A DNA stretch of 64,000 bases. It comes from Verrucomicrobiota bacterium (GTDB lineage Bacteria; Verrucomicrobiota; Verrucomicrobiia; Verrucomicrobiales; Akkermansiaceae). Each line of letters opens with the position of its first letter. Within the stretch, counting starts at the first letter, position 1. Below are positions 1 through 64,000 of the stretch, piece after piece. The stretch lies in contig RDYP01000005.1 in NCBI GenBank assembly GCA_004293445.1, positions 62,001-126,000 of the forward strand. Reading direction: 5' to 3'. The notes under the pieces are model-generated. The model was not told where the DNA came from and made no database searches. It saw only the letters and a program-made list of their open reading frames with translations. Made by a program: the position numbers and the translations under genes.

Positions 1-985
1 GGTAATTGCGACGGATTGTGTGGTTCGCGGTATCCGCGACATAGCAGTTCAGGCCGTCCGGGGTCACGGCGATGCCGGAGGGGCTATTGAAGCGGGCGGT
101 GGTGCCCGATCCACTGGCACTGCCGGGATTTCCGGCGAGGCCGGCGACGGTGCTGACCACTGCGGCGGAAGTGATCTTGCGGATCGTGTGATTGCCGCTG
201 TCGGCGACGTAGAAAATCCCCGAGGCATCGATGGCGATGGCTTTCGGTGTGTTGAAACGGGCGGCGGTCGCGGTGGCATCGGTGCTGCCAGAGCTTCCTG
301 CCAAACCGGCGAAAGTCGTGACTTGGCCTGCGGTGGAAATCCGTCGGATTGCGTGATTTCCGCTGTCGGCGACGAAGAGATTGCCACTGGCGTCGAGCGT
401 GATGCCACGCGGGTTGTTGAAGCTGGCGGCGCTGCCGGTGGCATTCGTGGTGCCGGAGACGCCGGGGCTGCCAGCGATGGTGGTGACCACGCCAGAGGAG
501 GTGATTTTCCGGATCGTGTGGTTCGCGGAATCGCACACGTAGAGATTGCCCGAGCCATCGATGGCGAGTCCGGCGGGCGAGTTGAAGCGGGCGTTCGTGC
601 CGCTGGCGTCCGTGCTTCCCGGAACGCCCGGGCTACCCGCGATGGTGGTGACCACGCCAGAGGAGGTGATTTTCCGGATTGTGTGGTTCGCGGTGTCGGC
701 GACGAAAACGTTCTTCGCGGCGTCCACGGCGATGCCTGCAGGCGAGTTGAAGCGGGCGTTCGTGCTGGTGGCATCGGTGCTGCCGCTGACGCCCGCGCCC
801 CCGGCCATGGTATTGACCCCGCCTCCGGCGGCCACGCGGCGGATGCTGTGGTTGTCGGTGTCCGCGATGTAACGCACGCCGGAGCTGTCCAGCGCGATCG
901 CCGACGGTGAATTGAAGCGGGCGTCGCCGCCGGTCGCGTTGGTCGTGCCCGGAGTTCCAGCGGATCCGGCGAGGATGCTGACGGT
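1..985 (-). repeat. Tandem 165-bp NHL-coding repeats
   Basis: The marker (g/a)ttga(a)gc.ggc recurs at 86, 251, 416, 581, 746 and 911, exactly 165 bp (55 codons) apart, so there are six units. Two neighbouring units share a nearly identical stretch of about 50 bp (near 475-530 and 640-695), which points to recent unit duplication or homogenisation. Each unit encodes one NHL blade with an ADxxNHTIRKI core. Confidence 0.85.
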
Positions 986-2638
986 TTGCGTGCCATTGCT
1001 GGTGGCGGCGGAAAGGCCTGTCGCAGAGACGGTCCACGTCGCGCCGTTGTCGGTGGAGAGGTAGGCGGGTGCATTCGGTGGGCACCAAAGGAGGCGCTGT
1101 CCATCGGTGGAGAGGACGACGCGATTGTGGCCGTTGATGATCGGAGCGGGCGTGGTCGGAAAGGCCGCCCAAGTGGCAGCGGCGTCTTGCGAAAACAGGG
1201 TGGTTCCGCTGTTTTGGCGGATCATTTTGGATGGGGCGAGATAGGCCCCGGTGATGACGCTGGTGGATCCGCTGCCGGGACTGAGTGCCCCGCGGCGCGG
1301 CGAGCGGTTCAGGTCATCGTGGCGGAAACCGGTGTAGTCGCCGATCACGCTGACCAGCGGGGGTCCGGCGGTGGGGCTGTGAAGACCGAGGGGCACGGCT
1401 TCTTCGAGGCCGTCGTTGAAGAAGGTCCAAGTGCGGGTGCTACCGGAAGCGGCGAGGTTGGTGGTTTGGAAGAGACCGAAGCCGGTGTTGAAGATCGCAC
1501 GAGCGGAATTGTGGGGGTCGATGTCGATGTCGGTGATCCAATGGGGCGCGGGGGTGGCCCAAGGGGAATTGCCAAGGGACTTGGTAGCGTTGCGGAGGGC
1601 GGCGGTCCAGGTGGCACCGCCGTCGGTGGAGCGGTAAACCTCGTCGCCCGGCCACCAGCGGAGGAGGGTACTGACCACGACGTGCCCGGCCACGCGGGGA
1701 TCGGCGCTGATGCCGGCGAAAAAGCCCTGCCCGGTGGGTGGCAGGATGGAGGTCCAGGTGGAGCCGTCGGCGGACATTTTCCAGACGCCGTGATTTGAGG
1801 CGTAATTGCTGGGGCCCGTGGCATTGCCCCAGGTCGAGTAGAAAACCCCGGCGGCGTCGAAGGAACCTTGCAGGGGCATCATTTCCGCACCGGGGGTCTT
1901 TCCCGGGTGATTGGGGACCTCGGTCCAGGAATCGCCGTTGTTGTCGGTGAACCAAAAGCTTTCGCCGGTGAGGGTTTTGGCGGCGGCGTAGAGGCGCCGC
2001 TGCGGTCCCGGACCGGGGTGGGAGGCGGGGGCGTAGAGGAGGAAATTCAGATCCGTGAGAGCCGCGGGAAAATTCGGCAGGCGGCTCCAGTTGGCACCGT
2101 AGTTCGTGCTGCGCCAGATGCCGAGATTGTTGGAGCCGACGAGAAGGTTCGCGCCGTTCAGCGGATCGACCACCATTCGCTCGCCGGTGCCACGGCCTTC
2201 ACCGTTGCCAGCCATTTTGAATCCGGGCGTGGTGTAGGTCCAGGTCGCGCCGCGATCGGTGGATCGATAGACGCGGGAATTCAACTTCCAGGATTCGGTG
2301 CCGGCGTATTGGCCGGTGGCGAGGTAGAGGCGGTCGGGGTTGCTGGGATCGAGCGCGATGGTTTGGACGCCGAGGTGCTGGAATTCGTTGTTGAGTCCAC
2401 CGATGCTATCGTTGAGGGCGATCCAGCGGTTGCTGCCGGCATCGAGGCGGTAAGCTCCGCCGACATCGGTGCGGGCGTACACGAGGCCGGGTTCGGTCGG
2501 ATGAAAGACGGTCCCGGTGACAAAGCCGCAACCACCGACCTCCACATTGCGCCATTGGTAGGACTGGGCGGTGGCAGGCATCGGCTGCAGAAGCGCGATG
2601 GCCAATAGAACCAGAAAAAAGCGCGGAATCATGGGCAT
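1..2638 (-). CDS. Secreted GH74 xyloglucanase-like protein fused to NHL repeats (partial, C-terminus beyond left edge)
   Basis: The protein opens with a signal peptide (MPMIPRFFLVLLAIALLQ, cleavage after about residue 25). It continues with a GH74-type beta-propeller: YARTDVGGAY near residue 60 matches the N-lobe catalytic Asp region, an RSTDRGATW sialidase-like blade motif follows, and VIGDYTGFRHDD near residue 434 matches the C-lobe catalytic Asp motif. GH74 enzymes cut the beta-1,4-glucan backbone of xyloglucan outside the cell. The GH74 C-lobe seems short: after an STDNGATW blade at about residue 535 it passes into at least six NHL repeats (VADTANHTIRR type) that continue past the window edge in frame, so no stop is visible. 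ATG at 2632 is an equally good start. Both catalytic Asp positions are visible. The fold and family are well supported; substrate specificity is inferred. It is the last visible gene of the minus-strand carbohydrate region. Confidence 0.8.
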   Translation of the reverse strand, partial: MPMIPRFFLVLLAIALLQPMPATAQSYQWRNVEVGGCGFVTGTVFHPTEPGLVYARTDVGGAYRLDAGSNRWIALNDSIGGLNNEFQHLGVQTIALDPSNPDRLYLATGQYAGTESWKLNSRVYRSTDRGATWTYTTPGFKMAGNGEGRGTGERMVVDPLNGANLLVGSNNLGIWRSTNYGANWSRLPNFPAALTDLNFLLYAPASHPGPGPQRRLYAAAKTLTGESFWFTDNNGDSWTEVPNHPGKTPGAEMMPLQGSFDAAGVFYSTWGNATGPSNYASNHGVWKMSADGSTWTSILPPTGQGFFAGISADPRVAGHVVVSTLLRWWPGDEVYRSTDGGATWTAALRNATKSLGNSPWATPAPHWITDIDIDPHNSARAIFNTGFGLFQTTNLAASGSTRTWTFFNDGLEEAVPLGLHSPTAGPPLVSVIGDYTGFRHDDLNRSPRRGALSPGSGSTSVITGAYLAPSKMIRQNSGTTLFSQDAAATWAAFPTTPAPIINGHNRVVLSTDGQRLLWCPPNAPAYLSTDNGATWTVSATGLSAATSNGTQTVSILAGSAGTPGTTNATGGDARFNSPSAIALDSSGVRYIADTDNHSIRRVAAGGGVNTMAGGAGVSGSTDATSTNARFNSPAGIAVDAAKNVFVADTANHTIRKITSSGVVTTIAGSPGVPGSTDASGTNARFNSPAGLAIDGSGNLYVCDSANHTIRKITSSGVVTTIAGSPGVSGTTNATGSAASFNNPRGITLDASGNLFVADSGNHAIRRISTAGQVTTFAGLAGSSGSTDATATAARFNTPKAIAIDASGIFYVADSGNHTIRKITSAAVVSTVAGLAGNPGSASGSGTTARFNSPSGIAVTPDGLNCYVADTANHTIRRNY

Positions 2639-2766
2639 GGCGCAGGTAGGCAAAAAGGTTTTCGCGGAGCGACTCGGCTGGGCTGATGGCGCATCCCGAC
2701 TGGAATGGATGCCCTTAGCCTTTTCCGCGCGATCTTGCAACAAGGGTTCAGGGCATGGCGGATGAT

Positions 2767-2783
2767 CTCCTGCTGAGCAGGAG
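2767..2783 (-). terminator. Hairpin downstream of the 1382-aa protein gene
   Basis: CTCCTGC-TGA-GCAGGAG gives a perfect 7-bp stem with a 3-nt loop about 11 nt past the stop at 2794. No U-tract follows on the minus strand, so it may stabilise the 3' end rather than act as an intrinsic terminator. Confidence 0.4.
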
Positions 2784-2793
2784 GACTGAAATT

Positions 2794-5700
2794 TCACTCG
2801 GCGTGGAGGCGGCAGAAATGGCGCTGGTGACCGGGCGGATAGTGAACTCGGAAACGCCGGAATCCGGGCGGAACGCCGATCTGGTCAGGGGCGGGTGTGA
2901 GCGCTTGCGGCGGGGATTCCCAGACAGCGAGATCATCGGAAAACTGGATGGCGACCGCGATCGCATCGTCCGGGCTGAGGTCGCGGAGGATGATGTCGGC
3001 ATGACTCCCGCCGGGAACGAGAGGCTGGGGATCGGGGACGCCGGGCTGGCCGCCGATCAAAAACTCGATGAGCCCGGGAATGCGGTCGCCATCGTCATCG
3101 CGGGTGGCAACGGCGGCGCGGCCACTGCCGGTCGGCAAGCCATTTTCGCGGGCCCAGTCGAGGAAGCGGTCGCGGGTGGCGGCGGGACCGTAGGTGAAGG
3201 TGGCGGTGGCCGTCGTGGCACTGTCCGAGCGGACGCGGACCCAGTGGGCGTGGAAGCCATCGGGAAAGGGGTGAACGAGGCTTTCCCCGGCGGCGAGGGA
3301 GAAGCTTTGATAGATCGACCAAGTGTTGTCGGCGAGGAAATCGACTTCGACGGTAAAGGTCGCAGCGGAGGACGAAGTCAAAGCGAGCTCTTTCCGATCG
3401 TAGCCATACATCAGGTAGGGATCCGACGGGGTATTCGCGGCGACGGGGCTATCCTGCCAAGGCCCGCCGCTGCCGCGGGGTTCGCCCATGCGCCAGAGAT
3501 CGTCGATCTCGCCGAGCCAGAGCGCCGCGCTGCCATCGGGATTGCGGAGCAGCTTGTCGGTGGCGGGGGCGTCATCGAGCACGCCGGTGAGGACGAAGAG
3601 GCCGCGCCACGAGGCGAAGTCGGTGATGCGTTTGCCGTGGGTGGCGAGGGCGCGCATTTTCCGGTAGCCGCCCGAGTTGCTACGAGGAACCTCGTAGAAC
3701 GTGCCGTGACAGTTGAGCAGTTCGCGCTCGGTGACGGCCTCGCGGACACCGCGAGCCCAACCGGCGGCGAAAGGCTGATCATAGAGGGGATCGAGCTTTG
3801 GCAGACGGAACCGGGTGCCGCCGCTATCGATCCACGCGGAGGCGGCATCGGATCCGAATTGGCGGGCGGTGGCGGCAGTGCTGCGCATGGTGCTTTCCGC
3901 GACGGAGTCGACAATGTCCCTGAGAGCGATGTCGCCAGAGACGAGGTGGTAGCGATGGGCGGAGAGGCTGCCGTCGGAGCTGGTGCGGGAGGAGGCGAAC
4001 TCGAGCGAAAGATCGGCGTTGTTGCGGACGCGGATCAGGCCGTCGGAGATCGAGCGAGTGTCCCGGATATCGGCGAGGGCGGCGAATTCGTCGGAAGCGG
4101 CGGAGGCCGGGGTGCGGTGGGGATAGGGCGAATGGAGGTGGAGGAAGGCGGTGAGATTTCCCGAGGTTCCGCTGGCTTGGAGTCGGATCCAGGGCGCGGC
4201 GATATCGCCGAGGAGTTCGTGTCGATAGCCGCCGGCGGGGATGCTGACGCTGCGCACCGCGGTCCAAGTCGGGGTGCCCGGGGAACTTTGGATTTCCACG
4301 CTGACCGACGAACTGCCGAGATTGCGAAGGTGAAGGGTTCGGGTCGCAAAGCCTTGGATCAGGAAGGGATCGGAGGTCTGGCCGGAGGCGACGGCCTCGT
4401 TCATCCACAGCGCGCCGTGGCCGGCGGGCGAGCCCCAGTTTTCGATGTCGTCCATGGTGCCGAACCAGAGGTTCGACTGGTCTTTCTGGGCGAGGGTATT
4501 GGCGAACTTGGAGGCATCGTTCTTGCCCATGACGATGCGACCGCCAAAGGAGGCGTAGTCGGTGGGCATTTTGTAGTAATTCGAGATGGGAGCGAGGCCG
4601 GCGAAATTGATGGCGGAAAAGCTTTTCGGGAAGTTGAAGAAGATCCCGTGCATGTGCATCAGGTAGATGCTGTCGGGGTTGGCGGGATCGAGCTGGCGGA
4701 TGCGCGGCCATTCGGTGTGCCAGCCGTGGGAGCCATCGTGGGAGTATGAGCCCTTGGGCAGTCGCCACAATTTCCACTGCTGGTCCTCCATGACGTGGAG
4801 GAGGACCGACTTGGCATCGAAGCCGGTGGACCAAACGGGATCGGTGCTACTAGAATTCCCGTAAATTCCGCCGGGACCGGTAACTTCGCAGTGCTGGGTT
4901 TTTGCGACCTGGGTCCAGCCGGCGATGTAGGCGGACTGGGCGGTGACGGGATTGACGGTATTTTCTTCCGCGCTGCTGTTCGGATCGTTGCCGGGGAGGT
5001 AGCCGCCGCCGTTGTCGGCGACGGTGACACCGTCCCAAGTGGCGAGGACTCCGGCAGGCCCGGTGGGCGTGCCTTGATTGTTGGGTCGGCCGTTGTTGGC
5101 GACGACAAGACGGCCTTGGCCGGTGTAGGCGCCCTTGCCGTGGTAGCCGAACAGGAAGCGATCGCCCTTGCCCTGAATATCAGGGTAGCGGGTGACAAAG
5201 GACAGGTCGCGGGCGTCGATGTCGTAAACGCCGTCTTCCATAGTGAAGAGGTAGAGACGGTTGGGATCGGTCAAGTGGGCCGCGGTTCCGGTATGGCGGC
5301 CGGGTGCGACGGCCGGACTGAGGACGCGGACCTGGCGGTCGGCATCGATGAAATAAGGACCGATGTTGAGCTGGTTGGTCGCGCTGTGGATGAAGCGGTT
5401 GGCCGGAGTGCCGCCGACGGATTCCGGGCGGATGACGCGGGAGAGATCGGGAGCGATTTCGTAGAGCTTGTCGGTCGAGCCGTTCGGAAGGTGGGGACCG
5501 TAGGTGATGGCCCAGAGTTTCCCGGCCCAGGGCACGACGGCACCGACGCCGCACTCGTCGTGGGAATTCGTCATCGCGAGGTGGGGATAGACACCGGAGA
5601 TGTTCACGACCTTATCGACCACAGGAGGCGGAGGAGTGCCGAGCGAGTGGTCGGCGGGCGGCGGCGTGCTCGCGGCAGCGAGGACTTGGACGGCATCGAC

Positions 5701-6942
5701 CGTAAAAGAATTTCCGACGACGAGATCGTGCGTGAAGCGGACGGAATCCAGCGCAGTGGCGGGGGCGCTCGATGAAGCGAAGGCAGTCAGCCCGGTGGCG
5801 GCGTGGGTGAAGGTGCTGCCGCCGGGATCGGACCAAACGAGATCGAAGCTTGCAGCGGATGTGCCGAAGCTCCGCCCGATGACGCGCAGCTTCACCGTGG
5901 AGTTTGCCGGAATTGCGAAAGGCACGGAATCGGAAAGACGGAGGCAGGGCGTCCAAGTGCCATTTGACAGGACCTCGAGCACGCCGCCGCTGGCGGTGCG
6001 GAGATCGACTGCGGGGACATCGGCGGCGAGAAGTTGCCAACGAAATGCCTGGGCCGCGTTGGTGCCGGCGATTTGGAAGGAGGCATCGGCGGTGAAATCC
6101 GGCGCTGCGGAGGCGAGCGACTGGGAAATCCCGGCGCTGGTATTGTAGGGCAAACGTGCGGCGGTGGCGGTGGCGTGGAGGCCGGCGATGGAAATGGCGC
6201 CGTTCGTGGCGGTCCACGAAGCGGGAAAGGGCAGGACTTCGAAATCCGGATTCAGCAGCAAGCCTGGCGTTCTTTCGGCGGGAAAGCTGGGGAGGCCGAT
6301 CGAGTCGACGACGAGGGTGTTGCCGGTTCCTGCCTCGAAGCGGAGGGTTTCGAAGCGGAGGGTTCCGGCGCTGGTGTTATTGACAGTGCTGTTTGCTCCG
6401 CTGTGCCAGAGATCCTGGATGGCGCTGGTGACGGTGTTGCCGCCATCGCTGCAGGTGATGCGGTATTCCAGTTCTGGGTCGGCGTCGAGGTTCGCGGCTT
6501 CGATCTGAATGGCGTAGGCGGTGCCCGCTTGGTTGGCGAAGGGCGCGATGCTTGCCCAGCCGGGGCTGGAAAAGCGCTGCAAACCGCTCGGACTGAGGCG
6601 GAGGGTGATGAGGTCGCCGGCATTGCCGTGGCCGCGGAGTCGGACGCGGGAGGTATCGGTGCCGATGGCACCCGTGCCGGCAAGTTGCCAGACGAAAGAG
6701 GTCGTGAAGGTGGCGAGTCCGTCGGAAAAGAGTGGTGCAAAATCTTGGTGAATCGCGTCGCCAGCATCGAGCGAGACGGCGGTCGGGCTACCGAGTCCAG
6801 GAACAGCCGTCGGGCTGCCGGCGACGATCCAGCCCGTAGGGAAGCTGGCAGAGCTGTCTTCGAAGCTGAGATTGACCGGGACGATTGCCGCCGAAGCCGT
6901 TGCCAAGGCCGCGACGACTGCGATGAGAAGCGGGATTTTCAC
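2794..6942 (-). CDS. Large secreted protein of unknown function, beta-rich, duplicated C-terminal half
   Basis: I do not recognise the central domain. GTG at 6942 is chosen because it gives a clean signal peptide (VKIPLLIAVVAALATASA); an upstream ATG at 7155 would add about 70 residues that do not look coding. Two carbohydrate-binding-like beta segments lie at the N-terminus (NLSFEDSSASFPTGW and LLNPDFEVLPFPASW). A central region that may be a propeller follows. Then come two related copies of a module: LWFGTMDDIENWGSPAGHG with SDPFLIQGFATRTL, and later LWLGEIDDLWRMGEPRGSG with SDPYLMYGYDRKEL. The C-terminus has a DDDGDRIPGLIEF calcium-type loop and a beta tail, as in the other secreted proteins here. 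It lies between PEP-CTERM and GH74 genes, so a role in glycan handling is plausible but unproven. Confidence 0.75.
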   Translation of the reverse strand: MKIPLLIAVVAALATASAAIVPVNLSFEDSSASFPTGWIVAGSPTAVPGLGSPTAVSLDAGDAIHQDFAPLFSDGLATFTTSFVWQLAGTGAIGTDTSRVRLRGHGNAGDLITLRLSPSGLQRFSSPGWASIAPFANQAGTAYAIQIEAANLDADPELEYRITCSDGGNTVTSAIQDLWHSGANSTVNNTSAGTLRFETLRFEAGTGNTLVVDSIGLPSFPAERTPGLLLNPDFEVLPFPASWTATNGAISIAGLHATATAARLPYNTSAGISQSLASAAPDFTADASFQIAGTNAAQAFRWQLLAADVPAVDLRTASGGVLEVLSNGTWTPCLRLSDSVPFAIPANSTVKLRVIGRSFGTSAASFDLVWSDPGGSTFTHAATGLTAFASSSAPATALDSVRFTHDLVVGNSFTVDAVQVLAAASTPPPADHSLGTPPPPVVDKVVNISGVYPHLAMTNSHDECGVGAVVPWAGKLWAITYGPHLPNGSTDKLYEIAPDLSRVIRPESVGGTPANRFIHSATNQLNIGPYFIDADRQVRVLSPAVAPGRHTGTAAHLTDPNRLYLFTMEDGVYDIDARDLSFVTRYPDIQGKGDRFLFGYHGKGAYTGQGRLVVANNGRPNNQGTPTGPAGVLATWDGVTVADNGGGYLPGNDPNSSAEENTVNPVTAQSAYIAGWTQVAKTQHCEVTGPGGIYGNSSSTDPVWSTGFDAKSVLLHVMEDQQWKLWRLPKGSYSHDGSHGWHTEWPRIRQLDPANPDSIYLMHMHGIFFNFPKSFSAINFAGLAPISNYYKMPTDYASFGGRIVMGKNDASKFANTLAQKDQSNLWFGTMDDIENWGSPAGHGALWMNEAVASGQTSDPFLIQGFATRTLHLRNLGSSSVSVEIQSSPGTPTWTAVRSVSIPAGGYRHELLGDIAAPWIRLQASGTSGNLTAFLHLHSPYPHRTPASAASDEFAALADIRDTRSISDGLIRVRNNADLSLEFASSRTSSDGSLSAHRYHLVSGDIALRDIVDSVAESTMRSTAATARQFGSDAASAWIDSGGTRFRLPKLDPLYDQPFAAGWARGVREAVTERELLNCHGTFYEVPRSNSGGYRKMRALATHGKRITDFASWRGLFVLTGVLDDAPATDKLLRNPDGSAALWLGEIDDLWRMGEPRGSGGPWQDSPVAANTPSDPYLMYGYDRKELALTSSSAATFTVEVDFLADNTWSIYQSFSLAAGESLVHPFPDGFHAHWVRVRSDSATTATATFTYGPAATRDRFLDWARENGLPTGSGRAAVATRDDDGDRIPGLIEFLIGGQPGVPDPQPLVPGGSHADIILRDLSPDDAIAVAIQFSDDLAVWESPPQALTPAPDQIGVPPGFRRFRVHYPPGHQRHFCRLHAE

Positions 6943-7188
6943 GAAACGGGGTCGTGGGAGAGTGTGGATTTTGATGAACGCCTGCCTTTCAGTGTGGTCG
7001 GCTTGGCAAGCTGACACCGAAAATTCCGAGCGGCGAACTTTTCCACGAGGGGTCGATGCTACGACGGTGGCAGCATGATGCCGGTGGCAAGATGTAGGTT
7101 GCCGCACTGATCGACACCGGGCCTTCAGTCGTTGAATTTCTCCCGGGCTTGGCATCCAAGGCCAACAGCAGGAAATGGGGAGCCGGAC

Positions 7189-7207
7189 CGATCCGCCAAG
7201 CGGATCG
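7189..7207 (-). terminator. Hairpin after the PEP-CTERM protein gene
   Basis: CGATCCGC-CAA-GCGGATCG forms a perfect 8-bp stem with a 3-nt loop, 13 nt past the stop at 7220. No run of U follows. The rest of the gap down to 6943 shows no other clear element and presumably holds the promoter or leader of the next gene. Confidence 0.45.
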
Positions 7208-7219
7208 AGCTCCGCCGTG

Positions 7220-8641
7220 TCATTCGCGCCTGCGGCGAAGAAGCGCGAGCAAGCCGAAGCCGCAGAGCAGGGCCACGCCCGGCTCGGGCACCGCCATCAG
7301 GGCGACGTCGTTGCCGCCGGTGAAGGTGTTGCCGGTCGAGTCCGCGGTGTAGCTGATCCGCCAGTCGAAGCCGTTGAAGGTGACCAGCCCGCCCTGAGCC
7401 AGGCCGCTGAAAGTGCCGCTGATCGCGTCGCTGCCGTCGTTGAGCAGAATGAAGAGCAGCTGGTCGTTGATCGGCGTATAAGCAACCGATGCCGCCAAGG
7501 CTCCGCTCAACGTCACGGTGCCAGTGACATTGATCTGGTCGTAGCCGCTACCGGCGGTGGTGCCGTTGAGTTCCAAGCTCAGGGTTCCGGCCTGGTTGTA
7601 GTTGCCGGTGTTCAGGATGCCGGGCGAATTGCCGGGAGCGAGGGTGCCGCCGGCTTCGATCGTGAGCGCGCCCACCGAGCCGGAGCCGCCGAGGACCGCG
7701 CCCGTCTTGACGGTGGTGAGGCTGCTGCTCGTGATGTTGCCGTTGATGAGGAGCGTGCCCTGGGTGACGGTGGTCGCGCCGGTGTAGGTGCTGGTGTTGG
7801 ACAGCGACAGCGTGCCCGCGCCGGACTTGGAGAGACCGCCGTCGGGAGTCGCGCCGAGCGCGGTGTCGTGCCGCAGGGCCTGGCCGATGGTGATGTCCTT
7901 GCCGTTGGTGTCGATCTTCGCGCCGCCGGCTTTGACGTAGGCGTTGCTGAGCCCGGTCATGAAGGCCGTCGCCGCGCCCGCGCCCGCCGTCAGCGTGCCG
8001 CCGTTGAAATTGAAGGTCGTGTTCGAGTTGGCGGTGACGCCCGAGTTGTCGACATCGACGATCTGATTGGCCGTGAGGGTTCCTCCGTCGAGATTCACCA
8101 CCGTGGTGGCCGCGGACAACTGCAGGGTGGTGACCGTCGCGGAGCCACTGCCGCCGATGGTGAAGGTGCTGGTTCCGCCTCCGGAGTTCAGGCCGACGAT
8201 CGTCCCGGCAGCGCTGCCGATGAAGGCTCCGGTGCCCGACACGGTGAGGATGCCGGTGGCGTTGTTGCCGATGATATCGCTCTGGGCGGAGCCGAGCGTG
8301 GAAAAGCTGCCGCCGGTGATTTCCATCGATCCAGCGATGCCCCCCGTGGCGCTGCTGATCACGAGGCCGCGACCAGTGATGTTGGCGTAAACGGTGGTCC
8401 CTTGGCTTGTGGTGTAGACGAGGGCTTGGCCGGCTCCGTTGTAAACGTTGAGCCGGGAATCGGTCGAATTTCCCGACGCCCCGGTACCCGGGGAAGCGCT
8501 CCAATTGGAACCAGTCGCCCAGGCCGTGCTGGTGGTGCCGTTCCACTGGTAGGTGTTCAGCGCGGCGCTTGCGGAGTCGACTCCCCCGGCGAGAGCGAGC
8601 GTGGCGCCGGCGAGAAGGGACGGATTGGGTTTGAGCTTCAT
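7220..8641 (-). CDS. PEP-CTERM sorted autotransporter-associated beta-strand repeat protein
   Basis: This 473-residue exported protein has an N-terminal signal peptide (MKLKPNPSLLAGATLALAGG). A Ser/Thr/Gly-rich body carries autotransporter-associated beta-strand repeats (SKSGAGTLSLSNTSTYTGAT followed by TQGTLLINGNI), ending in a region with GGTLAPGNSPGILNTG. The last residues form a canonical PEP-CTERM signal: VPEPG, a hydrophobic stretch and an RRRRE tail. In known systems this is recognised by an exosortase and yields surface or exopolysaccharide-associated proteins; no exosortase gene lies in the window. The gene is 31 bp downstream of a paralogue (8673-10250) with the same N-terminal two thirds but a different C-terminus. 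It is probably a structural or adhesive surface protein. Confidence 0.85.
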   Translation of the reverse strand: MKLKPNPSLLAGATLALAGGVDSASAALNTYQWNGTTSTAWATGSNWSASPGTGASGNSTDSRLNVYNGAGQALVYTTSQGTTVYANITGRGLVISSATGGIAGSMEITGGSFSTLGSAQSDIIGNNATGILTVSGTGAFIGSAAGTIVGLNSGGGTSTFTIGGSGSATVTTLQLSAATTVVNLDGGTLTANQIVDVDNSGVTANSNTTFNFNGGTLTAGAGAATAFMTGLSNAYVKAGGAKIDTNGKDITIGQALRHDTALGATPDGGLSKSGAGTLSLSNTSTYTGATTVTQGTLLINGNITSSSLTTVKTGAVLGGSGSVGALTIEAGGTLAPGNSPGILNTGNYNQAGTLSLELNGTTAGSGYDQINVTGTVTLSGALAASVAYTPINDQLLFILLNDGSDAISGTFSGLAQGGLVTFNGFDWRISYTADSTGNTFTGGNDVALMAVPEPGVALLCGFGLLALLRRRRE

Positions 8642-8672
8642 GGACGACGGGAAGGCTGAAATTTCGGGTGGA

Positions 8673-10250
8673 TCAGTTGGCGCGCACCTGGACGAAGAGC
8701 TTCGCGGGCAAGGGGCTACCAGCGAGGGCGGAGAGGGTGACCTCGACGGTTTCGACCTCGCCGACCAGTGCGGGCGCGCCTTCGGCGGCTCCCGTGTCCC
8801 GGGTCCAGTTGATCAGGTCTTCGGAAAACCAGACCGAGTAGGCCAGGTCGGTCAGGCCGGTGTCGCGGCGGGTGTAGCTGAACTTGCCGGTGGCCTTGTC
8901 GAGCGGGCTGGAGATCGGATTGGCCGAGGACCCGCCGGTGGGATCGAGGCCGAAGGCGTATTCCTCGAAGTTGCTGAGGCCGTCGTTGTCGTCGTCGTCG
9001 TTCTCTCTACCGAGGACGCCGTTGGCCGTGGTCCAGTCGTCGTAGTCGCTGCCGATGTCGAGGGTGAGTTCGCCGGTGGCCTCGGAGAACGACCAGTCGC
9101 CCTTCGCATCGCTCATGACCCAAGTGCCGTCGTTCTCGGGATCGGTGAAGCCGATCACGCTGAAGGTGGCGTCGTCGAAAGACTCGCCGGTGAGCGCCGC
9201 GCGGTCTACGAGCAGCCAGATGTGGCCGGTGGTGCCGGAGACGGCGGTGGTGTCGATGCCGAATTCGCCATTGAAGACGGCGGTGCCGGAGCCGGAGACC
9301 TGGTTGGCGGCAGGGGCGTCGGTGACGACGAATCGCAGGCGCGACCCTGCGGCGAGCACTAGGCTGCCGTTGGAGACCGTGGTGTCGCCGGTGTAGGTGT
9401 TAATGCCCGAAAGCGTCAGGGTGCCCGCACCGGACTTGGTCAGGCCGCCGCTGGCGCCGGTGGTCGGCGCGAGCAAGGCCTGGCCGATGGTGATGTCCTT
9501 GCCGTTGGTATCGATGAATGCGCCGCCCGCGAGGACGCCGGCGCGAGACAAGCCGCTCATGAAGGCGGTGACCGCGCCGCTCCCCGCGGTCAGGGTGCCG
9601 CCGTTGAAGTTGAAGGTGGTGTCCGAATTGCCCGGCGCTCCCTGGTTATCGATGTCCACGATCTGGTTGGCAACGAGGCTGCCGCCGTCCAGGTTCACCG
9701 TCGCCCGGTAGCCCGCCATTTTCAGCGTGGTGAAGGTCGCGCTGCCGGCACCGGACAGGCCTAGGACGCTCACGCCGCTGATGTTTTGGGAGTTCAGGCC
9801 GAGGAAGGAGCCCGGGGCCGCGCCGGTGAAGGATCCGCCGGTGATCGTCAGGGTGCCGGCGGCCGCGTTGCCGATCACGTCGTCCGAAGCCGAGCCGAGC
9901 GTGGAGAAGCTCCCGCCGGTGATCGTCAGCGTGCCTGCCACCGCGTTCGTCGCGTTGCTGATCACCAAGCCGCGGCCGTTCGTGTTCGCATAGACGGTGC
10001 TTCCCTCGCTCGCGGAGTAGACGAGAGCCTGGCCCGTTCCGTTGTAAACACTGAGCCGCGAGTCCGAGGAAGACGCCGTCACTCCGACGCCCGGCGGGGT
10101 CGTCCAGTTGGTGGCGGTCGCCCACGCCGTATCGGTGGTGCCGTTCCATTGGTAGGTGTTGACCGCCGCCGCCGCGTGATGGGTGGCCCCGGCAAGCGCG
10201 AGCGTGACGGTGAGGAGATGGCGGAATTGATAACGGGAGCGGGGTTTCAC
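8673..10250 (-). CDS. Autotransporter-associated beta-strand repeat protein with calcium-loop C-terminal tail (paralogue of the PEP-CTERM gene)
   Basis: This 525-residue exported protein shares its N-terminal two thirds with the downstream gene: VNTYQWNGTTDTAWATATNW against LNTYQWNGTTSTAWATGSNW, and IDTNGKDITIGQAL in both. It lacks the PEP-CTERM motif. Instead it ends in a DDDNDGLSNFEEYAFGLDP calcium-type loop followed by a beta domain (WFSEDLINWTRDTGAAEG) of the kind seen at the ends of other secreted proteins here. The signal peptide covers roughly residues 1-28. It is the first gene after the response regulator, with a 219-bp gap that includes a tandem operator-like repeat, so it is a candidate target of that regulator. 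Its role is probably structural, at the cell surface. Confidence 0.8.
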   Translation of the reverse strand: MKPRSRYQFRHLLTVTLALAGATHHAAAAVNTYQWNGTTDTAWATATNWTTPPGVGVTASSSDSRLSVYNGTGQALVYSASEGSTVYANTNGRGLVISNATNAVAGTLTITGGSFSTLGSASDDVIGNAAAGTLTITGGSFTGAAPGSFLGLNSQNISGVSVLGLSGAGSATFTTLKMAGYRATVNLDGGSLVANQIVDIDNQGAPGNSDTTFNFNGGTLTAGSGAVTAFMSGLSRAGVLAGGAFIDTNGKDITIGQALLAPTTGASGGLTKSGAGTLTLSGINTYTGDTTVSNGSLVLAAGSRLRFVVTDAPAANQVSGSGTAVFNGEFGIDTTAVSGTTGHIWLLVDRAALTGESFDDATFSVIGFTDPENDGTWVMSDAKGDWSFSEATGELTLDIGSDYDDWTTANGVLGRENDDDDNDGLSNFEEYAFGLDPTGGSSANPISSPLDKATGKFSYTRRDTGLTDLAYSVWFSEDLINWTRDTGAAEGAPALVGEVETVEVTLSALAGSPLPAKLFVQVRAN

Positions 10251-10380
10251 GGCTCGAGATGCTTGGGTTGAGAGGAGGAGCGAAGCGGAGACCGGGACGG
10301 CCCCCGTGGGACTGCTCCGGATTTTCCATCCAGACAGTGCTCAGGGTAACGGCAAGCAACGGAGCACGACCAGAGGCGCG

Positions 10381-10400
10381 ATTGGCCATAAATTGGCCAT
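10381..10400 (-). promoter_or_regulatory. Tandem ATTGGCCAT direct repeat, operator-like
   Basis: Two exact copies of ATTGGCCAT (10381-10389 and 10392-10400) are spaced 11 bp apart, about one helical turn, and each contains the palindrome TGGCCA. They lie in the 219-bp gap between the response-regulator stop and the next gene's start, about 130 bp upstream of that start. The regulator binding here is an inference. Confidence 0.4.
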
Positions 10401-10441
10401 GCCGGTGGACCGGCGCACGAGTGGCGGATGCGCTCCGGCCG

Positions 10442-10457
10442 GGGTGCTCCCGCACCC
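10442..10457 (-). terminator. Hairpin after the response regulator gene
   Basis: GGGTGC-TCCC-GCACCC forms a 6-bp stem 12 nt past the stop at 10470. No U-tract follows on the minus strand, so termination strength is uncertain. Confidence 0.35.
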
Positions 10458-10469
10458 GCGAGGCTACCC

Positions 10470-11126
10470 TCAATCCCCGCGGAACTTGGCCACGGCCTGT
10501 GCGCGGCTGCGGACTTGCAGCTTCTCGTAGATGTGGCGGATGTGGTTGTGCACCGTGTGCCAGCTGACCTTCATCTCTTCGGCGATCTCCTTGTAGAGGT
10601 ATCCCTGGGACAGGAACTCGAGGACCGTGCGTTCGCGGTCGGTGAGCGGCAGCATGGCGGCGGCGGCCGGACCCGCGGCCGGACGGGTTCTGAAGGATTG
10701 CACCACCTTGCGGGCGATCGCGGCCGACATCGGCGAGCCGCCGGCCACGACCTCGCGCACCGAGGCGACCAGGGCGTCGGCGTGGACCGGCTTGTGGAGG
10801 TAGCCGCAGGCGCCGGCCTGGAGCGAGTCGAAGACCGCGTCGATGTTGCTGCGGATGGTGAGCATCACGATCAGGGTCCGCGGCAGGAGTTCCGCAAAGC
10901 GGCGCACGCATTCCACCCCGCTGATGCCGGGCAGGTTGATGTCCATGAAGACGACGTCCGGCTTCGCCGCGGGCAGCGCCGCAAGCGCCTCTTCCCCGCT
11001 GGCACAGACCGCGACGCAGGCCATGCCATCCGTCGAGTCGAGGATGGAGCCCAAGGAGTCGCGGAGGTCGGCTGCGTCCTCGACGACCGCCACGCGGGTG
11101 ATCTTCCGGGTTGTTTTGGCGCTCAT
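10470..11126 (-). CDS. NarL/LuxR-family response regulator
   Basis: This 218-residue protein has an N-terminal receiver domain: VAVVEDAADLRDS supplies the acidic pocket, VVFMDINLPG carries the phospho-accepting Asp, and YLHKPV holds the conserved Lys. The C-terminal LuxR-type helix-turn-helix (LTDRERTVLEFLSQGYLYKE, then KVSWHTVHNHIRHIYEKL) would bind DNA. ATG at 11126 is chosen because it overlaps the kinase stop as ATGA, typical of translational coupling; the longer upstream reading is just the kinase gene in another frame. It is the cognate partner of the upstream hybrid kinase. Likely targets are the glycan-related genes around it, notably the beta-strand-repeat genes downstream, but this is inferred from position only. 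Confidence 0.92.
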   Translation of the reverse strand: MSAKTTRKITRVAVVEDAADLRDSLGSILDSTDGMACVAVCASGEEALAALPAAKPDVVFMDINLPGISGVECVRRFAELLPRTLIVMLTIRSNIDAVFDSLQAGACGYLHKPVHADALVASVREVVAGGSPMSAAIARKVVQSFRTRPAAGPAAAAMLPLTDRERTVLEFLSQGYLYKEIAEEMKVSWHTVHNHIRHIYEKLQVRSRAQAVAKFRGD

Positions 11127-13942
11127 GATTCGGCGGGGGAATCCAGTTCCTTCAGGGGCACGGTGAAGCGAACGACGGTTCCGCGGCCGTTCTTTCCCGG
11201 AAGGGTTTCGCAGGCACCTTGGATGCGAAGCATCCGGTCCGCCATGTTCGAAATTCCGTCTTCGCCTCGCCTGGGGGAAGCGCGGGGCCCGACACCGCGG
11301 CCGTCGTCCTCGATCTCGACAACGAGCGCGTGGCCGGGCATGCGGATCCGCAGGATCACGCGGGTGGCTCCGGCGTGGCGGACCACGTTGTGCAGGGCCT
11401 CCTTGGCGGCGAGGAAGAGGTTGTGTCGCACGGCCGATCCCACGGCGAGGTCGGGCAGGTGCTCCGGAATGTCGAACCGCAAGCGGAGGTCCGCCGCTTC
11501 GAGGAAGCCCTGGGCGTGGCTTCCCAGGTACTGGACCAGCTGCTCCAAGGTGTCGTTGCCGGGATTGGTGGCCCAGACGACGGAGTCGAGCTCGCCGGCC
11601 AGATGGTGGGCGCTGGCGACGATCCGGTTGAGCTGCTGGCGCGCGACGGGTGCCAGGCCGGGTTCGCGCGAGGTCATCTCCGCCACTAGCGCGATCTGGG
11701 TAAGATCCGCGCTCATGCCGTCGTGCAGGTCGCGCGAGATGCGGGACCTCTCCTCGTCGAGCGCCAGGCGTCGCGCGAGCCGCAGCGAGACCAGATAGCG
11801 CCAAGCGGCTGTTAGAAAGGCGGCGATCAAGAGCGCGATCAGCGCCCAGAACCACCCCTGGCGGGTGACGGGCAGCTGGATGTCGAGCTCGATCCGCTGG
11901 GCGACACCGCGCTGGCGCTCGTTCACGCGGATGCGCCAAACGTTCTCGCCGGCTTGGTCGATGGCGCTCACCACGAGGCCGCTGGCCGAACGCATCACCG
12001 GCAGGTAGCGGCTGTAGACGAAGAGATCGCCCGCGCGGGCGCCGGCGTCGCTGAGGGCGATGCTCATCGACGCGGGGCTGCTGCGGATCGACTCGATCTC
12101 CGCGGCACCGCAGTAGATGTGGAGATTCGATCCGATCAGCACGGGCGCGGAATTCGATGGCAGCGGCGTGAAGCGGAGGTGCTGGGAAGCCGCGGGCGCG
12201 AGGGCCGGGGTGGTCCAGGATTTCTGGGCCAGGCCGAGGTAGCGGTTGTCCCAGAAGGACCAGACGGCGTAGCGGCGCTCCGGGTCCATGCCGGCCTTCT
12301 TGAAGGAGAGCGGGATGGCCTGTTCCTTGTCCTCAGAATTCCACAGCAGGGCCACGGTCGCGTCGCCCCACTCGCGGCGGACCTGGCCGACGAGGCGCGG
12401 CCAACGCCAGTCGCCGCCGAGGTCGAGGACCTCGGTCCGTTCGCGGGCCGGCGGGGTCATGACCTCGAGGTTGCGCCAGTAGGGTTCGACCGAGGGCAGG
12501 TTCAGGGGATCGGAGGTGAAGGCCGCGCCGCAGGACAGGCCGGCCATGCTCATCCAGGTCCGCACCACCGGCCAGCCGCCGACAATCTCGCTGACGTTGG
12601 CGAGATCGGTGCCGAGGTAGAAGTGGTCGTTGTCGATGGCGAACCAGCGGCCGTGGAGATGGTAGGAGCGCAGGACCTCGGGGATCGCGGGGACGACATC
12701 CTTGCGGGAAGCGGTGCGTCCGCTGCGCGCCGCATCCACATGGCCGACCGCCGCGCGATCGAGCGAAAGCGGGCAATCCAGCAGGTAGGTGTCCGGCCCC
12801 GCCGTCTCGCGGAAGGCGGCGTAAAGGCGGCGGATGCGCTCGAACTCCGTGAGCTTCGGATCGGGCCGCGCTTGGGCGGGCCGGAAGTCGCCGAGCTTGA
12901 GGTAGCGGAAGCCGTCGCGCACCGCCTGGCGGACGACCTGCACGGGATCGGCCGCCTGGTTGAGCTCCAGCCGGATGCCGGGCCGCGCGCCGGTCGCCGC
13001 GATCGCTTTCGCGCAGAATCCGGGGCCTTCGGGGAACTGCGTCCGCACCTCGTGGCCCTTGTCGATCAGGACCACGTCCGGCCGCAGGCGGTCGCGATGC
13101 CGGCTCACGGTGTCCAGCTGGGCGAGCAGGTCCTTGCTGGTGATCTTGTCGCCGAAGGAATACCAGCTCCCCCACCCCGTCAGCGCCGGACGGTTCGCGC
13201 GGGCGTGGTGGGATTGTCCGACCCAGCCGGCCCAGCGCGGGAGCGCGGCGCGGGACGGCTCCACCAGCAGCGTCACCTGCTGGCCCCAGCGGGTTTCGCC
13301 GGGATCGACCCGCACACCGCTCATCTCGGCGGAGAGGTTGAAGAACATCCGGTCCTTCCCCGAGCGGGCGAAGTGCCCGGCGATGTAGGCGACCGGCTCC
13401 CCGACCGGGCCGAACAGAAAGCCGCGCTCGCCGCCGTGGTAGCAGCCGCCGTATTCGTGGACCTTAAGCGGCTGGTGGATGTACCGCAAGCCCTGCACCA
13501 GTGGAGCCCGCGGGTGGAAACCGGTGAGCAGCCAGCCGTTCAAATCCGTCGGTAACTTCCATTCAGCCGCCACCGGGCTGAGGTGCAGCAGCTTGACAGG
13601 AGTGCTGCCCGTATTGCGGATCCCGGCGCGCGCGAAGACGGCCGGAGCATCGCTGCTGACCTCGAGTTCGAAGAGGAGCTCGACCTTGTCCTCCGGGAAG
13701 TGGATGACCCTTGCGGAACCAGATTCAACCTCACCGCCGCTGGACTTCAACTGGCGGATCTCTCCGTCCTCGCGCTGGATGTCGGCCGACCAGGTGGCGC
13801 GGAAGTCATCGAAGCCCGACACGGAAAGCGTGAAAGAGCGACCGTCCTCCGCCATCCGCGCGACCGGCTCCGCGCCCGGAGTCACCGGCGACAGACAGGC
13901 GACGAGCAGCGGGATCAGCAGGGATGGAAGGCGGGCGGACAT
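11123..13942 (-). CDS. Hybrid sensor: GH36-like alpha-galactosidase-type domain fused to a HisKA_3 histidine kinase
   Basis: This protein has 939 residues. After a signal peptide (MSARLPSLLIPLLVACLS) comes a region of about 650 residues that resembles clan GH-D alpha-galactosidases: a beta-sandwich-like N-terminal part, a barrel-like part with LTGWGSWYSFGDKIT, FRYLKLGDF near residue 350 where the family has its nucleophile strand, and a Cys-Pro followed by VGHVDAARSG near residue 400 where it has the acid/base Asp. One transmembrane helix (WFWALIALLIAAFLTAAWRY, about 696-716) leads into the kinase: phospho-acceptor SRISRDLHDGMSADL near 738, an N-box region AAKEALHNVVRHAG, and G-boxes EDDGRGVG and NGRGTVVRF. 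It would sense a galactoside, or its hydrolysis, outside the membrane and phosphorylate the overlapping regulator. Whether the barrel is catalytic is open, because the nucleophile motif is shifted (KLGD rather than KLD). Domain identity is by motif only. Confidence 0.8.
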   Translation of the reverse strand: MSARLPSLLIPLLVACLSPVTPGAEPVARMAEDGRSFTLSVSGFDDFRATWSADIQREDGEIRQLKSSGGEVESGSARVIHFPEDKVELLFELEVSSDAPAVFARAGIRNTGSTPVKLLHLSPVAAEWKLPTDLNGWLLTGFHPRAPLVQGLRYIHQPLKVHEYGGCYHGGERGFLFGPVGEPVAYIAGHFARSGKDRMFFNLSAEMSGVRVDPGETRWGQQVTLLVEPSRAALPRWAGWVGQSHHARANRPALTGWGSWYSFGDKITSKDLLAQLDTVSRHRDRLRPDVVLIDKGHEVRTQFPEGPGFCAKAIAATGARPGIRLELNQAADPVQVVRQAVRDGFRYLKLGDFRPAQARPDPKLTEFERIRRLYAAFRETAGPDTYLLDCPLSLDRAAVGHVDAARSGRTASRKDVVPAIPEVLRSYHLHGRWFAIDNDHFYLGTDLANVSEIVGGWPVVRTWMSMAGLSCGAAFTSDPLNLPSVEPYWRNLEVMTPPARERTEVLDLGGDWRWPRLVGQVRREWGDATVALLWNSEDKEQAIPLSFKKAGMDPERRYAVWSFWDNRYLGLAQKSWTTPALAPAASQHLRFTPLPSNSAPVLIGSNLHIYCGAAEIESIRSSPASMSIALSDAGARAGDLFVYSRYLPVMRSASGLVVSAIDQAGENVWRIRVNERQRGVAQRIELDIQLPVTRQGWFWALIALLIAAFLTAAWRYLVSLRLARRLALDEERSRISRDLHDGMSADLTQIALVAEMTSREPGLAPVARQQLNRIVASAHHLAGELDSVVWATNPGNDTLEQLVQYLGSHAQGFLEAADLRLRFDIPEHLPDLAVGSAVRHNLFLAAKEALHNVVRHAGATRVILRIRMPGHALVVEIEDDGRGVGPRASPRRGEDGISNMADRMLRIQGACETLPGKNGRGTVVRFTVPLKELDSPAES

Positions 13943-13982
13943 TGGTCAGGCGACGAGTGGAGGTCGGCACCACTCCACGACT

Positions 13983-15230
13983 TCAGCGTGCCTGATAGAT
14001 GCGGACGTGGTCGACTTCCATCGCGGTGCCATCGATCGCGTCGCTGATTTTGCCGCCCCAGCCAATGATGGCGAGGCTGAGCCAGACCGGGGCGGGGCTG
14101 TGGCAGAACTCGTTCTTTTCGCGGCGGAGCTCTTTGCCGTTGAAGTAGAAGACCAGTTCCTTCTCGGTCCAGTGGAGGCCGTAGGTGTGGAAGTCGCGGG
14201 CGAAGTTGTATCGTCCGTCGACGAGGTCGAACTTCGCGAGTTCAACCCACTTGCCCCCGTCGTGGTACTCGACGCGGTAGTTGTCCATCATCCCCTGCCA
14301 GCTTCCTTTGTCCGGCCAGCCATTGAGGAACTGGACGCAGCCGACCACACGCTCGGCGGGGAAGGTGAACTCGAGCGACTTGGCACCATCGATCTGGCTG
14401 ACCCAACGGCGGACCGGATCGCCGTCGGCGACCAGGCGCGAGGTATCGGAGCCGGACTTGTGAGAACCGCTGGCACGGATCGTCGTGCCGGTTTCGCGGG
14501 CGAAGTTGACCAAGCCGGGTTTGTCGGTGTCGGCCGACTTCGAGAAGGGATCCGGATAGCCGGCGGCGTTCGCATTGTAGATGCGGAATTCGCCGAGATG
14601 GAAGTGGCTGCGGTGGGTCGACGTGAGGCGGACGCGACGGGTGCTAACGGGGTTCTCGAGCTGGATCGTAACGTCGGGCCGCACGCCGAAGGCGAAGCTT
14701 TTCGAGGAGGTGGGATGAGTCCAGCGGCCGTTCTTTTGAAAGTGATCGGAGTGGTTGTGGATGTTGGTGTTGATCTCGTTCGGGAAGTGACCCTCGTTGA
14801 TGTCGATCTCGAAGTGCTTCTTTCCCGGCGGTGCCTTGTCGGTGGGCATGATCCAGAACGAGTTGTTGGTGGCCTCCGCGGCGGCGTAGCGGTAGCGGCA
14901 CTCGAAGTAGCCGTATTGGAATTTCTTGCGGGTCCAGATGTTGCCGGAGGTCCAGTCGTTGCCGCCGCGTTTTTCTTTTTTGTTGAGAAGCTTGAGGGTG
15001 CCGTTGGAGACGACGGCGTTCTCGCGCCAGCGACTGCTGAGGATGTGGGTGCTGCCCGAGTTCTGGGATTGCCAGCGTTCCTCGAGCTTGGCGTCGGGGC
15101 CGTCGAACTCCTCGCTCCAGGCAAGTTTCCACGCGGCCGCACCACCGGGAAGAAGCGAGCCGGGCGCGGGCGGCGCGGCCTGTAGGGCATGTGCAAGGAA
15201 GGCGGCGAGGATCAGGGGTCGGGTGGTCAT
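13983..15230 (-). CDS. Secreted GH16 glycoside hydrolase with an inserted F5/8 (discoidin)-like domain
   Basis: This 415-residue protein has an N-terminal signal peptide (MTTRPLILAAFLAHALQA). The GH16 jelly roll starts at WKLAWSEEFDGPDAKLEERW and includes GNIWTRKKFQYGYFECRYRY and the catalytic FEIDINEGHF (ExDxxE type, Glu nucleophile and Glu acid/base, near residue 140). The fold resumes only near residue 345 with FHTYGLHWTEKELVFYFNG and ends with VDHVRIYQAR. About residues 180-340 in between look like a galactose-binding or discoidin domain (VRLTSTHRSHFHLGEFRIYN, then LVADGDPVRRWVS and YRVEYHDGGKWVEL). GH16 enzymes cut beta-1,3 or beta-1,4 glucans and galactans in the periplasm or outside; the exact substrate cannot be read. 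It lies 40 bp upstream of the sensor kinase gene in the same direction. Confidence 0.85.
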   Translation of the reverse strand: MTTRPLILAAFLAHALQAAPPAPGSLLPGGAAAWKLAWSEEFDGPDAKLEERWQSQNSGSTHILSSRWRENAVVSNGTLKLLNKKEKRGGNDWTSGNIWTRKKFQYGYFECRYRYAAAEATNNSFWIMPTDKAPPGKKHFEIDINEGHFPNEINTNIHNHSDHFQKNGRWTHPTSSKSFAFGVRPDVTIQLENPVSTRRVRLTSTHRSHFHLGEFRIYNANAAGYPDPFSKSADTDKPGLVNFARETGTTIRASGSHKSGSDTSRLVADGDPVRRWVSQIDGAKSLEFTFPAERVVGCVQFLNGWPDKGSWQGMMDNYRVEYHDGGKWVELAKFDLVDGRYNFARDFHTYGLHWTEKELVFYFNGKELRREKNEFCHSPAPVWLSLAIIGWGGKISDAIDGTAMEVDHVRIYQAR

Positions 15231-15296
15231 GGCGTGGTGAAATCGAGATGGCGAAGGCGGCGAGGAAGGCGGGACGAGTCGTAAAGCGGGGGATTT

Positions 15297-17378
15297 TCAG
15301 GGGCTGACACGGACGCGAATGAAGCGTTTCCCACCGCCTGGGAATGCTTGTCGGTCGCGGAAGGTCACTTGTTCGAAGTCGGCGCTCAGGCTCGTCGGCG
15401 CGCCGGTTTGGAGGGTATCGGCGGTCCAAGTAGAGAGATCGGAGGACACCTCGACCAGGTAGCGGAGTTTCGCGTGCTTGCGGCGGGGGAAGGTGATGGC
15501 GAGATGTTCGGTGGCGGCACTCGTGATGCGGCTGGCAGCGATGGGACGTGGACCGGCGGCTTGGGGATCGGTGCCCAGCGCGAACTCCATCAGATTGGAA
15601 TCGCCATCGCGATCGGGGTCCGCGGCATCGGCCGCAGCGTCGGCGACGCTGGCAGAGCCGAAATGGAGAATACGCCAGGACTCGGCGAGCGGGAGCTGCT
15701 TGATGGCATCGAACCACGCCGCGGCGATCGCATTGTAACCCGGACCGGTGGGATGGACGCCGTCGCCGCCGATCAGGGTGGCCTGGTTGTCGGGTGTGAT
15801 CTTTTGCCGGACATCGTTGAACCTCACACGATGGCCCCGGGACTGGTAGCTGGCGACGAGGTCCGGCAGCATTTGATTGAAGGCCTGGTTGTTCGCCTCG
15901 CGTTGCGAGTAGTCCTTCACGGGATTGGTGCCGACGAAGTCGTTCCCGGTGTAGGGCGGCACCGAGCTGCAAACGATCAAGGCGTTCGGCCGGATCGCGA
16001 CGAGCTTGGCGAGCAGGAGGTCGTAGTAAGCGCGGACCTGAACCGGCGTACGCTGGAACATACCCAGGTCGTTGGTCCCGATCATTAGCAGAATCAGATC
16101 GGGAAATACGGCGGGGCGGCTGCCGGTGCCGGTGAGCCAGTAGCCGCCTTCGTTGGTGTTCGGCGGCGTGCCATAGGGCAGAGTGACAGGATCGAGCAAT
16201 CCGTCGAGGTTCCCGGTGAGCAGCGTGGTGGCGTAGCTGCCGTGGCCTTCGTGGTGGATCTCGCCGGCGGCCACAAGGGTCGACGAGGTGCCGTTGCTAC
16301 GAGATCCGACGTAGTCGATCGCCAATCCGGCGTTGGCCAGCGAGAGGTGGAGCGGCGAGCGGTAGCCGCCGATGCCGCCGGCGCCCTCGGTGATCGAATC
16401 GCCGAGCGGCATGATGACGAGTGGCGAAGGGGCGACCACCGCGGGAACCGCCACCGGATTGGAAAGCCGCGACGCCGAGGTGCCGCCGCCTGTTAGGCCG
16501 GCGGAGATCCGGTAGGTATGGCTGGTGCCGGGCGCCATCCCATGATCCCGGATCGAGGTGACGCCCGCCGCGGTGGTGATGACGCTTTCCCAGACACCCG
16601 ACCCGGTGACGGCGCGTTCGATCAAGAACCCGGTTTCATCGGGCAATGTTTCCGTCCATCCGAGGGCGGTTTCGTACGGGCTGACAGCGGTGGCGGTGAA
16701 GCCGGTGATCTCTGGCGCGGCGGGCGGCGCGACCTGGAAGGCGAGCGTGATGTTGTCGATGTCGAGGTAGTCGGTGGCGGTGGTCTGGCTGTCCCGGATG
16801 AAGGGCAGGAAAAAGGTGATCGTGCAGTTCGTCAGCCCGTCGTGGTCGCCGTTGTTCGAGTTGGAGCCGTTGGTGGGATTGGAATCCGGCGTGGCGAGGC
16901 TGACCGACATGGTGCCGGAGTCCGCGCCGTTGGCGACGCGGCCAAGCGTGCCGATGGTGTCGTCGGTCGGATTGGCGGAACCTTTGACGCTACTGAAAAC
17001 GCGGGCGTTGAGGTACTCGGTGCCGCTGATGCCGCCGGAGCTGAAGTCGAGCGCCAGCGATCCCAAGTTGAGAACGACGCCCGCGGGGATGGTGAGGCTG
17101 AAGGATAGAACCGGCCCCGCTAGCGCGGTGGTGCTGGAAGTGACGACGTCGCCGCGTGACAGGCGGAGCGAATGGCCGCTGCCGCCGTTGTCGCTGAGGG
17201 CGGCGAAGGTGAGGGTGCCGAGCGAGAAATTCGAAACGTTCACCCCGGCCGGCAGACCGCTGACGGTGGGAGCCATGCTCCCGCCGGTGAACTCGTAACG
17301 AACCGTCTGACTGCTGGCGGCGGACGCGAGGAGCAGCGACGCGAAGGCGAAGGTGGAGATAGTGGATTTCATGTTCAT
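15297..17378 (-). CDS. Secreted SGNH/GDSL esterase with fibronectin III-like domain and C-terminal tail
   Basis: This protein of about 693 residues has a signal peptide (MKSTISTFAFASLLLASAAS) and an N-terminal beta domain. A fibronectin type III-like segment follows (PEITGFTATAVSPYETALGW). Next is an SGNH hydrolase: block I MPLGDSITEG near residue 326 with the Ser nucleophile, block III IGTNDLG near 430, and block V DGVHPTG near 540 with the Asp-x-x-His pair. Such enzymes often remove acetyl groups from plant polysaccharides (CE3-like). A DPDRDGDSNLMEFALGTDP calcium-type loop and a beta tail end the protein. ATG at 17378 is chosen: it overlaps the upstream stop as TGATG, suggesting translational coupling; TTG at 17381 and ATG at 17372 are alternatives. 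It shares its tail type with the two giant proteins upstream. Confidence 0.85.
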   Translation of the reverse strand: MNMKSTISTFAFASLLLASAASSQTVRYEFTGGSMAPTVSGLPAGVNVSNFSLGTLTFAALSDNGGSGHSLRLSRGDVVTSSTTALAGPVLSFSLTIPAGVVLNLGSLALDFSSGGISGTEYLNARVFSSVKGSANPTDDTIGTLGRVANGADSGTMSVSLATPDSNPTNGSNSNNGDHDGLTNCTITFFLPFIRDSQTTATDYLDIDNITLAFQVAPPAAPEITGFTATAVSPYETALGWTETLPDETGFLIERAVTGSGVWESVITTAAGVTSIRDHGMAPGTSHTYRISAGLTGGGTSASRLSNPVAVPAVVAPSPLVIMPLGDSITEGAGGIGGYRSPLHLSLANAGLAIDYVGSRSNGTSSTLVAAGEIHHEGHGSYATTLLTGNLDGLLDPVTLPYGTPPNTNEGGYWLTGTGSRPAVFPDLILLMIGTNDLGMFQRTPVQVRAYYDLLLAKLVAIRPNALIVCSSVPPYTGNDFVGTNPVKDYSQREANNQAFNQMLPDLVASYQSRGHRVRFNDVRQKITPDNQATLIGGDGVHPTGPGYNAIAAAWFDAIKQLPLAESWRILHFGSASVADAAADAADPDRDGDSNLMEFALGTDPQAAGPRPIAASRITSAATEHLAITFPRRKHAKLRYLVEVSSDLSTWTADTLQTGAPTSLSADFEQVTFRDRQAFPGGGKRFIRVRVSP

Positions 17379-20300
17379 CAAGGTCGCGCCACGCGCAGAC
17401 GGACGAAGCGCGAAGGCGAGGCAGAGGGCAAAGTGGCAAGAACGGATTGGGACGTGCCGTCATCGGTGCCGGCGACCGGTGCGTGCACAACATCGGCGGT
17501 GGACCAATCGTTGCCGAGCGTGTCGCTCCACTCGACGAGGAAGCGGACGCCATCGGCCACCGCGGCGTGGCTGCGACGATAGGTGAATTCGAGGGTGGAT
17601 CCGGAGCGGGTGAGAGCGGTGATGGATCCGTCCGGAGTTTCGGGAAGACGTCCGGTGGCGAATTCGAGAAGATTCGCAAGGCCATCGTGATCGGGATCGG
17701 CGAAGTCCGAAGCGGCGTTCGTGTCCGAAGTAGTTCCGAAGTGAATTTGCCGCCAGGCGTCGAGACCGGACGGGATGTGGATGGCGAGCGACCGGCCGGA
17801 CTCGCCGTTCGCATTCGCGGCGGAGAGGACAACCTGATAGGTGCCGGGCAGGGAAAAGGTCGCGGTGGTGGCGGGAGCGGACGCATTCGCGAAGCTCACC
17901 GCACCGGGGCCGGAACGCTTGGTCCAAACCGAAGCCGTGGCGTTCGAAACGCTGCCGACAAGACCGACTGGAATGCCGACGGATGGCGCGGGAGCAGGGC
18001 CGGGCGAGATGGTGGGAGTGAGATTCAGGGTGAAAAACACGTTCAATCGCGGGCGGTAGGATTCGACCGGATAGTCATCGGAGGCGAAGCGGGTGTAGAT
18101 GTTGGTGGCGGCATCCGATTCGGTCGCGGGGGCGAGGACGATCAGGTTCAACGGCGAGTTTCCGGCCAGCGAGGTGTTGAGGGCATTGAGCAGCGAAGCG
18201 GTAGGGCCGAAACTGCGCGGCACGCCGGGCGCGGTGGCATCGTAGCCGTTGAGAGTTGCCAGCGCAGTCGCATCGAAGTCACCGCCGGGCGAGGTCCATC
18301 GGTTGGTGAGATCGTAGAAGTCCCAGTTCGCACCGGTGTCGAGGCCGTGAGTGGATGAGGATCCGTCGCCGGTGCCTTCGATGAAGCCGCGGGCAAGACG
18401 GCGCAGGTGGAGGTTGCCGATCGTCCCCGAACCGGCGGCGGCGGGATGCGTCCAGAGATCGAGGCTCACCGCCGAGACCGGCCAAGTGCGGGGGACCGAC
18501 GAGAGATCGAAGGAGAGGATGGAACGCATGGCGGCGCCGGTTTTCCCGACGATCATCTGGTCGCGTGCCCCCGAGTTCCAATCGACGTTGTCCGCCCGGA
18601 TGATAGTGGCTTGATGGGTGTAACTGCCGACGCCCTCACGCAGGCTGAAGTCAGCCGGGGGTGCGGCATCGACGGCGATGTCGAGGAAGCCGGAGCCCAC
18701 CGGATTGGCGGCGGTCGCGCGGAGCACGTAACGGCCCGCCACGCTGAAAGTGACGAAGGTATCCGGCGAGGTGGGGTCGACGAAAGTCGCCTGGCCGGGG
18801 CCGCTGACCCTAGACCAGGACCAACTCATGCTTCCGCCGCCGCTGGCCGATGCAGCGACGCGCAAGGCGTGGTTCAGATCGACCGTCGCGGCAGGGCTCA
18901 CCGGCGGATGGACGCGGGAAACGAGCGGATCATCGAGCGATGGCAGGCCGTCGATGGGAGTCCAGACGACGAGGATGGCGGTGGCGGACTGCAGGAGGGC
19001 GAAGCTACCGAAAGCGGCGGCGCTTTGTCCGGCGGAATCCGGACCGACATGGCCGAGGGTGAAATTCCCGCTGATGCCCGCGGCGGGAGAGGACAGCAGG
19101 GTCCACGTGCGGGGCGAACGCCAGAAGAGATGCTGGAAGTTGACGTTCCCGCCGGGCGCGTTGAAGAGCAGATCGACCTTCGCACCGGAGGCGATCGCGA
19201 CCGGTCCTCCGTCGATGCGTCCCGAAGTACCCCATGCGTTTCCGGTGGTGCGCCAGACGAGGGTTGACGAGGCACCGAAGGAAATCGGCCCGGAGAAGGC
19301 GCTCAACTTCGGGACGAGCGCGCCTTGGATGGATCCGCTCGCGAAGGAGCCGTTGCCGGAAAAGATCGCGCCGTTCGCAACGGTCAGACCGCCGGAGCAG
19401 GTGGCTCCGCCGGTGACATCGATCCTGCCGGCATGGACCGTGATGCCGCCGCCGATGCTGTTGCCAGAGCCGGAGAGCGTCCAGGTGCCGGGCTCCTCCT
19501 TGGTCAGGCCCGCGAGCATGGCGCCGCCGCCGCCAGCGACGAGGTTGCCTGCGATCACACCATTGCCCGCACCGCGAAGGTCGAGCGTGCGCCCGGTGGT
19601 CGCGGGCGAAACATTTCCGGCGAGCGTGAGGGTTCCCGCCAACGAGGTGAAGCGGGCCGATCCCGAATTCGAGGTGAGCAGGATCGCGCCGTTGATCCGG
19701 TTTTCGCCGCCTTCGTTGACCAGCACGCCGTTCGGATTGCTGAGCTGGAAGGAGACGCCGGAGGGAATCGCCACGCCGCCGTCGAGCCGCAGGCTGCCGG
19801 TGACGCTGCTTTGGACGAAGACGTTCTTGGTGTTGCTTCCCAGCGCGTTCGAATGAGTGACGCGCAGGCCGCCGCCGCCGACGGTGACCGAGCCGAGAAA
19901 ACTGTTGTTTCCCGAGAGCGTGACGATGTCGTTCGCGCTCGGATTGTACACCGAGAGGCTGCCGCTGCCGCGGATGAGGCCCGGGATCGCGAGGTGGCCG
20001 CTGCGATCGATGCGCAGCACGCCGTCGAGATCCAGCGGTCCGCTGCCAATGGAACCGGTGGGGCCGTCGTCGCCGACACGCAGGGTTCCGGCCGGGACGA
20101 TCGTTCCGCCGGAATAGGTATTGTCGCCTGTTAGAACGCAGGTGCCGGCCTCGCCTTCGAAGGCCAGTCCGCCCGCACCGCTGATCGGACCGCTGAAGAC
20201 GAAGTCTCCGTCGCCGAGTCGAGTCACGCTGGTCATGGCGTCGAGCGCCAGCGGCGTGGCTACGGTCGTTTCGAAGTCCGCGCCGCCCGACTCGAGAGAG

Positions 20301-23300
20301 ATGCGTGGCGGGACGGAGCCGTTCCCTGTCAGGTGCAGGGGATTTCCCTCGATGCGGAAGCGGGTCGTGCCGGACGGATTGGAACCGGCGAGAACGAGTC
20401 GGTTGAGCAGGAAGCTTGCCGGGAGGTTGTTGTTCGACGTGAGGTCGGCCGTTGCGGTGGTGATGCCGGTGAGGAAATCGAGACGGCGGTTCGGCTGGCC
20501 CGTGGGAACCTGGTTGCCGGCCCAGTTCGCGGATTCGCTCCAGTAGCGGGGGGCGAGACCAGCGGTTTGGGTCCAGTTGATGCCGGGATAGTCGGCGGGG
20601 TCGTTCGGATCGGTCGCGGCCACGCGCTCGACGAGATTGGAATGGCCATCACCATCCGGGTCCGCGGAGTCGGCGGCGTCGCCACTGTTGGCAGTGGTGC
20701 CGAAGTTTTCGAAGCGCCAACCGTCGGCCGAGCCGAAGGGCAGCCAGATCAGGTTGATGGCAGTGCCGGTGTTCTCCACCGCGAAGGACCCGAAGCTTTC
20801 GTGCGAATTTCCCGCGGAATCGGCGCTCACCGAAAGGAGGGCGGGAGTTCCACTGATCGTGCCGGAACTGATGAGCGGGAAGACCCGCGTGGACGACCAG
20901 AAGGGATCGGTGAACAGGACCGACCCGGCGCTTTCCGTCATCTCGACCTCGAGACCGGCACCCGGCTGGATGGTGGCGCTGCCCGCCGTGACGAGAGGCG
21001 CGCCGTTGGTGCTGTTGGCGGCGAGGCTCCAGCGGAGGCGACCCATCGCGGTGAGCGTCAGGCCGCTGGTGAAGGTTAGGTTGCCGGTGGGTTCGAGCAC
21101 GCCGTTGAAGGAAGCGGGCGCGGCGATGCTGCCGTTGCCGGTCAGGCGGCCGGTGCTGTAAACCGAGAGCGAGGACGAACGGGTGATCGAGCCGGTGACA
21201 TCGAGCGTCCCGCCGCTGACGACCGTGCTGCCGCTGTAACTGTTGGTGCCGGCGAGCGTCTGGGTGGTGGAGCCGGATTTCACCAGGTTGAGTTTCCCGA
21301 GGGTGGCGAGCGCCGAAAGAGTGGAGTTGGTGTCCACGATGGCGCCCGCGAATTCGGCGGAATCCTGACGTTCACCGCCCTGAAGGGTGAGGGTCGCGGT
21401 GGTCGCGCTGGTGCTGCGTGAGAAGTTGCCGATCTGGCCGCCGCCGGACAGAGAGCCGACGGTGGCGTTGTAGGCGGTGGCGTCCTCGCAAAGGCCGAAG
21501 TAAGCGCCGGACTCGATCGTGAGATCAGGCAGTTTCGTGGCGTCGGTATTCGTGAGTGCGCCGGACAGCACGCCGATCACGCCGGGGCCGATCGTCAGGC
21601 CCGCGTTGTCGGCGAAGGCCGGGGAATTGTAGATGCGGAAGGAAACGAAATTCGAGGACAGCGAGGCATCGCGGACGACCCGCAGGTTTCCGTTCGCCAC
21701 GACGGAGGGCATCGAGGCGACGGTGCCGATGCCCCACGAGGTGTAGCTGCCCGATTGGATGGCGCTGCCGCTGTTGACCACCCGGGTGCAGGACACGGTG
21801 CGGGTGCCGCCGCCGAGATCCCAAGCGCCGGCGATCATCATGCGGCCGGCCGGCGCGAGCGTGAAATCGTCGTTCACAAAAATCTGCGGATTGGCGATGC
21901 CCGAGTTGAGGGCGAAGGCACCGGTGCTACCGATCACGCCGCCGTGGATGGTCAGCGGTCCCGTTCCGAGGGCGCTGGCGGTGGTGGTGGCGGCGGTGTT
22001 GCCTGTCAGCACGCGGCCGGTGGCATCGAGCACGAATCCTCCGCTGAAGGAATTCGTCCCGGTGAGGGCAACGCCGCGCCCGGCGGTCCCGGCGACGCGC
22101 AGTTCGGCCGCGCCCGAGATGTTGCCGCCGACGGTGATCTGGGTGGAAGCGGCCGCGCCGGAGGAACCGGTGGTCCATGTCTGATCGCCGGACAGAACGA
22201 CGGGCGCGCCGACCAAGAGGGTTTTGTTCGATGCCGAAAGATCGAGTCCGCCCGAGCCGAGCTCGAGCGCTCCGGCGCTACCCGGTGCAATGGCGACGTT
22301 GCCGCCCGGGTCGGCGAAGCGGATGCCAAGCAGGCTGATGCCGGTACCGATGGTGACGGAGTTGTCGCCGGTCACCGTGCCGTCCCAGACGGCGAGACCT
22401 CCGGCGGGCACGCTATTGTTGGTCCAACTGGCGGCGGAACTCAGGTCGGTGGCGTTGTTCGCTTTGGTCGACGAGGGCCCGGCGGTGGTGAAGGAGCGGG
22501 TGGAGGAAGCCCACGAGCCGCCCGCGCTGTTCGAGGCGTAGAAGCGGTAGTAATACTTCGTCTTCTGGGCCAAAGCGGAAACGGAAACCTCCAACTCGCC
22601 ACGGGTCTTGAACCCGAGGTTGAGATGGTTTTGCCAGTTGGCGGCGGTGGTGCCGCCATCGGTGGTGCCCCAATAGACCCGGACGGTGGAGTCGCGGTTG
22701 ATGTAGGGAAAGTCGAGGTGGCCTCTGAGCGTGGCGGAGGTCTGACTGATGTTCGAGGCTCCGCTCGGATTATCCACCACCGGCTTCCGGTTGGACGAAT
22801 TGAGGCGGGTTTCATCGCGATAGAGGCCGATCATTTCCACCGGGATCTCGCGGAACAGACTGAGATCCCGGTAGACCGCCGAGCTGGTTTTGAGGCGGTA
22901 GTCGTTGCCGCTGCGGCCGATGAAGCCGGGATCGACGGAATAGGTTTTGTTCGATCCGGTGGCGATGCCGCCGAAGGTCGTTTGGCCGAGAGCGGCGACA
23001 TTCGTCCGGAAGGCCGCCGGAGTTCCGCCGATGGAAGTGGCCGCCTTGCGGTTGTTGACGATCACGTTGTTCTCGAAGAATCCGCCGGTCCCGACGTTGC
23101 AGCTGAAGCCGCTGCGGATCGTTTCGATGATGTTGCCGAACATCCGGGAGCCCGCGCAGTAGAGGTCGACTTGGATGCCCGAGCCGCCGATCGAGTGATT
23201 CGGGAAATAGGTCTCCCAAGCGTAGGCTTTGTTGGTCATCTGGTTGTAGCGGATCGTGTCGTCCCCGCCGAGTCCGGTGAAACAATAGATCCCGCCCATG

Positions 23301-25144
23301 TCGCCGTTGGTGCGGCAGAAGCTGTCGATGAGGTTGTACTCGATCGTCTTCTCCAGCGAGCCGTGCAGGATGCCGACGTGGTGGGTTTGAGCGATGCGGT
23401 TGTTCGCGACCCGGGTGCCGACGGACGGCTTGTAGCCGCCCCCTCCCCCGTTCCCGGCCTGCCCGCCGAATCCGGCATCCACGCCGGCCGCGTAGATCTT
23501 GCAGACCTTGGCGATGTCCTCGATGTCGTTGTTCACGACGAAATGATCGCAGCGGGTGCGTGGGCTGGTATTGCCGTCGCCGCCCCGCACGTAGATGCCG
23601 CCGGAGGCCATGTCGCTGATGTCGCAACCCACCACGCCGTTCGAGTAACCGTCCTCCAGATCCACCGCGTAGCTGCCGAGCTGGCGGAAAGCGCAATCGA
23701 CCACCGTGTTTTTTTCCCCGCCGCTGATCACGATGCCTTGGGCGAGGCTGCGGCGGAACTCGAGGCCCTGCAGGAACAGGTGGCGGGTGTTGGTGAGCTT
23801 GAAGACCGGCGAGCCGAAATCGGAGATCTCCAAGTTTGAATCGTTCAAGGCGACGGAGGGCCAGAGGTAGAGGCGCTTGCGGATGAAATCGACCGCCCAC
23901 TCGCCGGGCTGGTCGATTTCGTCGAGGAGATTGAGCGCCCAGTAGGGTTCGGTTTTCGATCCTTCGTAGCCGTAGTATTTGTTGCCGAGTCCGAGCGACA
24001 TCGACGCACCGCTGGCCAGCGTGATGGTGTTGGCGGTCGTATCGATGGCTTTGACCTTCATCCCGTATTCCTCCCACGGGACGCGGAAAAAGCCTTGGAT
24101 CCAGAGCCCGCCTTCAGCGGCGGCGGTCTGCCAACGGGCGATACGGGCTTCGTCGGTAGCCTTGTATTGGAACTGTCCGCCGATGGCCTGCCCGTCCAGC
24201 GTGGTGGCGGTTTTACGGGTAACGCCATCCATCTTCAAACAAGGCGTGGCAAAGCGATCCCCGAGGTTGTCGTTGGGATAGCGCGAGAGCGGGGCACGAC
24301 CGCCGCTAATAAAGACTTCGAAAAGGCCGCCGTCCTGCGAGGTCAGGTAGGGATTGTAGAGACGGTTCTGATTGAATCGCGTGGGAAAGGGCCCGTCGTG
24401 GGTGAAGAGGTGGCTGGTGAGGTCGAGTTGTTTGATGTTGGAAGCCGCCACGCCCGGCGCGAGGCGGGCATGCATGGCGGGGTCGAGCGCGGCGAAACCC
24501 GAAGCCGGGACCGTGCGGGCGGTGGTGAAGACCGGCGACTCCGAGCCGTAGGCCTTGTAAACGATCGGTGCGTCCGCGGTGCCGGAGTCGCCTGCCGTGA
24601 GATTGAACGTCGCGGTCCGCCGATAGGTCCCACCACGGACGAACACGGCGACTCCCCCGGCCGGCAGCGGTCTCGGAAGCGCGCGGATCATGTCGCGGGC
24701 TTTTTCCAAGGTGGCGAAGGGGTCGTCGATTCTCCCGCTGTTGTCGTCGGAGCCGTTGGTGGCGACATGGTAGCTGATCGCCGGGGCCGGAATGGGGATG
24801 GCAACACGAAGCCGCCAATGCTGCTCGGACTTCGTGCCGCCGGGCAGGGTCATCTCCGCCTTGAGCCAATGCGGACCGGTATCCCAGCGGGTCGGCGTCC
24901 ATTCGAAGGTGCGTGCCGTTTGTCCGGTCGCGGTACCGTCCAAGGTCCAGGCGTAGCTGGTGGCGATGGCATCCGGCGTGACGGAAAGCGCGTCGCCCGC
25001 TTGGGTGACGAGGTCCTGGGCTCCAAGTTTGCCAAGAGCCACGCAAACAGCCACCCAGCCCGAAAAGATCGCGACCCGCGCACTACGCGGACGCCGACGC
25101 GCACGAAGCTGGGGGTCGAGGTCGGAGGTCGAAGTGGAAAGCAT
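17378..25144 (-). CDS. 2588-aa secreted right-handed beta-helix (GH141/pectate-lyase-like) protein with beta-strand repeats, DNRLRE and C-terminal tail
   Basis: The signal peptide has a long basic n-region (core VAIFSGWVAVCVALGKLGAQ). A right-handed parallel beta-helix module spans about residues 120-780. It opens with YHVATNGSDDNSGRIDDPFA and contains LLDEIDQPGEWAVDFIRKRL, a motif I associate with GH141-like enzymes (alpha-L-fucosidase or xylanase activity known in that family); the activity here is not certain. A fibronectin-like domain (about 795-890) follows. Two blocks of autotransporter-associated beta-strand repeats (about 900-1480 and 1520-2080) are separated by a DPDGDGHSNLVE loop. 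Then come a PKD-like domain, a DNRLRE domain (about 2170-2365), another PKD-like domain, and a tail with DPDHDGLANLLEFATGRLP. The tail is nearly the same at DNA level as that of the adjacent 3303-aa protein. It is probably an extracellular glycan-degrading, surface-associated enzyme. Confidence 0.8.
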   Translation of the reverse strand: MLSTSTSDLDPQLRARRRPRSARVAIFSGWVAVCVALGKLGAQDLVTQAGDALSVTPDAIATSYAWTLDGTATGQTARTFEWTPTRWDTGPHWLKAEMTLPGGTKSEQHWRLRVAIPIPAPAISYHVATNGSDDNSGRIDDPFATLEKARDMIRALPRPLPAGGVAVFVRGGTYRRTATFNLTAGDSGTADAPIVYKAYGSESPVFTTARTVPASGFAALDPAMHARLAPGVAASNIKQLDLTSHLFTHDGPFPTRFNQNRLYNPYLTSQDGGLFEVFISGGRAPLSRYPNDNLGDRFATPCLKMDGVTRKTATTLDGQAIGGQFQYKATDEARIARWQTAAAEGGLWIQGFFRVPWEEYGMKVKAIDTTANTITLASGASMSLGLGNKYYGYEGSKTEPYWALNLLDEIDQPGEWAVDFIRKRLYLWPSVALNDSNLEISDFGSPVFKLTNTRHLFLQGLEFRRSLAQGIVISGGEKNTVVDCAFRQLGSYAVDLEDGYSNGVVGCDISDMASGGIYVRGGDGNTSPRTRCDHFVVNNDIEDIAKVCKIYAAGVDAGFGGQAGNGGGGGYKPSVGTRVANNRIAQTHHVGILHGSLEKTIEYNLIDSFCRTNGDMGGIYCFTGLGGDDTIRYNQMTNKAYAWETYFPNHSIGGSGIQVDLYCAGSRMFGNIIETIRSGFSCNVGTGGFFENNVIVNNRKAATSIGGTPAAFRTNVAALGQTTFGGIATGSNKTYSVDPGFIGRSGNDYRLKTSSAVYRDLSLFREIPVEMIGLYRDETRLNSSNRKPVVDNPSGASNISQTSATLRGHLDFPYINRDSTVRVYWGTTDGGTTAANWQNHLNLGFKTRGELEVSVSALAQKTKYYYRFYASNSAGGSWASSTRSFTTAGPSSTKANNATDLSSAASWTNNSVPAGGLAVWDGTVTGDNSVTIGTGISLLGIRFADPGGNVAIAPGSAGALELGSGGLDLSASNKTLLVGAPVVLSGDQTWTTGSSGAAASTQITVGGNISGAAELRVAGTAGRGVALTGTNSFSGGFVLDATGRVLTGNTAATTTASALGTGPLTIHGGVIGSTGAFALNSGIANPQIFVNDDFTLAPAGRMMIAGAWDLGGGTRTVSCTRVVNSGSAIQSGSYTSWGIGTVASMPSVVANGNLRVVRDASLSSNFVSFRIYNSPAFADNAGLTIGPGVIGVLSGALTNTDATKLPDLTIESGAYFGLCEDATAYNATVGSLSGGGQIGNFSRSTSATTATLTLQGGERQDSAEFAGAIVDTNSTLSALATLGKLNLVKSGSTTQTLAGTNSYSGSTVVSGGTLDVTGSITRSSSLSVYSTGRLTGNGSIAAPASFNGVLEPTGNLTFTSGLTLTAMGRLRWSLAANSTNGAPLVTAGSATIQPGAGLEVEMTESAGSVLFTDPFWSSTRVFPLISSGTISGTPALLSVSADSAGNSHESFGSFAVENTGTAINLIWLPFGSADGWRFENFGTTANSGDAADSADPDGDGHSNLVERVAATDPNDPADYPGINWTQTAGLAPRYWSESANWAGNQVPTGQPNRRLDFLTGITTATADLTSNNNLPASFLLNRLVLAGSNPSGTTRFRIEGNPLHLTGNGSVPPRISLESGGADFETTVATPLALDAMTSVTRLGDGDFVFSGPISGAGGLAFEGEAGTCVLTGDNTYSGGTIVPAGTLRVGDDGPTGSIGSGPLDLDGVLRIDRSGHLAIPGLIRGSGSLSVYNPSANDIVTLSGNNSFLGSVTVGGGGLRVTHSNALGSNTKNVFVQSSVTGSLRLDGGVAIPSGVSFQLSNPNGVLVNEGGENRINGAILLTSNSGSARFTSLAGTLTLAGNVSPATTGRTLDLRGAGNGVIAGNLVAGGGGAMLAGLTKEEPGTWTLSGSGNSIGGGITVHAGRIDVTGGATCSGGLTVANGAIFSGNGSFASGSIQGALVPKLSAFSGPISFGASSTLVWRTTGNAWGTSGRIDGGPVAIASGAKVDLLFNAPGGNVNFQHLFWRSPRTWTLLSSPAAGISGNFTLGHVGPDSAGQSAAAFGSFALLQSATAILVVWTPIDGLPSLDDPLVSRVHPPVSPAATVDLNHALRVAASASGGGSMSWSWSRVSGPGQATFVDPTSPDTFVTFSVAGRYVLRATAANPVGSGFLDIAVDAAPPADFSLREGVGSYTHQATIIRADNVDWNSGARDQMIVGKTGAAMRSILSFDLSSVPRTWPVSAVSLDLWTHPAAAGSGTIGNLHLRRLARGFIEGTGDGSSSTHGLDTGANWDFYDLTNRWTSPGGDFDATALATLNGYDATAPGVPRSFGPTASLLNALNTSLAGNSPLNLIVLAPATESDAATNIYTRFASDDYPVESYRPRLNVFFTLNLTPTISPGPAPAPSVGIPVGLVGSVSNATASVWTKRSGPGAVSFANASAPATTATFSLPGTYQVVLSAANANGESGRSLAIHIPSGLDAWRQIHFGTTSDTNAASDFADPDHDGLANLLEFATGRLPETPDGSITALTRSGSTLEFTYRRSHAAVADGVRFLVEWSDTLGNDWSTADVVHAPVAGTDDGTSQSVLATLPSASPSRFVRLRVARP
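17461..17760 (-). repeat. C-terminal tail coding repeat, copy A
   Basis: This DNA encodes the last ~100 residues of the 2588-aa protein. By eye it matches 25267-25562 at well over 80% of bases without obvious gaps, including a nearly perfect run around the EWSDTLGNDWSTADVV codons. This suggests recent duplication or gene conversion of the tail. Confidence 0.8.
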
Positions 25145-25176
25145 AGCAGGGGGTGGGTTCGAAGCGGATCAAAGGA

Positions 25177-28100
25177 TCACGGGGACGGCGGGATGATCCG
25201 GAGATGCAGGAACCGTCGGCCCGCGGCACCCACTGGAACCGCCGCACGCCAGAGTTCCCCGATACCGTCATCGGTGCCGACGACCGGTGCTTGCACGACA
25301 TCGGCGGTGGACCAGTCGTTGCCGAGCGTGTCGCTCCACTCGACGAGGAACTGGACGCCATCGGCCACCGCGGCATGGCTGCGACGGTAAGTAAATTCGA
25401 GCGAGGATCCGGACTTCGTAAGAGCCGCAACCGCGCCGTCAGGGGTGTTCGGAAGACGGCCGGTGGCGAATTCCAGAAGATTCGCAAGGCCATCGTGATC
25501 GGGATCGGCGGAGTCCGCGGCGTCGCCCGTATCCGAAGCGGTGCCGAAGTGAATTTGCCGCCAAATTTCTGCCTCGCTGCGAGCGGTACCGGTCGAAGTG
25601 ACGGAGAGCGTGCGGCTGCTTTCACCGGAGCCATTCGCAGCGCGGAGGCGGAGGAGATAGCTGCCCGGCTTGCCGAACATCGCGGTGGTGACGGGCGCGG
25701 TGGGGTCGGCAATGAAGGCGGGGCCGGGACCGCTGACAAGCGACCATTGGGACTCGGTGGCATCGGTCACGCTGCCGATGAGCGGCGCGGCGATGCCTGT
25801 GATGGCGGCGGGCGCGGTGCCGGGATCGACAACGGGCAGAGTCGGCAGGGAAAAACTCAGCGTGAGTTGGGGACGGCGGGTGGTCGTCGCGTTTTCATCG
25901 GAACCGATCCGAACGAAAGCGCTACTGGTGGCGGCCTCGGTGGCGGGAGAGAAGAGCAGCAGGTTGAGCGGCTGGCCGCTGGCGCGGGCGGTGGTGGCGG
26001 CATCAAGGAATTCGTCGCTGCTCGGAAAGCTGTGTTGCGTACCGACCGTGGTGGCGCTGAAACCCTCGCGGGCGGAAAGCGTGGTGGGTTCGAAGTCGAT
26101 GCCTTCGAGTCCCCCGCCCGCGGCCCAGAGTCCGTCGAGGGCGAAGCCGCCGACGCGGCTGTTCCAGTCGGCTCCAGAATGAGTGCCATTGCTCGCGCTG
26201 GCGCCGCTGCCGGTTCCTTCGGTGAAATTGTTGGCCAGATGGCGGAGCTGAAGTTCGCCGACGTTGCCGCTGGCGGCTTCGGAGGTCCAAAGGTCGAGCG
26301 ACACGCTTTGCAGCACGGCCTCGGACGGGAGGGAGTTGATCGGGAACGAGAGCAGGCTGCGGAAGATGGTGCCGCCGCTGCGGCCGACGATGAACTGGTC
26401 GCGCGCGCCGGAGTTCCAGGTCTTGCTGTCCGAGCGGACGAAGGTGGAGCTGTGGGTGTAGCCGTTCACGCCGTGGCGCAGGGTGAGCGATGTGGCGGGA
26501 TTCACGCGGACCGTGAGATCGAGCGGCGAGCTGCCGATCGCGTTGGCGGCGGTGGCGCGCAGGACGTAGGTGCCATCCGCGGAGAAAGTGGCGGTGGTAT
26601 CGGTGGCGGAGGCGTCTCCGAAATTCACCGTGCCCGGACCGGAAAGCTTCGACCACGCGAGCGTGGTGCCGTTGCCGCCATTGAGGGAAACCGCGAGACG
26701 GAGGGCCATCTGTAGGTTCGGCAGAGTCACCGGATTGGAAAGCGGCAGGAGCAGATCGATCGCCGGGTTTTCCAACAGCGCGAAGCCTGGCAGAGGATTC
26801 CAGAGCAAGCTCACCCCGGTAGCGCTGTGTTCGAGGCTGAAGTTTCCATAGGTCGCGGCGGGGCGGCCGCCGGCATCGGTAGTGATGGTGCCGAGCGCGA
26901 GGGTACCGCTGCGCGAGGTTCCGGCGAGCACCGGCCAGGAACGCGGCGCGCGCCAGAAGGCGTGGAGGAAATTCACGCTGCTGTTAGGACCGTTGAGCAT
27001 CAGATCGAGCGCGGCTCCGCTGGTGATGGCGAGGCTGTTTCCGGTGAGGCCGCCGAAGGAGGCGGCGTCGTTGGCGTTGGCCTCGATGCGCAGCCGGGCG
27101 CTGCTGGAAAGCAAGAGGTTGTTGGAGAGCTGCATGCCCATCGGGGCGAGCGTGCCATTTACAGTCACGGGCGAGGCGATCGCGCCGCTGCCGGAAAGCG
27201 TGGCTCCCGCGGATATCGTGAGAGCGGCGGGGCTGGCGAGCGCGCCGGTAACTGTTAGAGTTCCGGCGGACACGCTGGTGGTTCCGGTGTAGCTGGAGTT
27301 GCCGGAGAGGATCCAGGTGCCCGTGCCAGATTTCACGAGCGAGGTCTTGTTCGTCGGCGCGTTATCCACGATCGCTCCGGCGATCTCGCCGCTGGCGGTG
27401 GTGGAGCCGGTGAGCGTGAGCGTCTTGCTGCTGGCAGCGGTGGCTTGGAAGCCGCTGGTGAACTTGAGCGGGCCGCTGCCGCTGTGGTCGAGGGTCGCGC
27501 CGTTGGTGCCGCGCAGGTTGATCGGGCGGTCGGTGGTTTCGCCGTTGCCGTTGTAGCGCAAGGTGCCGCTGCCCAAGCTGGAGCCCAGACCGATCACCGC
27601 GGCGAGCGGCGAAATCGGCGCACCAAGGCTGCTGGTGGCGAGGGCGGGAGTGCCGTTCTGGTGGCTGTTGAGCGACGAAGCGACGAGCGTGCCGAGGTAA
27701 ACCGTAGTGGTACCGCTGTAGCTGTTAGACGATCCCAGCGTGGTGGTCCCGGAGCCGTTGTGGAGGATCGAGCCGAAGCCGGAGATCGGCTGCGTGAGAT
27801 CGAAGGCGTTCGAGCGGTTGATCGTGAGCGCGCCGTTGAGCGTCACGGGGCCGGAACCTAGGGAGCCGGTGGTGCCGCCGTTGCCGATCTGGGTGGTGCC
27901 ATCGAGCAACCTCGTCGGGCCAGAGTAGCTGTTGTTCGCCGTAAAGATCAGGCTGGCATAGCCGCCGGTGCGGGTGAGGCCGCCGGGGCCGCTGATGGGG
28001 CTGCTGAAGATGTGGGTGGCGGAGTTCGGACTGTTGAAGGTGGTATCGGCTCCGAGCGTGATCGGCTGGGCGACCGTGTAGGTGGCGACACCGCCGGTGC

Positions 28101-31100
28101 AGGTGAGGTCGATGACGGGCAGGTTCGCACCGTTGCGGACGAACTCGAGGCCGTTGCCATTCAGCGTGAGGTTCGCGCCCGAGGCACCCGTGCCGCTGAG
28201 GGCGAGTTTGTTGAGGCGCAGCGGAGTGGCGCTGTCCTGGGTGAAGGTTCGCGCCGCGCCGGGGACGGTGAGGCCGGAGAAGAAACTGAGCTGCGTACCG
28301 CGTGCGGAGATCGGAGTGGTCGCGGGGTTCCAGTTCCCGGCGCTGCTCCAGTTTCCGCTGCTGGCAGAGGTCCAGTTGCGGGTGAGGACTGGCTCGCTGA
28401 TGCGGACGGTGGCGGGTTGGCTTGTTAGATTGCCCGCATCCCTCGCGGTGAAGGTGTAGCTCATTTCACCGGTGAATCCGAGAGTCGGCGTGAAACGGGC
28501 GGTGTGGCCGTCGGGTTGCAGGGCGACCGTGCCGCCGACCGCGTTCGAGACGGTGAAGACGAGGCTGGTAGTGGCTGTTAGATCGTCGCTGGCGAGCGTG
28601 CGCAGGCTGAGATCGGCGGCGGCTCCGGCGGTGGAGACGGCGTTGCCATCGACGACGACCGGCGCGGAGTTGCCGTTGGTGAGCGTGCCGCTGTAATCGA
28701 GGATGATCACCGAGGCGACGGGATCGGGCGCGGTGGCGGGGAGATTGATGACCAACTGGCCGCCGGCCGCGCTGGTGGTGAGAGCGGTGGTCGGTGCGGC
28801 AAGCAGGCGCGCGCTGGTGACGGTGGAGGCGAGCGGCACTTCGAGCGTGCCGTCGGCCGGCCACTCGAAGACATGCAGGTAGAGGCGGTTGCCTTTGCGC
28901 GTCGCGCGGCCCCAGGGGATCTGCGCGGCGGTCCAGGGTCCGGCGACCGTGCCGTAGATCGACTCGCCGTTCACGCGCAGCCACTCGCCCATGCGCTGGA
29001 GGCGGTCCACCGCGTAACCGGGGATGCGGCCTTGGGAATCCGGGCCGACGTTGAGCAGGAAATTGCCGCCCTTGTGCGAGATGTCGATGAGGTTGCGGAG
29101 CAGGTCGGAGTAGGATTTCGGTTGGGTGTCGTAGCGGTTGTAGAACCACTTCGAGCCGATGGTCATGCAGGTTTCGAAATCGCGGCCGGCGCTTTCGGCG
29201 GTGGACGGGATGCTGTTTTCCGGCGTGTCGTAGTCGCCCTGATAGACGCCGCCGAGGCGGTCGTTGACGATCAGGTTCGGCTGCTGGCCCAGCGCGGCGC
29301 GGAAGGCGGCGGCGCGGGTGTCGCTCATGTTCGCCGGAGTGTCGAACCAGAGCAGGTCGATCGGACCGAACTCCGTGAGCAACTCGCGGACCTGCGGGAC
29401 GGCGACGTCTGTTAGATAGTCGTCCATGTTTCCGCTCTGCGCGGGATCCCAGGGCAGGCCGTTGTTGGGCGGGAAGTCGCCGATGGCGCCGCCCGGGTTG
29501 TTCCAGTCCTTGGCGTGGGAATAGTAGAAGCCGACCTTCAGCCCGTGCCTGCGGCAGGCATCGACGAGTTCCTGCAGGATGTTGCGCGGGAAGCCGGAGA
29601 CATCGGCGATGTCAAAGGGGCTGGCCGCGCTGGGCCAGAGCGCGTGGCCGTCGTGATGCTTGGCCGTGAGGACGATGTATTTCTGGCCGGCGGCCTTGGC
29701 GAGAAGGGCCCAATCCTCGGCATTGAAATCGACCGGATTGAACTGCTGGGCGTCGCTGGTGTAGTCGGCGACGGAGATCTGTTGGCTGAACATCATCCAG
29801 TCGGCGTAGGTCACGACTTCCTGGCCGCTGTAAGCGCCTTCATAGACCGACGCGGGACCCCAGTGGACGAACATGCCGAACTTGCCATCGCGCCACCAAG
29901 CGAGCCGGGCGTCGCGTTCAGTGGTCGTTTCCACCGTGCCGCCGGGCGTGGTCTGGCGAGTGCCGGTGCTGTCGTAAACGGTGACCTTGAAGGTCTTGGT
30001 GGTGGTGTTGCCCGCGGCATCGGTGGCGGTGGCGGTGACCGTGGAGGTGCCGAGCGGAAAGGTGAAACCGGAGGGCGGCGTGGTTTCCGGCACGATGGCT
30101 CCGTTCACCTGATCGACGGCGGAAGTGGTGAAGGTGACGGGTGCCGAGGTGTTGGCGGTGCCGACGCTTACCGAATCAGGAACTGTTAGAAGCGGTCCGG
30201 AGGTATCCACCACGATGACGTTGAACGAGCCGCTGGCGGAGTTGCCCGAGGGATCGGTGGCGGTGACCGTGACGGCGGTGGTGCCGAGCGGGAAGATCGA
30301 GCCGGAGGCGGGCGTGGACGAAGGCGTGACCGCGCCGCTGATCGCGTCGTTGGCGGTGGGAGTGAAATTGACGACGGAACCAGCCGGGCCGGTGGCCTCG
30401 ACGGTGATATCGGCGGGCAGCGTGATGACAGGTGCAACGCTATCGACCACCGTGACGGTGAAAGTTTTGTTCGACGTGAGTGATCCGGAAGTGGCGCTGG
30501 CGGTGACGGTGGTGACGCCGAGTGGAAACAGCGAGCCCGAGGCCGGGGTATTGTTCGTAGAGAGCGGCAGGCCGCTGCTGGTCACGGCCGAGGTGACGAA
30601 GTTCACCACGGTGCCGGCGGGGCCCGCGGCCTCGACGGCGATCGGCTCCGGCACGGTGATGACCGGCGGACCGGGCGGTGCGCTCTCGACGGTGAGCGTG
30701 ACATCGTTGCCATCGCCGCCATTGTAGCGGATGCGGAAAGTGAAGTTTCCACCGGGGCCGGCGACGGTGAAGGTGGTGTTGTCCGCGCGACCGCTGAAGG
30801 TGCCGCTCACCGCGCCAATGCTGGTCTTGTTGACGAGGGTGAGGACGCTGGTTTGAGGGAGGTATTCCGCGATGTCCAAGGCGAGGGTCGCGCCGAGAGT
30901 CACGTTGCCGCCGATGTTCAGCGCTGCCGCGCCGGACTGACCGAGGCGGGCGCGGTAGGTGGTGGAGGCGGGCGCGGCGAGATTCCCTGTTAGAGTGATC
31001 GAGCCGCGGTTCTCCAAGGTGGCGGTGTTGTTCAGGGTGATGTTGGACGCGGAGGAAATGCTGCCGCTGACGACGAGCGAACTGGAGGAGCTCACGCCGA

Positions 31101-34100
31101 TCGCGCCGGTGCCGCTGTGGGCTCCGGCTAGGGTGTAGGCGGCTCCGCCGGTGAAAGAGAACGAACCGATGCCGGAGATCGCGTGGCCCAGAGTGTAAGC
31201 GCCGGTGCGGTTGAAGGTGAGGCTGGCATTGTTGAGGATGTCGCCGGCACCGAGGGTTCCGGTGCTGCCGCCATTTCCGACCTGGGTAGACCCCGCGGAC
31301 AGCGTGGTGGTTCCGAGATAGCTGTTGTTCGCCGAAAGAACGACGCTCGCGAAGCCGCCGGTGCGAGTGAGGCCGCCGGGGCCGGAGATCGGGCCGTTGA
31401 AACGGAAGGTGCCGGAGTTCGGGCCGTCGATCGTCGTGTTCGCGGCGAGGGTGAGGGCGTTGGCGACGTTGTAAGTGAAGGGACTGGCAGGACCGGCGAG
31501 GGAGATCGAAGGCAGGGTCGAGCCGTTCGTGCTGAGAGCGAAGGCGGCTCCTGTTAGATGGACCACCGGGCTGGTGGCGTTGCGAGATCCGTTCAGATTG
31601 AGCTGATGGACGGCGATCGGCCCCGCGGGATCGGCGTTGATGTTGATGGTGCCGGTGGCGAGCGATTGGCCGGTGAAGAAGCCGATACGCGCCGCGGTAC
31701 CGCCCGCGGGGACGGCAGCGGGATTCCAGTTCGCCGCGGTGCTCCAGAGCAGCGTGGCGGCGGTGGAGCTGTTGGTGAAAGTGAGCGACTGGACGACGGT
31801 GGGATCAGAGTCGAGCGTGCGCTCTTGGGCGTTGGTGAGGCCGTCGTTGTCGGGGTCGGCCGAGTCGGCGGCATCGCCGCTGTTCGAAGTGGTGCCGAAC
31901 CAGGTGAAGCGCCATTGGTCATCGGCGGTTAAGCCGAGCGGCAACCAGGCGAGGGCGATGCCGTCGACATTGTTCTGGATCGAGAAATTACCATACGCAG
32001 AAGCAGCGCGGCCGCCGGCATCGGTGGTGACGGTGCCGAGCGTGAAATTCGCGCTGCGCGAAGGAGCGCTGATCAACGGCCAGCTTCGCATCGTCGACCA
32101 ATAGGGATCGGTGAAATCCACGGTCGAACCGGGGCTGTTGAGCGTGACGTTCACCGCGCCGGCCGAGGCGAGCGGCGCGCCGCTGGAGATCAGGCCGATG
32201 CCAGCGTTGGCATTCATTTCGCACACGAGGCGGCCTGTGCCGGAGAAGGTGAGTGCACCCGAAAAACCGAAGGCACCCGAACGGGGGATTGCGAGGTTGC
32301 CATTGCCGACGTTCACCGCGCTGGCGAGCGTGGGCGTGCCGGTGAGCGTTCCTGCCTCGATGACGGTGGCGCCTGTGTAGCTGTGAGCTCCTGAGAGCGT
32401 CAGGACGCCCGCACCGCGTTTGCGCAGGCCGCCAGCGCCGGAGATGGGGGCGGAGAAGGCCATCGCGTCGTCGCGACCGAAGCCGAACTCCGCACTCGAT
32501 CCGACGGACACTCCCGCCGCTCCAGTGAAGGCGAGCGAGCCGCTGGTGCCCGAGCCGATGAAGAGTTTGCCCTGGCTGACGGACAAGGTGGCGGAAAGCG
32601 AATTGTTGCCTGTTAGAGTCCAGATACCCGAGCCCGTCTTGATGAGCGAGAGCTTGGCCGGAGCGGTGGTGAGGGTGCCGTCGGGATTGGTGATGGATGT
32701 CACCACGTTGGCGTCGGAGATATTTCCGGCGAAGACATTGCTTCCGGAAGAAGTCGTCGCGCCGAGCGTCAGGCGCGGATTGGCGGAGCGGATGGTGCTC
32801 GGGCTTCCGCCGCTGCCGAAGACGACGTTTCCGGTCCAGGTGAGCGGGCCGCTGCCGCTGGAGTCGAGGATACCGTCGGGAAAACGGCCGTCGAAACGAA
32901 TGGCATGGGCGGAGGTGGCCGCCGGGCCGGTGTGGATCAGGCGCGGCCGCCACGAGTCCGAATGCAGATAGCGCGGGTAGAACAGAACCGCGGCGGTGCT
33001 GTTCGTGCCGAGCGAGGAAATGTTAGGGATCGTCACCGGGCCACGGGCGATGCGGAGTTCGCCATCGTGCTGGCTGCCTGCCGGGAGGGTGAAGGGCGTG
33101 TCGCCCGCCTTGTGGATGTGGCGGATGCCGGGGCCGAGCGCTTGGCCGAGGACGATGGTGCCGAGGGTGGAATTGCCCGGAATCGGCATGAGGAAATCGA
33201 CATCGCGCGGTCTCACTCCGTCGCCGGAGATCTGGCCGTTCAAGCGAAGCGCGATGCCGGGGCTGCGACTGTGATTGGAGAACTGGAGGTTCTGCACGCC
33301 GGTAATGGCGGCATTGAAGGTCTGGTCCGCCGTGACGCTGGTGTTCATCGCAATCCCACCGTGGGTGCATGACGTGTCGCCGGGTTTGCCCGCGCCGAGG
33401 ACGAGCTTGCCCGGCCCGGAGAACACGTGGGCGGGCAGCGTCGCGCCATCGAGATAGAGCGACTGAAGAGTCTGATCGTTTGTAAGCGAGACCGCGGCGG
33501 GAGCGTTCGGGACGTTGAAAACGGCGGCGAAGCCGGGGCCGGGCTGGCCGTCCGGGCCCCAGTTGGCGGTATTGTCCCAAACGCCGTCCACTGCGCCGAG
33601 CCAGCCGGGTTTCTGATAGTAGCGGGCGTAGTCCCAGAGGGTCTCCTGGCCGTCGAGCGCGGCGTTGGGACTGAGCCAATCGAGCACCTTGGTACTGAGA
33701 ATGATGGCAGACCCTTGGATCGAGGTGGTGTCGTTCATTCCCGACGACGGCGCGGTAAACACCTTCTTGCCGTTGAGGTAGACCACCTGGGAATTGTCGG
33801 TGCGCCATTCGAGGCCGACAGTGACGTATTGAGTGACGTCGCCGAGGGCGGTGTATTTCCCGCCGTAGTCCCAAGTGCGCTCGCCGGTAAAGTGGTCCCA
33901 GACGCCGAAGCCGTAGCTGTTGAGAACGGAGTCGGTGCGCATGTTGAAAAACTCCGGCGCATCGATCTCGTAGCCGTGGAGGACTTCATCAAGCGCGCCG
34001 TGCCAATAGGCCGTGTCCACGCCGGTGGCGGGTGCCTGGGGGAGGCGGATGCGGGCCTCGTGGTAGCCGAACTTCTGGCCGTGGCGGGAACTGATGCCGC

Positions 34101-35088
34101 CCTCGGACCAGTTCGCCTCGTTCTTGAGATCGGCGCTGGTGGCGGAGCCGATGGGGACGCTGCCGATGTAGGATAGCCTCGTTCGCAGGCGGCCACCGGA
34201 AACGCTGTAGTTGTTGCGCCCTGCGAAGCCCGACCAGACGGCGGAGTCGATCGCGGTGCCGTCGAAGTGATCTGTTAGAGAAAGAATCGTGTAGTCCTGG
34301 GGCTTTTCCACGGCGGGTGCCCAGGGCGCGTGGCGGGGAATGAACTGAACGGCATCGGCTACGACGTTGTCGTTGGCTCCGTTGTTGCGGATGACAACGC
34401 GGGTGGTGGTGCCCGCTTCGACGCTGACATTGGTGACGAGATTCCAGACGCCGCCGTTGATTTCCTGGTTGAGGGCGAAGCTACGTTTGCCATCGGGAAA
34501 AATCACATCGACAGGCGTGTTGGTGGCGCGGTTCGGGTAGGCGGACCAACGGAGATAGACGTCGTAGTTTCCCCGGACGGGAAGACTCGGAGTGTAGGTG
34601 TAGGTGGCGGTAGGGGTGCTTCCTGTGGTTTTCGCGGCATAGACGGCACCGCCGCCGTAGGCCCCGGAGACTGTGCTGGCGATCCAGTTTCCGGTGATGC
34701 CGAGACCGGTCGCAGCTCCACCGGAGGCGGCGTTGTCGAGGATGAGACCCGGGGCCGCCCAAACGCCGCGGAGGGCCGGACTTTCGCCGGAAGAGTCGAT
34801 GGCAGTGACGGTGTAGTACGCGAAAACTCCGGGAGTGGCGGAGCTGTCCGTGAAATTCGTGGTCGTGACCGTGGCGAGGGAGGTCGATGCGTCGACCAGC
34901 GATGCCGCACGTTTCACGGCGTAGCTGGTAGCGCCAGGGACCGCGGACCACGACAGGGTGACCGCGCCCGATTGCTCGGACGGAGCGACGGAAATCATCG
35001 ATGGTGCCGAAGGGCGGGCGCTTGCGGGAAGAACCGCGAAAAAGGCGGCGAGGGGCAGTGCGAGCGCGAGTGATGACAGGGATGTCAT
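25177..35088 (-). CDS. 3303-aa secreted multidomain protein: golvesin-like, GH16-like, beta-strand repeats, HYR, GH29 alpha-L-fucosidase, DNRLRE
   Basis: The signal peptide is MTSLSSLALALPLAAFFAVL. Domains in order, approximate residues: fibronectin III-like (35-110); golvesin/Xly CBD-like (116-250, ending DNVVADAVQFIP); GH16-like (270-495) with HGYEIDAPEFF near 375 fitting ExDxxE; beta-strand repeats (500-1460); three HYR domains (1470-1705, for example TTVTATATDAAGNTTTKTF-type strands); and GH29 alpha-L-fucosidase (1720-2090). The GH29 part opens with KFGMFVHWGPASVYEG, has VLTAKHHDGHALWPS, LLWFDTPANMSD near 1914 with the likely nucleophile Asp, and NFLLNVGPDSQGRIP. More beta-strand repeats (2150-2750), a PKD-like domain, DNRLRE (2863-3080), a PKD-like domain and the calcium-loop tail (3170-3303) follow. 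It would release fucose and cut a beta-glycan backbone outside the cell. It lies 40 bp after the FecR gene, so the sigma/FecR pair may control it. Confidence 0.87.
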   Translation of the reverse strand: MTSLSSLALALPLAAFFAVLPASARPSAPSMISVAPSEQSGAVTLSWSAVPGATSYAVKRAASLVDASTSLATVTTTNFTDSSATPGVFAYYTVTAIDSSGESPALRGVWAAPGLILDNAASGGAATGLGITGNWIASTVSGAYGGGAVYAAKTTGSTPTATYTYTPSLPVRGNYDVYLRWSAYPNRATNTPVDVIFPDGKRSFALNQEINGGVWNLVTNVSVEAGTTTRVVIRNNGANDNVVADAVQFIPRHAPWAPAVEKPQDYTILSLTDHFDGTAIDSAVWSGFAGRNNYSVSGGRLRTRLSYIGSVPIGSATSADLKNEANWSEGGISSRHGQKFGYHEARIRLPQAPATGVDTAYWHGALDEVLHGYEIDAPEFFNMRTDSVLNSYGFGVWDHFTGERTWDYGGKYTALGDVTQYVTVGLEWRTDNSQVVYLNGKKVFTAPSSGMNDTTSIQGSAIILSTKVLDWLSPNAALDGQETLWDYARYYQKPGWLGAVDGVWDNTANWGPDGQPGPGFAAVFNVPNAPAAVSLTNDQTLQSLYLDGATLPAHVFSGPGKLVLGAGKPGDTSCTHGGIAMNTSVTADQTFNAAITGVQNLQFSNHSRSPGIALRLNGQISGDGVRPRDVDFLMPIPGNSTLGTIVLGQALGPGIRHIHKAGDTPFTLPAGSQHDGELRIARGPVTIPNISSLGTNSTAAVLFYPRYLHSDSWRPRLIHTGPAATSAHAIRFDGRFPDGILDSSGSGPLTWTGNVVFGSGGSPSTIRSANPRLTLGATTSSGSNVFAGNISDANVVTSITNPDGTLTTAPAKLSLIKTGSGIWTLTGNNSLSATLSVSQGKLFIGSGTSGSLAFTGAAGVSVGSSAEFGFGRDDAMAFSAPISGAGGLRKRGAGVLTLSGAHSYTGATVIEAGTLTGTPTLASAVNVGNGNLAIPRSGAFGFSGALTFSGTGRLVCEMNANAGIGLISSGAPLASAGAVNVTLNSPGSTVDFTDPYWSTMRSWPLISAPSRSANFTLGTVTTDAGGRAASAYGNFSIQNNVDGIALAWLPLGLTADDQWRFTWFGTTSNSGDAADSADPDNDGLTNAQERTLDSDPTVVQSLTFTNSSTAATLLWSTAANWNPAAVPAGGTAARIGFFTGQSLATGTININADPAGPIAVHQLNLNGSRNATSPVVHLTGAAFALSTNGSTLPSISLAGPASPFTYNVANALTLAANTTIDGPNSGTFRFNGPISGPGGLTRTGGFASVVLSANNSYLGTTTLSAGSTQVGNGGSTGTLGAGDILNNASLTFNRTGAYTLGHAISGIGSFSFTGGAAYTLAGAHSGTGAIGVSSSSSLVVSGSISSASNITLNNTATLENRGSITLTGNLAAPASTTYRARLGQSGAAALNIGGNVTLGATLALDIAEYLPQTSVLTLVNKTSIGAVSGTFSGRADNTTFTVAGPGGNFTFRIRYNGGDGNDVTLTVESAPPGPPVITVPEPIAVEAAGPAGTVVNFVTSAVTSSGLPLSTNNTPASGSLFPLGVTTVTASATSGSLTSNKTFTVTVVDSVAPVITLPADITVEATGPAGSVVNFTPTANDAISGAVTPSSTPASGSIFPLGTTAVTVTATDPSGNSASGSFNVIVVDTSGPLLTVPDSVSVGTANTSAPVTFTTSAVDQVNGAIVPETTPPSGFTFPLGTSTVTATATDAAGNTTTKTFKVTVYDSTGTRQTTPGGTVETTTERDARLAWWRDGKFGMFVHWGPASVYEGAYSGQEVVTYADWMMFSQQISVADYTSDAQQFNPVDFNAEDWALLAKAAGQKYIVLTAKHHDGHALWPSAASPFDIADVSGFPRNILQELVDACRRHGLKVGFYYSHAKDWNNPGGAIGDFPPNNGLPWDPAQSGNMDDYLTDVAVPQVRELLTEFGPIDLLWFDTPANMSDTRAAAFRAALGQQPNLIVNDRLGGVYQGDYDTPENSIPSTAESAGRDFETCMTIGSKWFYNRYDTQPKSYSDLLRNLIDISHKGGNFLLNVGPDSQGRIPGYAVDRLQRMGEWLRVNGESIYGTVAGPWTAAQIPWGRATRKGNRLYLHVFEWPADGTLEVPLASTVTSARLLAAPTTALTTSAAGGQLVINLPATAPDPVASVIILDYSGTLTNGNSAPVVVDGNAVSTAGAAADLSLRTLASDDLTATTSLVFTVSNAVGGTVALQPDGHTARFTPTLGFTGEMSYTFTARDAGNLTSQPATVRISEPVLTRNWTSASSGNWSSAGNWNPATTPISARGTQLSFFSGLTVPGAARTFTQDSATPLRLNKLALSGTGASGANLTLNGNGLEFVRNGANLPVIDLTCTGGVATYTVAQPITLGADTTFNSPNSATHIFSSPISGPGGLTRTGGYASLIFTANNSYSGPTRLLDGTTQIGNGGTTGSLGSGPVTLNGALTINRSNAFDLTQPISGFGSILHNGSGTTTLGSSNSYSGTTTVYLGTLVASSLNSHQNGTPALATSSLGAPISPLAAVIGLGSSLGSGTLRYNGNGETTDRPINLRGTNGATLDHSGSGPLKFTSGFQATAASSKTLTLTGSTTASGEIAGAIVDNAPTNKTSLVKSGTGTWILSGNSSYTGTTSVSAGTLTVTGALASPAALTISAGATLSGSGAIASPVTVNGTLAPMGMQLSNNLLLSSSARLRIEANANDAASFGGLTGNSLAITSGAALDLMLNGPNSSVNFLHAFWRAPRSWPVLAGTSRSGTLALGTITTDAGGRPAATYGNFSLEHSATGVSLLWNPLPGFALLENPAIDLLLPLSNPVTLPNLQMALRLAVSLNGGNGTTLAWSKLSGPGTVNFGDASATDTTATFSADGTYVLRATAANAIGSSPLDLTVRVNPATSLTLRHGVNGYTHSSTFVRSDSKTWNSGARDQFIVGRSGGTIFRSLLSFPINSLPSEAVLQSVSLDLWTSEAASGNVGELQLRHLANNFTEGTGSGASASNGTHSGADWNSRVGGFALDGLWAAGGGLEGIDFEPTTLSAREGFSATTVGTQHSFPSSDEFLDAATTARASGQPLNLLLFSPATEAATSSAFVRIGSDENATTTRRPQLTLSFSLPTLPVVDPGTAPAAITGIAAPLIGSVTDATESQWSLVSGPGPAFIADPTAPVTTAMFGKPGSYLLRLRAANGSGESSRTLSVTSTGTARSEAEIWRQIHFGTASDTGDAADSADPDHDGLANLLEFATGRLPNTPDGAVAALTKSGSSLEFTYRRSHAAVADGVQFLVEWSDTLGNDWSTADVVQAPVVGTDDGIGELWRAAVPVGAAGRRFLHLRIIPPSP
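25267..25562 (-). repeat. C-terminal tail coding repeat, copy B
   Basis: This is the partner of 17461-17760 and encodes the tail of the 3303-aa protein. The two copies diverge after the shared segment: the final ~15 residues differ (SRFVRLRVARP against RRFLHLRIIPPSP). Confidence 0.8.
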
Positions 35089-35127
35089 GGCTTGGATCGA
35101 AAGGGTTGGGACGACCTGAAGCGGCGA

Positions 35128-36744
35128 TCAGGGTTTCCCCTCTTGATAGAGGCGGGCGATTTCCTCGGGCGGGAGGGCACGGGAGAGAATCACCAACTCG
35201 TCGAGGGATCCGGTGAAATTCCGGAGATGCTCCGCGGGGACCTTGCCTGCGGCGGGCTTCGATCCGACCGGCCAATTGCCGAAGGCGTAGCCACCGAAAC
35301 TCACAGGAAGCTTCGCAGGAAAACTGCCGGAGCCGACGGGACAGCCATCGCGATAATGGACAACCTTGCCACTACGGGAATCGTAGGTGGCGGCAATGAA
35401 GATCCAACGGCCGAGGTCGGGCTCGGAGAGGGGCTGCGATTTCACCGGGCCCTCCCATCCGGAAGCGGTGGCGGGGTGGCCGATCCCATTGGTCAGGGCG
35501 AGTCGGACTTCGCCGCTGTCCTGAAGCAGCCACTGGAGGGCGGATTCGCGCCCAGTGTCAGGCATCAGCAGAACATTGTAGCGGTTCGGCAGGCCATCGA
35601 TCCGCAACCACGCGAGGCAGGTGGCGGAGGAGGAATCGCCGGCAAGCCCGAAGAGCAGGCGATCGCCGCGGCCACGAAACTCCAAGGCACGTTTTCCAGG
35701 CCAGCGGCCTGCGGTCCAGCGGGTGCCGACGAGCGCGCCGTGGGATCCGGGCCTGGCCTTCGCAGCATGATTGCGGACGGAACGACTGGTGTCGGTGGTT
35801 TCTTGAAAGGTGTAAGCCAGCAAGGTGGCGGGATCAGCCGCGAGTCGCTCGGCGGACTCCTGCCAGCGCATCACTCCGAGGCGTGCACCGTGGACGATGC
35901 GTTCGCGGAAGCGGGCCTCGGAGGGGAAGGCCTCGTCGGGCAGAGTCGCGGGGGCGAGCGAACCGGCTGAATCCGTGACCATCGAAGTCTCATCGCGCAA
36001 GTCGTGGATCGTGCCGTTCTGGTGGAGTTCGATCGCTCCTTGCAGGACTTTGACTGCGGATGCGCCGTCCTCGCCGACGACCAATCCGAAAGCCGTACCG
36101 GTATCGACAACACGCAACTTCGGGGTATCGACAACAAAGCCACGAGCGGGCGGTGGGACTTGGGCGCGGATCTTCCCGAAATGGCAGAACAATTCCATGC
36201 CGGAGACGACGTCCAACTCGGCGGGGCCCTCGAGCAGCAGGCGGGCACCGCTGGCAAACTCGATCGATGCCATGCCGGACTCCAAAGTGAGGCGGCCGGG
36301 TTGGAGAGAACTGCCCGGAGCGGGCTGGAGGCCTTGCCAAACCGCATCCGCGACCTCCTTGACGATCGCGACCGGTTCGGGCGAAAGCGGCGGCACCGAA
36401 GAAGGCCGCGGACCGCGCACGGGGTGAAGCCCGGCGAGAAAGGCTCCAACCATCAACGCCGCCGCGATTGGGATCCACAGAAAGGGCAGCTTGCGGTGAG
36501 GGGCGGGGAGACGGCGCGGGCGACTGGACGAGGGTTCGAGAATGGCGACGATGCCATCTTCCCGAAGGCGGTCGATCAGGGCCTGTTCGTCGACGAGCAG
36601 TCGCGCCATGATCGCGCGAGCGGCGGAGTCGCGGCGCAGCCAGTCGTTGAGGGCCGCGCGGGCCTGCGGATCGCCGTGGTCGCGGGCGGCGGAAAGGAGT
36701 TCGAGCAGGCGTGGCCCGATGTCGGACGGGGTGCTCGGCTTCAT
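35128..36744 (-). CDS. FecR-like anti-sigma/regulatory protein with C-terminal LamG domain
   Basis: This 538-residue single-pass membrane protein has a cytosolic N-terminal part of about 85 residues (likely sigma-binding, MKPSTPSDIGPRLLELLSAA). A transmembrane helix follows (FLWIPIAAALMVGAFLAGL, about 86-104). The FecR domain is periplasmic (LTLESGMASIEFASGARLLL, then FVVDTPKLRVVDTGTAFGLV). A LamG-type concanavalin-like domain forms the C-terminal 200 residues (FTGSLDELVILSRALPPEEI near the end). FecR proteins relay outer signals to an ECF sigma factor. The start overlaps the sigma factor stop by ATGA, so the two are coupled. The LamG domain suggests direct glycan sensing. This architecture is common in Planctomycetes and Verrucomicrobia. 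Confidence 0.9.
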   Translation of the reverse strand: MKPSTPSDIGPRLLELLSAARDHGDPQARAALNDWLRRDSAARAIMARLLVDEQALIDRLREDGIVAILEPSSSRPRRLPAPHRKLPFLWIPIAAALMVGAFLAGLHPVRGPRPSSVPPLSPEPVAIVKEVADAVWQGLQPAPGSSLQPGRLTLESGMASIEFASGARLLLEGPAELDVVSGMELFCHFGKIRAQVPPPARGFVVDTPKLRVVDTGTAFGLVVGEDGASAVKVLQGAIELHQNGTIHDLRDETSMVTDSAGSLAPATLPDEAFPSEARFRERIVHGARLGVMRWQESAERLAADPATLLAYTFQETTDTSRSVRNHAAKARPGSHGALVGTRWTAGRWPGKRALEFRGRGDRLLFGLAGDSSSATCLAWLRIDGLPNRYNVLLMPDTGRESALQWLLQDSGEVRLALTNGIGHPATASGWEGPVKSQPLSEPDLGRWIFIAATYDSRSGKVVHYRDGCPVGSGSFPAKLPVSFGGYAFGNWPVGSKPAAGKVPAEHLRNFTGSLDELVILSRALPPEEIARLYQEGKP

Positions 36745-37271
36745 GCCTCCGCCCTCCCGAGTTCGCGTTGAATGCAGTCGCTGAGGACCTGTCGCAGTCG
36801 GAGCATGTTCATTTTCACCGCGCTGTCGGAGCGGCGGGTAGTCCGGGCGATCTCACGAAGCGGGCGGCCGTCGACGTAGTGCGCGTGGAGGAGGGCGCGC
36901 TGCTCGGCACCGAGTTTTCCGAGGCAAACGCCGAGGGCCTCGCGGCGCTCGGGCAGCTCGGTGGCGACGCGTTCCGCGTCATCGGCCAGCGACTCGACGA
37001 CATCGGGGTCGAAGACGAGGCGATCGCGCGACTTGTCGCGGAAGTGCGAAAGGATGGTGAAGCGGGCGACGGCGAAGGCCCAGGGAAGGAACTCGGTTTC
37101 CGGATCCCAGTCGCCCGATTTTTTCCAGAGCTTGAGATTGGTTTCCTGCAGCACCTCGGCCGCGGCGTTGCGGTCGGCGAGGTTCGCGTGGCAGAAGGCC
37201 GAGAGAACCGGCTGGTAGCGGGTCAGCGCTTCGACAAAGCGAAGGTCCGGGCTTGGGTTGGAATCGGGCAT
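36741..37271 (-). CDS. ECF-type RNA polymerase sigma factor
   Basis: This 176-residue protein has region 2 at about residues 20-85 (AAAEVLQETNLKLWKKSGDW, then FLPWAFAVARFTILSHFRDK) and region 4 at about 115-170 (LGAEQRALLHAHYVDGRPLR, then RRSDSAVKMNMLRLRQVL). It looks like the ECF families paired with FecR proteins in Planctomycetes and Verrucomicrobia. It is the first gene of the long same-strand carbohydrate region and overlaps fecR by 4 bases. It would direct RNA polymerase to promoters of this and possibly other clusters. No promoter match was identified. Confidence 0.93.
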   Translation of the reverse strand: MPDSNPSPDLRFVEALTRYQPVLSAFCHANLADRNAAAEVLQETNLKLWKKSGDWDPETEFLPWAFAVARFTILSHFRDKSRDRLVFDPDVVESLADDAERVATELPERREALGVCLGKLGAEQRALLHAHYVDGRPLREIARTTRRSDSAVKMNMLRLRQVLSDCIQRELGRAEA

Positions 37272-37325
37272 GGGCCGGTGTTCTCGGGGATTCCCGTGGA
37301 CCCGTGCCGCGTCACATCTTTTTCG

Positions 37326-37340
37326 CCGGGATCACCCCGG
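37326..37340 (-). terminator. Hairpin after the 236-aa secreted protein gene
   Basis: CCGGG-ATCAC-CCCGG is a 5-bp stem 6 nt past the stop at 37347. The flank carries a run of A rather than U on the minus-strand transcript, so intrinsic termination is doubtful. Confidence 0.3.
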
Positions 37341-37346
37341 GCAAGA

Positions 37347-38057
37347 CTAGGGCGCGGCGGCCGTGCCAGCGGGGGCTGCGATCGACGGCACGTCGAAGAA
37401 GCGATACACGCCGACGGGCTTCGATGCGTGCTTGCCATCGAAGAGGAAAACGAAATTCCGTCGCCCCGGGCGGTGTCCCCAGACGGCGGAGTAGACGAGC
37501 TTCGCCTTGCCCTTGTCAAAGACCGCCATCTGCATTGGCAGGTCGAGCGTTTCCTTTCCCCAAGAGAGGTCGCCGACGATGGTATCGCGACCAGCTGGCA
37601 GGCCGAATTTCTCGCCGCCGAGGATCACGGAGATCGGCTGGCGGGAGAAGTTGAAGAAGCGATAGTCGCCCGCCTTGCTCTTGCCGGTCGAGATGTCGTA
37701 AGGGCGCAGCTTGAGCGGCTCCTTGCCCGACTTCAGGCAAAGCATGAGGATGCGGTTGCAGTCGAGCGGCAGGTCGACGGAGGCGACCGGCGCGGGCAGG
37801 GGCTCGGCGGTGAATTCGGCGGCGCTGGCGCGGAGGACGAATCGCCGTGGTCCCTTGTAGGGAAGCGGCTGGCTGAGACCGGTGAGATTGGCTTGGAAGG
37901 GCTGAGGCACCTTGCCATCGAAGAAGAAAAGGTCCGTTACCGGATCATGGAGAGCCAGGGTCAGGATCTGGGTGCTGACCGCGGGAGGCGGGGTTTGAGC
38001 CAGAGCGGGCAGGCAAGAGAAGCCGATCAAAAGCAGCGGGACGAGACGGGAAATCAT
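37347..38057 (-). CDS. Small secreted protein of unknown function, next to Verru_Chthon A
   Basis: This 236-residue protein has a signal peptide (MISRLVPLLLIGFSCLPALA). The mature part is probably all-beta (ILTLALHDPVTDLFFFDG, then DYRFFNFSRQPISVILGG). I recognise no domain. ATG at 38057 is chosen because it gives the signal peptide and follows the upstream stop by 13 bp; a longer in-frame reading back to 38231 would run into the upstream gene. The position suggests co-transcription with the pseudopilin-like gene and perhaps a role with it at the cell envelope. Confidence 0.75.
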   Translation of the reverse strand: MISRLVPLLLIGFSCLPALAQTPPPAVSTQILTLALHDPVTDLFFFDGKVPQPFQANLTGLSQPLPYKGPRRFVLRASAAEFTAEPLPAPVASVDLPLDCNRILMLCLKSGKEPLKLRPYDISTGKSKAGDYRFFNFSRQPISVILGGEKFGLPAGRDTIVGDLSWGKETLDLPMQMAVFDKGKAKLVYSAVWGHRPGRRNFVFLFDGKHASKPVGVYRFFDVPSIAAPAGTAAAP

Positions 38058-38070
38058 GGCGGGTTGGGCT

Positions 38071-41000
38071 TCAGGCTGAGGCGTCGGGCAGCCAGCGGAA
38101 AGAAACAATTTCATAACGGCGCCCGAACTTGCGATTGGCGTCGGACTTGAGATCGACGAGCGCGAAGTGCGGCGGATCGATCGGATCGACATACGATGGA
38201 CTGCGCTGGACGAAGGCCTCGCACCAAGCACGGGCGATCACCTTGCCGCTGCCATCGAGCGCCTCGCCGCAGGCCCGGATCCGGAAGTAGTCCGAGCGCG
38301 GCTGAAGCAGGGGAGCGAGGGACTGCAGGACATCGCCCTGAAGCAGGTAGGACGCGCAACCGGCGGTATTCGATTCATTGGTGATCGCGTTGGAGAAGGC
38401 CGCGCCCGTGGGCTTGGCGGCGGCGGCACCAACGCTCTCGGGCAGCTTGCTGTTCACGCTGCGGTCGAGCGCCGCTTGGAGGGCGCCTTTCAATTTGTGA
38501 TCGTTCTTGGAAGCGTCCGGGTTGCGATTGACGAACTCGCCAAGCGAGCGGAAGGGACCGCGCTCCTTGACTTCCTTGACGATTTCGGTGGCGAGTTGTT
38601 GGAGTTCGTCTTCGGACAACTGGCGCCAGCCCTGCCAGAATCCGGGCTCTTCGCCGCTGCCACCTTGGGCGAAAGGCTCCGAGGTCAGGACGTGGCTGAA
38701 GCGGTTGAAACGGATGCCCTCCGGCTTGTTCCAGGAGGGAGTGCCGCCCGATGGCTTGATGACCGGAAGTTCCGCCGTGGTCATTGAGGAAAGCATGGCC
38801 TTCCACGCGGTCACGGAGGTCGAGTTCACGTTGAAGGCGCCCTTGACCAAGACCCGCGAGGCCAAGGCTTCCGGGGCACGCTCGGCGCTTTGCGTGATCA
38901 AGGCATCGATCCCCGTATCGCCGGGACCCGGCTGAAAGACCATGCGCGGGTTGGGCAGGACCGTTTCCCCGGAGACCAGCTTTTTCAGGTTGAAGAAGTT
39001 GTCGAAGGACGAGCCGCTGCTGGCGACGTAGTCGATGCCAAGGGTCGAGAAGAAGAAACCGTCCCAGAGTCGGCTGTTCACCTCGTGGGAGATGTCGACG
39101 ACGTTGAGTCCCTTCTTGCCGGAGAAATTGCTGGAGATGGTCGAGTTCAGCGGAATGCGAGGGTTGGCGTAGGAATTGCCGACGACGAATCCGGGCTCGA
39201 AGTTGTAGCGCGAGAGGTGGGCGTGCTGGAACTGACCGATCGAGACCAGTGGGCTGCGCGGGGCATCATAGACGATCACATGGGTCTGGCCGGTGGTCGT
39301 GTTGGAAGGACCGCCGTAGCCGCGGTAGCGCTTGATGTTGCTGGGATCGACCTGCGGTTCCGGCTCCGCACGGCCGCCTTCACCGATCAGTCCGCGATTG
39401 CCACCGAAGCCGTCGCCAACCTGACCGGACGGCGCGGGATCGTGAGTGCCGCCCATCAGGTGGGAAGTCAGATGCCAGCCACTGCGATCTTTGCCTTCGA
39501 CCTTCGAGCCATCCCAAGCCGGATTGGTGACGAAGGCGCGCGGGTTGGAATCGATCCATCCACGCAAGCGTTGGTTCTTGTCCACCATGCTCATCTGGGT
39601 GCTGGTGCGGCCGAAGAAGGACCAAGTGGCGATGTGGGCGACCACGCTCTCACCCGCGAGATCGTCGATCAGGAATTTCTCCTTGGTGGTGTTGTTGGTG
39701 GCGCCACCTTTCCAACCGGAAACGACGGCTTCGGGCACCTTCATCTTCGGCCCCGCATCCCCGTTCCAGAGTTCTGTCGAACGGAGCAAGACATTGCCTC
39801 CCGACTTCAGGGTGAACCAAGTGGATGCGGTTTTCGCGACATCGAGCGATGGATAGCGCTTGATGGTTTCGGGACTCTGAGTGTCTTGCAGGATGATGTC
39901 GCCGAACCACGCTTCGTAGCCGGAAGGCACGAGTCGGTCGGCCGCCGTGCCGTCCTTCGCTTCATAGGAAAGATCGACCACGAAGGCACCCTTCTCACTC
40001 CAGCCGGACTTCAGTTTATAAGATTGGCCGGCTTTGATCTGGATCTGGTCGGTGACGGAAAAGAGGCGGAATTCACCGGGTTCGAGATCGATCGACTCCG
40101 TCTCCACCGAGAAGTATTTGCCATCGGTCTGCTTCTCCGGGGTGGGGATGCCGCCGCCGGCGTTCCAAGCGTCGCGGAGCCAGAGGAAAGTGATGCGGGA
40201 GTCGGACCCATCTTTCTTCGAGTAGTTGAGACGGAAGTAAGGATAGAGGGCCCACTGGAGCTGATAAGGAGCCGCCTTGATTTTGACGTTGTAGGGATTC
40301 CAGAGGCCGAAGACCGGCTTGAGCTCGACCTGGGCGCGGAACTGCTTGGGCGCGTTTGGCGCCGCACCCGCCGCGGGAGGAGCCGGCTTGGCTTTGAGAC
40401 GGAAGCCCATTTGCAGAGTCGACACCACCGGCTGGAGCGGGCTGTTGGTGTGCTGGAAGTCGTTTTGGTAGGTGCCGGCATTGTGGCGGGTGTAGGGGAG
40501 CCAGTCGCGAAAGCGGAGGTCGGCCCAAGGAATTGGGTTCGCACCAACGACAGGGTATTCCTGACCGGTCGCGTTCTGCCAAAGGGTGGCGTAATTCCAA
40601 AGATTCCCCCAGTTCGGGCCTGCTTGGATCGAGCCGTCCTTGCTGGCCGACTTGCTGAGGAAGAATTTCTTGGCATCGGCGACATTGAACTGAGTGATGT
40701 TCGCCCCGTTGTGAGTCATCGCCCCGGCGGTGGCGCCCATGTAGCGCGCCGCGTATTTCTTGCTTTTCTGGGACTTGTCGAAAATCAGAGAAAGGTCGGC
40801 TTTCATCCCGCCGTCGACCACATTGACCGGCAGCCCGAATCCGCCTGTCGTGAGGTCGTCGAAATGAAGGGAAGGCACCTCGCGGTCGGACGCGGCAAGA
40901 CCGGCCGTCGCGACCGAAACGAGCGTCGCGCGGTCAAGCTTCTCGTCTTCAGCCAGCTTGGCCATGGCACCACCCACCGCTTCGAGCCCGGGTTCGGTGG

Positions 41001-41577
41001 GCGATTGTGAGAGGGCAATGCGTTTCCGGTCGGAATTCGGCGCCATTTTCGGCGGCTCGATGTCGACCCGCGCTTTCGCTCCTTCATCACCGATCCACCA
41101 GCCGTAGCGACCGGGGATGCCATTGCCAGTGGCGGCGAGCTGCACCGCAGGGACACTGATCCGCTTGGCGGCATCGGGGAAGTCGACCACGGTCAGCTCC
41201 CCGTCCGTTGCTCCGGCGACCGGGTCGGGAGTCTCACCGCTCACCAGCCATTTGACGTCCTCTTTTTTCGCACCAAGCGCCGTGCTCCACGCCCCAGTCC
41301 ACTTCGTCTGCTTGGTGCCGGGCACAACCTCCGACGAGGCGGTCACGGCCTGATCCGGACCGGCGGTTTTTTGCAACTCGCCGAGCGCGAGCAACAGGGC
41401 CATCCGGGCATTCGCCTTGGCGGTCTGGAGCGCTTCCGACTGGCTCGACGAACGGAGAGAAATCGCGCTGATCCCGAGAAGTCCTACCGAAATCACGACC
41501 AGCAGGACCATGAGGCTGAGGGAAATCACCAGAGCGAAGCCCCGCGGCGATCTGGTTTTCGAAGGATTGAGAGTCAT
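38071..41577 (-). CDS. Verru_Chthon cassette protein A (pseudopilin-like large protein)
   Basis: This 1168-residue protein has a type IV prepilin-like N-terminus: basic leader MTLNPSKTRSPRG, then FALVISLSLMVLLVVISVGL as the hydrophobic helix, then a helix rich in Ala/Arg (ANARMALLLALGELQK). The long remainder is a type II secretion minor-pilin-like ectodomain, with Trp-rich beta regions and segments such as NPRIPLNSTISSNFSGK. It matches what I know of the Verru_Chthon cassette A family, which normally travels with smaller cassette proteins B, C and D. None of those is visible here; only a small secreted unknown follows. ATG at 41577 is chosen because the leader begins there; the longer upstream reading has no prepilin context. 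The role is unknown, probably envelope assembly or surface structures. Confidence 0.82.
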   Translation of the reverse strand: MTLNPSKTRSPRGFALVISLSLMVLLVVISVGLLGISAISLRSSSQSEALQTAKANARMALLLALGELQKTAGPDQAVTASSEVVPGTKQTKWTGAWSTALGAKKEDVKWLVSGETPDPVAGATDGELTVVDFPDAAKRISVPAVQLAATGNGIPGRYGWWIGDEGAKARVDIEPPKMAPNSDRKRIALSQSPTEPGLEAVGGAMAKLAEDEKLDRATLVSVATAGLAASDREVPSLHFDDLTTGGFGLPVNVVDGGMKADLSLIFDKSQKSKKYAARYMGATAGAMTHNGANITQFNVADAKKFFLSKSASKDGSIQAGPNWGNLWNYATLWQNATGQEYPVVGANPIPWADLRFRDWLPYTRHNAGTYQNDFQHTNSPLQPVVSTLQMGFRLKAKPAPPAAGAAPNAPKQFRAQVELKPVFGLWNPYNVKIKAAPYQLQWALYPYFRLNYSKKDGSDSRITFLWLRDAWNAGGGIPTPEKQTDGKYFSVETESIDLEPGEFRLFSVTDQIQIKAGQSYKLKSGWSEKGAFVVDLSYEAKDGTAADRLVPSGYEAWFGDIILQDTQSPETIKRYPSLDVAKTASTWFTLKSGGNVLLRSTELWNGDAGPKMKVPEAVVSGWKGGATNNTTKEKFLIDDLAGESVVAHIATWSFFGRTSTQMSMVDKNQRLRGWIDSNPRAFVTNPAWDGSKVEGKDRSGWHLTSHLMGGTHDPAPSGQVGDGFGGNRGLIGEGGRAEPEPQVDPSNIKRYRGYGGPSNTTTGQTHVIVYDAPRSPLVSIGQFQHAHLSRYNFEPGFVVGNSYANPRIPLNSTISSNFSGKKGLNVVDISHEVNSRLWDGFFFSTLGIDYVASSGSSFDNFFNLKKLVSGETVLPNPRMVFQPGPGDTGIDALITQSAERAPEALASRVLVKGAFNVNSTSVTAWKAMLSSMTTAELPVIKPSGGTPSWNKPEGIRFNRFSHVLTSEPFAQGGSGEEPGFWQGWRQLSEDELQQLATEIVKEVKERGPFRSLGEFVNRNPDASKNDHKLKGALQAALDRSVNSKLPESVGAAAAKPTGAAFSNAITNESNTAGCASYLLQGDVLQSLAPLLQPRSDYFRIRACGEALDGSGKVIARAWCEAFVQRSPSYVDPIDPPHFALVDLKSDANRKFGRRYEIVSFRWLPDASA

Positions 41578-41715
41578 GGCGAGATTGGGTTTGCGACGCT
41601 GCCGGTATGGGCAATGTCGGGACAATATGCTCGGTTCCCGGGGCGCGGACCAGAGGAGATGACGTATTCCTTCTGCGGAATTGCGCATTTTTTCCGCCGC
41701 GTCGTCGGTGGATTT

Positions 41716-41730
41716 CCCCCATTCAGGGGG
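41716..41730 (-). terminator. Hairpin after the chromate transporter gene
   Basis: CCCCC-ATTCA-GGGGG forms a 5-bp G/C-only stem about 17 nt past the stop at 41748. No U-tract follows. The remaining stretch to 41578 presumably holds the promoter of the Verru_Chthon A gene, but I could not assign one. Confidence 0.4.
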
Positions 41731-41747
41731 GGATTTGCCGTCCATTT

Positions 41748-43061
41748 TCAGGATAGCGCCTGAATCAGGCCCGCAACGGCGCAGGCGGCGAGGACCGGGA
41801 TCACGCCAAGCTTGAAGCGCTCGATCGCGAACCAGGCGACAAGGGCAACCAGAGCAACAAAAAGATCCGGTTCGCCGCCGACTTCAGGCCACAGGGCTTC
41901 GCGGGTGAAAGACACGGCGAGATTGAGGATGACACCGACCACTGCGGCGGTGATTCCAGTCAGCGCCGCAGCCAGCGCCGGGCGCTCGCGCAGACCCTCG
42001 ACGTGGGGCGCGCCGAGAAAGACAAACAGGAAGCAGGGCAGGAAGGTCACCCAGGTGGTGATCGCCGCACCGAGCGCCGCGGCGGCCAAGGGCGGGAGCC
42101 CACCGGGATGCTGCCAGGCGGCGACGAAGCCGACAAACTGGAGCACCATGATCAGCGGACCCGGCGTGGTTTCCGCGAGACCCAAACCCGCCATCATCTG
42201 GCGCTTGGCCAACCAGTCGAAATGCTCCACCGCCATCTGGGCGACATAGGGAAGCACCGCGTAGGCACCCCCGATGGTCACCAGCGCGGCCTTGCTGAAA
42301 AACAGGCCTTGCTGGAAATGGATGCCGTTCCAACCCAGCAACAACCCACAGGCAAACACCGGCATCCACCACAGCATCAGACAGAGGCCGCAGACTCGCC
42401 ATGTCCGACCCCAACTGGCAGCCAGAGGCAGGGCCAGTTCGGCACAGACCACCGACGCACCTCCATCGGCGGCGTGCCCCTTGCCCGCCGGAAACTGACT
42501 CGGAAAACGCCGTCCACCGAGCCAACCGACCAGCGCGGCGACGGCAAGGATGATGACGAAGGAGATGTGGAAAAAATGGATCGCGACGAAGGCCGCCGCC
42601 GCCAGCGACCACAACGCCGGACTTTTCAGTGCCTTGCCGCCGATCCTTTTGACCGCCGCAAAAACGATCGCAATCACTGCGGGGATCAGCCCGTGGAAAA
42701 GTCCCTGCACCCAAGCCAACTCGCCGCCGGCCATGTAGAGCCAGCTGAGTCCGAAAAGGATGAACACCGAAGGCAGCACGAACAACACACCGGCAGCAAT
42801 CCCGCCACGCGCGCCGTGCAGCCGCCAGCCAAGATAGGTCGCCAGCTGCTGCGCCTCCGGCCCCGGGAGCAGCATGCAGAAATTCAGCGCGTGCAGAAAA
42901 TGGTCCTCACTGAGCCAGCGACGCTTTTCAACCAGCTCGCGGTGCATGATCGAAATCTGCCCGGCGGGCCCGCCGAAGCTGATCCACCCGAGCTTCACCC
43001 AGAAGCGCAAGGCCTCGCGGAAATCCGGCACTTTTGGTCGATCCTCGCTCAGTTGGTTCAT
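41748..43061 (-). CDS. chrA: Chromate transporter (CHR family), two-domain
   Basis: This 437-residue inner-membrane protein has two homologous CHR halves. The N-half has FWVKLGWISFGGPAGQISIM and LNFCMLLPGPEAQQLATYLG; the C-half has FFSKAALVTIGGAYAVLPYV and GLAETTPGPLIMVLQFVGF. The duplicated GG-P and PGP motifs are the family signature. Members export chromate by proton exchange, though many are uncharacterised. ATG at 43061 (MNQLSEDRP) is chosen because the reading upstream to 43100 adds only a short basic stretch inside the divergent promoter region. It stands alone, divergent from the glycosidase/GT operon. Confidence 0.92.
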   Translation of the reverse strand: MNQLSEDRPKVPDFREALRFWVKLGWISFGGPAGQISIMHRELVEKRRWLSEDHFLHALNFCMLLPGPEAQQLATYLGWRLHGARGGIAAGVLFVLPSVFILFGLSWLYMAGGELAWVQGLFHGLIPAVIAIVFAAVKRIGGKALKSPALWSLAAAAFVAIHFFHISFVIILAVAALVGWLGGRRFPSQFPAGKGHAADGGASVVCAELALPLAASWGRTWRVCGLCLMLWWMPVFACGLLLGWNGIHFQQGLFFSKAALVTIGGAYAVLPYVAQMAVEHFDWLAKRQMMAGLGLAETTPGPLIMVLQFVGFVAAWQHPGGLPPLAAAALGAAITTWVTFLPCFLFVFLGAPHVEGLRERPALAAALTGITAAVVGVILNLAVSFTREALWPEVGGEPDLFVALVALVAWFAIERFKLGVIPVLAACAVAGLIQALS

Positions 43062-43122
43062 TGGGAGACAAGCCGACCTTGCCCGTCTCATCGGACGCAC
43101 TCAAGCCCGCATCGATTGCCAA

Positions 43123-43151
43123 TTGCCAGCCACAGCAACCGGGCTTCTATT
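43123..43151 (+). promoter_or_regulatory. Candidate sigma-70 promoter for the four-gene plus-strand operon
   Basis: TTGCCA (43123-43128, 5 of 6 matches to TTGACA) lies exactly 17 bp before TCTATT (43146-43151, 4 of 6 to TATAAT). The -35 sits in a tandem 7-mer ATTGCCA-ATTGCCA (43115-43128). Transcription from about 43158 would make ATG 43204 the first usable start. Confidence 0.45.
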
Positions 43152-43203
43152 GCAGATGCGGCCGGATTTTTTCGACCGTCCGAATTCCTCAACCCTCGCG
43201 CCG

Positions 43204-45414
43204 ATGTTCCGCTGGCTGCCATGGAAGTTCTTCGTGAAGCACGCCGCGCGGCGCTACGGGGTGCTCGATCCCGCCAACTTCCTCGCCCGCATCCGCCGCT
43301 TCGCGCAGCCGTCGGAGGTGGCCGAGCCACTCGAACTCCTGCGTGCCGGCATCGTCTTCCACGCCCGCGGCCTCGTGAATACCAAAGCGATCCAGCACAA
43401 CCTCGACTGGGTCTGGCCCTACTGGGTCGAGCGCCAATTCAATCCCGACGATTCTTCCTTCGTTCCCCGGGCCTTCTCGTTCAGCCACATCAATCTCACC
43501 CACCGCAACTGGACCGCAGTCGGCAGACCGGGCGTCGCCGTTTATCCCATCGTCGACCCGCGCGGCCTAGTCACGCCGCTCCACGATGGCTGGTCGCTGG
43601 ACTTCTGGATCGTCGGCGACTCCGGCCAGAGCCTGTTGCCGAGTCAACTCGACGACCACGCCATCTCCCAGCAACTGCTGTTGGAGCCGGAACTCGTGGT
43701 TCTGACGCACGGCGAAATCCAAGGCAAACGGATCGAACTCGCGACCCGGATGAGCCCGTCCGCCACCTGCATCAGCGACATCGCGGCACGCAGCGAGGAA
43801 GACGGCTGGTTGGTCGTAGCCATCCGTCCTTACAATCCCGAAGGCATCCAGTTCATTCAAGAACTCGCTTTCCACTCCACCACCCGCAGCTTTCGCGTCA
43901 ACCACGAGGCCAGCGTCCGCTTCAGCGATTCACCCGACGCCCTGCGACTGGCCCACTACGCCGAAGGTGACGTCGGACTGGACCTCCCCGGAGGCGACTC
44001 GCGTCAGGAAATCCACTGCGAGGTCGGCATGGCGACCGGTGCCGCCTTGTTCCGCCTGCGCGCCGGGACCACCCGCGAACTCGCGGTGGAAGTCCCGCTC
44101 GATCGCGACCTGCGCTCTCTCCGAACGCCGGCCGATCCCGCGCTGTCCTGGGACGAAGCCCTCCTCGACCAAGCCCGACTGGACCTACCCGACGCACGGA
44201 TGAAGTTCCTCTACGACGCCGCCCTGCGTAGCCTGCTGCTACTTTCGGCGGACGAGCTGGTACCAGGACCTTACACCTACCGCCGCTTCTGGTTTCGCGA
44301 TGCCTGCCTGATGCTTCACCCGATGCTGCTCTGCGGGCAGCTCGATCGCGCCACGCGCATCCTCTCGACCTTTCCCCGACGCCAGACCTTTGCCGGGTAT
44401 TTTCTGTCGCAGGAAGGCGAATGGGATTCCAACGGTCAAGTCCTTTGGATCGCCGCACGCCACGCGGAATTGAGCGGCGAGATGCCCGGACTTGAAATGC
44501 AGCAGGCCTTGAAAAAGGCCGTACGCTGGTTGGCAAAAAAACGCCTCCCGAGCACCGGCCTGCTACCCGCCGGCTTCAGCGCCGAACACCTCGGGCCGAA
44601 CGACTTCTACTACTGGGACAACTACTGGGCACTCGCCGGCCTACGCGCGATGTCCCGACTCTGGCAGGCCGATGGCGACCCCTTCGCAGACGAGGCGCAA
44701 AAGCTCGCGGCGGACTTCGCCGAGAGCATCCGCAAGAGCATCGATACCATCCCGCCCGCCCGCAGCCGCGGTGCCATCCCCGCCGCACCCGGCCGCCGCA
44801 TGGACGCAGGTGCCATCGGGTCCATGGTTGCCGATTACCCGCTCCAAATCACCGCCCCGGGAGACCCGCAAGTGATGAAGACCGCCGGATTTCTGCTCGA
44901 CCACTGCTGCCACCAAGGCGGGTTTTTCCAAGAAATGATCCACTCGGGGATCAACGCGTATCTCACCCTCGACCTCGCCCAAACCTTTCTCCGGGCCGGC
45001 GACCCGCGCTTCGCGAGGCTGATCCGGCGCGTCGCCGAACTCGCCTCCCCCACCGGGCAATGGCCCGAAGCCATCCACCCCCGCACCCTTGGAGGCTGCA
45101 TGGGCGACGGCCAACACGGCTGGGCCGCCGCCGAGTGGATCATGATGATGCGAAACTGCTTCGTCCGCGAGGAAGACGACGAGCTGGTTCTAGGCTCGGG
45201 CGTCCTCCCCGAATGGCTGGCAAAGGGCAGCGAACCCGCCTTCGGCCCCACCCTCACCCGCTGGGGCAGGGTCAGCGTTCGCCTCAACAGCGAGCGGCTC
45301 CATCTCGACGCCACTTGGCGCGGCGCAGCTCCCCGCGTCCGCGTCGCCCTCCCCGGCCACCTCAGCATCCTCGCCACACCCGGCCAACGCGAATTCCCCC
45401 TCCTCCCGATATGA
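43204..45414 (+). CDS. Six-hairpin (alpha/alpha)6 glycosidase-like protein
   Basis: This 736-residue protein has no signal peptide. The N-terminal ~330 residues are a beta-sandwich-like region. The C-terminal half has helical-barrel features seen in GH15/GH63/GH65-type enzymes: YTYRRFWFRDACLMLHPMLL, GYFLSQEGEWDSNGQVLW, FYYWDNYWALAGLRAMSRL and MGDGQHGWAAAEWIMMMRN. Acidic residues in RDAC, EGEWDSNGQ and YWDNY would fit a catalytic pocket, but I cannot assign a family or activity. ATG at 43204 is chosen because a candidate promoter overlaps the alternative ATG at 43156. The stop overlaps the next gene's ATG as ATGA. Its neighbours are a GT4 glycosyltransferase and a phosphodiesterase, so it may trim or debranch a glucan or glycolipid head group in the cytoplasm. 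Confidence 0.78.
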   Translation: MFRWLPWKFFVKHAARRYGVLDPANFLARIRRFAQPSEVAEPLELLRAGIVFHARGLVNTKAIQHNLDWVWPYWVERQFNPDDSSFVPRAFSFSHINLTHRNWTAVGRPGVAVYPIVDPRGLVTPLHDGWSLDFWIVGDSGQSLLPSQLDDHAISQQLLLEPELVVLTHGEIQGKRIELATRMSPSATCISDIAARSEEDGWLVVAIRPYNPEGIQFIQELAFHSTTRSFRVNHEASVRFSDSPDALRLAHYAEGDVGLDLPGGDSRQEIHCEVGMATGAALFRLRAGTTRELAVEVPLDRDLRSLRTPADPALSWDEALLDQARLDLPDARMKFLYDAALRSLLLLSADELVPGPYTYRRFWFRDACLMLHPMLLCGQLDRATRILSTFPRRQTFAGYFLSQEGEWDSNGQVLWIAARHAELSGEMPGLEMQQALKKAVRWLAKKRLPSTGLLPAGFSAEHLGPNDFYYWDNYWALAGLRAMSRLWQADGDPFADEAQKLAADFAESIRKSIDTIPPARSRGAIPAAPGRRMDAGAIGSMVADYPLQITAPGDPQVMKTAGFLLDHCCHQGGFFQEMIHSGINAYLTLDLAQTFLRAGDPRFARLIRRVAELASPTGQWPEAIHPRTLGGCMGDGQHGWAAAEWIMMMRNCFVREEDDELVLGSGVLPEWLAKGSEPAFGPTLTRWGRVSVRLNSERLHLDATWRGAAPRVRVALPGHLSILATPGQREFPLLPI

Positions 45415-46700
45415 AAATCGCGCTCTTCACCAATACCTACCTCCCCCACGTCGGCGGCGTCGCCCGCTCCGTCCAAACCCTCGCCGAGGCCTGCCGCGCG
45501 CGCGGCCACCAAGTTCGGGTCGTTGCCCCGGAATTCGAAAACGCGACGCCTCAGCCCGATGTCCTCCGCGTTCCGGCGATCCAACATTTCCACGGCAGCG
45601 ACTTCTCCGTCCGCCTGCCGGTCCCAAACCTGATCCGCGACTTCATGGACGACTTCCGACCGGACATCATCCACAGCCACCATCCCTTTCTGTTAGGCGA
45701 CGCCGCCCTCCGCGAATCCTGGAAAATGCGAGTGCCTCTCGTCTTCACCCACCACACCCTCTACGAGCGCTACACGCACTACATCCCCCTCGACTCCCCC
45801 GCCCTCCAGCGCTTCGCCCTCCGCCTCGCCTGCGAATACTGCGAACTCTGCAATCAAGTCATCGCCCCCAGCGAAAGCATCGCCCGCCTCCTGCGCGAGC
45901 GCGGTGTGAGCAGCCCCATCACCGCCATCCCGACCGGGATCGACACCGCTTTCTTCGCCGCCGGCAAAGGCACGCGCTTCCGCAAGCGAGCGGGAATCCC
46001 GCACGATGCCCAGGTGATCGGCCACACCGGCCGCCTCGCGCGGGAAAAAAACCTGCTCTTCCTGGCCGATGCCCTCGCGCCCCTGCTCGCCGCCGACCGG
46101 AACCGCATCTTCCTCGTCGTCGGCGATGGCGATGCCCGTGCGGAAATGCTCGACCATCTCCGCCCCCACGCCACGGCCGACCAGCTGTGCTTCGTCGGCA
46201 GTCAGTCCGGCAGCGACCTCGCCGATGCCTACGCCGCGATGGACTGCTTCGCCTTCGCCTCCCAGACCGAGACCCAGGGCCTCGTCCTCGCCGAAGCCAT
46301 GGCCGCGGGCAAACCCGTCGTCGCCCTCGACGGTCCCGGCGTCCGCGAAATTCTCCACGACCAGCAAAACGGCTTGCTGCTCGATGCCCACGCCAGCACG
46401 CACGACTTCGGCAAGGCTCTCGCCCGACTGCTGCACGACCCCGCCTTGTCCGCCTCCTACTCCCGCGCCGCCCGCAACAGTGCCGCGAGTTACGACCGCG
46501 ACCACTGCATCGACCGCGTGCTCGACTGCTACGCCGCCCTGATCGAACGCCACCCGCACGACCCCAGTGCCGCCGACCCAGGAACCTGGGACCGCCTGCT
46601 CGCGGGCATCAGCGTCGAGTGGAGCCTGCTCGTCGAAAAAATGTCGGCTGCCGCCGCCGCCGTCAGCCCCAGCCCAGCTACGGAGGCCCATCGTGATTAG
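45411..46700 (+). CDS. GT4-family glycosyltransferase, diacylglycerol-glycosyltransferase-like
   Basis: This 429-residue GT-B fold protein has the N-terminal motif MKIALFTNTYLPHVGGVARS, typical of GT4 enzymes that glycosylate diacylglycerol or related acceptors. IIHSHHPFLLGDAAL follows. The C-domain has GHTGRLAREKNLLFLADAL, the donor-binding region, and the EX7E motif (ETQGLVLAEAMAAGKPVV). The last ~50 residues are a Pro/Ala-rich extension. It overlaps the upstream glycosidase-like gene by 4 bases and the downstream phosphodiesterase by 8 bases. Together these suggest glycolipid synthesis or remodelling. The acceptor is not determined. Confidence 0.87.
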   Translation: MKIALFTNTYLPHVGGVARSVQTLAEACRARGHQVRVVAPEFENATPQPDVLRVPAIQHFHGSDFSVRLPVPNLIRDFMDDFRPDIIHSHHPFLLGDAALRESWKMRVPLVFTHHTLYERYTHYIPLDSPALQRFALRLACEYCELCNQVIAPSESIARLLRERGVSSPITAIPTGIDTAFFAAGKGTRFRKRAGIPHDAQVIGHTGRLAREKNLLFLADALAPLLAADRNRIFLVVGDGDARAEMLDHLRPHATADQLCFVGSQSGSDLADAYAAMDCFAFASQTETQGLVLAEAMAAGKPVVALDGPGVREILHDQQNGLLLDAHASTHDFGKALARLLHDPALSASYSRAARNSAASYDRDHCIDRVLDCYAALIERHPHDPSAADPGTWDRLLAGISVEWSLLVEKMSAAAAAVSPSPATEAHRD

Positions 46701-49125
46701 TCCCATCATCGTCCGCCTCAAATGGCTGCGGCGGAAATTCAGCCGCAGCCACTGGGCCGCCCGCCTACTCGGCATCCGGCCGCCACCCGGCGAAGCCGAG
46801 CTGCCCGGACTCATCTTGATCCAAATCGACGGACTCTCCCGCCCGGAATTCGAACGCGCCCTCGCCCACGGCAAGCTCCCCTTCCTCGCCAGCCTCATCC
46901 GCCGCCGCCACTTCAGCGTCGAGAGCTTCTACTCCGGCGTCCCCTCCACCACCCCCGCCGTCCAGGCCGAACTCTTCCACGGCGTCCGCCACGCCGTCCC
47001 TGCCTTCCAATTCCTCCACCGCGCGACCGGGAAAGTCCTGAGAATGTACGACGCCGATGCCGCCGCCAGCATCGAAGCCCGCCTCATGACCCAAGGCTGG
47101 CCGCCTCTGCTGCAAGATGGCAGCGCTTATTCCGATATCTACCGCGCCGGTGCCAGCCGTTCTCGCTATTGCTCGCAAGACCTCGCACCTGACGAAATTC
47201 TCCGCCGCCTCCATCCCCTCCAAGGCCTCCTGCTCGCCATCGCCTACGCGCCGACCCTCGTCCGACTCCTCGGCCTCGCCCTGCTGGAATGCGCGCTTGC
47301 GGTCACCGATGCCCTCAAAGGCTTGCTTCAGCACGAACGCGCCCTGCCCGAGATCGCCTTCATCCCCGCCCGCGTCATCGTCTGCATCCTGCTGCGCGAG
47401 GCCGTTCGTTTCCAAGTCATGCTCGACATCGAACGCGGCACTCCCGTCGTCCACGCCAACTTTCTCGGCTACGATGAACAAGCCCACCGCCGCGGACCCG
47501 ACTCGCCCTTCGCCCACTGGACCCTGCGCGGCATCGACCGCGCCATCCGCGACCTCTACCGCGCCGCCGGCCGCTGCCGCCATCGCGATTACGAACTCAT
47601 CGTCCACTCCGACCACGGACAAGAACACAGCCGCCCCTACGCCGCCGCACGGGGTCGCGACCTCGATCCCGCCCTGCGCGAAGTCTTCTCCCACGGCCCG
47701 CTCGCCGACTTCCCGATCTGGACCAGCAAATTCCCCGAACGCCTCGGCCACGCGCTCGACCGCATCCGCCACCTGCTCGGCTTGCCCCTCTCGAAAAACC
47801 CAGCCCTCGGTGCCCCCGACCCCGCCCGCCAGATCGTCGTCACCGCGATGGGCCCCATCGGCCACCTCTACACGCCACAGGCCCTCGATCCCATCGCCCT
47901 CGACCACTACGCCCACCAGCTCGTGCATCAAGCCGGCATCCCTCTGGTCCTCCACCGCAGGGCCGACGGCAGCGTCGCCGCTCACAATCGCCGCGGCCAC
48001 TGGTCCCTCCCCGCCGATCGCGCCGCGGTCCTCGGCCACAACCACCCCTTCCTGGCCGAGGCCACCAACGACCTGGTTCACCTCTGCGCCCACCCCGATG
48101 CCGGCGACCTCGTCCTCAGCGGCTGGGACCCACAGGACCGACCACTCAGCTTCCCCTGGGAAAATGGCGCGCATGGCGGCCCCGGCGCGACCGAGACCCA
48201 TGGCTTCCTTCTCCTCCCCGACCGCATCCGCCACTGGCATCTCGCCCACCTGCCACGCACCGGCAGCCGCGTCCGGGGCGATGACTTGCGGAAGATCGCC
48301 CTCCACTTCCTCGGCCGCGACGGCCCCCGCGAAGAACGCGTCCCCCACCATCCGCCACGCGGCCCCGGAGCCCCCCTGCGCGTCATGACCTACAACATCC
48401 ACAGCTGCCTCGGCATCGACGGCAAGACCCGCCCCGAACGCGTCGCCCGCGTCATCAACCACTTCGACCCCGATCTCGTCGCCGTCCAGGAAGTCGATGC
48501 CCACCGCCCCCGCAGCGGCCACCACGACCAGTCCCAGCGGATCTCCGACCACCTGCGCATGGACCACGTCTTCCACGCGATGTTCGAAGAACAGCGCGAA
48601 CGCTACGGCATCGCCATCTTCTCCAAGCACCCCTTCACCATCGTCAAATCCGGCTTCCTCACCCTCGCCGCGCCCCGATGGTTTCGCGAAACCCGTGGCG
48701 CGATCTGGGTGACGCTCGGCATCGATGGCCGGCCGCCCATTCATTTCCTCAACACCCACTTCGGCCTCGGTCGCGCCGAACGCCGGATCCAGGCCGCGGA
48801 ACTGCTCGGCCCGGACTGGCTCGGCGCGATCCCGGAAAAAGAGCCGATCATCCTCTGCGGCGACCTCAATTCGAGCCCGCGCTCCACCCCCTGCCGCCTG
48901 CTCCGCCAACGCTTGCGCGATGCCCAGGAATCCCTCCCCGGCCACGCACCCCGCCCCACCTTCTCCAGCGTCAGACCCCTCCTCCGCATCGACCACGTTT
49001 TCGTCAGCCCCCACTTCCAAGTCCGGCGGATCGAAGTCCCCGACAGCCCCAGCGCCCTGCTCGCCTCAGACCACCTGCCGCTCTGCGTCGAGCTCAGCCT
49101 CCCCCTCTTCCATGCGCATCCTTGA
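46693..49125 (+). CDS. Fusion of alkaline-phosphatase-superfamily phosphodiesterase with EEP-family phosphatase
   Basis: This 810-residue protein uses GTG 46693, which overlaps the GT stop by 8 bases and directly precedes the first conserved segment. Residues ~30-550 are a type I phosphodiesterase-like module: LIQIDGLSRPEFERAL (first metal Asp), GVPSTTPAVQAELFHG (likely Thr/Ser nucleophile), FLGYDEQAHRRGPDS (Asp and His) and LIVHSDHGQEHS (Asp-His). Hydrophobic helices near 180-230 may anchor it to the membrane. Residues ~565-810 are an endonuclease/exonuclease/phosphatase domain with all usual motifs: RVMTYNIHS, LVAVQEVDA, FLNTHFGLG, LCGDLNSSP, RIDHVFV and ASDHLPL. Two phosphoester hydrolases in one chain, next to a GT4 and a VTT protein, point to lipid or phosphodiester head-group metabolism. 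Alternatively it could be a nuclease. Confidence 0.88.
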   Translation: MISPIIVRLKWLRRKFSRSHWAARLLGIRPPPGEAELPGLILIQIDGLSRPEFERALAHGKLPFLASLIRRRHFSVESFYSGVPSTTPAVQAELFHGVRHAVPAFQFLHRATGKVLRMYDADAAASIEARLMTQGWPPLLQDGSAYSDIYRAGASRSRYCSQDLAPDEILRRLHPLQGLLLAIAYAPTLVRLLGLALLECALAVTDALKGLLQHERALPEIAFIPARVIVCILLREAVRFQVMLDIERGTPVVHANFLGYDEQAHRRGPDSPFAHWTLRGIDRAIRDLYRAAGRCRHRDYELIVHSDHGQEHSRPYAAARGRDLDPALREVFSHGPLADFPIWTSKFPERLGHALDRIRHLLGLPLSKNPALGAPDPARQIVVTAMGPIGHLYTPQALDPIALDHYAHQLVHQAGIPLVLHRRADGSVAAHNRRGHWSLPADRAAVLGHNHPFLAEATNDLVHLCAHPDAGDLVLSGWDPQDRPLSFPWENGAHGGPGATETHGFLLLPDRIRHWHLAHLPRTGSRVRGDDLRKIALHFLGRDGPREERVPHHPPRGPGAPLRVMTYNIHSCLGIDGKTRPERVARVINHFDPDLVAVQEVDAHRPRSGHHDQSQRISDHLRMDHVFHAMFEEQRERYGIAIFSKHPFTIVKSGFLTLAAPRWFRETRGAIWVTLGIDGRPPIHFLNTHFGLGRAERRIQAAELLGPDWLGAIPEKEPIILCGDLNSSPRSTPCRLLRQRLRDAQESLPGHAPRPTFSSVRPLLRIDHVFVSPHFQVRRIEVPDSPSALLASDHLPLCVELSLPLFHAHP

Positions 49126-49762
49126 CCTCGCGCGCCGCCACCGCGGCAAGCTCGCCCTTTGCTTCGTGCTCGCCGCCGCAGCACTCTGGCTCGCACGCGG
49201 CTACGGTCCCGGAAACACCCGCGAAAAACTGTTAGATTTCGGCGAATCCTTGCCCCCCGCCGCCTTCATCGCCGCTTTCCTCGTCCTCCCCCTGCTGGGC
49301 TTCCCCATCAGCATCTTCCTCGTCCTCGCCGGCATCCGCTTCGGCCTTGTCGGTGGGATGACGCTGGCCGCATTCGGCATCACCTGCCACCACCTCGCCA
49401 GCTTCCGGCTCGCCCACGGCTGCTTCCGCGAACCCGTCCAGCGCCGCCTCGCCCGCGCCGGCCACACCATGCCCTCCATCCCTTCTCGCCACCGACTCTG
49501 GTTCACCGCCCTCTTCGCCGCCATCCACGGCCCGCCCTACATCGCCAAGCTCTACCTGCTCGCCCTCACCGACCTTCCCTTTCGCATCTACCTCGGCATC
49601 GGCGCACCGATTTACATCCTCTTTTGCCTGATCCCGGTGGGCGCCGGTAGCGCACTCATCGACTTCAACCCGACATGGCTCTACCTCCTTCTCGCCGCAT
49701 CGACCGTACTCCTCCTCGCCGCTTTGGCCTTCCGTCGATGCCGGGCACCAGGCCGCCCGTGA
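49112..49762 (+). CDS. VTT/DedA-like (TVP38/TMEM64 family) membrane protein
   Basis: This 216-residue inner-membrane protein has about four to five hydrophobic segments. The family core is recognisable: LVLPLLGFPISIFLVLAGIR followed by a Gly-rich turn, and later AAIHGPPYIAKLYLLALTDL and YILFCLIPVGAGSALI. VTT proteins are linked to lipid transport or membrane homeostasis and often lie beside EEP phosphatase and phospholipase genes. It overlaps the phosphodiesterase-EEP gene by 14 bases and is the last gene of the operon. It ends 10 bp before the convergent DUF58 gene. The call is moderate because the family is diverse. Confidence 0.7.
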   Translation: MRILDLARRHRGKLALCFVLAAAALWLARGYGPGNTREKLLDFGESLPPAAFIAAFLVLPLLGFPISIFLVLAGIRFGLVGGMTLAAFGITCHHLASFRLAHGCFREPVQRRLARAGHTMPSIPSRHRLWFTALFAAIHGPPYIAKLYLLALTDLPFRIYLGIGAPIYILFCLIPVGAGSALIDFNPTWLYLLLAASTVLLLAALAFRRCRAPGRP

Positions 49763-49772
49763 TCCTCCCGCG

Positions 49773-51113
49773 TCACCACTCCCGAGGCAGCTTTTGCAAA
49801 TCGGCAGCAAGCTCCGTAGCGCGGACGAAATGACAACCCGGCACCGCGACGGACAGCTCACGGCAAACAACGATCGCCGCCACCTCGATCCCCGCCCGCT
49901 TCAAGCGACGCAGCAGGTCGGCACGGCTATCCGACCAGCCCGCAAACACGCAGAGGCAGCCCGCCAATCCATCCGCGTGCCGGATGACCCGCTGCGCCAC
50001 TTCTTCGAAATCATCGCCCGGCGCGCATTCGACCGATGCCAGCACTTCGAGCAACATCTCCGCCCGCCCCGGGCCACGACCCGCGCTCAGCGTTCGTTTC
50101 TCAGCGGCGGGGAAGAGAAGCTCGATCGATGACTCTCGGGCATCGACCCCTGCCAAAAAGGACGCCGCAACCGACACCGCGTGCTCGAAGAGATCCTCAT
50201 CACCCGCCCGCGGAAACTGATCCAAGACCAAGCCATGACGCGGGAAAACCTCATCTTCCAGTTCTTTCACTACCGGCCTGCCGGTCCGCGCCCAGGTCGG
50301 CCAGTGGACCAGCCGCAGCGGATCGCCAGACTGGTAATCGCGCAGCCCGGTGAACTCGCCGCCACCACCGGACTCGCGAGCCACCGACTCGCCGCCGCTC
50401 TCGCAACGCGCGCCGCCCGGCAACTCGAAACACGGCAAGGCGTAGCGACGTGGCAAAACCACCAGCGTCGCCGATGCCGCCGCGACTTTCACACAGCGCT
50501 GAAAAAGCCCCAGAGGATCGGGCAGCAGCACGCGCAGATCGTTCAGCCGGACCAGCCCTCGGCGCAGCGGCGTCAGGGTCATCGTCACCGTCCCGCCCTC
50601 CGCGCGCTGCAAACGATCGACGGCCGGACTCCTTCCGTCGTCGAAATTCCGGCGCGATTCGCAAAGCCAATTCCAGCGATACCATGCCAGCCCCCGATCG
50701 AAGAAATTCCGTGTCGCCTCACCCGGCTCGCGCACGCTGCGGAACTGCATCTGATCCGGCCGCGGATCGGGCGCGATCTCCAGCAATTGGAATCGACGCA
50801 GCTGGCGGCGCTGATGATTGATGATCTCGACTCCGTAACTCAGTGCCTGACCCACCGTGGCATGGCCCGGCAGCTCGCGAACCGCGCTCAATTTCGCACG
50901 ACGGCAAGGCAGGCCCGACAGCCCGACGATGACCAGTCCGCAGGCGAGAGCGAAACTCAGATACACCGGCGTATCGGCATTTCCCACGGCCAGCCCGGCG
51001 GCGACCACGATGACGATCAGCACAGCGATGCCTGCCGGTCGGACACGGCGGCGAAGGAAATGATTGAGCCCCGTGCCGCAGCGGTAGAAATGGAAAATCA
51101 GATCGCGTGGCAC
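49773..51113 (-). CDS. DUF58 domain protein
   Basis: This 446-residue protein has two N-terminal hydrophobic helices (AGIAVLIVIVVAAGLAVGNA and VYLSFALACGLVIVGLSGL), a beta-rich middle, and the DUF58 signature FTGLRDYQSGDPLRLVHWPT followed by GRPVVKELEDEV. A vWA-like C-terminal region with ARESSIELLFPAAEKRTL follows. DUF58 proteins usually pair with MoxR-type AAA ATPases, present here four genes upstream in the same direction. GTG at 51113 is preferred because the longer reading to ATG 51149 adds a weak basic/Gly stretch; the start is not certain. Its function is probably as a MoxR-associated envelope factor. Confidence 0.85.
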   Translation of the reverse strand: MPRDLIFHFYRCGTGLNHFLRRRVRPAGIAVLIVIVVAAGLAVGNADTPVYLSFALACGLVIVGLSGLPCRRAKLSAVRELPGHATVGQALSYGVEIINHQRRQLRRFQLLEIAPDPRPDQMQFRSVREPGEATRNFFDRGLAWYRWNWLCESRRNFDDGRSPAVDRLQRAEGGTVTMTLTPLRRGLVRLNDLRVLLPDPLGLFQRCVKVAAASATLVVLPRRYALPCFELPGGARCESGGESVARESGGGGEFTGLRDYQSGDPLRLVHWPTWARTGRPVVKELEDEVFPRHGLVLDQFPRAGDEDLFEHAVSVAASFLAGVDARESSIELLFPAAEKRTLSAGRGPGRAEMLLEVLASVECAPGDDFEEVAQRVIRHADGLAGCLCVFAGWSDSRADLLRRLKRAGIEVAAIVVCRELSVAVPGCHFVRATELAADLQKLPREW

Positions 51114-51177
51114 TCCCCGATCTCTCGCGAATCCCCCACCGCTTGGCAAGCAAGCCCTCCCCTAGAGGTCACGGGAA

Positions 51178-51197
51178 TCGGGACGAGAGTGTCCCGA
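51178..51197 (-). terminator. Hairpin after hflC
   Basis: TCGGGAC-GAGAGT-GTCCCGA gives a perfect 7-bp stem with a 6-nt loop, 19 nt past the stop at 51217. It sits just upstream of the DUF58 start and could separate it from hflKC. Confidence 0.45.
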
Positions 51198-51216
51198 CTC
51201 CTTCGCCCTGCCACTT

Positions 51217-52212
51217 TCAAGGCGCGTTTCCGGAGTTTCCGGACACGGGCTCGTCGATCCCTTTCAACAGTCGGAACAAGTCGCTGTGCGTCGTGAAAAT
51301 CACCGTCGTGTCCTTCGTCAAAGACTTCTGATACGTCTCCAAAGTCTTCACGAATTGATAGAAATCGGCGGCGGAAGGACTCGATGCGTAGGCCGCGGCA
51401 TAAATGCCAGTCGCCTCGGCGTCGGCCTTGCCCTTGATCTCCTGCTCCTTGCGGTAGGCCTCGGACTCGATCGATAACAGATCGCGCTCCTTGCGGCCGA
51501 GGATCTTGGCGGCTTCACCCGCACCTTCCGAACGGAAACGCTCGGCGATCTGCTGGCGCTCCGATGCCATCCGCGCATAAATCTTGTCCACCACGTCGGG
51601 CTTGTAGTTCACCCGCTTGAAGCGGATGTCGATCAACTGGATGCCCCACTTTTCCACCTTCGGCGCAGCGGCCTTGAGGATCTGCTGATCGAGCACCGAA
51701 CGACCCTCGCGGATCGGCGGCAGCACCCCGAGATTGGAATCCGCCGCCGCCAGAGCCTCGTCCCGCACCGGCTTGCGCGACTTGTCGCTGCGGATGACCT
51801 CGATCAAATCGTGCGAGGCGATCACGTTGCGGGTCTCGCTGCCGATGATGTCATTGAGCCGGGACTGCGCGCTGCGTTCGTCGCGGAGTTTCTCGAAGTA
51901 AATCTTCGGATTGGAAATCCGCCAGCGGGCGAAGTTGTCGACACTGATGTAGAGCTTGTCGCGAGTCGGCATCTCGGTGGCCGGCCCGTCCCATTCGAGG
52001 ATCCGCTTTTCGATGCGGTTGACCTGCTGGATGAAGGGCTTCTTGAAATGCAAACCGGCCTCGTTTTTCTGCGGGTCGGCATTGATCGGAACCCCGACCG
52101 GCTTGCCGAACTCGGTGATGAAGACCTGCTCGGTCTCGCTCACCGTGAAGACGCTGGCGGAGCCGATGACGAAGGCGGCAAAGAGGGCGAAAAGAAGGGC
52201 AATGCGTTTCAT
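51217..52212 (-). CDS. hflC: HflC-like membrane protease modulator
   Basis: This 331-residue protein has an N-terminal membrane anchor (MKRIALLFALFAAFVIGSAS) and an SPFH/band 7 domain: FTVSETEQVFITEFGKPVG, then LYISVDNFARWRISNPKIYF, then IQLIDIRFKRVNYKPDVVDK. The coiled-coil part has ERQQIAERFRSEGAGEAAKI and the C-terminal KTLETYQKSLTKDTTVIF matches HflC. In other bacteria it forms a cage with HflK around FtsH. It starts 6 bp after hflK, so the two are co-transcribed. Confidence 0.93.
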   Translation of the reverse strand: MKRIALLFALFAAFVIGSASVFTVSETEQVFITEFGKPVGVPINADPQKNEAGLHFKKPFIQQVNRIEKRILEWDGPATEMPTRDKLYISVDNFARWRISNPKIYFEKLRDERSAQSRLNDIIGSETRNVIASHDLIEVIRSDKSRKPVRDEALAAADSNLGVLPPIREGRSVLDQQILKAAAPKVEKWGIQLIDIRFKRVNYKPDVVDKIYARMASERQQIAERFRSEGAGEAAKILGRKERDLLSIESEAYRKEQEIKGKADAEATGIYAAAYASSPSAADFYQFVKTLETYQKSLTKDTTVIFTTHSDLFRLLKGIDEPVSGNSGNAP

Positions 52213-52218
52213 GGCGGA

Positions 52219-53214
52219 TCAGCGGGAAGGTTGGGCGGGAGCGCTTTGCTGAAGATTCATCAGCGGAAGGAACTGCTTCGCATCCTCGTCGAGGATGATC
52301 TTGCCGCCGAGCTTCGGCAGCACCTCGTTCATCGTCTCCAGATAAAGCCGCTGCTTGGTGACGGCCGGCGCCTTGTCGTATTGGACGAGCAATTGCTCGA
52401 AGCGGGTGACATCGCCCTTCGCCTGATTGATGCGCTGGACGGCGAAGCCCTCGGCGCCGGAGATCCGCTGGTCGGCCAGGCCCTTGGCCTTCGGGATGAC
52501 CCGATTGTATTCGCCATTCGCCTCGTTGATCATCTGCTCGCGCTCCTGCTGGGCGCGGTTGACTTCGCCAAAGGAGCGCTGAACGGGAGCGGGCGGGTTC
52601 ACATTGTTGAGCTGCACCTGCTCGACCCGCAGCCCCATGTGGATGCTCTCGGTCAGCTTCTGGAGCCGCAGCAGGGCGTCGCTCTCGATCTCCGTGCGGC
52701 CGATGGTCAGGACCTCGTCGACCGTGCGGTCGCCGACCACTTCGCGCATCACGCTTTCCGACAGGTCGCGCAGGGTGGGGCCGGGGCTCTTGACGTTGAA
52801 AAGATAGGCCTTGGGATCGGCGATGCCGTACTGGACCACCCACTCGACCTGGGCCGCGTTGAGATCGCCCGTGACCATGTCGCGCTCCAGTTCCGGACGC
52901 TCGCTGATCTGATCAGCGTTGGTGGCACCGGAGGTGGTGTAGCCGAACTCGAGCTTCAGTTGGCGACGGATCGGCACGATGGTTGCCGTATCGATGCCAA
53001 AGGGAATTTTGAAATGCAGACCAGGCTCCGCGACGTGGGTGAACCTGCCGAAGCGCTGAACGACAGCGACCGCTTCAGGGCTCACGGTGAAGAACGATGA
53101 AAAGACTCCGCTGAGCACGATGATCACCAGTGGAATGGCGAGCAGCATGCGAAGGGCGAAGCCGGATCCCTGACGCGGGAAACGGAAGGTCGGAAGGTCG
53201 GGCGGGCTGGACAT
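52219..53214 (-). CDS. hflK: HflK-like membrane protease modulator
   Basis: This 331-residue protein has a transmembrane segment (RMLLAIPLVIIVLSGVFSSF) and a band 7 domain with FTVSPEAVAVVQRFGRFTHV, EPGLHFKIPFGIDT and QVEWVVQYGIADPKAYLF. The HflK-type QLNNVNPPAPVQRSFGEVN motif follows, then a coiled coil (REQMINEANGEYNRVIPKAK). It is the partner of hflC. It is separated from moxR by 133 bp holding a short A/T hairpin (TCGAA-TTT-TTCGA) but no clear promoter. Confidence 0.93.
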   Translation of the reverse strand: MSSPPDLPTFRFPRQGSGFALRMLLAIPLVIIVLSGVFSSFFTVSPEAVAVVQRFGRFTHVAEPGLHFKIPFGIDTATIVPIRRQLKLEFGYTTSGATNADQISERPELERDMVTGDLNAAQVEWVVQYGIADPKAYLFNVKSPGPTLRDLSESVMREVVGDRTVDEVLTIGRTEIESDALLRLQKLTESIHMGLRVEQVQLNNVNPPAPVQRSFGEVNRAQQEREQMINEANGEYNRVIPKAKGLADQRISGAEGFAVQRINQAKGDVTRFEQLLVQYDKAPAVTKQRLYLETMNEVLPKLGGKIILDEDAKQFLPLMNLQQSAPAQPSR

Positions 53215-53347
53215 GGCTTGGGTCAGGATTGGGAAAAACGCGGTGGCTCGCGCAGACTAAGCAGCCGAAATGAATTCACCGCAAGGAATGACGAACGAAG
53301 TTTCCCATCGCCCTCCTCGAATTTTTCGATAAGGCGGCGGCTTGCGC

Positions 53348-54295
53348 TCATACCGGAACGGGAACGCTGGCGAGAATCTCCGCGACCACACGACGACCGC
53401 TCATGCCGGACAACTTCGCCTCGGGCGCGATGACCAGACGATGCGCGATCACATCGGCAGCGATCGATTGAATGGTCTCCGGGATGACAAAGTCGCGGCC
53501 CTCGAACAACGACAGGGCCTGGGCCATCCGCATCAGCGCGATCGAGGCGCGCGGGCTCGCCGCGAGCTGGACTTCCGCACGCCCGCGGGTGGCGGCGACG
53601 AGATCGACGATGTAGCCGCGCAGTTCTTCGCCGATCCTTACTTCACGCGTCGCGGACAGCAGTTCGAGCAAGTCGGCGCGGTCGATCACCGGCGCGAGGG
53701 AATCGACCGGATGGCTCCCGATTTGAGCAGCGAGGATGGCGCGCTCCTCGGCCGGACCGACATAGCCCAGCCGACTCTGAATCATGAAGCGATCCATCTG
53801 GGCCTCGGGCAGCGGATAGGTCCCGCGGAACTCAACCGGGTTTTGCGTGGCAATGACGAAAAACAAGGCATCAAGATCGTAGCGTTCGCCATCGATAGTC
53901 GCCTGCCGCTCCGCCATCGCCTCGAGCAGGGCGGACTGGGTGCGCGGCGCGGCACGGTTGATCTCGTCGGCTAGGAGGATGTCGCAAAACACCGGCCCCG
54001 CCCGGAAGCGGAACTCCTGGGTCCGGGGATCGAAGATCGAAACACCGAGGATATCGCCGGGCAATAGGTCCGGGGTGAACTGCACGCGCTTGAAAACACT
54101 GCCGGAGACCGCGCGGGCGATGGCTTTGGCAAGGGTGGTCTTGCCCGTGCCAGGCACATCCTCGACCAGCGCGTGACCACCACCAGCGAGGCAGGCGAGG
54201 ATATTTCGGAGGGCCGCGTCCTGGCCACGAACCACGGAACGGACAGCGTCCTCAAGGCGGCGGGCAGTCTGGCGGGCGGAGATGAGATCGCTCAT
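53348..54295 (-). CDS. MoxR-family AAA+ ATPase
   Basis: This 315-residue protein has Walker A (VEDVPGTGKTTLAKAIA), Walker B/sensor region (FCDILLADEINRAAPRTQSA), sensor 1 (FFVIATQNPVEFRGTYPLPE) and the MoxR feature PEAQMDRFMI. The C-terminal lid includes SPRASIALMRMAQALSLFEG. MoxR ATPases act as chaperone-like partners of DUF58 and vWA proteins. Its start overlaps the upstream gene's stop by ATGA. The DUF58 partner lies downstream after hflK and hflC. Confidence 0.93.
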   Translation of the reverse strand: MSDLISARQTARRLEDAVRSVVRGQDAALRNILACLAGGGHALVEDVPGTGKTTLAKAIARAVSGSVFKRVQFTPDLLPGDILGVSIFDPRTQEFRFRAGPVFCDILLADEINRAAPRTQSALLEAMAERQATIDGERYDLDALFFVIATQNPVEFRGTYPLPEAQMDRFMIQSRLGYVGPAEERAILAAQIGSHPVDSLAPVIDRADLLELLSATREVRIGEELRGYIVDLVAATRGRAEVQLAASPRASIALMRMAQALSLFEGRDFVIPETIQSIAADVIAHRLVIAPEAKLSGMSGRRVVAEILASVPVPV

Positions 54296-56259
54296 TGGGA
54301 AGAAGGTGGGCCCTTGGCCCGGTCGGCGGCAGCGAGGGCACGATGTTTGTCAAACACGGCCTCCAACTCGCCGCGCGCACCGTCGGGCAAGCGGGCGGCG
54401 ATGCGCTCCCACACGCGGCGGTTGAGGAAATCGCGGCCACGGGTCAACGGGTCGAAGAGGTCCAGCTCGGACAGCACCCGCGGACCCTCGTCACTGGCGA
54501 TCACGATGTGAAGCGGATACGCGTCCGCCGAGTCGTCGCCCGGCACCGGCGGAACGCGCATCGAGATCGCAGCCCAGCGGCCCGAGCGGTGGCAGCCGAT
54601 GATCTCGCCCCGCTGACGGGCCTGCAATTCGTAACCGCTGTTGCGCAGCAGGCGACTGGCCCCCGCATGATCGTCGAAGCAAGCGGAACGAACCAGCATC
54701 CCGCGGACATCGCCGTCAACGATCGCCGCGCGCCATTCCTCCACCACCCGCCGGGCCTCTGCCTCGCTCGGGGCGGAATCCGCCGCGATCCCGCCAAGTC
54801 GGGTCGGCAGCCCCACCGACCAATCGCGCTCACGGGCCTTTCGTGCTGCCGCCAACCAGCCGCGGATCCCCTCCGCCTGCAGCGACTGCCCCAAGCCCGA
54901 AGCCCTCGTGAGCCCAGGACTCGTAGTCCATCCGGCAGACCCCCGACGCAGGAAAAACGCTTCCAACGAAGCCTTGTCCGGCGGTTTCGCGGAAAACATC
55001 TGCACCAGCACACAGGCGTCGTCGCCCACCTCATGGACGTCGAGCAGCACGGGCATCGCCGCATCGTCAGGACGACGACACCGCTGCCAGATACGGGCGG
55101 CACGATGCAGGGTCGCAAGCGCGGGAGCCGCCTCGCCGGAAAGATCGAGCCTTGCGATCAAGGACTCCAAACCGGGCTCACGAAACGCCTTCAACAAGGC
55201 CTCCGCCGCCGCCCGAGGCGTGGCTTCACATGCCGCCGGAATCCGCTCGCGCAGCTTTTCAGGAAAACGGGTCAGCAACTCGGCATCGAAGGCATCCACC
55301 TCGTCCAGCCTCTCGTCCACTCTGCCAAGCTCACGGCCTACGGGATCGAGCAGCACCTGCGGCAACAGGATCCGCCAGCTCCCGCCCTTGGCGCGATTGA
55401 GCGAAACGTGCATCACCCGAGCACTCGGCCGCTCACGCCAGTCCGCGGCGGGATCGAGCGCCACGATGCTCACCACCGCGTCGGTGTCGTCCACCCCACT
55501 CAGCACGATTTCCCGCAGCGCGTCCGGCGCGGAAAGCAGTCGCCACTCTCGATGTGGCTCTCCCGATGCAGTGAAGGCGCGCTTGATCGCCACCAGCGAA
55601 TCGTCCCACTCCGGCGGCAGGGGATGTTCCAAGCCACCCACCAAGGCCAGCGCGCCCGGCAGACTGCGGGCACGCAAGGCCGCGAGAAAATCCGCAACGA
55701 CCTGCTCCGGCGTGGACTCGTGCAACTCGTCGAGATCGCTCTCCTTCAGCATCGCATCCCGCAGCAGGGCGAAGGCATCGTTCTTCAGCCGCACCCAGTG
55801 CCGACCTCGGGCATGCAGCATCCAAGTCTCCAAGTCACGGGCACGCTGCAAAAGTCCCGGACGAAAACTCAGGCCCGTGCTGTCAAAGGATGCGGGCACA
55901 GGCGCCGGCCGCCAGCGGTCCTCACTACGGACCAAGCCGATGGCGTGAACTTGCACGCTCGCGACATCGTTCACGTTGACCTGCGCCAGCAGCACCGCCG
56001 CCAGCTCGCCATCGATCTTTTCCTCAAGCACCCGCAACTCGTCCGGGCGAATCCCACGGCCGAGCCTCTTCAGCCGGGACTCGATCTCCCCCCGCCTCTT
56101 CTCCGTCGTCCCTCCATCCAAGGCACTTTGCTCGAGCCGCACCACGCCTTGCTCCCCGGCCAGGCCGCGCACGAATGACAAGGCCGCGTCCCCGGGGCTC
56201 TCCGCCGCCAGCGCGGCGGCACGAAAGCCCAGAATCAGGACGGCGGCACGAAAGCTCAT
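54292..56259 (-). CDS. Secreted protein with repeated NTF2/SnoaL-like segments, function unknown
   Basis: This 655-residue protein has a signal peptide (MSFRAAVLILGFRAAALA). I see about four related segments opening with an amphipathic helix of the same style: SPGDAALSFVRGLAG near the start, STPEQVVADFLAALRARSL near 195, ATPRAAAEALLKAFREPGL near 350 and SEAEARRVVEEWRAAIVDGD near 525. Each is followed by beta strands with Trp residues, which resembles tandem NTF2-like folds; this is by eye only. ATG at 56259 is chosen because it overlaps the M42 stop by ATGA and starts the signal peptide. Its neighbours are an aminopeptidase and MoxR. It could be a periplasmic partner of the MoxR/DUF58 system. 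Confidence 0.7.
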   Translation of the reverse strand: MSFRAAVLILGFRAAALAAESPGDAALSFVRGLAGEQGVVRLEQSALDGGTTEKRRGEIESRLKRLGRGIRPDELRVLEEKIDGELAAVLLAQVNVNDVASVQVHAIGLVRSEDRWRPAPVPASFDSTGLSFRPGLLQRARDLETWMLHARGRHWVRLKNDAFALLRDAMLKESDLDELHESTPEQVVADFLAALRARSLPGALALVGGLEHPLPPEWDDSLVAIKRAFTASGEPHREWRLLSAPDALREIVLSGVDDTDAVVSIVALDPAADWRERPSARVMHVSLNRAKGGSWRILLPQVLLDPVGRELGRVDERLDEVDAFDAELLTRFPEKLRERIPAACEATPRAAAEALLKAFREPGLESLIARLDLSGEAAPALATLHRAARIWQRCRRPDDAAMPVLLDVHEVGDDACVLVQMFSAKPPDKASLEAFFLRRGSAGWTTSPGLTRASGLGQSLQAEGIRGWLAAARKARERDWSVGLPTRLGGIAADSAPSEAEARRVVEEWRAAIVDGDVRGMLVRSACFDDHAGASRLLRNSGYELQARQRGEIIGCHRSGRWAAISMRVPPVPGDDSADAYPLHIVIASDEGPRVLSELDLFDPLTRGRDFLNRRVWERIAARLPDGARGELEAVFDKHRALAAADRAKGPPSSQ

Positions 56260-57341
56260 AGCGACTGGTGAAAGACGTCCGCCGCATCGAGGGAGAGCAC
56301 CAAGCCCGCCAGCAGTTCGATGCTGTGCTCGATGTCGTCGAGGTGGGCGGTCTCCACCACCGAGTGCATGCAACGCAGCGGCAGCGATACCAAGGCACTC
56401 GGAACCCCCTCGCGCATGTGGAAAATCTTATCCGTGTCGGTCCCGGTGAAACGACTGCTCGCCTCGTGCTGGACCGGAATCTTTGCCTGCTCCGCGACCT
56501 TCATCAGCCGGGCGACCAGCAGCGGATGGTTCGCCGTGCCATGAGTCAGGGTCGGTCCAGCGCCGAGCTTCACGGCGCCATGCTTGTTGGGATCGATCCC
56601 CGGCGTGTCGGTCGCATGAGTGACATCGAGGCAAACGCAGAGATCCGGATTGTGACGATAGGTCGCCATCATCGCCCCATGGCCGCCGATCTCCTCCTGC
56701 ACTGCATTCAGACATAGCAGCGAAAAGGCCGGCTTCTTGCGGCCTTTGGCGATGCGTTTCAGCACCTGCGCGATGATGTAGCTGCCGATCCGATTGTCCA
56801 AGGCGCGACCGACCAGTCGCTTGTGAGCCAACTCCGCAGGACCATCCTCATAGACCGCAGGATGCCCGACCCGCAGACCCAGCGCGGCGACTTCCCCAGC
56901 GGAGGAAGCCCCGACGTCGACCCACAAATCATGCACATGAGGCGCCTTCTCATCGCCGCCGTGATCGCGACGGAGATGGATCGCGGTATTCCCGATGATC
57001 CCTGCCACCGGCCCCTTGTCCCCGGCGAAGACGAGCCGTCGGCCGCGCGCTGTGGCGACGTCGCTACCGCCGACCCGGTCGAGACGCAAGAAGCCGTCGG
57101 GCTGGATCGTCTTGATCATGAAACCGATCTCATCCGCATGGGCCGCCAGCATCACCGTGCGCGGCGACTTGCCCTCGAGTCGCGCCCAAGTCGAACCATA
57201 CGCATCACAAGCGACCTCCGCCGCATGGGGTCGCAGCGCATCCGCCCAAACCCGCTGACCCGGCATCTCGAAGCCCGTCGGACTGGGCGTGCGGAGCAGG
57301 GTGAAAAGAAACTCCCGATCGTCTTTCGTCATCCCCGCCAT
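56256..57341 (-). CDS. M42-family metallo-aminopeptidase
   Basis: This 361-residue cytosolic di-metal peptidase has the M42 pattern: AAHADEIGFMI (first metal His and nearby Asp), VGRALDNRIGSY (bridging Asp), LNAVQEEIGGHGAMMA (catalytic Glu-Glu), LDVTHATDTPGID (metal Asp) and LPLRCMHSVVETAHLDDIEH (metal His). Typical length for the family is 340-370. M42 enzymes include glutamyl aminopeptidases and are often mislabelled endoglucanases. ATG at 57332 is an alternative start. It overlaps the next gene by ATGA and heads the moxR gene set. Confidence 0.92.
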   Translation of the reverse strand: MAGMTKDDREFLFTLLRTPSPTGFEMPGQRVWADALRPHAAEVACDAYGSTWARLEGKSPRTVMLAAHADEIGFMIKTIQPDGFLRLDRVGGSDVATARGRRLVFAGDKGPVAGIIGNTAIHLRRDHGGDEKAPHVHDLWVDVGASSAGEVAALGLRVGHPAVYEDGPAELAHKRLVGRALDNRIGSYIIAQVLKRIAKGRKKPAFSLLCLNAVQEEIGGHGAMMATYRHNPDLCVCLDVTHATDTPGIDPNKHGAVKLGAGPTLTHGTANHPLLVARLMKVAEQAKIPVQHEASSRFTGTDTDKIFHMREGVPSALVSLPLRCMHSVVETAHLDDIEHSIELLAGLVLSLDAADVFHQSL

Positions 57342-57493
57342 TCAAGCAGGCCCCGCCCGAAGGGCAACCGGCGAGTCGATCATTCCGAAGCGAGTTCTGA
57401 AGCATTTATCTGCGACATGCCTCGACCGACAACCGGCTCCCGACTCCAGTCTTGCGCATCGACTAGGAACCATGGATTTTTGAGGCTTTGAAA

Positions 57494-58348
57494 ATGACTG
57501 CTTCTACTTCTCGCACGGTCGCATGCCTCGGCCCCGAAGGCAGTTTCAGTCACGAGTTTGCATGCAGCCGCTTCCCAGGTGCAATAAGCCGCACCTCCGC
57601 AGATGACTTTGAGGGCGTGATCCGCCTTGTGGAATCAGGTGCTGCGGATATCGCAGTCCTGCCCTTCCTGAATTCAAACGGAGTGGACGTCCGTCCTGCG
57701 CAGGCAGCGATTGCCAAAGCGTGCGACTGGATTTGTATCGAAGGATGCTTTCCCCACAAGGTAGTCCACAACGTCGTGGTCGCCGAAGGATTCAAGAGCT
57801 TGAAAAAATTGGTCTCAAAGGAGCAGGTATTTCCCCAGTGCACCAACTGGCTTGGTCAGTGGGACGGTATTGAAACAGCCCCAGCCTCCAGCACATCGGC
57901 CGCCTTGGCCGAATTACTTCGCGCGACGAAGGCCGAACGGGAATCTACCGCAGTGATTTGCAACCAACTGGCAGTGAGCCTTTATGGCGGTGAAGTGAGG
58001 TGGGCTGGAGTTCAGAATCCGGGAAACACCACGCTCTTTCTGGTCGCTTCTCGCCGGCAGACCATCGCATCGGAAGAACAGGCACTGATCTGCCTGACAT
58101 GCCCCAGTGAGAAATGTTACGAGGACACAATCAACGACTTCTCCCGTGCCGGCATGCCCCTAAAATTTACAAGCCTGAAAGGCGAATTCACTTCTGAGCT
58201 CCCCTGCTTCCTTCAATTTGAAGTCGCTGGCCGGGCAAGCGATGTTCGGAAACTCACAGAGCAGCCATATCGCTCGCTTGTGGGGGCCTTTTCTGAAGAG
58301 CACTCACTGGCGGCTTGCGTCGGGGCTTTCTTCGATGATATTTACTGA
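57494..58348 (+). CDS. Degenerate prephenate-dehydratase-like protein
   Basis: This 284-residue protein has a PheA-type fold signature: VACLGPEGSFSHEFACSRFP at the start, ASSTSAALAEL in the middle, and NQLAVSLYGGEVRWAGVQNP with GNTTLFLVASR. Two key prephenate dehydratase sites look altered: the usual P-x-ENS-x-x-G is PFLNSNGV, and the TRF motif reads TLF. An ACT-like C-terminal region may follow (RAGMPLKFTSLKGEFTSEL). Altered versions include non-aromatising decarboxylases such as BacA, so it may act in a specialised pathway; this is inference. ATG at 57494 is preferred over TTG 57488, with GAGG about 9 nt upstream. G+C appears lower than in neighbours, which suggests transfer. Confidence 0.8.
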   Translation: MTASTSRTVACLGPEGSFSHEFACSRFPGAISRTSADDFEGVIRLVESGAADIAVLPFLNSNGVDVRPAQAAIAKACDWICIEGCFPHKVVHNVVVAEGFKSLKKLVSKEQVFPQCTNWLGQWDGIETAPASSTSAALAELLRATKAERESTAVICNQLAVSLYGGEVRWAGVQNPGNTTLFLVASRRQTIASEEQALICLTCPSEKCYEDTINDFSRAGMPLKFTSLKGEFTSELPCFLQFEVAGRASDVRKLTEQPYRSLVGAFSEEHSLAACVGAFFDDIY

Positions 58349-58417
58349 GCCCGTTGAGCATGATCCCATACGTTTTACTCGCTATGGATTGCCGCCCACT
58401 TCTTCCCCGACCGACCC

Positions 58418-58621
58418 ATGAGTAACCGCCGTCAATCCACCTTTGAAGTCGCCCAAATGGGTGCGGTCTGGATTGCTTCTATCTCCCTTTTTGGAATTTC
58501 GGCCATCGGAGCAACGGAAACCGCCGCCATCGAGGGAGTGTTGGAAGCGCTGAAAACGCACTCCGTGGCAAATCCGACTCCTTCCTCCGCTTCATCTACG
58601 GGCTGTGAAGTCTGCCATTAA
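58418..58621 (+). CDS. Small exported peptide ending in CxxCH
   Basis: This 67-residue ORF has a hydrophobic stretch (MGAVWIASISLFGISAIGA) that could be a signal peptide or membrane anchor. A short Ala/Thr/Ser/Pro linker leads to the last residues GCEVCH before the stop. CxxCH is the c-type heme attachment signature, but no heme protein of this size is recognised. It may instead be a metal-binding or processed peptide. It lies 70 bp after the prephenate-dehydratase-like gene, in the same lower-G+C stretch. There is no clear Shine-Dalgarno site. It is real only if the codon pattern is not chance. Confidence 0.4.
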   Translation: MSNRRQSTFEVAQMGAVWIASISLFGISAIGATETAAIEGVLEALKTHSVANPTPSSASSTGCEVCH

Positions 58622-58926
58622 GAGGGAGTCGTTCGACGCTTACCCACTGCAGTTACTGCAAAGAGCTGATACTGCCGGTTGCATCGCCCAGCATTAACGA
58701 AAGGAAGAACTGGGATTCCACCACCCAGCGGCTCATTCAACATTACGGAGCGGCCCCGGGACGCAACCGCCACCATCAGACCAAGTTACGCAAAACTTTT
58801 CTTCGACTTTGAGCCGGTCCATCAGACCCAGTGGATAGCGATAACTGAGTGCCACAGTTCCCGGGAAAATACGACCGAGCTCGATGCCGTCTTCTGCTGC
58901 GAATCGATGCCCACCCGATGAGACTC
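58622..58926. other. Gene-free stretch between the small peptide and trmD
   Basis: These ~305 bases show no convincing gene, tRNA or repeat. One plus-strand reading of about 80 codons (58679-58921, TTG start) lacks any recognisable feature and is not annotated. G+C is lower than in trmD. The trmD promoter probably lies here, but I could not assign one. Confidence 0.6.
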
Positions 58927-59601
58927 ATGCGCATCGACATCCTCACCCTCTTCCCCGAGATCGCCCTTGCGCCGCTGAGCGAAAGCATCATCCAGCGCGC
59001 CCGCGACGCCGGTCTGGTGGAACTCCACGCTCACAACCTCCGCGACTGGTCGACCGACAAGCACAAGCGCACCGACGACACCCCCTGCGGCGGCGGCCAG
59101 GGGATGCTGATGATGCCCGGCCCCATTTTCGCAGCCGTCGAAGAACTGCGCACGCCAGCCTCCAAGGTGATCCTGATGACCCCCCAGGGAAAAACCTTCA
59201 AGCAAGCCCTCGCCCGGGAACTCGCCGAAGAAACCCACCTCATCCTACTCTGCGGCCACTACGAAGGCGTCGACCACCGGGTCGTCGAGCAACTCGTCGA
59301 CCTGGAACTCTCGATCGGAGACTACGTTCTCACCAACGGCGCCATCGCTGCCGCCGTCGTCACCGATGCCATCGTCCGCCTCCTCCCCGGAGCTCTCGGC
59401 GACGAGCGCTCCCACCAAGAAGAGTCCTTCTCGGATCCCGCCCTGCTGGAAGCCCCGGCCTACACCCGCCCCATCGATTTCCGCGGCCTCCAAGTCCCCG
59501 AAGTCCTGATCTCCGGCCACCACGCGAAAATCGCCGCTTGGAAAAAAGAACAAGCCCTCGCCCGCACCCGCGCCAACCGACCGGACCTGCTCGACAGCTG
59601 A
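58927..59601 (+). CDS. trmD: tRNA (guanine-N1-)-methyltransferase TrmD
   Basis: This 224-residue SPOUT enzyme methylates G37 of tRNAs using S-adenosylmethionine. MRIDILTLFPEI opens the protein. CGGGQGMLMMPGPIF, LCGHYEGVDHRVVEQL (knot) and SIGDYVLTNGAIAA (knot, SAM site) follow, then SHQEESFSDPALLEAP and LISGHHAKIAAWK. ATG at 58927 is chosen because family members start at MxIDILTLFP; ATG 58918 would add three residues. It stands alone here, without rpsP or rplS neighbours. Confidence 0.96.
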   Translation: MRIDILTLFPEIALAPLSESIIQRARDAGLVELHAHNLRDWSTDKHKRTDDTPCGGGQGMLMMPGPIFAAVEELRTPASKVILMTPQGKTFKQALARELAEETHLILLCGHYEGVDHRVVEQLVDLELSIGDYVLTNGAIAAAVVTDAIVRLLPGALGDERSHQEESFSDPALLEAPAYTRPIDFRGLQVPEVLISGHHAKIAAWKKEQALARTRANRPDLLDS

Positions 59602-59602
59602 T

Positions 59603-59618
59603 TCCCAGCCCCGGGAAA
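59603..59618 (+). terminator. Hairpin directly after trmD
   Basis: TTCCC-AGCCCC-GGGAA forms a 5-bp stem beginning 2 nt past the trmD stop. No U-tract follows. Confidence 0.3.
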
Positions 59619-59673
59619 TCGACCCGGCGGGATTGAAAGACGGACCTCTCGCAGCTAGTAGTGCCCGCCGCCG

Positions 59674-62541
59674 ATGATGCCTCGACTCCTCCGATTCCTC
59701 GCCCCACTCCCGCTCGCAATCGCCGCGGCAGAGGAGCCCGTCGATTTCAACCGCGACATCCGCCCGCTGCTCAACAAGAACTGCACCATCTGCCACGGCG
59801 GCGTGAAGCAGGCTGGCGGCGTCTCCTTCCTCTACCGCGAGGAAGCCCTCGGCAAGGGCGAATCCGGCAAGACCGTCGTGCTCCCCGGCGACCCCGCCGC
59901 GTCGGAACTGATCCGCCGGATCAAGAGCGAGGACCCGGACGAAAAGATGCCCCCACCGCAGGACCACCCGCACCCGCTCAGTTCGGAGCAGGTCGCACTC
60001 CTCGAACGCTGGATCCAAGAGGGCGCCCCTTGGGGAGAACATTGGTCCTTCCAGAAACCCGTCGAACCCCCGCTCCCCAGCCTCGCCAACAGCAGCTGGC
60101 CGAAGGCCGCGCTCGACCGCCACGTGCTGGCGAAAATCGAAGCCGAAAAACTTTCCCCCTCGCCCGAAGCCAGCCCCGCCGAGTGGCTGCGCCGCGCCTC
60201 CCTCGATCTCACCGGCCTGCCCCCCTCGCCCGAGGAATGGGAAGCCTTCCAGCAATCCCACGCCGCCAACCCCCAAGCCGCCATGGAAGCGGCCGCCGAC
60301 CGCCTCCTCGCCTCGCCACATTTCGGCGAACGCTGGGCCTCCATGTGGCTCGACCTCGCGCGCTACTCCGACACCTTCGGCTTCGAAAAAGACCCCCACC
60401 GCGACATCTGGCCCTTCCGCGACTGGGTGATCCAAGCCTTCAACGCCGACATGCCCTTCGACCGCTTCACCGAGAAGCAACTCGCCGGCGACCTGCTGGA
60501 AAATCCGGAACCCGGCGACCTCATCGCCTCCTCCTTCCATCGCAACACCCAGAACAACACCGAAGGCGGCACCGACGATGAGGAATTCCGCATGGCCGCC
60601 GTCATCGACCGCGTCAACACCACCTGGACCGCTTGGAACGCCACGACCTTCGGCTGCATCCAATGCCACTCCCACCCCTACGATCCCTACCCGCACGAAA
60701 ACTACTACCAGTTCCTCGCCTTCTTCAACAACTCGGAGGACGTCGACCTCGATGACGATTTCCCCCGCACCAAATTCGCGGACGATCCCGCGGCCCAAAA
60801 GGATGCCGTCCGCCTCGAACAGGAAATCCGCCGCCTCCGCGAAAGCCTGAACGACGAGGCGAAGTCCCTCGCCACAAGCCTCGGCGATTGGCGACCCTTC
60901 ATCGCCACCACCGCCACCTCCAGCGGACCCGCAGGAAAGCTGAGCCCCCAAGCCGACGGCAGCATCCTCGCCTCCGGCACCAACCCGCCCACCGCCATCT
61001 ACACCCTCAGCGGCCCCACCTCCTCCTTCGGCGCGATCCAAGTCGACATCCTCACGAAACACGACGACCCGAAAACCTGGTCGGAACGCGGTGCGGTCAT
61101 CTCCAAATTGGAAGCCAGCCTCGTGAAGCCCGACGGCAGCCGCCAGGCGATCACCTTCAAGGAGGTCGTCGCCGATTTCCTCGCCGGCCCCTTCGACCCG
61201 AACGATGCCATCCACGACGGAGTCCCCGGCTTCGGCGATTACCCCATGTCCCGCGGCCCGCGCCGGGCGTGGTTCGTCCCCGACCAAAGCATCACCGCAG
61301 CCGACGGCGACCAACTCGAAATCCGCATCCACCACGGCGCGGTCTGCAATGGCAATAACCAGTCCTGCATCCTCAACCGCTTCAAGATCTCCCTCTCCGC
61401 CGACCCCCGCCTCACCGCGCTGCTTCAGACCCCCGAACGCGCCGCACGCTGGCAACAACACCAGTCGCTCGGACAACAATACGCCGCCATCCCCGGCAAA
61501 ATGATCCCAGTCATGCGGGAACGCGAAGCCGCCGCCACCCGCGAAACCCGGGTCTTCATCCGCGGCAACCGCATGACCCGCGATGCCGTCGTCCAACCCG
61601 CCATCCCCGCCATCGTCGGCGGCACGCCCGGCGACAAACGCCTCAACCGTCTCGACATGGCACGCTGGCTCGTCAGCGAAAGCAACCCCCTCGCCGCCCG
61701 CGTCCTCGCCAACCGACTCTGGGCCGAACTCTTCGGCACCGGCATCGTCGAAACCCAGGAGGACTTCGGCAGCTCCGGACTTCCCCCCGCCAACCAGCCC
61801 CTCCTCGACCACCTCGCCCTCCGCCTCCGCGTTCACCACCAATGGAGGATCAAACCCTTCCTGCGCGAAGTCGTCCTCTCCGCTTCTTACCGCCAAAGCT
61901 CCAAACTCTCCGCCAAACTCGCCGCCCGCGACCCGAAAAACCAACTCATCGCCCGCGGCCCACGCCAACGCCTCAGCGGCGAAATGCTGCGCGACCAAGC
62001 CCTCCTCGTCTCCGGCATGCTGTCCCGCAAATCCTTCGGCCCACCCGTTTATCCACCCCAGCCCGAAGGCGTCTGGCGCTCGGTCTACAGCGGTGACACC
62101 TGGAACACTTCGCAAGGCGAAGACCGCTACCGCCGCGGCATCTACACCTACCTGAAACGCACCAGCGGCTTCCCCGGCTTCCTGACCTTCGACGCGCCCA
62201 CCCGCGACGTCTGCTCACCGCGCCGCATTTCCACCAACACCCCGCTTCAAGCACTCCTCACGCTCAACGATCCCGCCCACATCGAGTTCGCCCAGGCCTT
62301 CGCCAAACGCATGAGCGGGACGACCCTCGAAGAACGCATCGCCCACGGCTATCGCCTGCTCACCCTTCAAGACCCACCCGCCGCGGTCATCGCCACCCTC
62401 TCAAAGCTCCATGCCGACGCCCGGATCGACTACGAAAAAAACCCGGCGGAATCCGCCAAACTCGCCCCCGGCCCCGACGAAGCCGCCCTCGTGCTCGTCG
62501 CCAACACCCTCCTCAACTCCGACATCGCGCTGAACCGATGA
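59674..62541 (+). CDS. PSCyt1/DUF1549/DUF1553 cytochrome c-like protein
   Basis: This 955-residue exported protein has a short signal peptide (MMPRLLRFLAPLPLAIA). A planctomycete-type cytochrome c domain follows (FNRDIRPLLNKNCTICHGGV, heme motif CTICH near residue 38, and EKMPPPQD). DUF1549 comes next (WLRRASLDLTGLPPSPEEW, then FGERWASMWLDLARYSD and a second CIQCH near 330). DUF1553 is at the C-terminus (LNRLDMARWLVSESNPLAAR, then DAPTRDVCSPRRISTNTPLQ). This family is abundant in Planctomycetes and Verrucomicrobia, usually paired with DUF1501. The function is not established, probably redox or polymer related. It overlaps the DUF1501 gene by ATGA. Confidence 0.92.
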   Translation: MMPRLLRFLAPLPLAIAAAEEPVDFNRDIRPLLNKNCTICHGGVKQAGGVSFLYREEALGKGESGKTVVLPGDPAASELIRRIKSEDPDEKMPPPQDHPHPLSSEQVALLERWIQEGAPWGEHWSFQKPVEPPLPSLANSSWPKAALDRHVLAKIEAEKLSPSPEASPAEWLRRASLDLTGLPPSPEEWEAFQQSHAANPQAAMEAAADRLLASPHFGERWASMWLDLARYSDTFGFEKDPHRDIWPFRDWVIQAFNADMPFDRFTEKQLAGDLLENPEPGDLIASSFHRNTQNNTEGGTDDEEFRMAAVIDRVNTTWTAWNATTFGCIQCHSHPYDPYPHENYYQFLAFFNNSEDVDLDDDFPRTKFADDPAAQKDAVRLEQEIRRLRESLNDEAKSLATSLGDWRPFIATTATSSGPAGKLSPQADGSILASGTNPPTAIYTLSGPTSSFGAIQVDILTKHDDPKTWSERGAVISKLEASLVKPDGSRQAITFKEVVADFLAGPFDPNDAIHDGVPGFGDYPMSRGPRRAWFVPDQSITAADGDQLEIRIHHGAVCNGNNQSCILNRFKISLSADPRLTALLQTPERAARWQQHQSLGQQYAAIPGKMIPVMREREAAATRETRVFIRGNRMTRDAVVQPAIPAIVGGTPGDKRLNRLDMARWLVSESNPLAARVLANRLWAELFGTGIVETQEDFGSSGLPPANQPLLDHLALRLRVHHQWRIKPFLREVVLSASYRQSSKLSAKLAARDPKNQLIARGPRQRLSGEMLRDQALLVSGMLSRKSFGPPVYPPQPEGVWRSVYSGDTWNTSQGEDRYRRGIYTYLKRTSGFPGFLTFDAPTRDVCSPRRISTNTPLQALLTLNDPAHIEFAQAFAKRMSGTTLEERIAHGYRLLTLQDPPAAVIATLSKLHADARIDYEKNPAESAKLAPGPDEAALVLVANTLLNSDIALNR

Positions 62542-64000
62542 ACCTCTTCCAGCAACTCCGCTTCGAACGGGCACGCCACACCACGCGACGCCATTTCCTC
62601 CAGAACTGCTCGGTCGGTCTCGGCGGACTCTGGCTCGCGTCCCAAGGCCACGGGGCGACGCTGAAAAAGGACCCGGCCAACCCCCTCATGCCCGACCTCG
62701 CACACTTCGCTCCCAAGGCGAAACGCGTGATCTACCTCCACATGGCCGGCTCGCCCAGCCAGCTCGAACTCTTCGACCACAAGCCGGAACTCACCAAGCT
62801 CGACGGCAAGGAATGCCCCCAGGAATTCCTCGAAGGCAAACAGTTCGCCTTCATCCAAGGGGTCCCGAAAATGCTCGGCTCGCAGTTCCCCTTCCACCAA
62901 GCCGGTCAGAGCGGACAATGGATTTCCGACCGCCTGCCGCACTTCGAATCCATGATCGACGAGGTCTGCTTCATCAAATCGATGTGGACCGACCAATTCA
63001 ACCACGGCCCCGCCCAGCTCCTCCTCCACACCGGCAGCGCCCTCCTCGGCTCACCCTCGGCCGGTTCTTGGGCAACCTACGGCCTCGGCTCGGAAAATGC
63101 CAATCTGCCTGGCTTCATCGTCCTGACCTCCGGCGGCAAAAACCCCGATGCCGGAAAGTCCGTCTGGGGCTCCGGCTACCTCCCCAGCGTCTACCAAGGC
63201 GTGCAATGCCGGTCCCAGGGCGAACCCGTCCTCTACCTCTCCAACCCCGACGGCGTCTCGCAGGCCCTCCGCCGCCGGACCCTCGATGCCCTCAACGACC
63301 TCAACCAACGCGTCGCCACCGAAGTCGGCGATCCCGAGACCGTCACCCGCATCGCCCAATACGAAATGGCCTTCCGCATGCAAATCCACGCATCGGACGC
63401 CTTCGACCTGAAACAGGAACCCGAGGACATCCACCAGCTCTACGGCACTGCCCCCGGTCAGGAATCCTTCGCCAACAACTGCCTCCTCGCCCGCCGCCTC
63501 GCCGAACGCGGCGTCCGCTTTATCCAACTCTTCGACTGGGGCTGGGATTCCCACGGCACCAGTGCTGTCGATGACTTGAAGACGTCCTTTGCCAACAAGT
63601 GCCAGCAGGTTGACCAACCTATCGCCGCCCTACTCAAGGACCTGAAACAACGCGGCCTGCTCGACGAAACCCTCGTCGTCTGGAGCGGCGAATTCGGCCG
63701 TACCCCGATGAAAGAAAACCGCGGTGGCGTCGAGGGCTCCTTCGTCGGCCGCGACCACAGCCCCTCCGCCTACACCCTCTGGATGGCCGGCGGCGGCGTG
63801 AAACGCGGCTTCAGCTACGGCGAGACCGACCCCATCGGCTACGAAGCCGCCACCAACAAAGTCAGCGCCCACGACTTCCACGCCACCCTCATGACCCTCC
63901 TCGGCTTCGACCACAAGAAGCTGACCTACCCCTACCAAGGCCTCGACCAACGACTCTCCAACGTCACCAAGTCGTCCCGCGTCGTGAAGGAAATCATCGC
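62538..64000 (+). CDS. DUF1501 protein (partial, C-terminus beyond right edge)
   Basis: 487 codons are visible, with no stop. A twin-arginine-like signal (TTRRHFLQNCSVGLGGLWLA) opens the protein. The DUF1501 alkaline-phosphatase-like core follows: VIYLHMAGSPSQLELFDHKP, then WTDQFNHGPAQLLLHTGSAL, then FDWGWDSHGT, then LVVWSGEFGRTPMKENRGG and GRDHSPSAYTLWMAGGGVK, and SAHDFHATLMTLLGFDHKKL near the end. DUF1501 proteins are sulfatase-like and typically follow DUF1549/DUF1553 genes, as here. It overlaps the preceding gene by ATGA. Confidence 0.93.
   Translation, partial: MNLFQQLRFERARHTTRRHFLQNCSVGLGGLWLASQGHGATLKKDPANPLMPDLAHFAPKAKRVIYLHMAGSPSQLELFDHKPELTKLDGKECPQEFLEGKQFAFIQGVPKMLGSQFPFHQAGQSGQWISDRLPHFESMIDEVCFIKSMWTDQFNHGPAQLLLHTGSALLGSPSAGSWATYGLGSENANLPGFIVLTSGGKNPDAGKSVWGSGYLPSVYQGVQCRSQGEPVLYLSNPDGVSQALRRRTLDALNDLNQRVATEVGDPETVTRIAQYEMAFRMQIHASDAFDLKQEPEDIHQLYGTAPGQESFANNCLLARRLAERGVRFIQLFDWGWDSHGTSAVDDLKTSFANKCQQVDQPIAALLKDLKQRGLLDETLVVWSGEFGRTPMKENRGGVEGSFVGRDHSPSAYTLWMAGGGVKRGFSYGETDPIGYEAATNKVSAHDFHATLMTLLGFDHKKLTYPYQGLDQRLSNVTKSSRVVKEII

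Follow-up and report, generated by a model that had tools for sequence, protein, structure and literature searches.

A histidine kinase of Verrucomicrobiota with a predicted GH36-type pseudo-glycosidase as its sensor domain, a candidate glycan receptor

Verrucomicrobia are known glycan degraders; to our knowledge, glycan sensing in them has been little studied. In Bacteroides, hybrid two-component systems detect glycans through membrane histidine kinases and control genes for glycan use. Their sensors have a Reg_prop/Y_Y_Y architecture, and the regulator and its DNA-binding domain are fused to the kinase. In BlaR1 and MecR1 an enzyme fold has become a membrane receptor: a beta-lactamase-like domain senses the antibiotic by acylation, and the output is a protease rather than, as here, a kinase. 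A general role of the Bacteroides systems in the regulation of glycan use is described in the accessible part of PMC10766802. The nearest precedent for the protein described here is RsgI6, an anti-sigma factor of Clostridium thermocellum with an extracellular glycosidase-family domain as polysaccharide sensor; this GH10 domain is reported to have very low catalytic activity and to retain binding (PMC4711584, accessible part). RsgI6 is a GH10, Gram-positive, anti-sigma system, whereas the present case is a paralogous family in which a GH36-type domain with replaced catalytic residues is joined to a histidine kinase that has a NarL-type regulator. A literature search for a glycosidase-kinase sensor, covering titles and abstract openings, revealed no description of such a fusion, and the accessible part of PMC4558063 contains no words beginning with "glycos" or "hydrolase".

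The window, i.e., the whole 64,000-nucleotide stretch of Verrucomicrobiota DNA that was analysed, carries the following features, all on the minus strand.

7220-8641, minus: PATR-repeat protein with a PEP-CTERM-like end that is below the Pfam PEP-CTERM cut-off (Pfam)
8673-10250, minus: PATR-repeat protein, downstream of the response regulator (Pfam)
10470-11126, minus: NarL/LuxR-type response regulator, 218 amino acids (Pfam Response_reg 1.5e-25, GerE 8.3e-18)
11123-13942, minus: sensor-kinase gene, 939 amino acids (leader, GH36-like putative pseudo-glycosidase sensor, membrane helix, HisKA_3 histidine kinase)
11126-11797, minus: kinase half, HisKA_3 at residues 731-794 and HATPase_c at 841-931 (Pfam)
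11783-11860, minus: membrane helix, residues ∼695-720 (hydropathy)
11873-13870, minus: extracytoplasmic GH36-like domain, residues 25-690 (AF2 model, Foldseek, VIA, profile matches)
12713-12715, minus: codon of T410, at the GH36 acid/base place, TmGalA D387 (alignments)
12734-12736, minus: codon of D403, equivalent to TmGalA D380, the Asp earlier taken for the acid/base (alignments)
12890-12892, minus: codon of G351, at the GH36 nucleophile place, TmGalA D327 (alignments)
13871-13942, minus: signal-peptide-like region, residues 1-24 (sequence and hydropathy)
13983-15230, minus: GH16 and F5/8 type C protein, encoded 40 bases ahead of the kinase-gene start (Pfam)
15297-17381, minus: GDSL esterase-like protein, on the kinase-gene strand (Pfam)
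17378-25144, minus: giant protein of 2588 amino acids with PATR repeats, beta-helix and PKD domains (Pfam)

The sensor-kinase open reading frame starts with ATG at 13942 and ends at 11123. Hydropathy places a hydrophobic stretch at residues ∼5-23 and a single strong membrane segment at ∼695-720, as expected from the signal peptide and transmembrane helix claimed in a preliminary description of this DNA; the GH36-like exterior is ∼665 residues long. The complete kinase claimed there is also present: HisKA_3 with its H-box (33 bits against a cut-off of 24; phospho-acceptor His at about residue 740) and HATPase_c (29.7 bits against 26.4) both exceed the curated Pfam cut-offs, which places the protein among the HisKA_3 sensor histidine kinases. 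The NCBIfam models NarX, NarQ and UhpB match the kinase region far below their full-length cut-offs. The N-terminal half has zero Pfam matches up to E 1, and Reg_prop and Y_Y_Y are absent from the protein at that threshold. The sensor model is of GH36 type, a fold unrelated to that of the Bacteroides hybrid sensors.

That a glycosidase fold forms the extracytoplasmic half was the central proposal of the preliminary description, with structure prediction as the suggested check, and model, Foldseek and profiles all agree with it. The AF2 model of residues 25-704 has a pLDDT of 92.7, and the domain displays the N-terminal beta-sandwich, barrel and C-terminal beta region that define the GH36 fold. 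With the N-terminal half as query, a sequence search found the T. maritima GH36 alpha-galactosidase TmGalA (6gta, 1zy9, 5m0x) at E 2.2e-4 to 2.7e-4, the matches spanning residues 225-323. A 17-row profile of relatives matched GH36 enzymes at 5.3e-13 (6lcj) and 1.1e-12 (1zy9), and GH36-type enzymes hold the best Foldseek ranks. The model superimposes on TmGalA (1zy9) with Z 23.9 and rmsd 2.7 over 429 residues, and on TtGalA (6lcj) with Z 24.4 and rmsd 2.9 over 385 residues. GH27 chains reach a higher Z, up to 27.6, but over only ∼323 residues (model 223-570), and sequence profiles favour GH36; a GH27 identity was thus rejected. Chance resemblance to GH36 was rejected as well, as fold, profile and Foldseek concur. 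On the predicted structure, the sensor almost certainly has a GH36-type fold.

The same fusion, for which a survey of Verrucomicrobiota had been proposed, is found in further genomes of the family and in public loci. Matches at E 1e-5, some of them kinase-free, are present in 21 of 195 family genomes, the source genome included, and 43 public loci were found; of these, L094 and L103 are kinase-free, L101 stops short of the kinase and L107 consists of a C-terminal fragment. Several genomes have multiple paralogues, and the source genome has three fusion copies, whose neighbouring carbohydrate-active genes differ from copy to copy (GH16, GH29, GH78). A one-off chimera or assembly artefact was rejected on the basis of these three copies, the 21 genomes and the 43 loci. 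The fusions form one clade (support 100/99) beside intact kinase-free GH36-like enzymes. The 42 fusion rows of the tree share one origin, and row counts are therefore of non-independent events. The 45 kinase-type rows counted below add to these the truncated L105, L102 and L089, which are outside the tree and the 42-row conservation counts (L105 also outside the loop count). L101 was classed as kinase-type by tree position, and L035 and L066_9302, close paralogues in one genome, were both counted. Left out of the counts were duplicates seen via two collections (L034, L036-L048), L051 (its sensor and kinase do not share one frame), the fragment L107, and L056 and L060, which closely resemble enzymes already counted and in which both catalytic Asp residues are present. 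L064, L065 and other weak partial matches are outside the alignment, and L147, cut off before the sites, was excluded from the 12 additional enzyme rows. A neighbouring kinase gene in another genome (L040:15431-17881) showed no glycosidase sensor by sequence and nothing beyond the kinase part.

The catalytic pair of TmGalA is Asp327 and Asp387, according to the accessible part of PMC5132143. With numbering mapped as 1zy9 chain position minus 12, derived from the profile alignments, these are the Asp of FKIDF and of RIGPD. In a joint MAFFT alignment G351 of the sensor aligns with D327 and T410 with D387, and hhalign, a separate profile-profile alignment, repeats both pairings; these equivalences rest on alignments, not on model coordinates. 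The motifs FRYLKLGDF and VGHVDAARSG noted earlier are both there, and the nucleophile strand is altered, as had been remarked. The acid/base Asp, on the other hand, is not kept as was thought: the Asp of VGHVDAARSG (D403) corresponds to TmGalA D380, a position that is Asp in all 45 fusions and all 14 enzyme rows and Asn in 3 of the 12 additional enzyme rows. Both aspartates of a working GH36 enzyme are thus replaced in the sensor, which, on the alignments, is very unlikely to be a working hydrolase.

This loss extends to the family. The Asp that serves as nucleophile, located where strand beta4 ends, is found in 3 of 45 kinase-type rows and the acid/base Asp in 9 of 45; each of the two is present in all 14 kinase-free rows. 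Of the fusions, 33 have neither, 9 the acid/base only and 3 the nucleophile only. Both residues occur together in no fusion (0/45), but in 14/14 kinase-free rows and also in 12/12 additional kinase-free rows long enough to cover the sites. Every one of these 14 and 12 reading frames runs to a stop codon with no kinase; L139, from the set of 12, is broken by a stop beyond the catalytic sites. A glycosidase missing one carboxylate can retain some activity, and 12 of the 45 kinase-type rows still hold one catalytic Asp. Since no fusion has both, the earlier suggestion that the sensor binds and perhaps cuts a galactoside is to be amended: the sampled fusions would bind a ligand and very probably do not cut it.

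The sugar contacts have a different pattern. In TmGalA, K325, R383 and D220 hold the C2-C4 hydroxyls (PMC5132143, accessible part), and D221 contacts the C6 hydroxyl. In TmGalA numbering, the fusions retain D220 (37/45), K325 (42/45), R383 (42/45) and W190 (34/45); Y191 (16/45), D221 (5/45) and W257 (0/45) are mostly or wholly lost. By alignment, the sensor would resemble a glycosidase-derived receptor of the RsgI6 kind, with catalytic residues lost and contacts kept. Because W257 and D221 are both replaced in the sensor of the window, its ligand may be something other than a galactoside, and not necessarily a pyranoside at all. Five of nine TmGalA ligand or catalytic residues are less than 50% conserved in 42 fusions, compared with 12 of the 97 other columns in which the 8 nearest enzymes show no variation (Fisher p 0.005). 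A barrel loop, the beta3-beta4 stretch, comprises 25-40 residues in 44 fusions and 64-76 in 14 enzymes, about half the length.

The response-regulator gene overlaps the end of the kinase gene by 4 bases, and in the window a NarL-type regulator is thus adjacent to the HisKA_3 kinase, as a separate gene (10470-11126) and not fused as in the Bacteroides hybrids. A relative of the regulator follows the kinase in 38 of 44 fetched rows, and the other 6 stop at a contig edge. Several neighbours across loci are glycosidases, sulfatases or carbohydrate esterases, in a scan of 61 selected open reading frames. The scanned neighbours also include an AcrB-type transporter, a fatty-acid desaturase, a rubber-oxygenase-like protein and an HlyD-type protein, for which a glycan link is not evident, and there are many PATR proteins among them.

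The locus probably represents a two-component glycan receptor with a catalytically dead GH36-type glycosidase as its sensor. The remodelled, loop-shortened pocket would bind a glycan or an oligosaccharide on the outer side of the inner membrane and leave it uncut; binding would be relayed via the membrane-proximal beta region and the helix, and would alter autophosphorylation of the conserved His (∼H740). Phosphotransfer would then go to the adjacent NarL-type regulator, which may control the neighbouring secreted-protein and glycosidase genes. That the sensor binds a carbohydrate is likely from the residues it keeps, and regulation of its own neighbourhood is somewhat favoured. As both pocket residues and adjoining glycosidases differ between paralogues, each probably reads a different glycan.

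A bifunctional enzyme-sensor, in which the domain still hydrolyses an alpha-galactoside and the kinase signals hydrolysis or binding, would account for the GH36 fold and the several sugar contacts kept. D352, one residue past the nucleophile position, could in principle serve, but hhalign sets it opposite a Phe and it is an unlikely stand-in. With both catalytic positions replaced in MAFFT and hhalign alignments, the pair complete in no fusion and W257 and D221 lost as well, this explanation was rejected as highly improbable. If the domain were instead an inert spacer or folding module, with the signal read elsewhere (membrane helix, envelope stress), the many ways in which the nucleophile column varies, the tree implying at least 17 changes of state, would be expected. 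Such a spacer is nevertheless very unlikely, given that the sensor is under purifying selection (dN/dS 0.12-0.29 in 6 of 6 pairs tested), that 53 of 106 enzyme-invariant columns are at least 90% conserved across 42 fusions, that sugar contacts are retained though catalytic ones are lost, and that several genomes carry several paralogues, each row with room having its own regulator.

The pocket might also have taken on a new role, binding a ligand that is not a carbohydrate, or a protein partner such as a neighbouring PATR/PEP-CTERM surface protein. PATR proteins are common among scanned neighbours (8 of 52 in one set, 5 of 9 in another, and two downstream within the window), and the loss of W257 and D221 and the shortened loop fit such a change; the C2-C4 hydroxyl contacts K325, R383 and D220, however, are kept in most fusions, and several neighbours are carbohydrate-active, so this reading is unlikely.

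The glycan-receptor reading can be extended, tentatively and at somewhat less than an even chance, to the whole family: one dead GH36-type enzyme would have given rise to receptor kinases that then increased in number and diverged in what had been the active site, each paralogue reading its own glycan and controlling the glycosidase cluster that goes with it. Such a family would be the Verrucomicrobiota equivalent of the Bacteroides hybrid glycan sensors, evolved independently of them. As a counterpoint to the glycan receptor itself, the scattered loss of catalytic residues could also mark a decaying domain. The single fusion clade with several paralogues per genome, the replaced catalytic residues and the hydroxyl contacts mostly kept look like a clean natural conversion of enzyme to receptor; if true, the glycosidase binding pocket is an evolvable receptor. 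As a receptor class the family would be a tangible one: templates of known structure exist, the pocket is defined and the regulators lie next to candidate target genes, which would allow ligands to be put forward and tested for each copy in turn.

For annotation, relatives of the sensor domain should be kept apart from active alpha-galactosidases. TmGalA (1zy9, 5m0x) and TtGalA (6lcj) share its fold over ∼430 and 385 residues and have most hydroxyl-binding residues in common with the fusion family, but the sensor is without both catalytic Asp residues and has a membrane helix and kinase added. The nearest lines outside the fusion clade are Verrucomicrobial and kinase-free: L103 shares 43% and L094 41% identity with almost the entire sensor, and for L049 and L050 the values are 42% and 41%, over residues ∼128-662 of the domain. 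Unlike the sensor, these four have both Asp residues and the long loop and are predicted enzymes; L050 has an NPCBM domain inserted.

The kinase gene encodes a protein of 939 amino acids that begins with a hydrophobic leader and contains a second stretch of strong hydrophobicity around residues 695-720, both detected by hydropathy. The C-terminal end carries HisKA_3 and HATPase_c domains, both over the Pfam cut-offs. Leader, membrane segment and HisKA_3 kinase are thus found in one chain, as the preliminary description proposed. The kinase gene is followed by that of a response regulator:

13942..11123, minus strand: kinase open reading frame, 939 amino acids (ORF call)
10470-11126, minus strand: response regulator with Response_reg and GerE domains (Pfam), sharing a 4-base overlap with the kinase stop

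Both belong to a single-strand gene run from 25144 to 7220, in which neighbouring genes overlap by 4 bases or are separated by no more than 219. In gene order, Pfam identifies a 2588-amino-acid PATR/beta-helix/PKD protein and a GDSL-type protein, then a GH16 protein carrying an F5/8 C domain; kinase and regulator come next, followed by two PATR proteins. From this arrangement, the run looks like one or a few predicted operons. Elsewhere in the window (35128-36744, minus strand), FecR and LamG/concanavalin-like domains are found in one protein adjoining a 3303-amino-acid open reading frame; this is possibly another surface-sensing regulator.

Residues 25-690, the sensor half, match no Pfam family, and Melibiase_C is weakly matched by 9 of 17 related sensors (best E 0.021). 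With phmmer, the sensor matches the GH36 alpha-galactosidase of T. maritima (TmGalA) at E about 2.5e-4, and a profile built from the 17 related sensors matches GH36 enzymes at 5.3e-13 to 1.5e-12. An AlphaFold2 model of residues 25-704, based on a 40-row alignment of window and public loci (two rows being kinase-free), has a mean pLDDT of 92.7 and a pTM of 0.91. Foldseek ranks TmGalA structures and a blood-group galactosaminidase at the top (6gta, 3.4e-23; 9ayu, 1.6e-22; 1zy9, 2.0e-22), with a query TM-score of about 0.5. VIA-align superposes the model on 1zy9 (Z 23.9, rmsd 2.7, 429 residues), on a second GH36 alpha-galactosidase, TtGalA (Z 24.4, rmsd 2.9, 385 residues), and on a GH27 rice enzyme (Z 27.6, covering only 323 residues). 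With the Arabidopsis alkaline alpha-galactosidase, model residues 1-664 are spanned and 564 aligned (rmsd 3.7, Z 21.5). Sequence searches, the confident model and structural comparisons agree on the GH36-like glycosidase fold that had been suggested for this region.

The catalytic residues are a different matter. In TmGalA the nucleophile is Asp327 and the acid/base Asp387, and ligand contacts include Arg383, Lys325, Tyr191, Asp220, Asp221, Trp257 and Trp190 (PMC5132143). Residue numbers in 1zy9 equal chain position minus 12, as counted from printed alignments; D327 is therefore the Asp of FKIDF and D387 that of RIGPD, and D380 is the Asp of VDGMR. Query residues G351, T410 and D403 lie opposite D327, D387 and D380, respectively, a pairing common to MAFFT (59 sequences) and hhalign (40 sensor-type against 12 enzyme rows). 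The acid/base Asp had been described as apparently kept; because both alignments place the chosen residue, D403, at the D380 position, and the acid/base place is occupied by T410, that reading does not hold. The D380 position is Asp in all 45 kinase-type and 14/14 kinase-free rows, and three of the 12 additional kinase-free rows carry Asn there. These three (L114, L115 and L118, of one genus, g142) have both catalytic Asp.

The survey of relatives assembled 45 kinase-type rows, none with both catalytic Asp: 33 have neither, nine the acid/base only and three the nucleophile only. Both are present in 14/14 kinase-free relatives and in 12/12 further ones that reach the sites, which came from two wider searches; a 13th, ending before the catalytic sites, is left out. 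A kinase match was sought in these 26 relatives and none was found. All 26 frames end at a stop codon, L139 among the further 12 has an in-frame stop, and L062 owes its long tail to an NPCBM domain. Ligand contacts kept in the fusions are K325 and R383 (42/45 each), D220 (37/45) and W190 (34/45); kept less often, or not at all, are Y191 (16/45), D221 (5/45) and W257 (0/45). The eight nearest enzymes have 106 invariant columns in common; in 42 fusions, conservation is 90% or more at 53 of these and under 50% at 17. The latter include 5/9 TmGalA catalytic or ligand residues versus 12/97 others (Fisher p 0.005, a guide only, as columns and rows are non-independent). Counted from the W257 position as far as Lys325, the loop has 25-40 residues in 44 fusions versus 64-76 in 14 enzymes, the ranges being disjoint.

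As the fold is of GH36 type but the two catalytic features fail, the domain is not to be filed as a GH36 enzyme; the fusions are best read as a family of putative pseudo-glycosidase receptor kinases. Most likely, a putative ligand would bind in the former active site, the signal would pass via the membrane-proximal region and helix, and kinase control would lead to a NarL-type transcription response with a presumed regulon. RsgI6, whose GH10 domain reportedly has very low activity and binds xylan and cellulose (PMC4711584), offers a likeness in that the query sensor would work as a glycosidase-derived receptor, but the query is a two-component system with a different fold. GH36 enzymes share its fold type, whereas the query lacks their nucleophile and acid/base Asp. 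Nothing in the listed titles and abstract openings of the open library, which lacks most subscription papers, describes a GH36 histidine kinase.

In a 56-row tree, with a midpoint root that falls among the enzymes, 42 fusion rows form one side of a branch with support of 100/99. The nearest lines outside are the kinase-free L094/L103, then L049/L050. The nucleophile column, itself used in tree building, shows at least 17 state changes. For six pairs, dN/dS is 0.12-0.29 in the sensor and 0.09-0.21 in the kinase half (by Nei-Gojobori, with some dS values close to 1 or higher). All named rows but one, labelled Kiritimatiellia, belong to Verrucomicrobiota, and several records carry no taxon below 'bacterium'. 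The spread is patchy: 21/195 family genomes at E 1e-5 (single-sequence query) and 18/386 order and 12/387 phylum genomes at E 1e-40 (profile), each count taking in the window's genome and kinase-free matches. Public contigs were scanned with two short patterns, which may miss distant relatives. The window's genome has three fusion copies, and genome G165 six distinct match places in the single-sequence search of family genomes. At L051:7139-9500 (minus strand), sensor and kinase are split across frames by a frameshift or assembly error. Two GH36-like proteins that retain both catalytic Asp, encoded at L049:7989-10760 (minus) and L050:6261-9080 (plus), branch close to the sensors in the tree; an NPCBM domain is inserted in L050, and their genomes (G171, G013) also hold kinase fusions. 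For L050 and L103, the best NCBIfam match is weak, a beta-L-arabinopyranosidase model that falls far short of its cut-off, and the substrate may therefore not be galactose.

Directly downstream of the sensor kinase, a response regulator is encoded in the window and in 38 of the 44 rows fetched; the remaining six meet a contig edge. The own-genome copies adjoin different enzymes: GH16 and GDSL (window), a GH29 fucosidase (L032) and a GH78 rhamnosidase (L033). Scans covered 61 chosen neighbour open reading frames, a set of nine (five from the window's genome) and one of 52, ten of the latter scanned again singly. Among the families listed for the 52 (25 of 61) are GH43, GH95, GH29, GH2, GH106, GH99, sulfatases and SASA esterases, with 1-3 proteins each; scanned neighbours also take in proteins without evident glycan link. 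PATR proteins make up 8/52, a plain count in a chosen set.

The closest own-genome kinase outside the fusion family, L163:3551-5728 (plus strand, contig C27; 725 amino acids, HisKA_3), is 42% identical to the query in the kinase half, and the regulators are 61% identical. Its sensor of about 500 residues differs from the query's and has no Pfam match, and the gene is flanked by those of a GH78 and a DUF5703 protein. Given this likeness in kinase and regulator with another sensor, it seems that one kinase chassis is combined with more than one type of sensor near glycan genes. Large PATR-repeat proteins recur beside the receptor kinases, in the window (7220-10250 and 17378-25144) and at L032, L033, L078 and L084.
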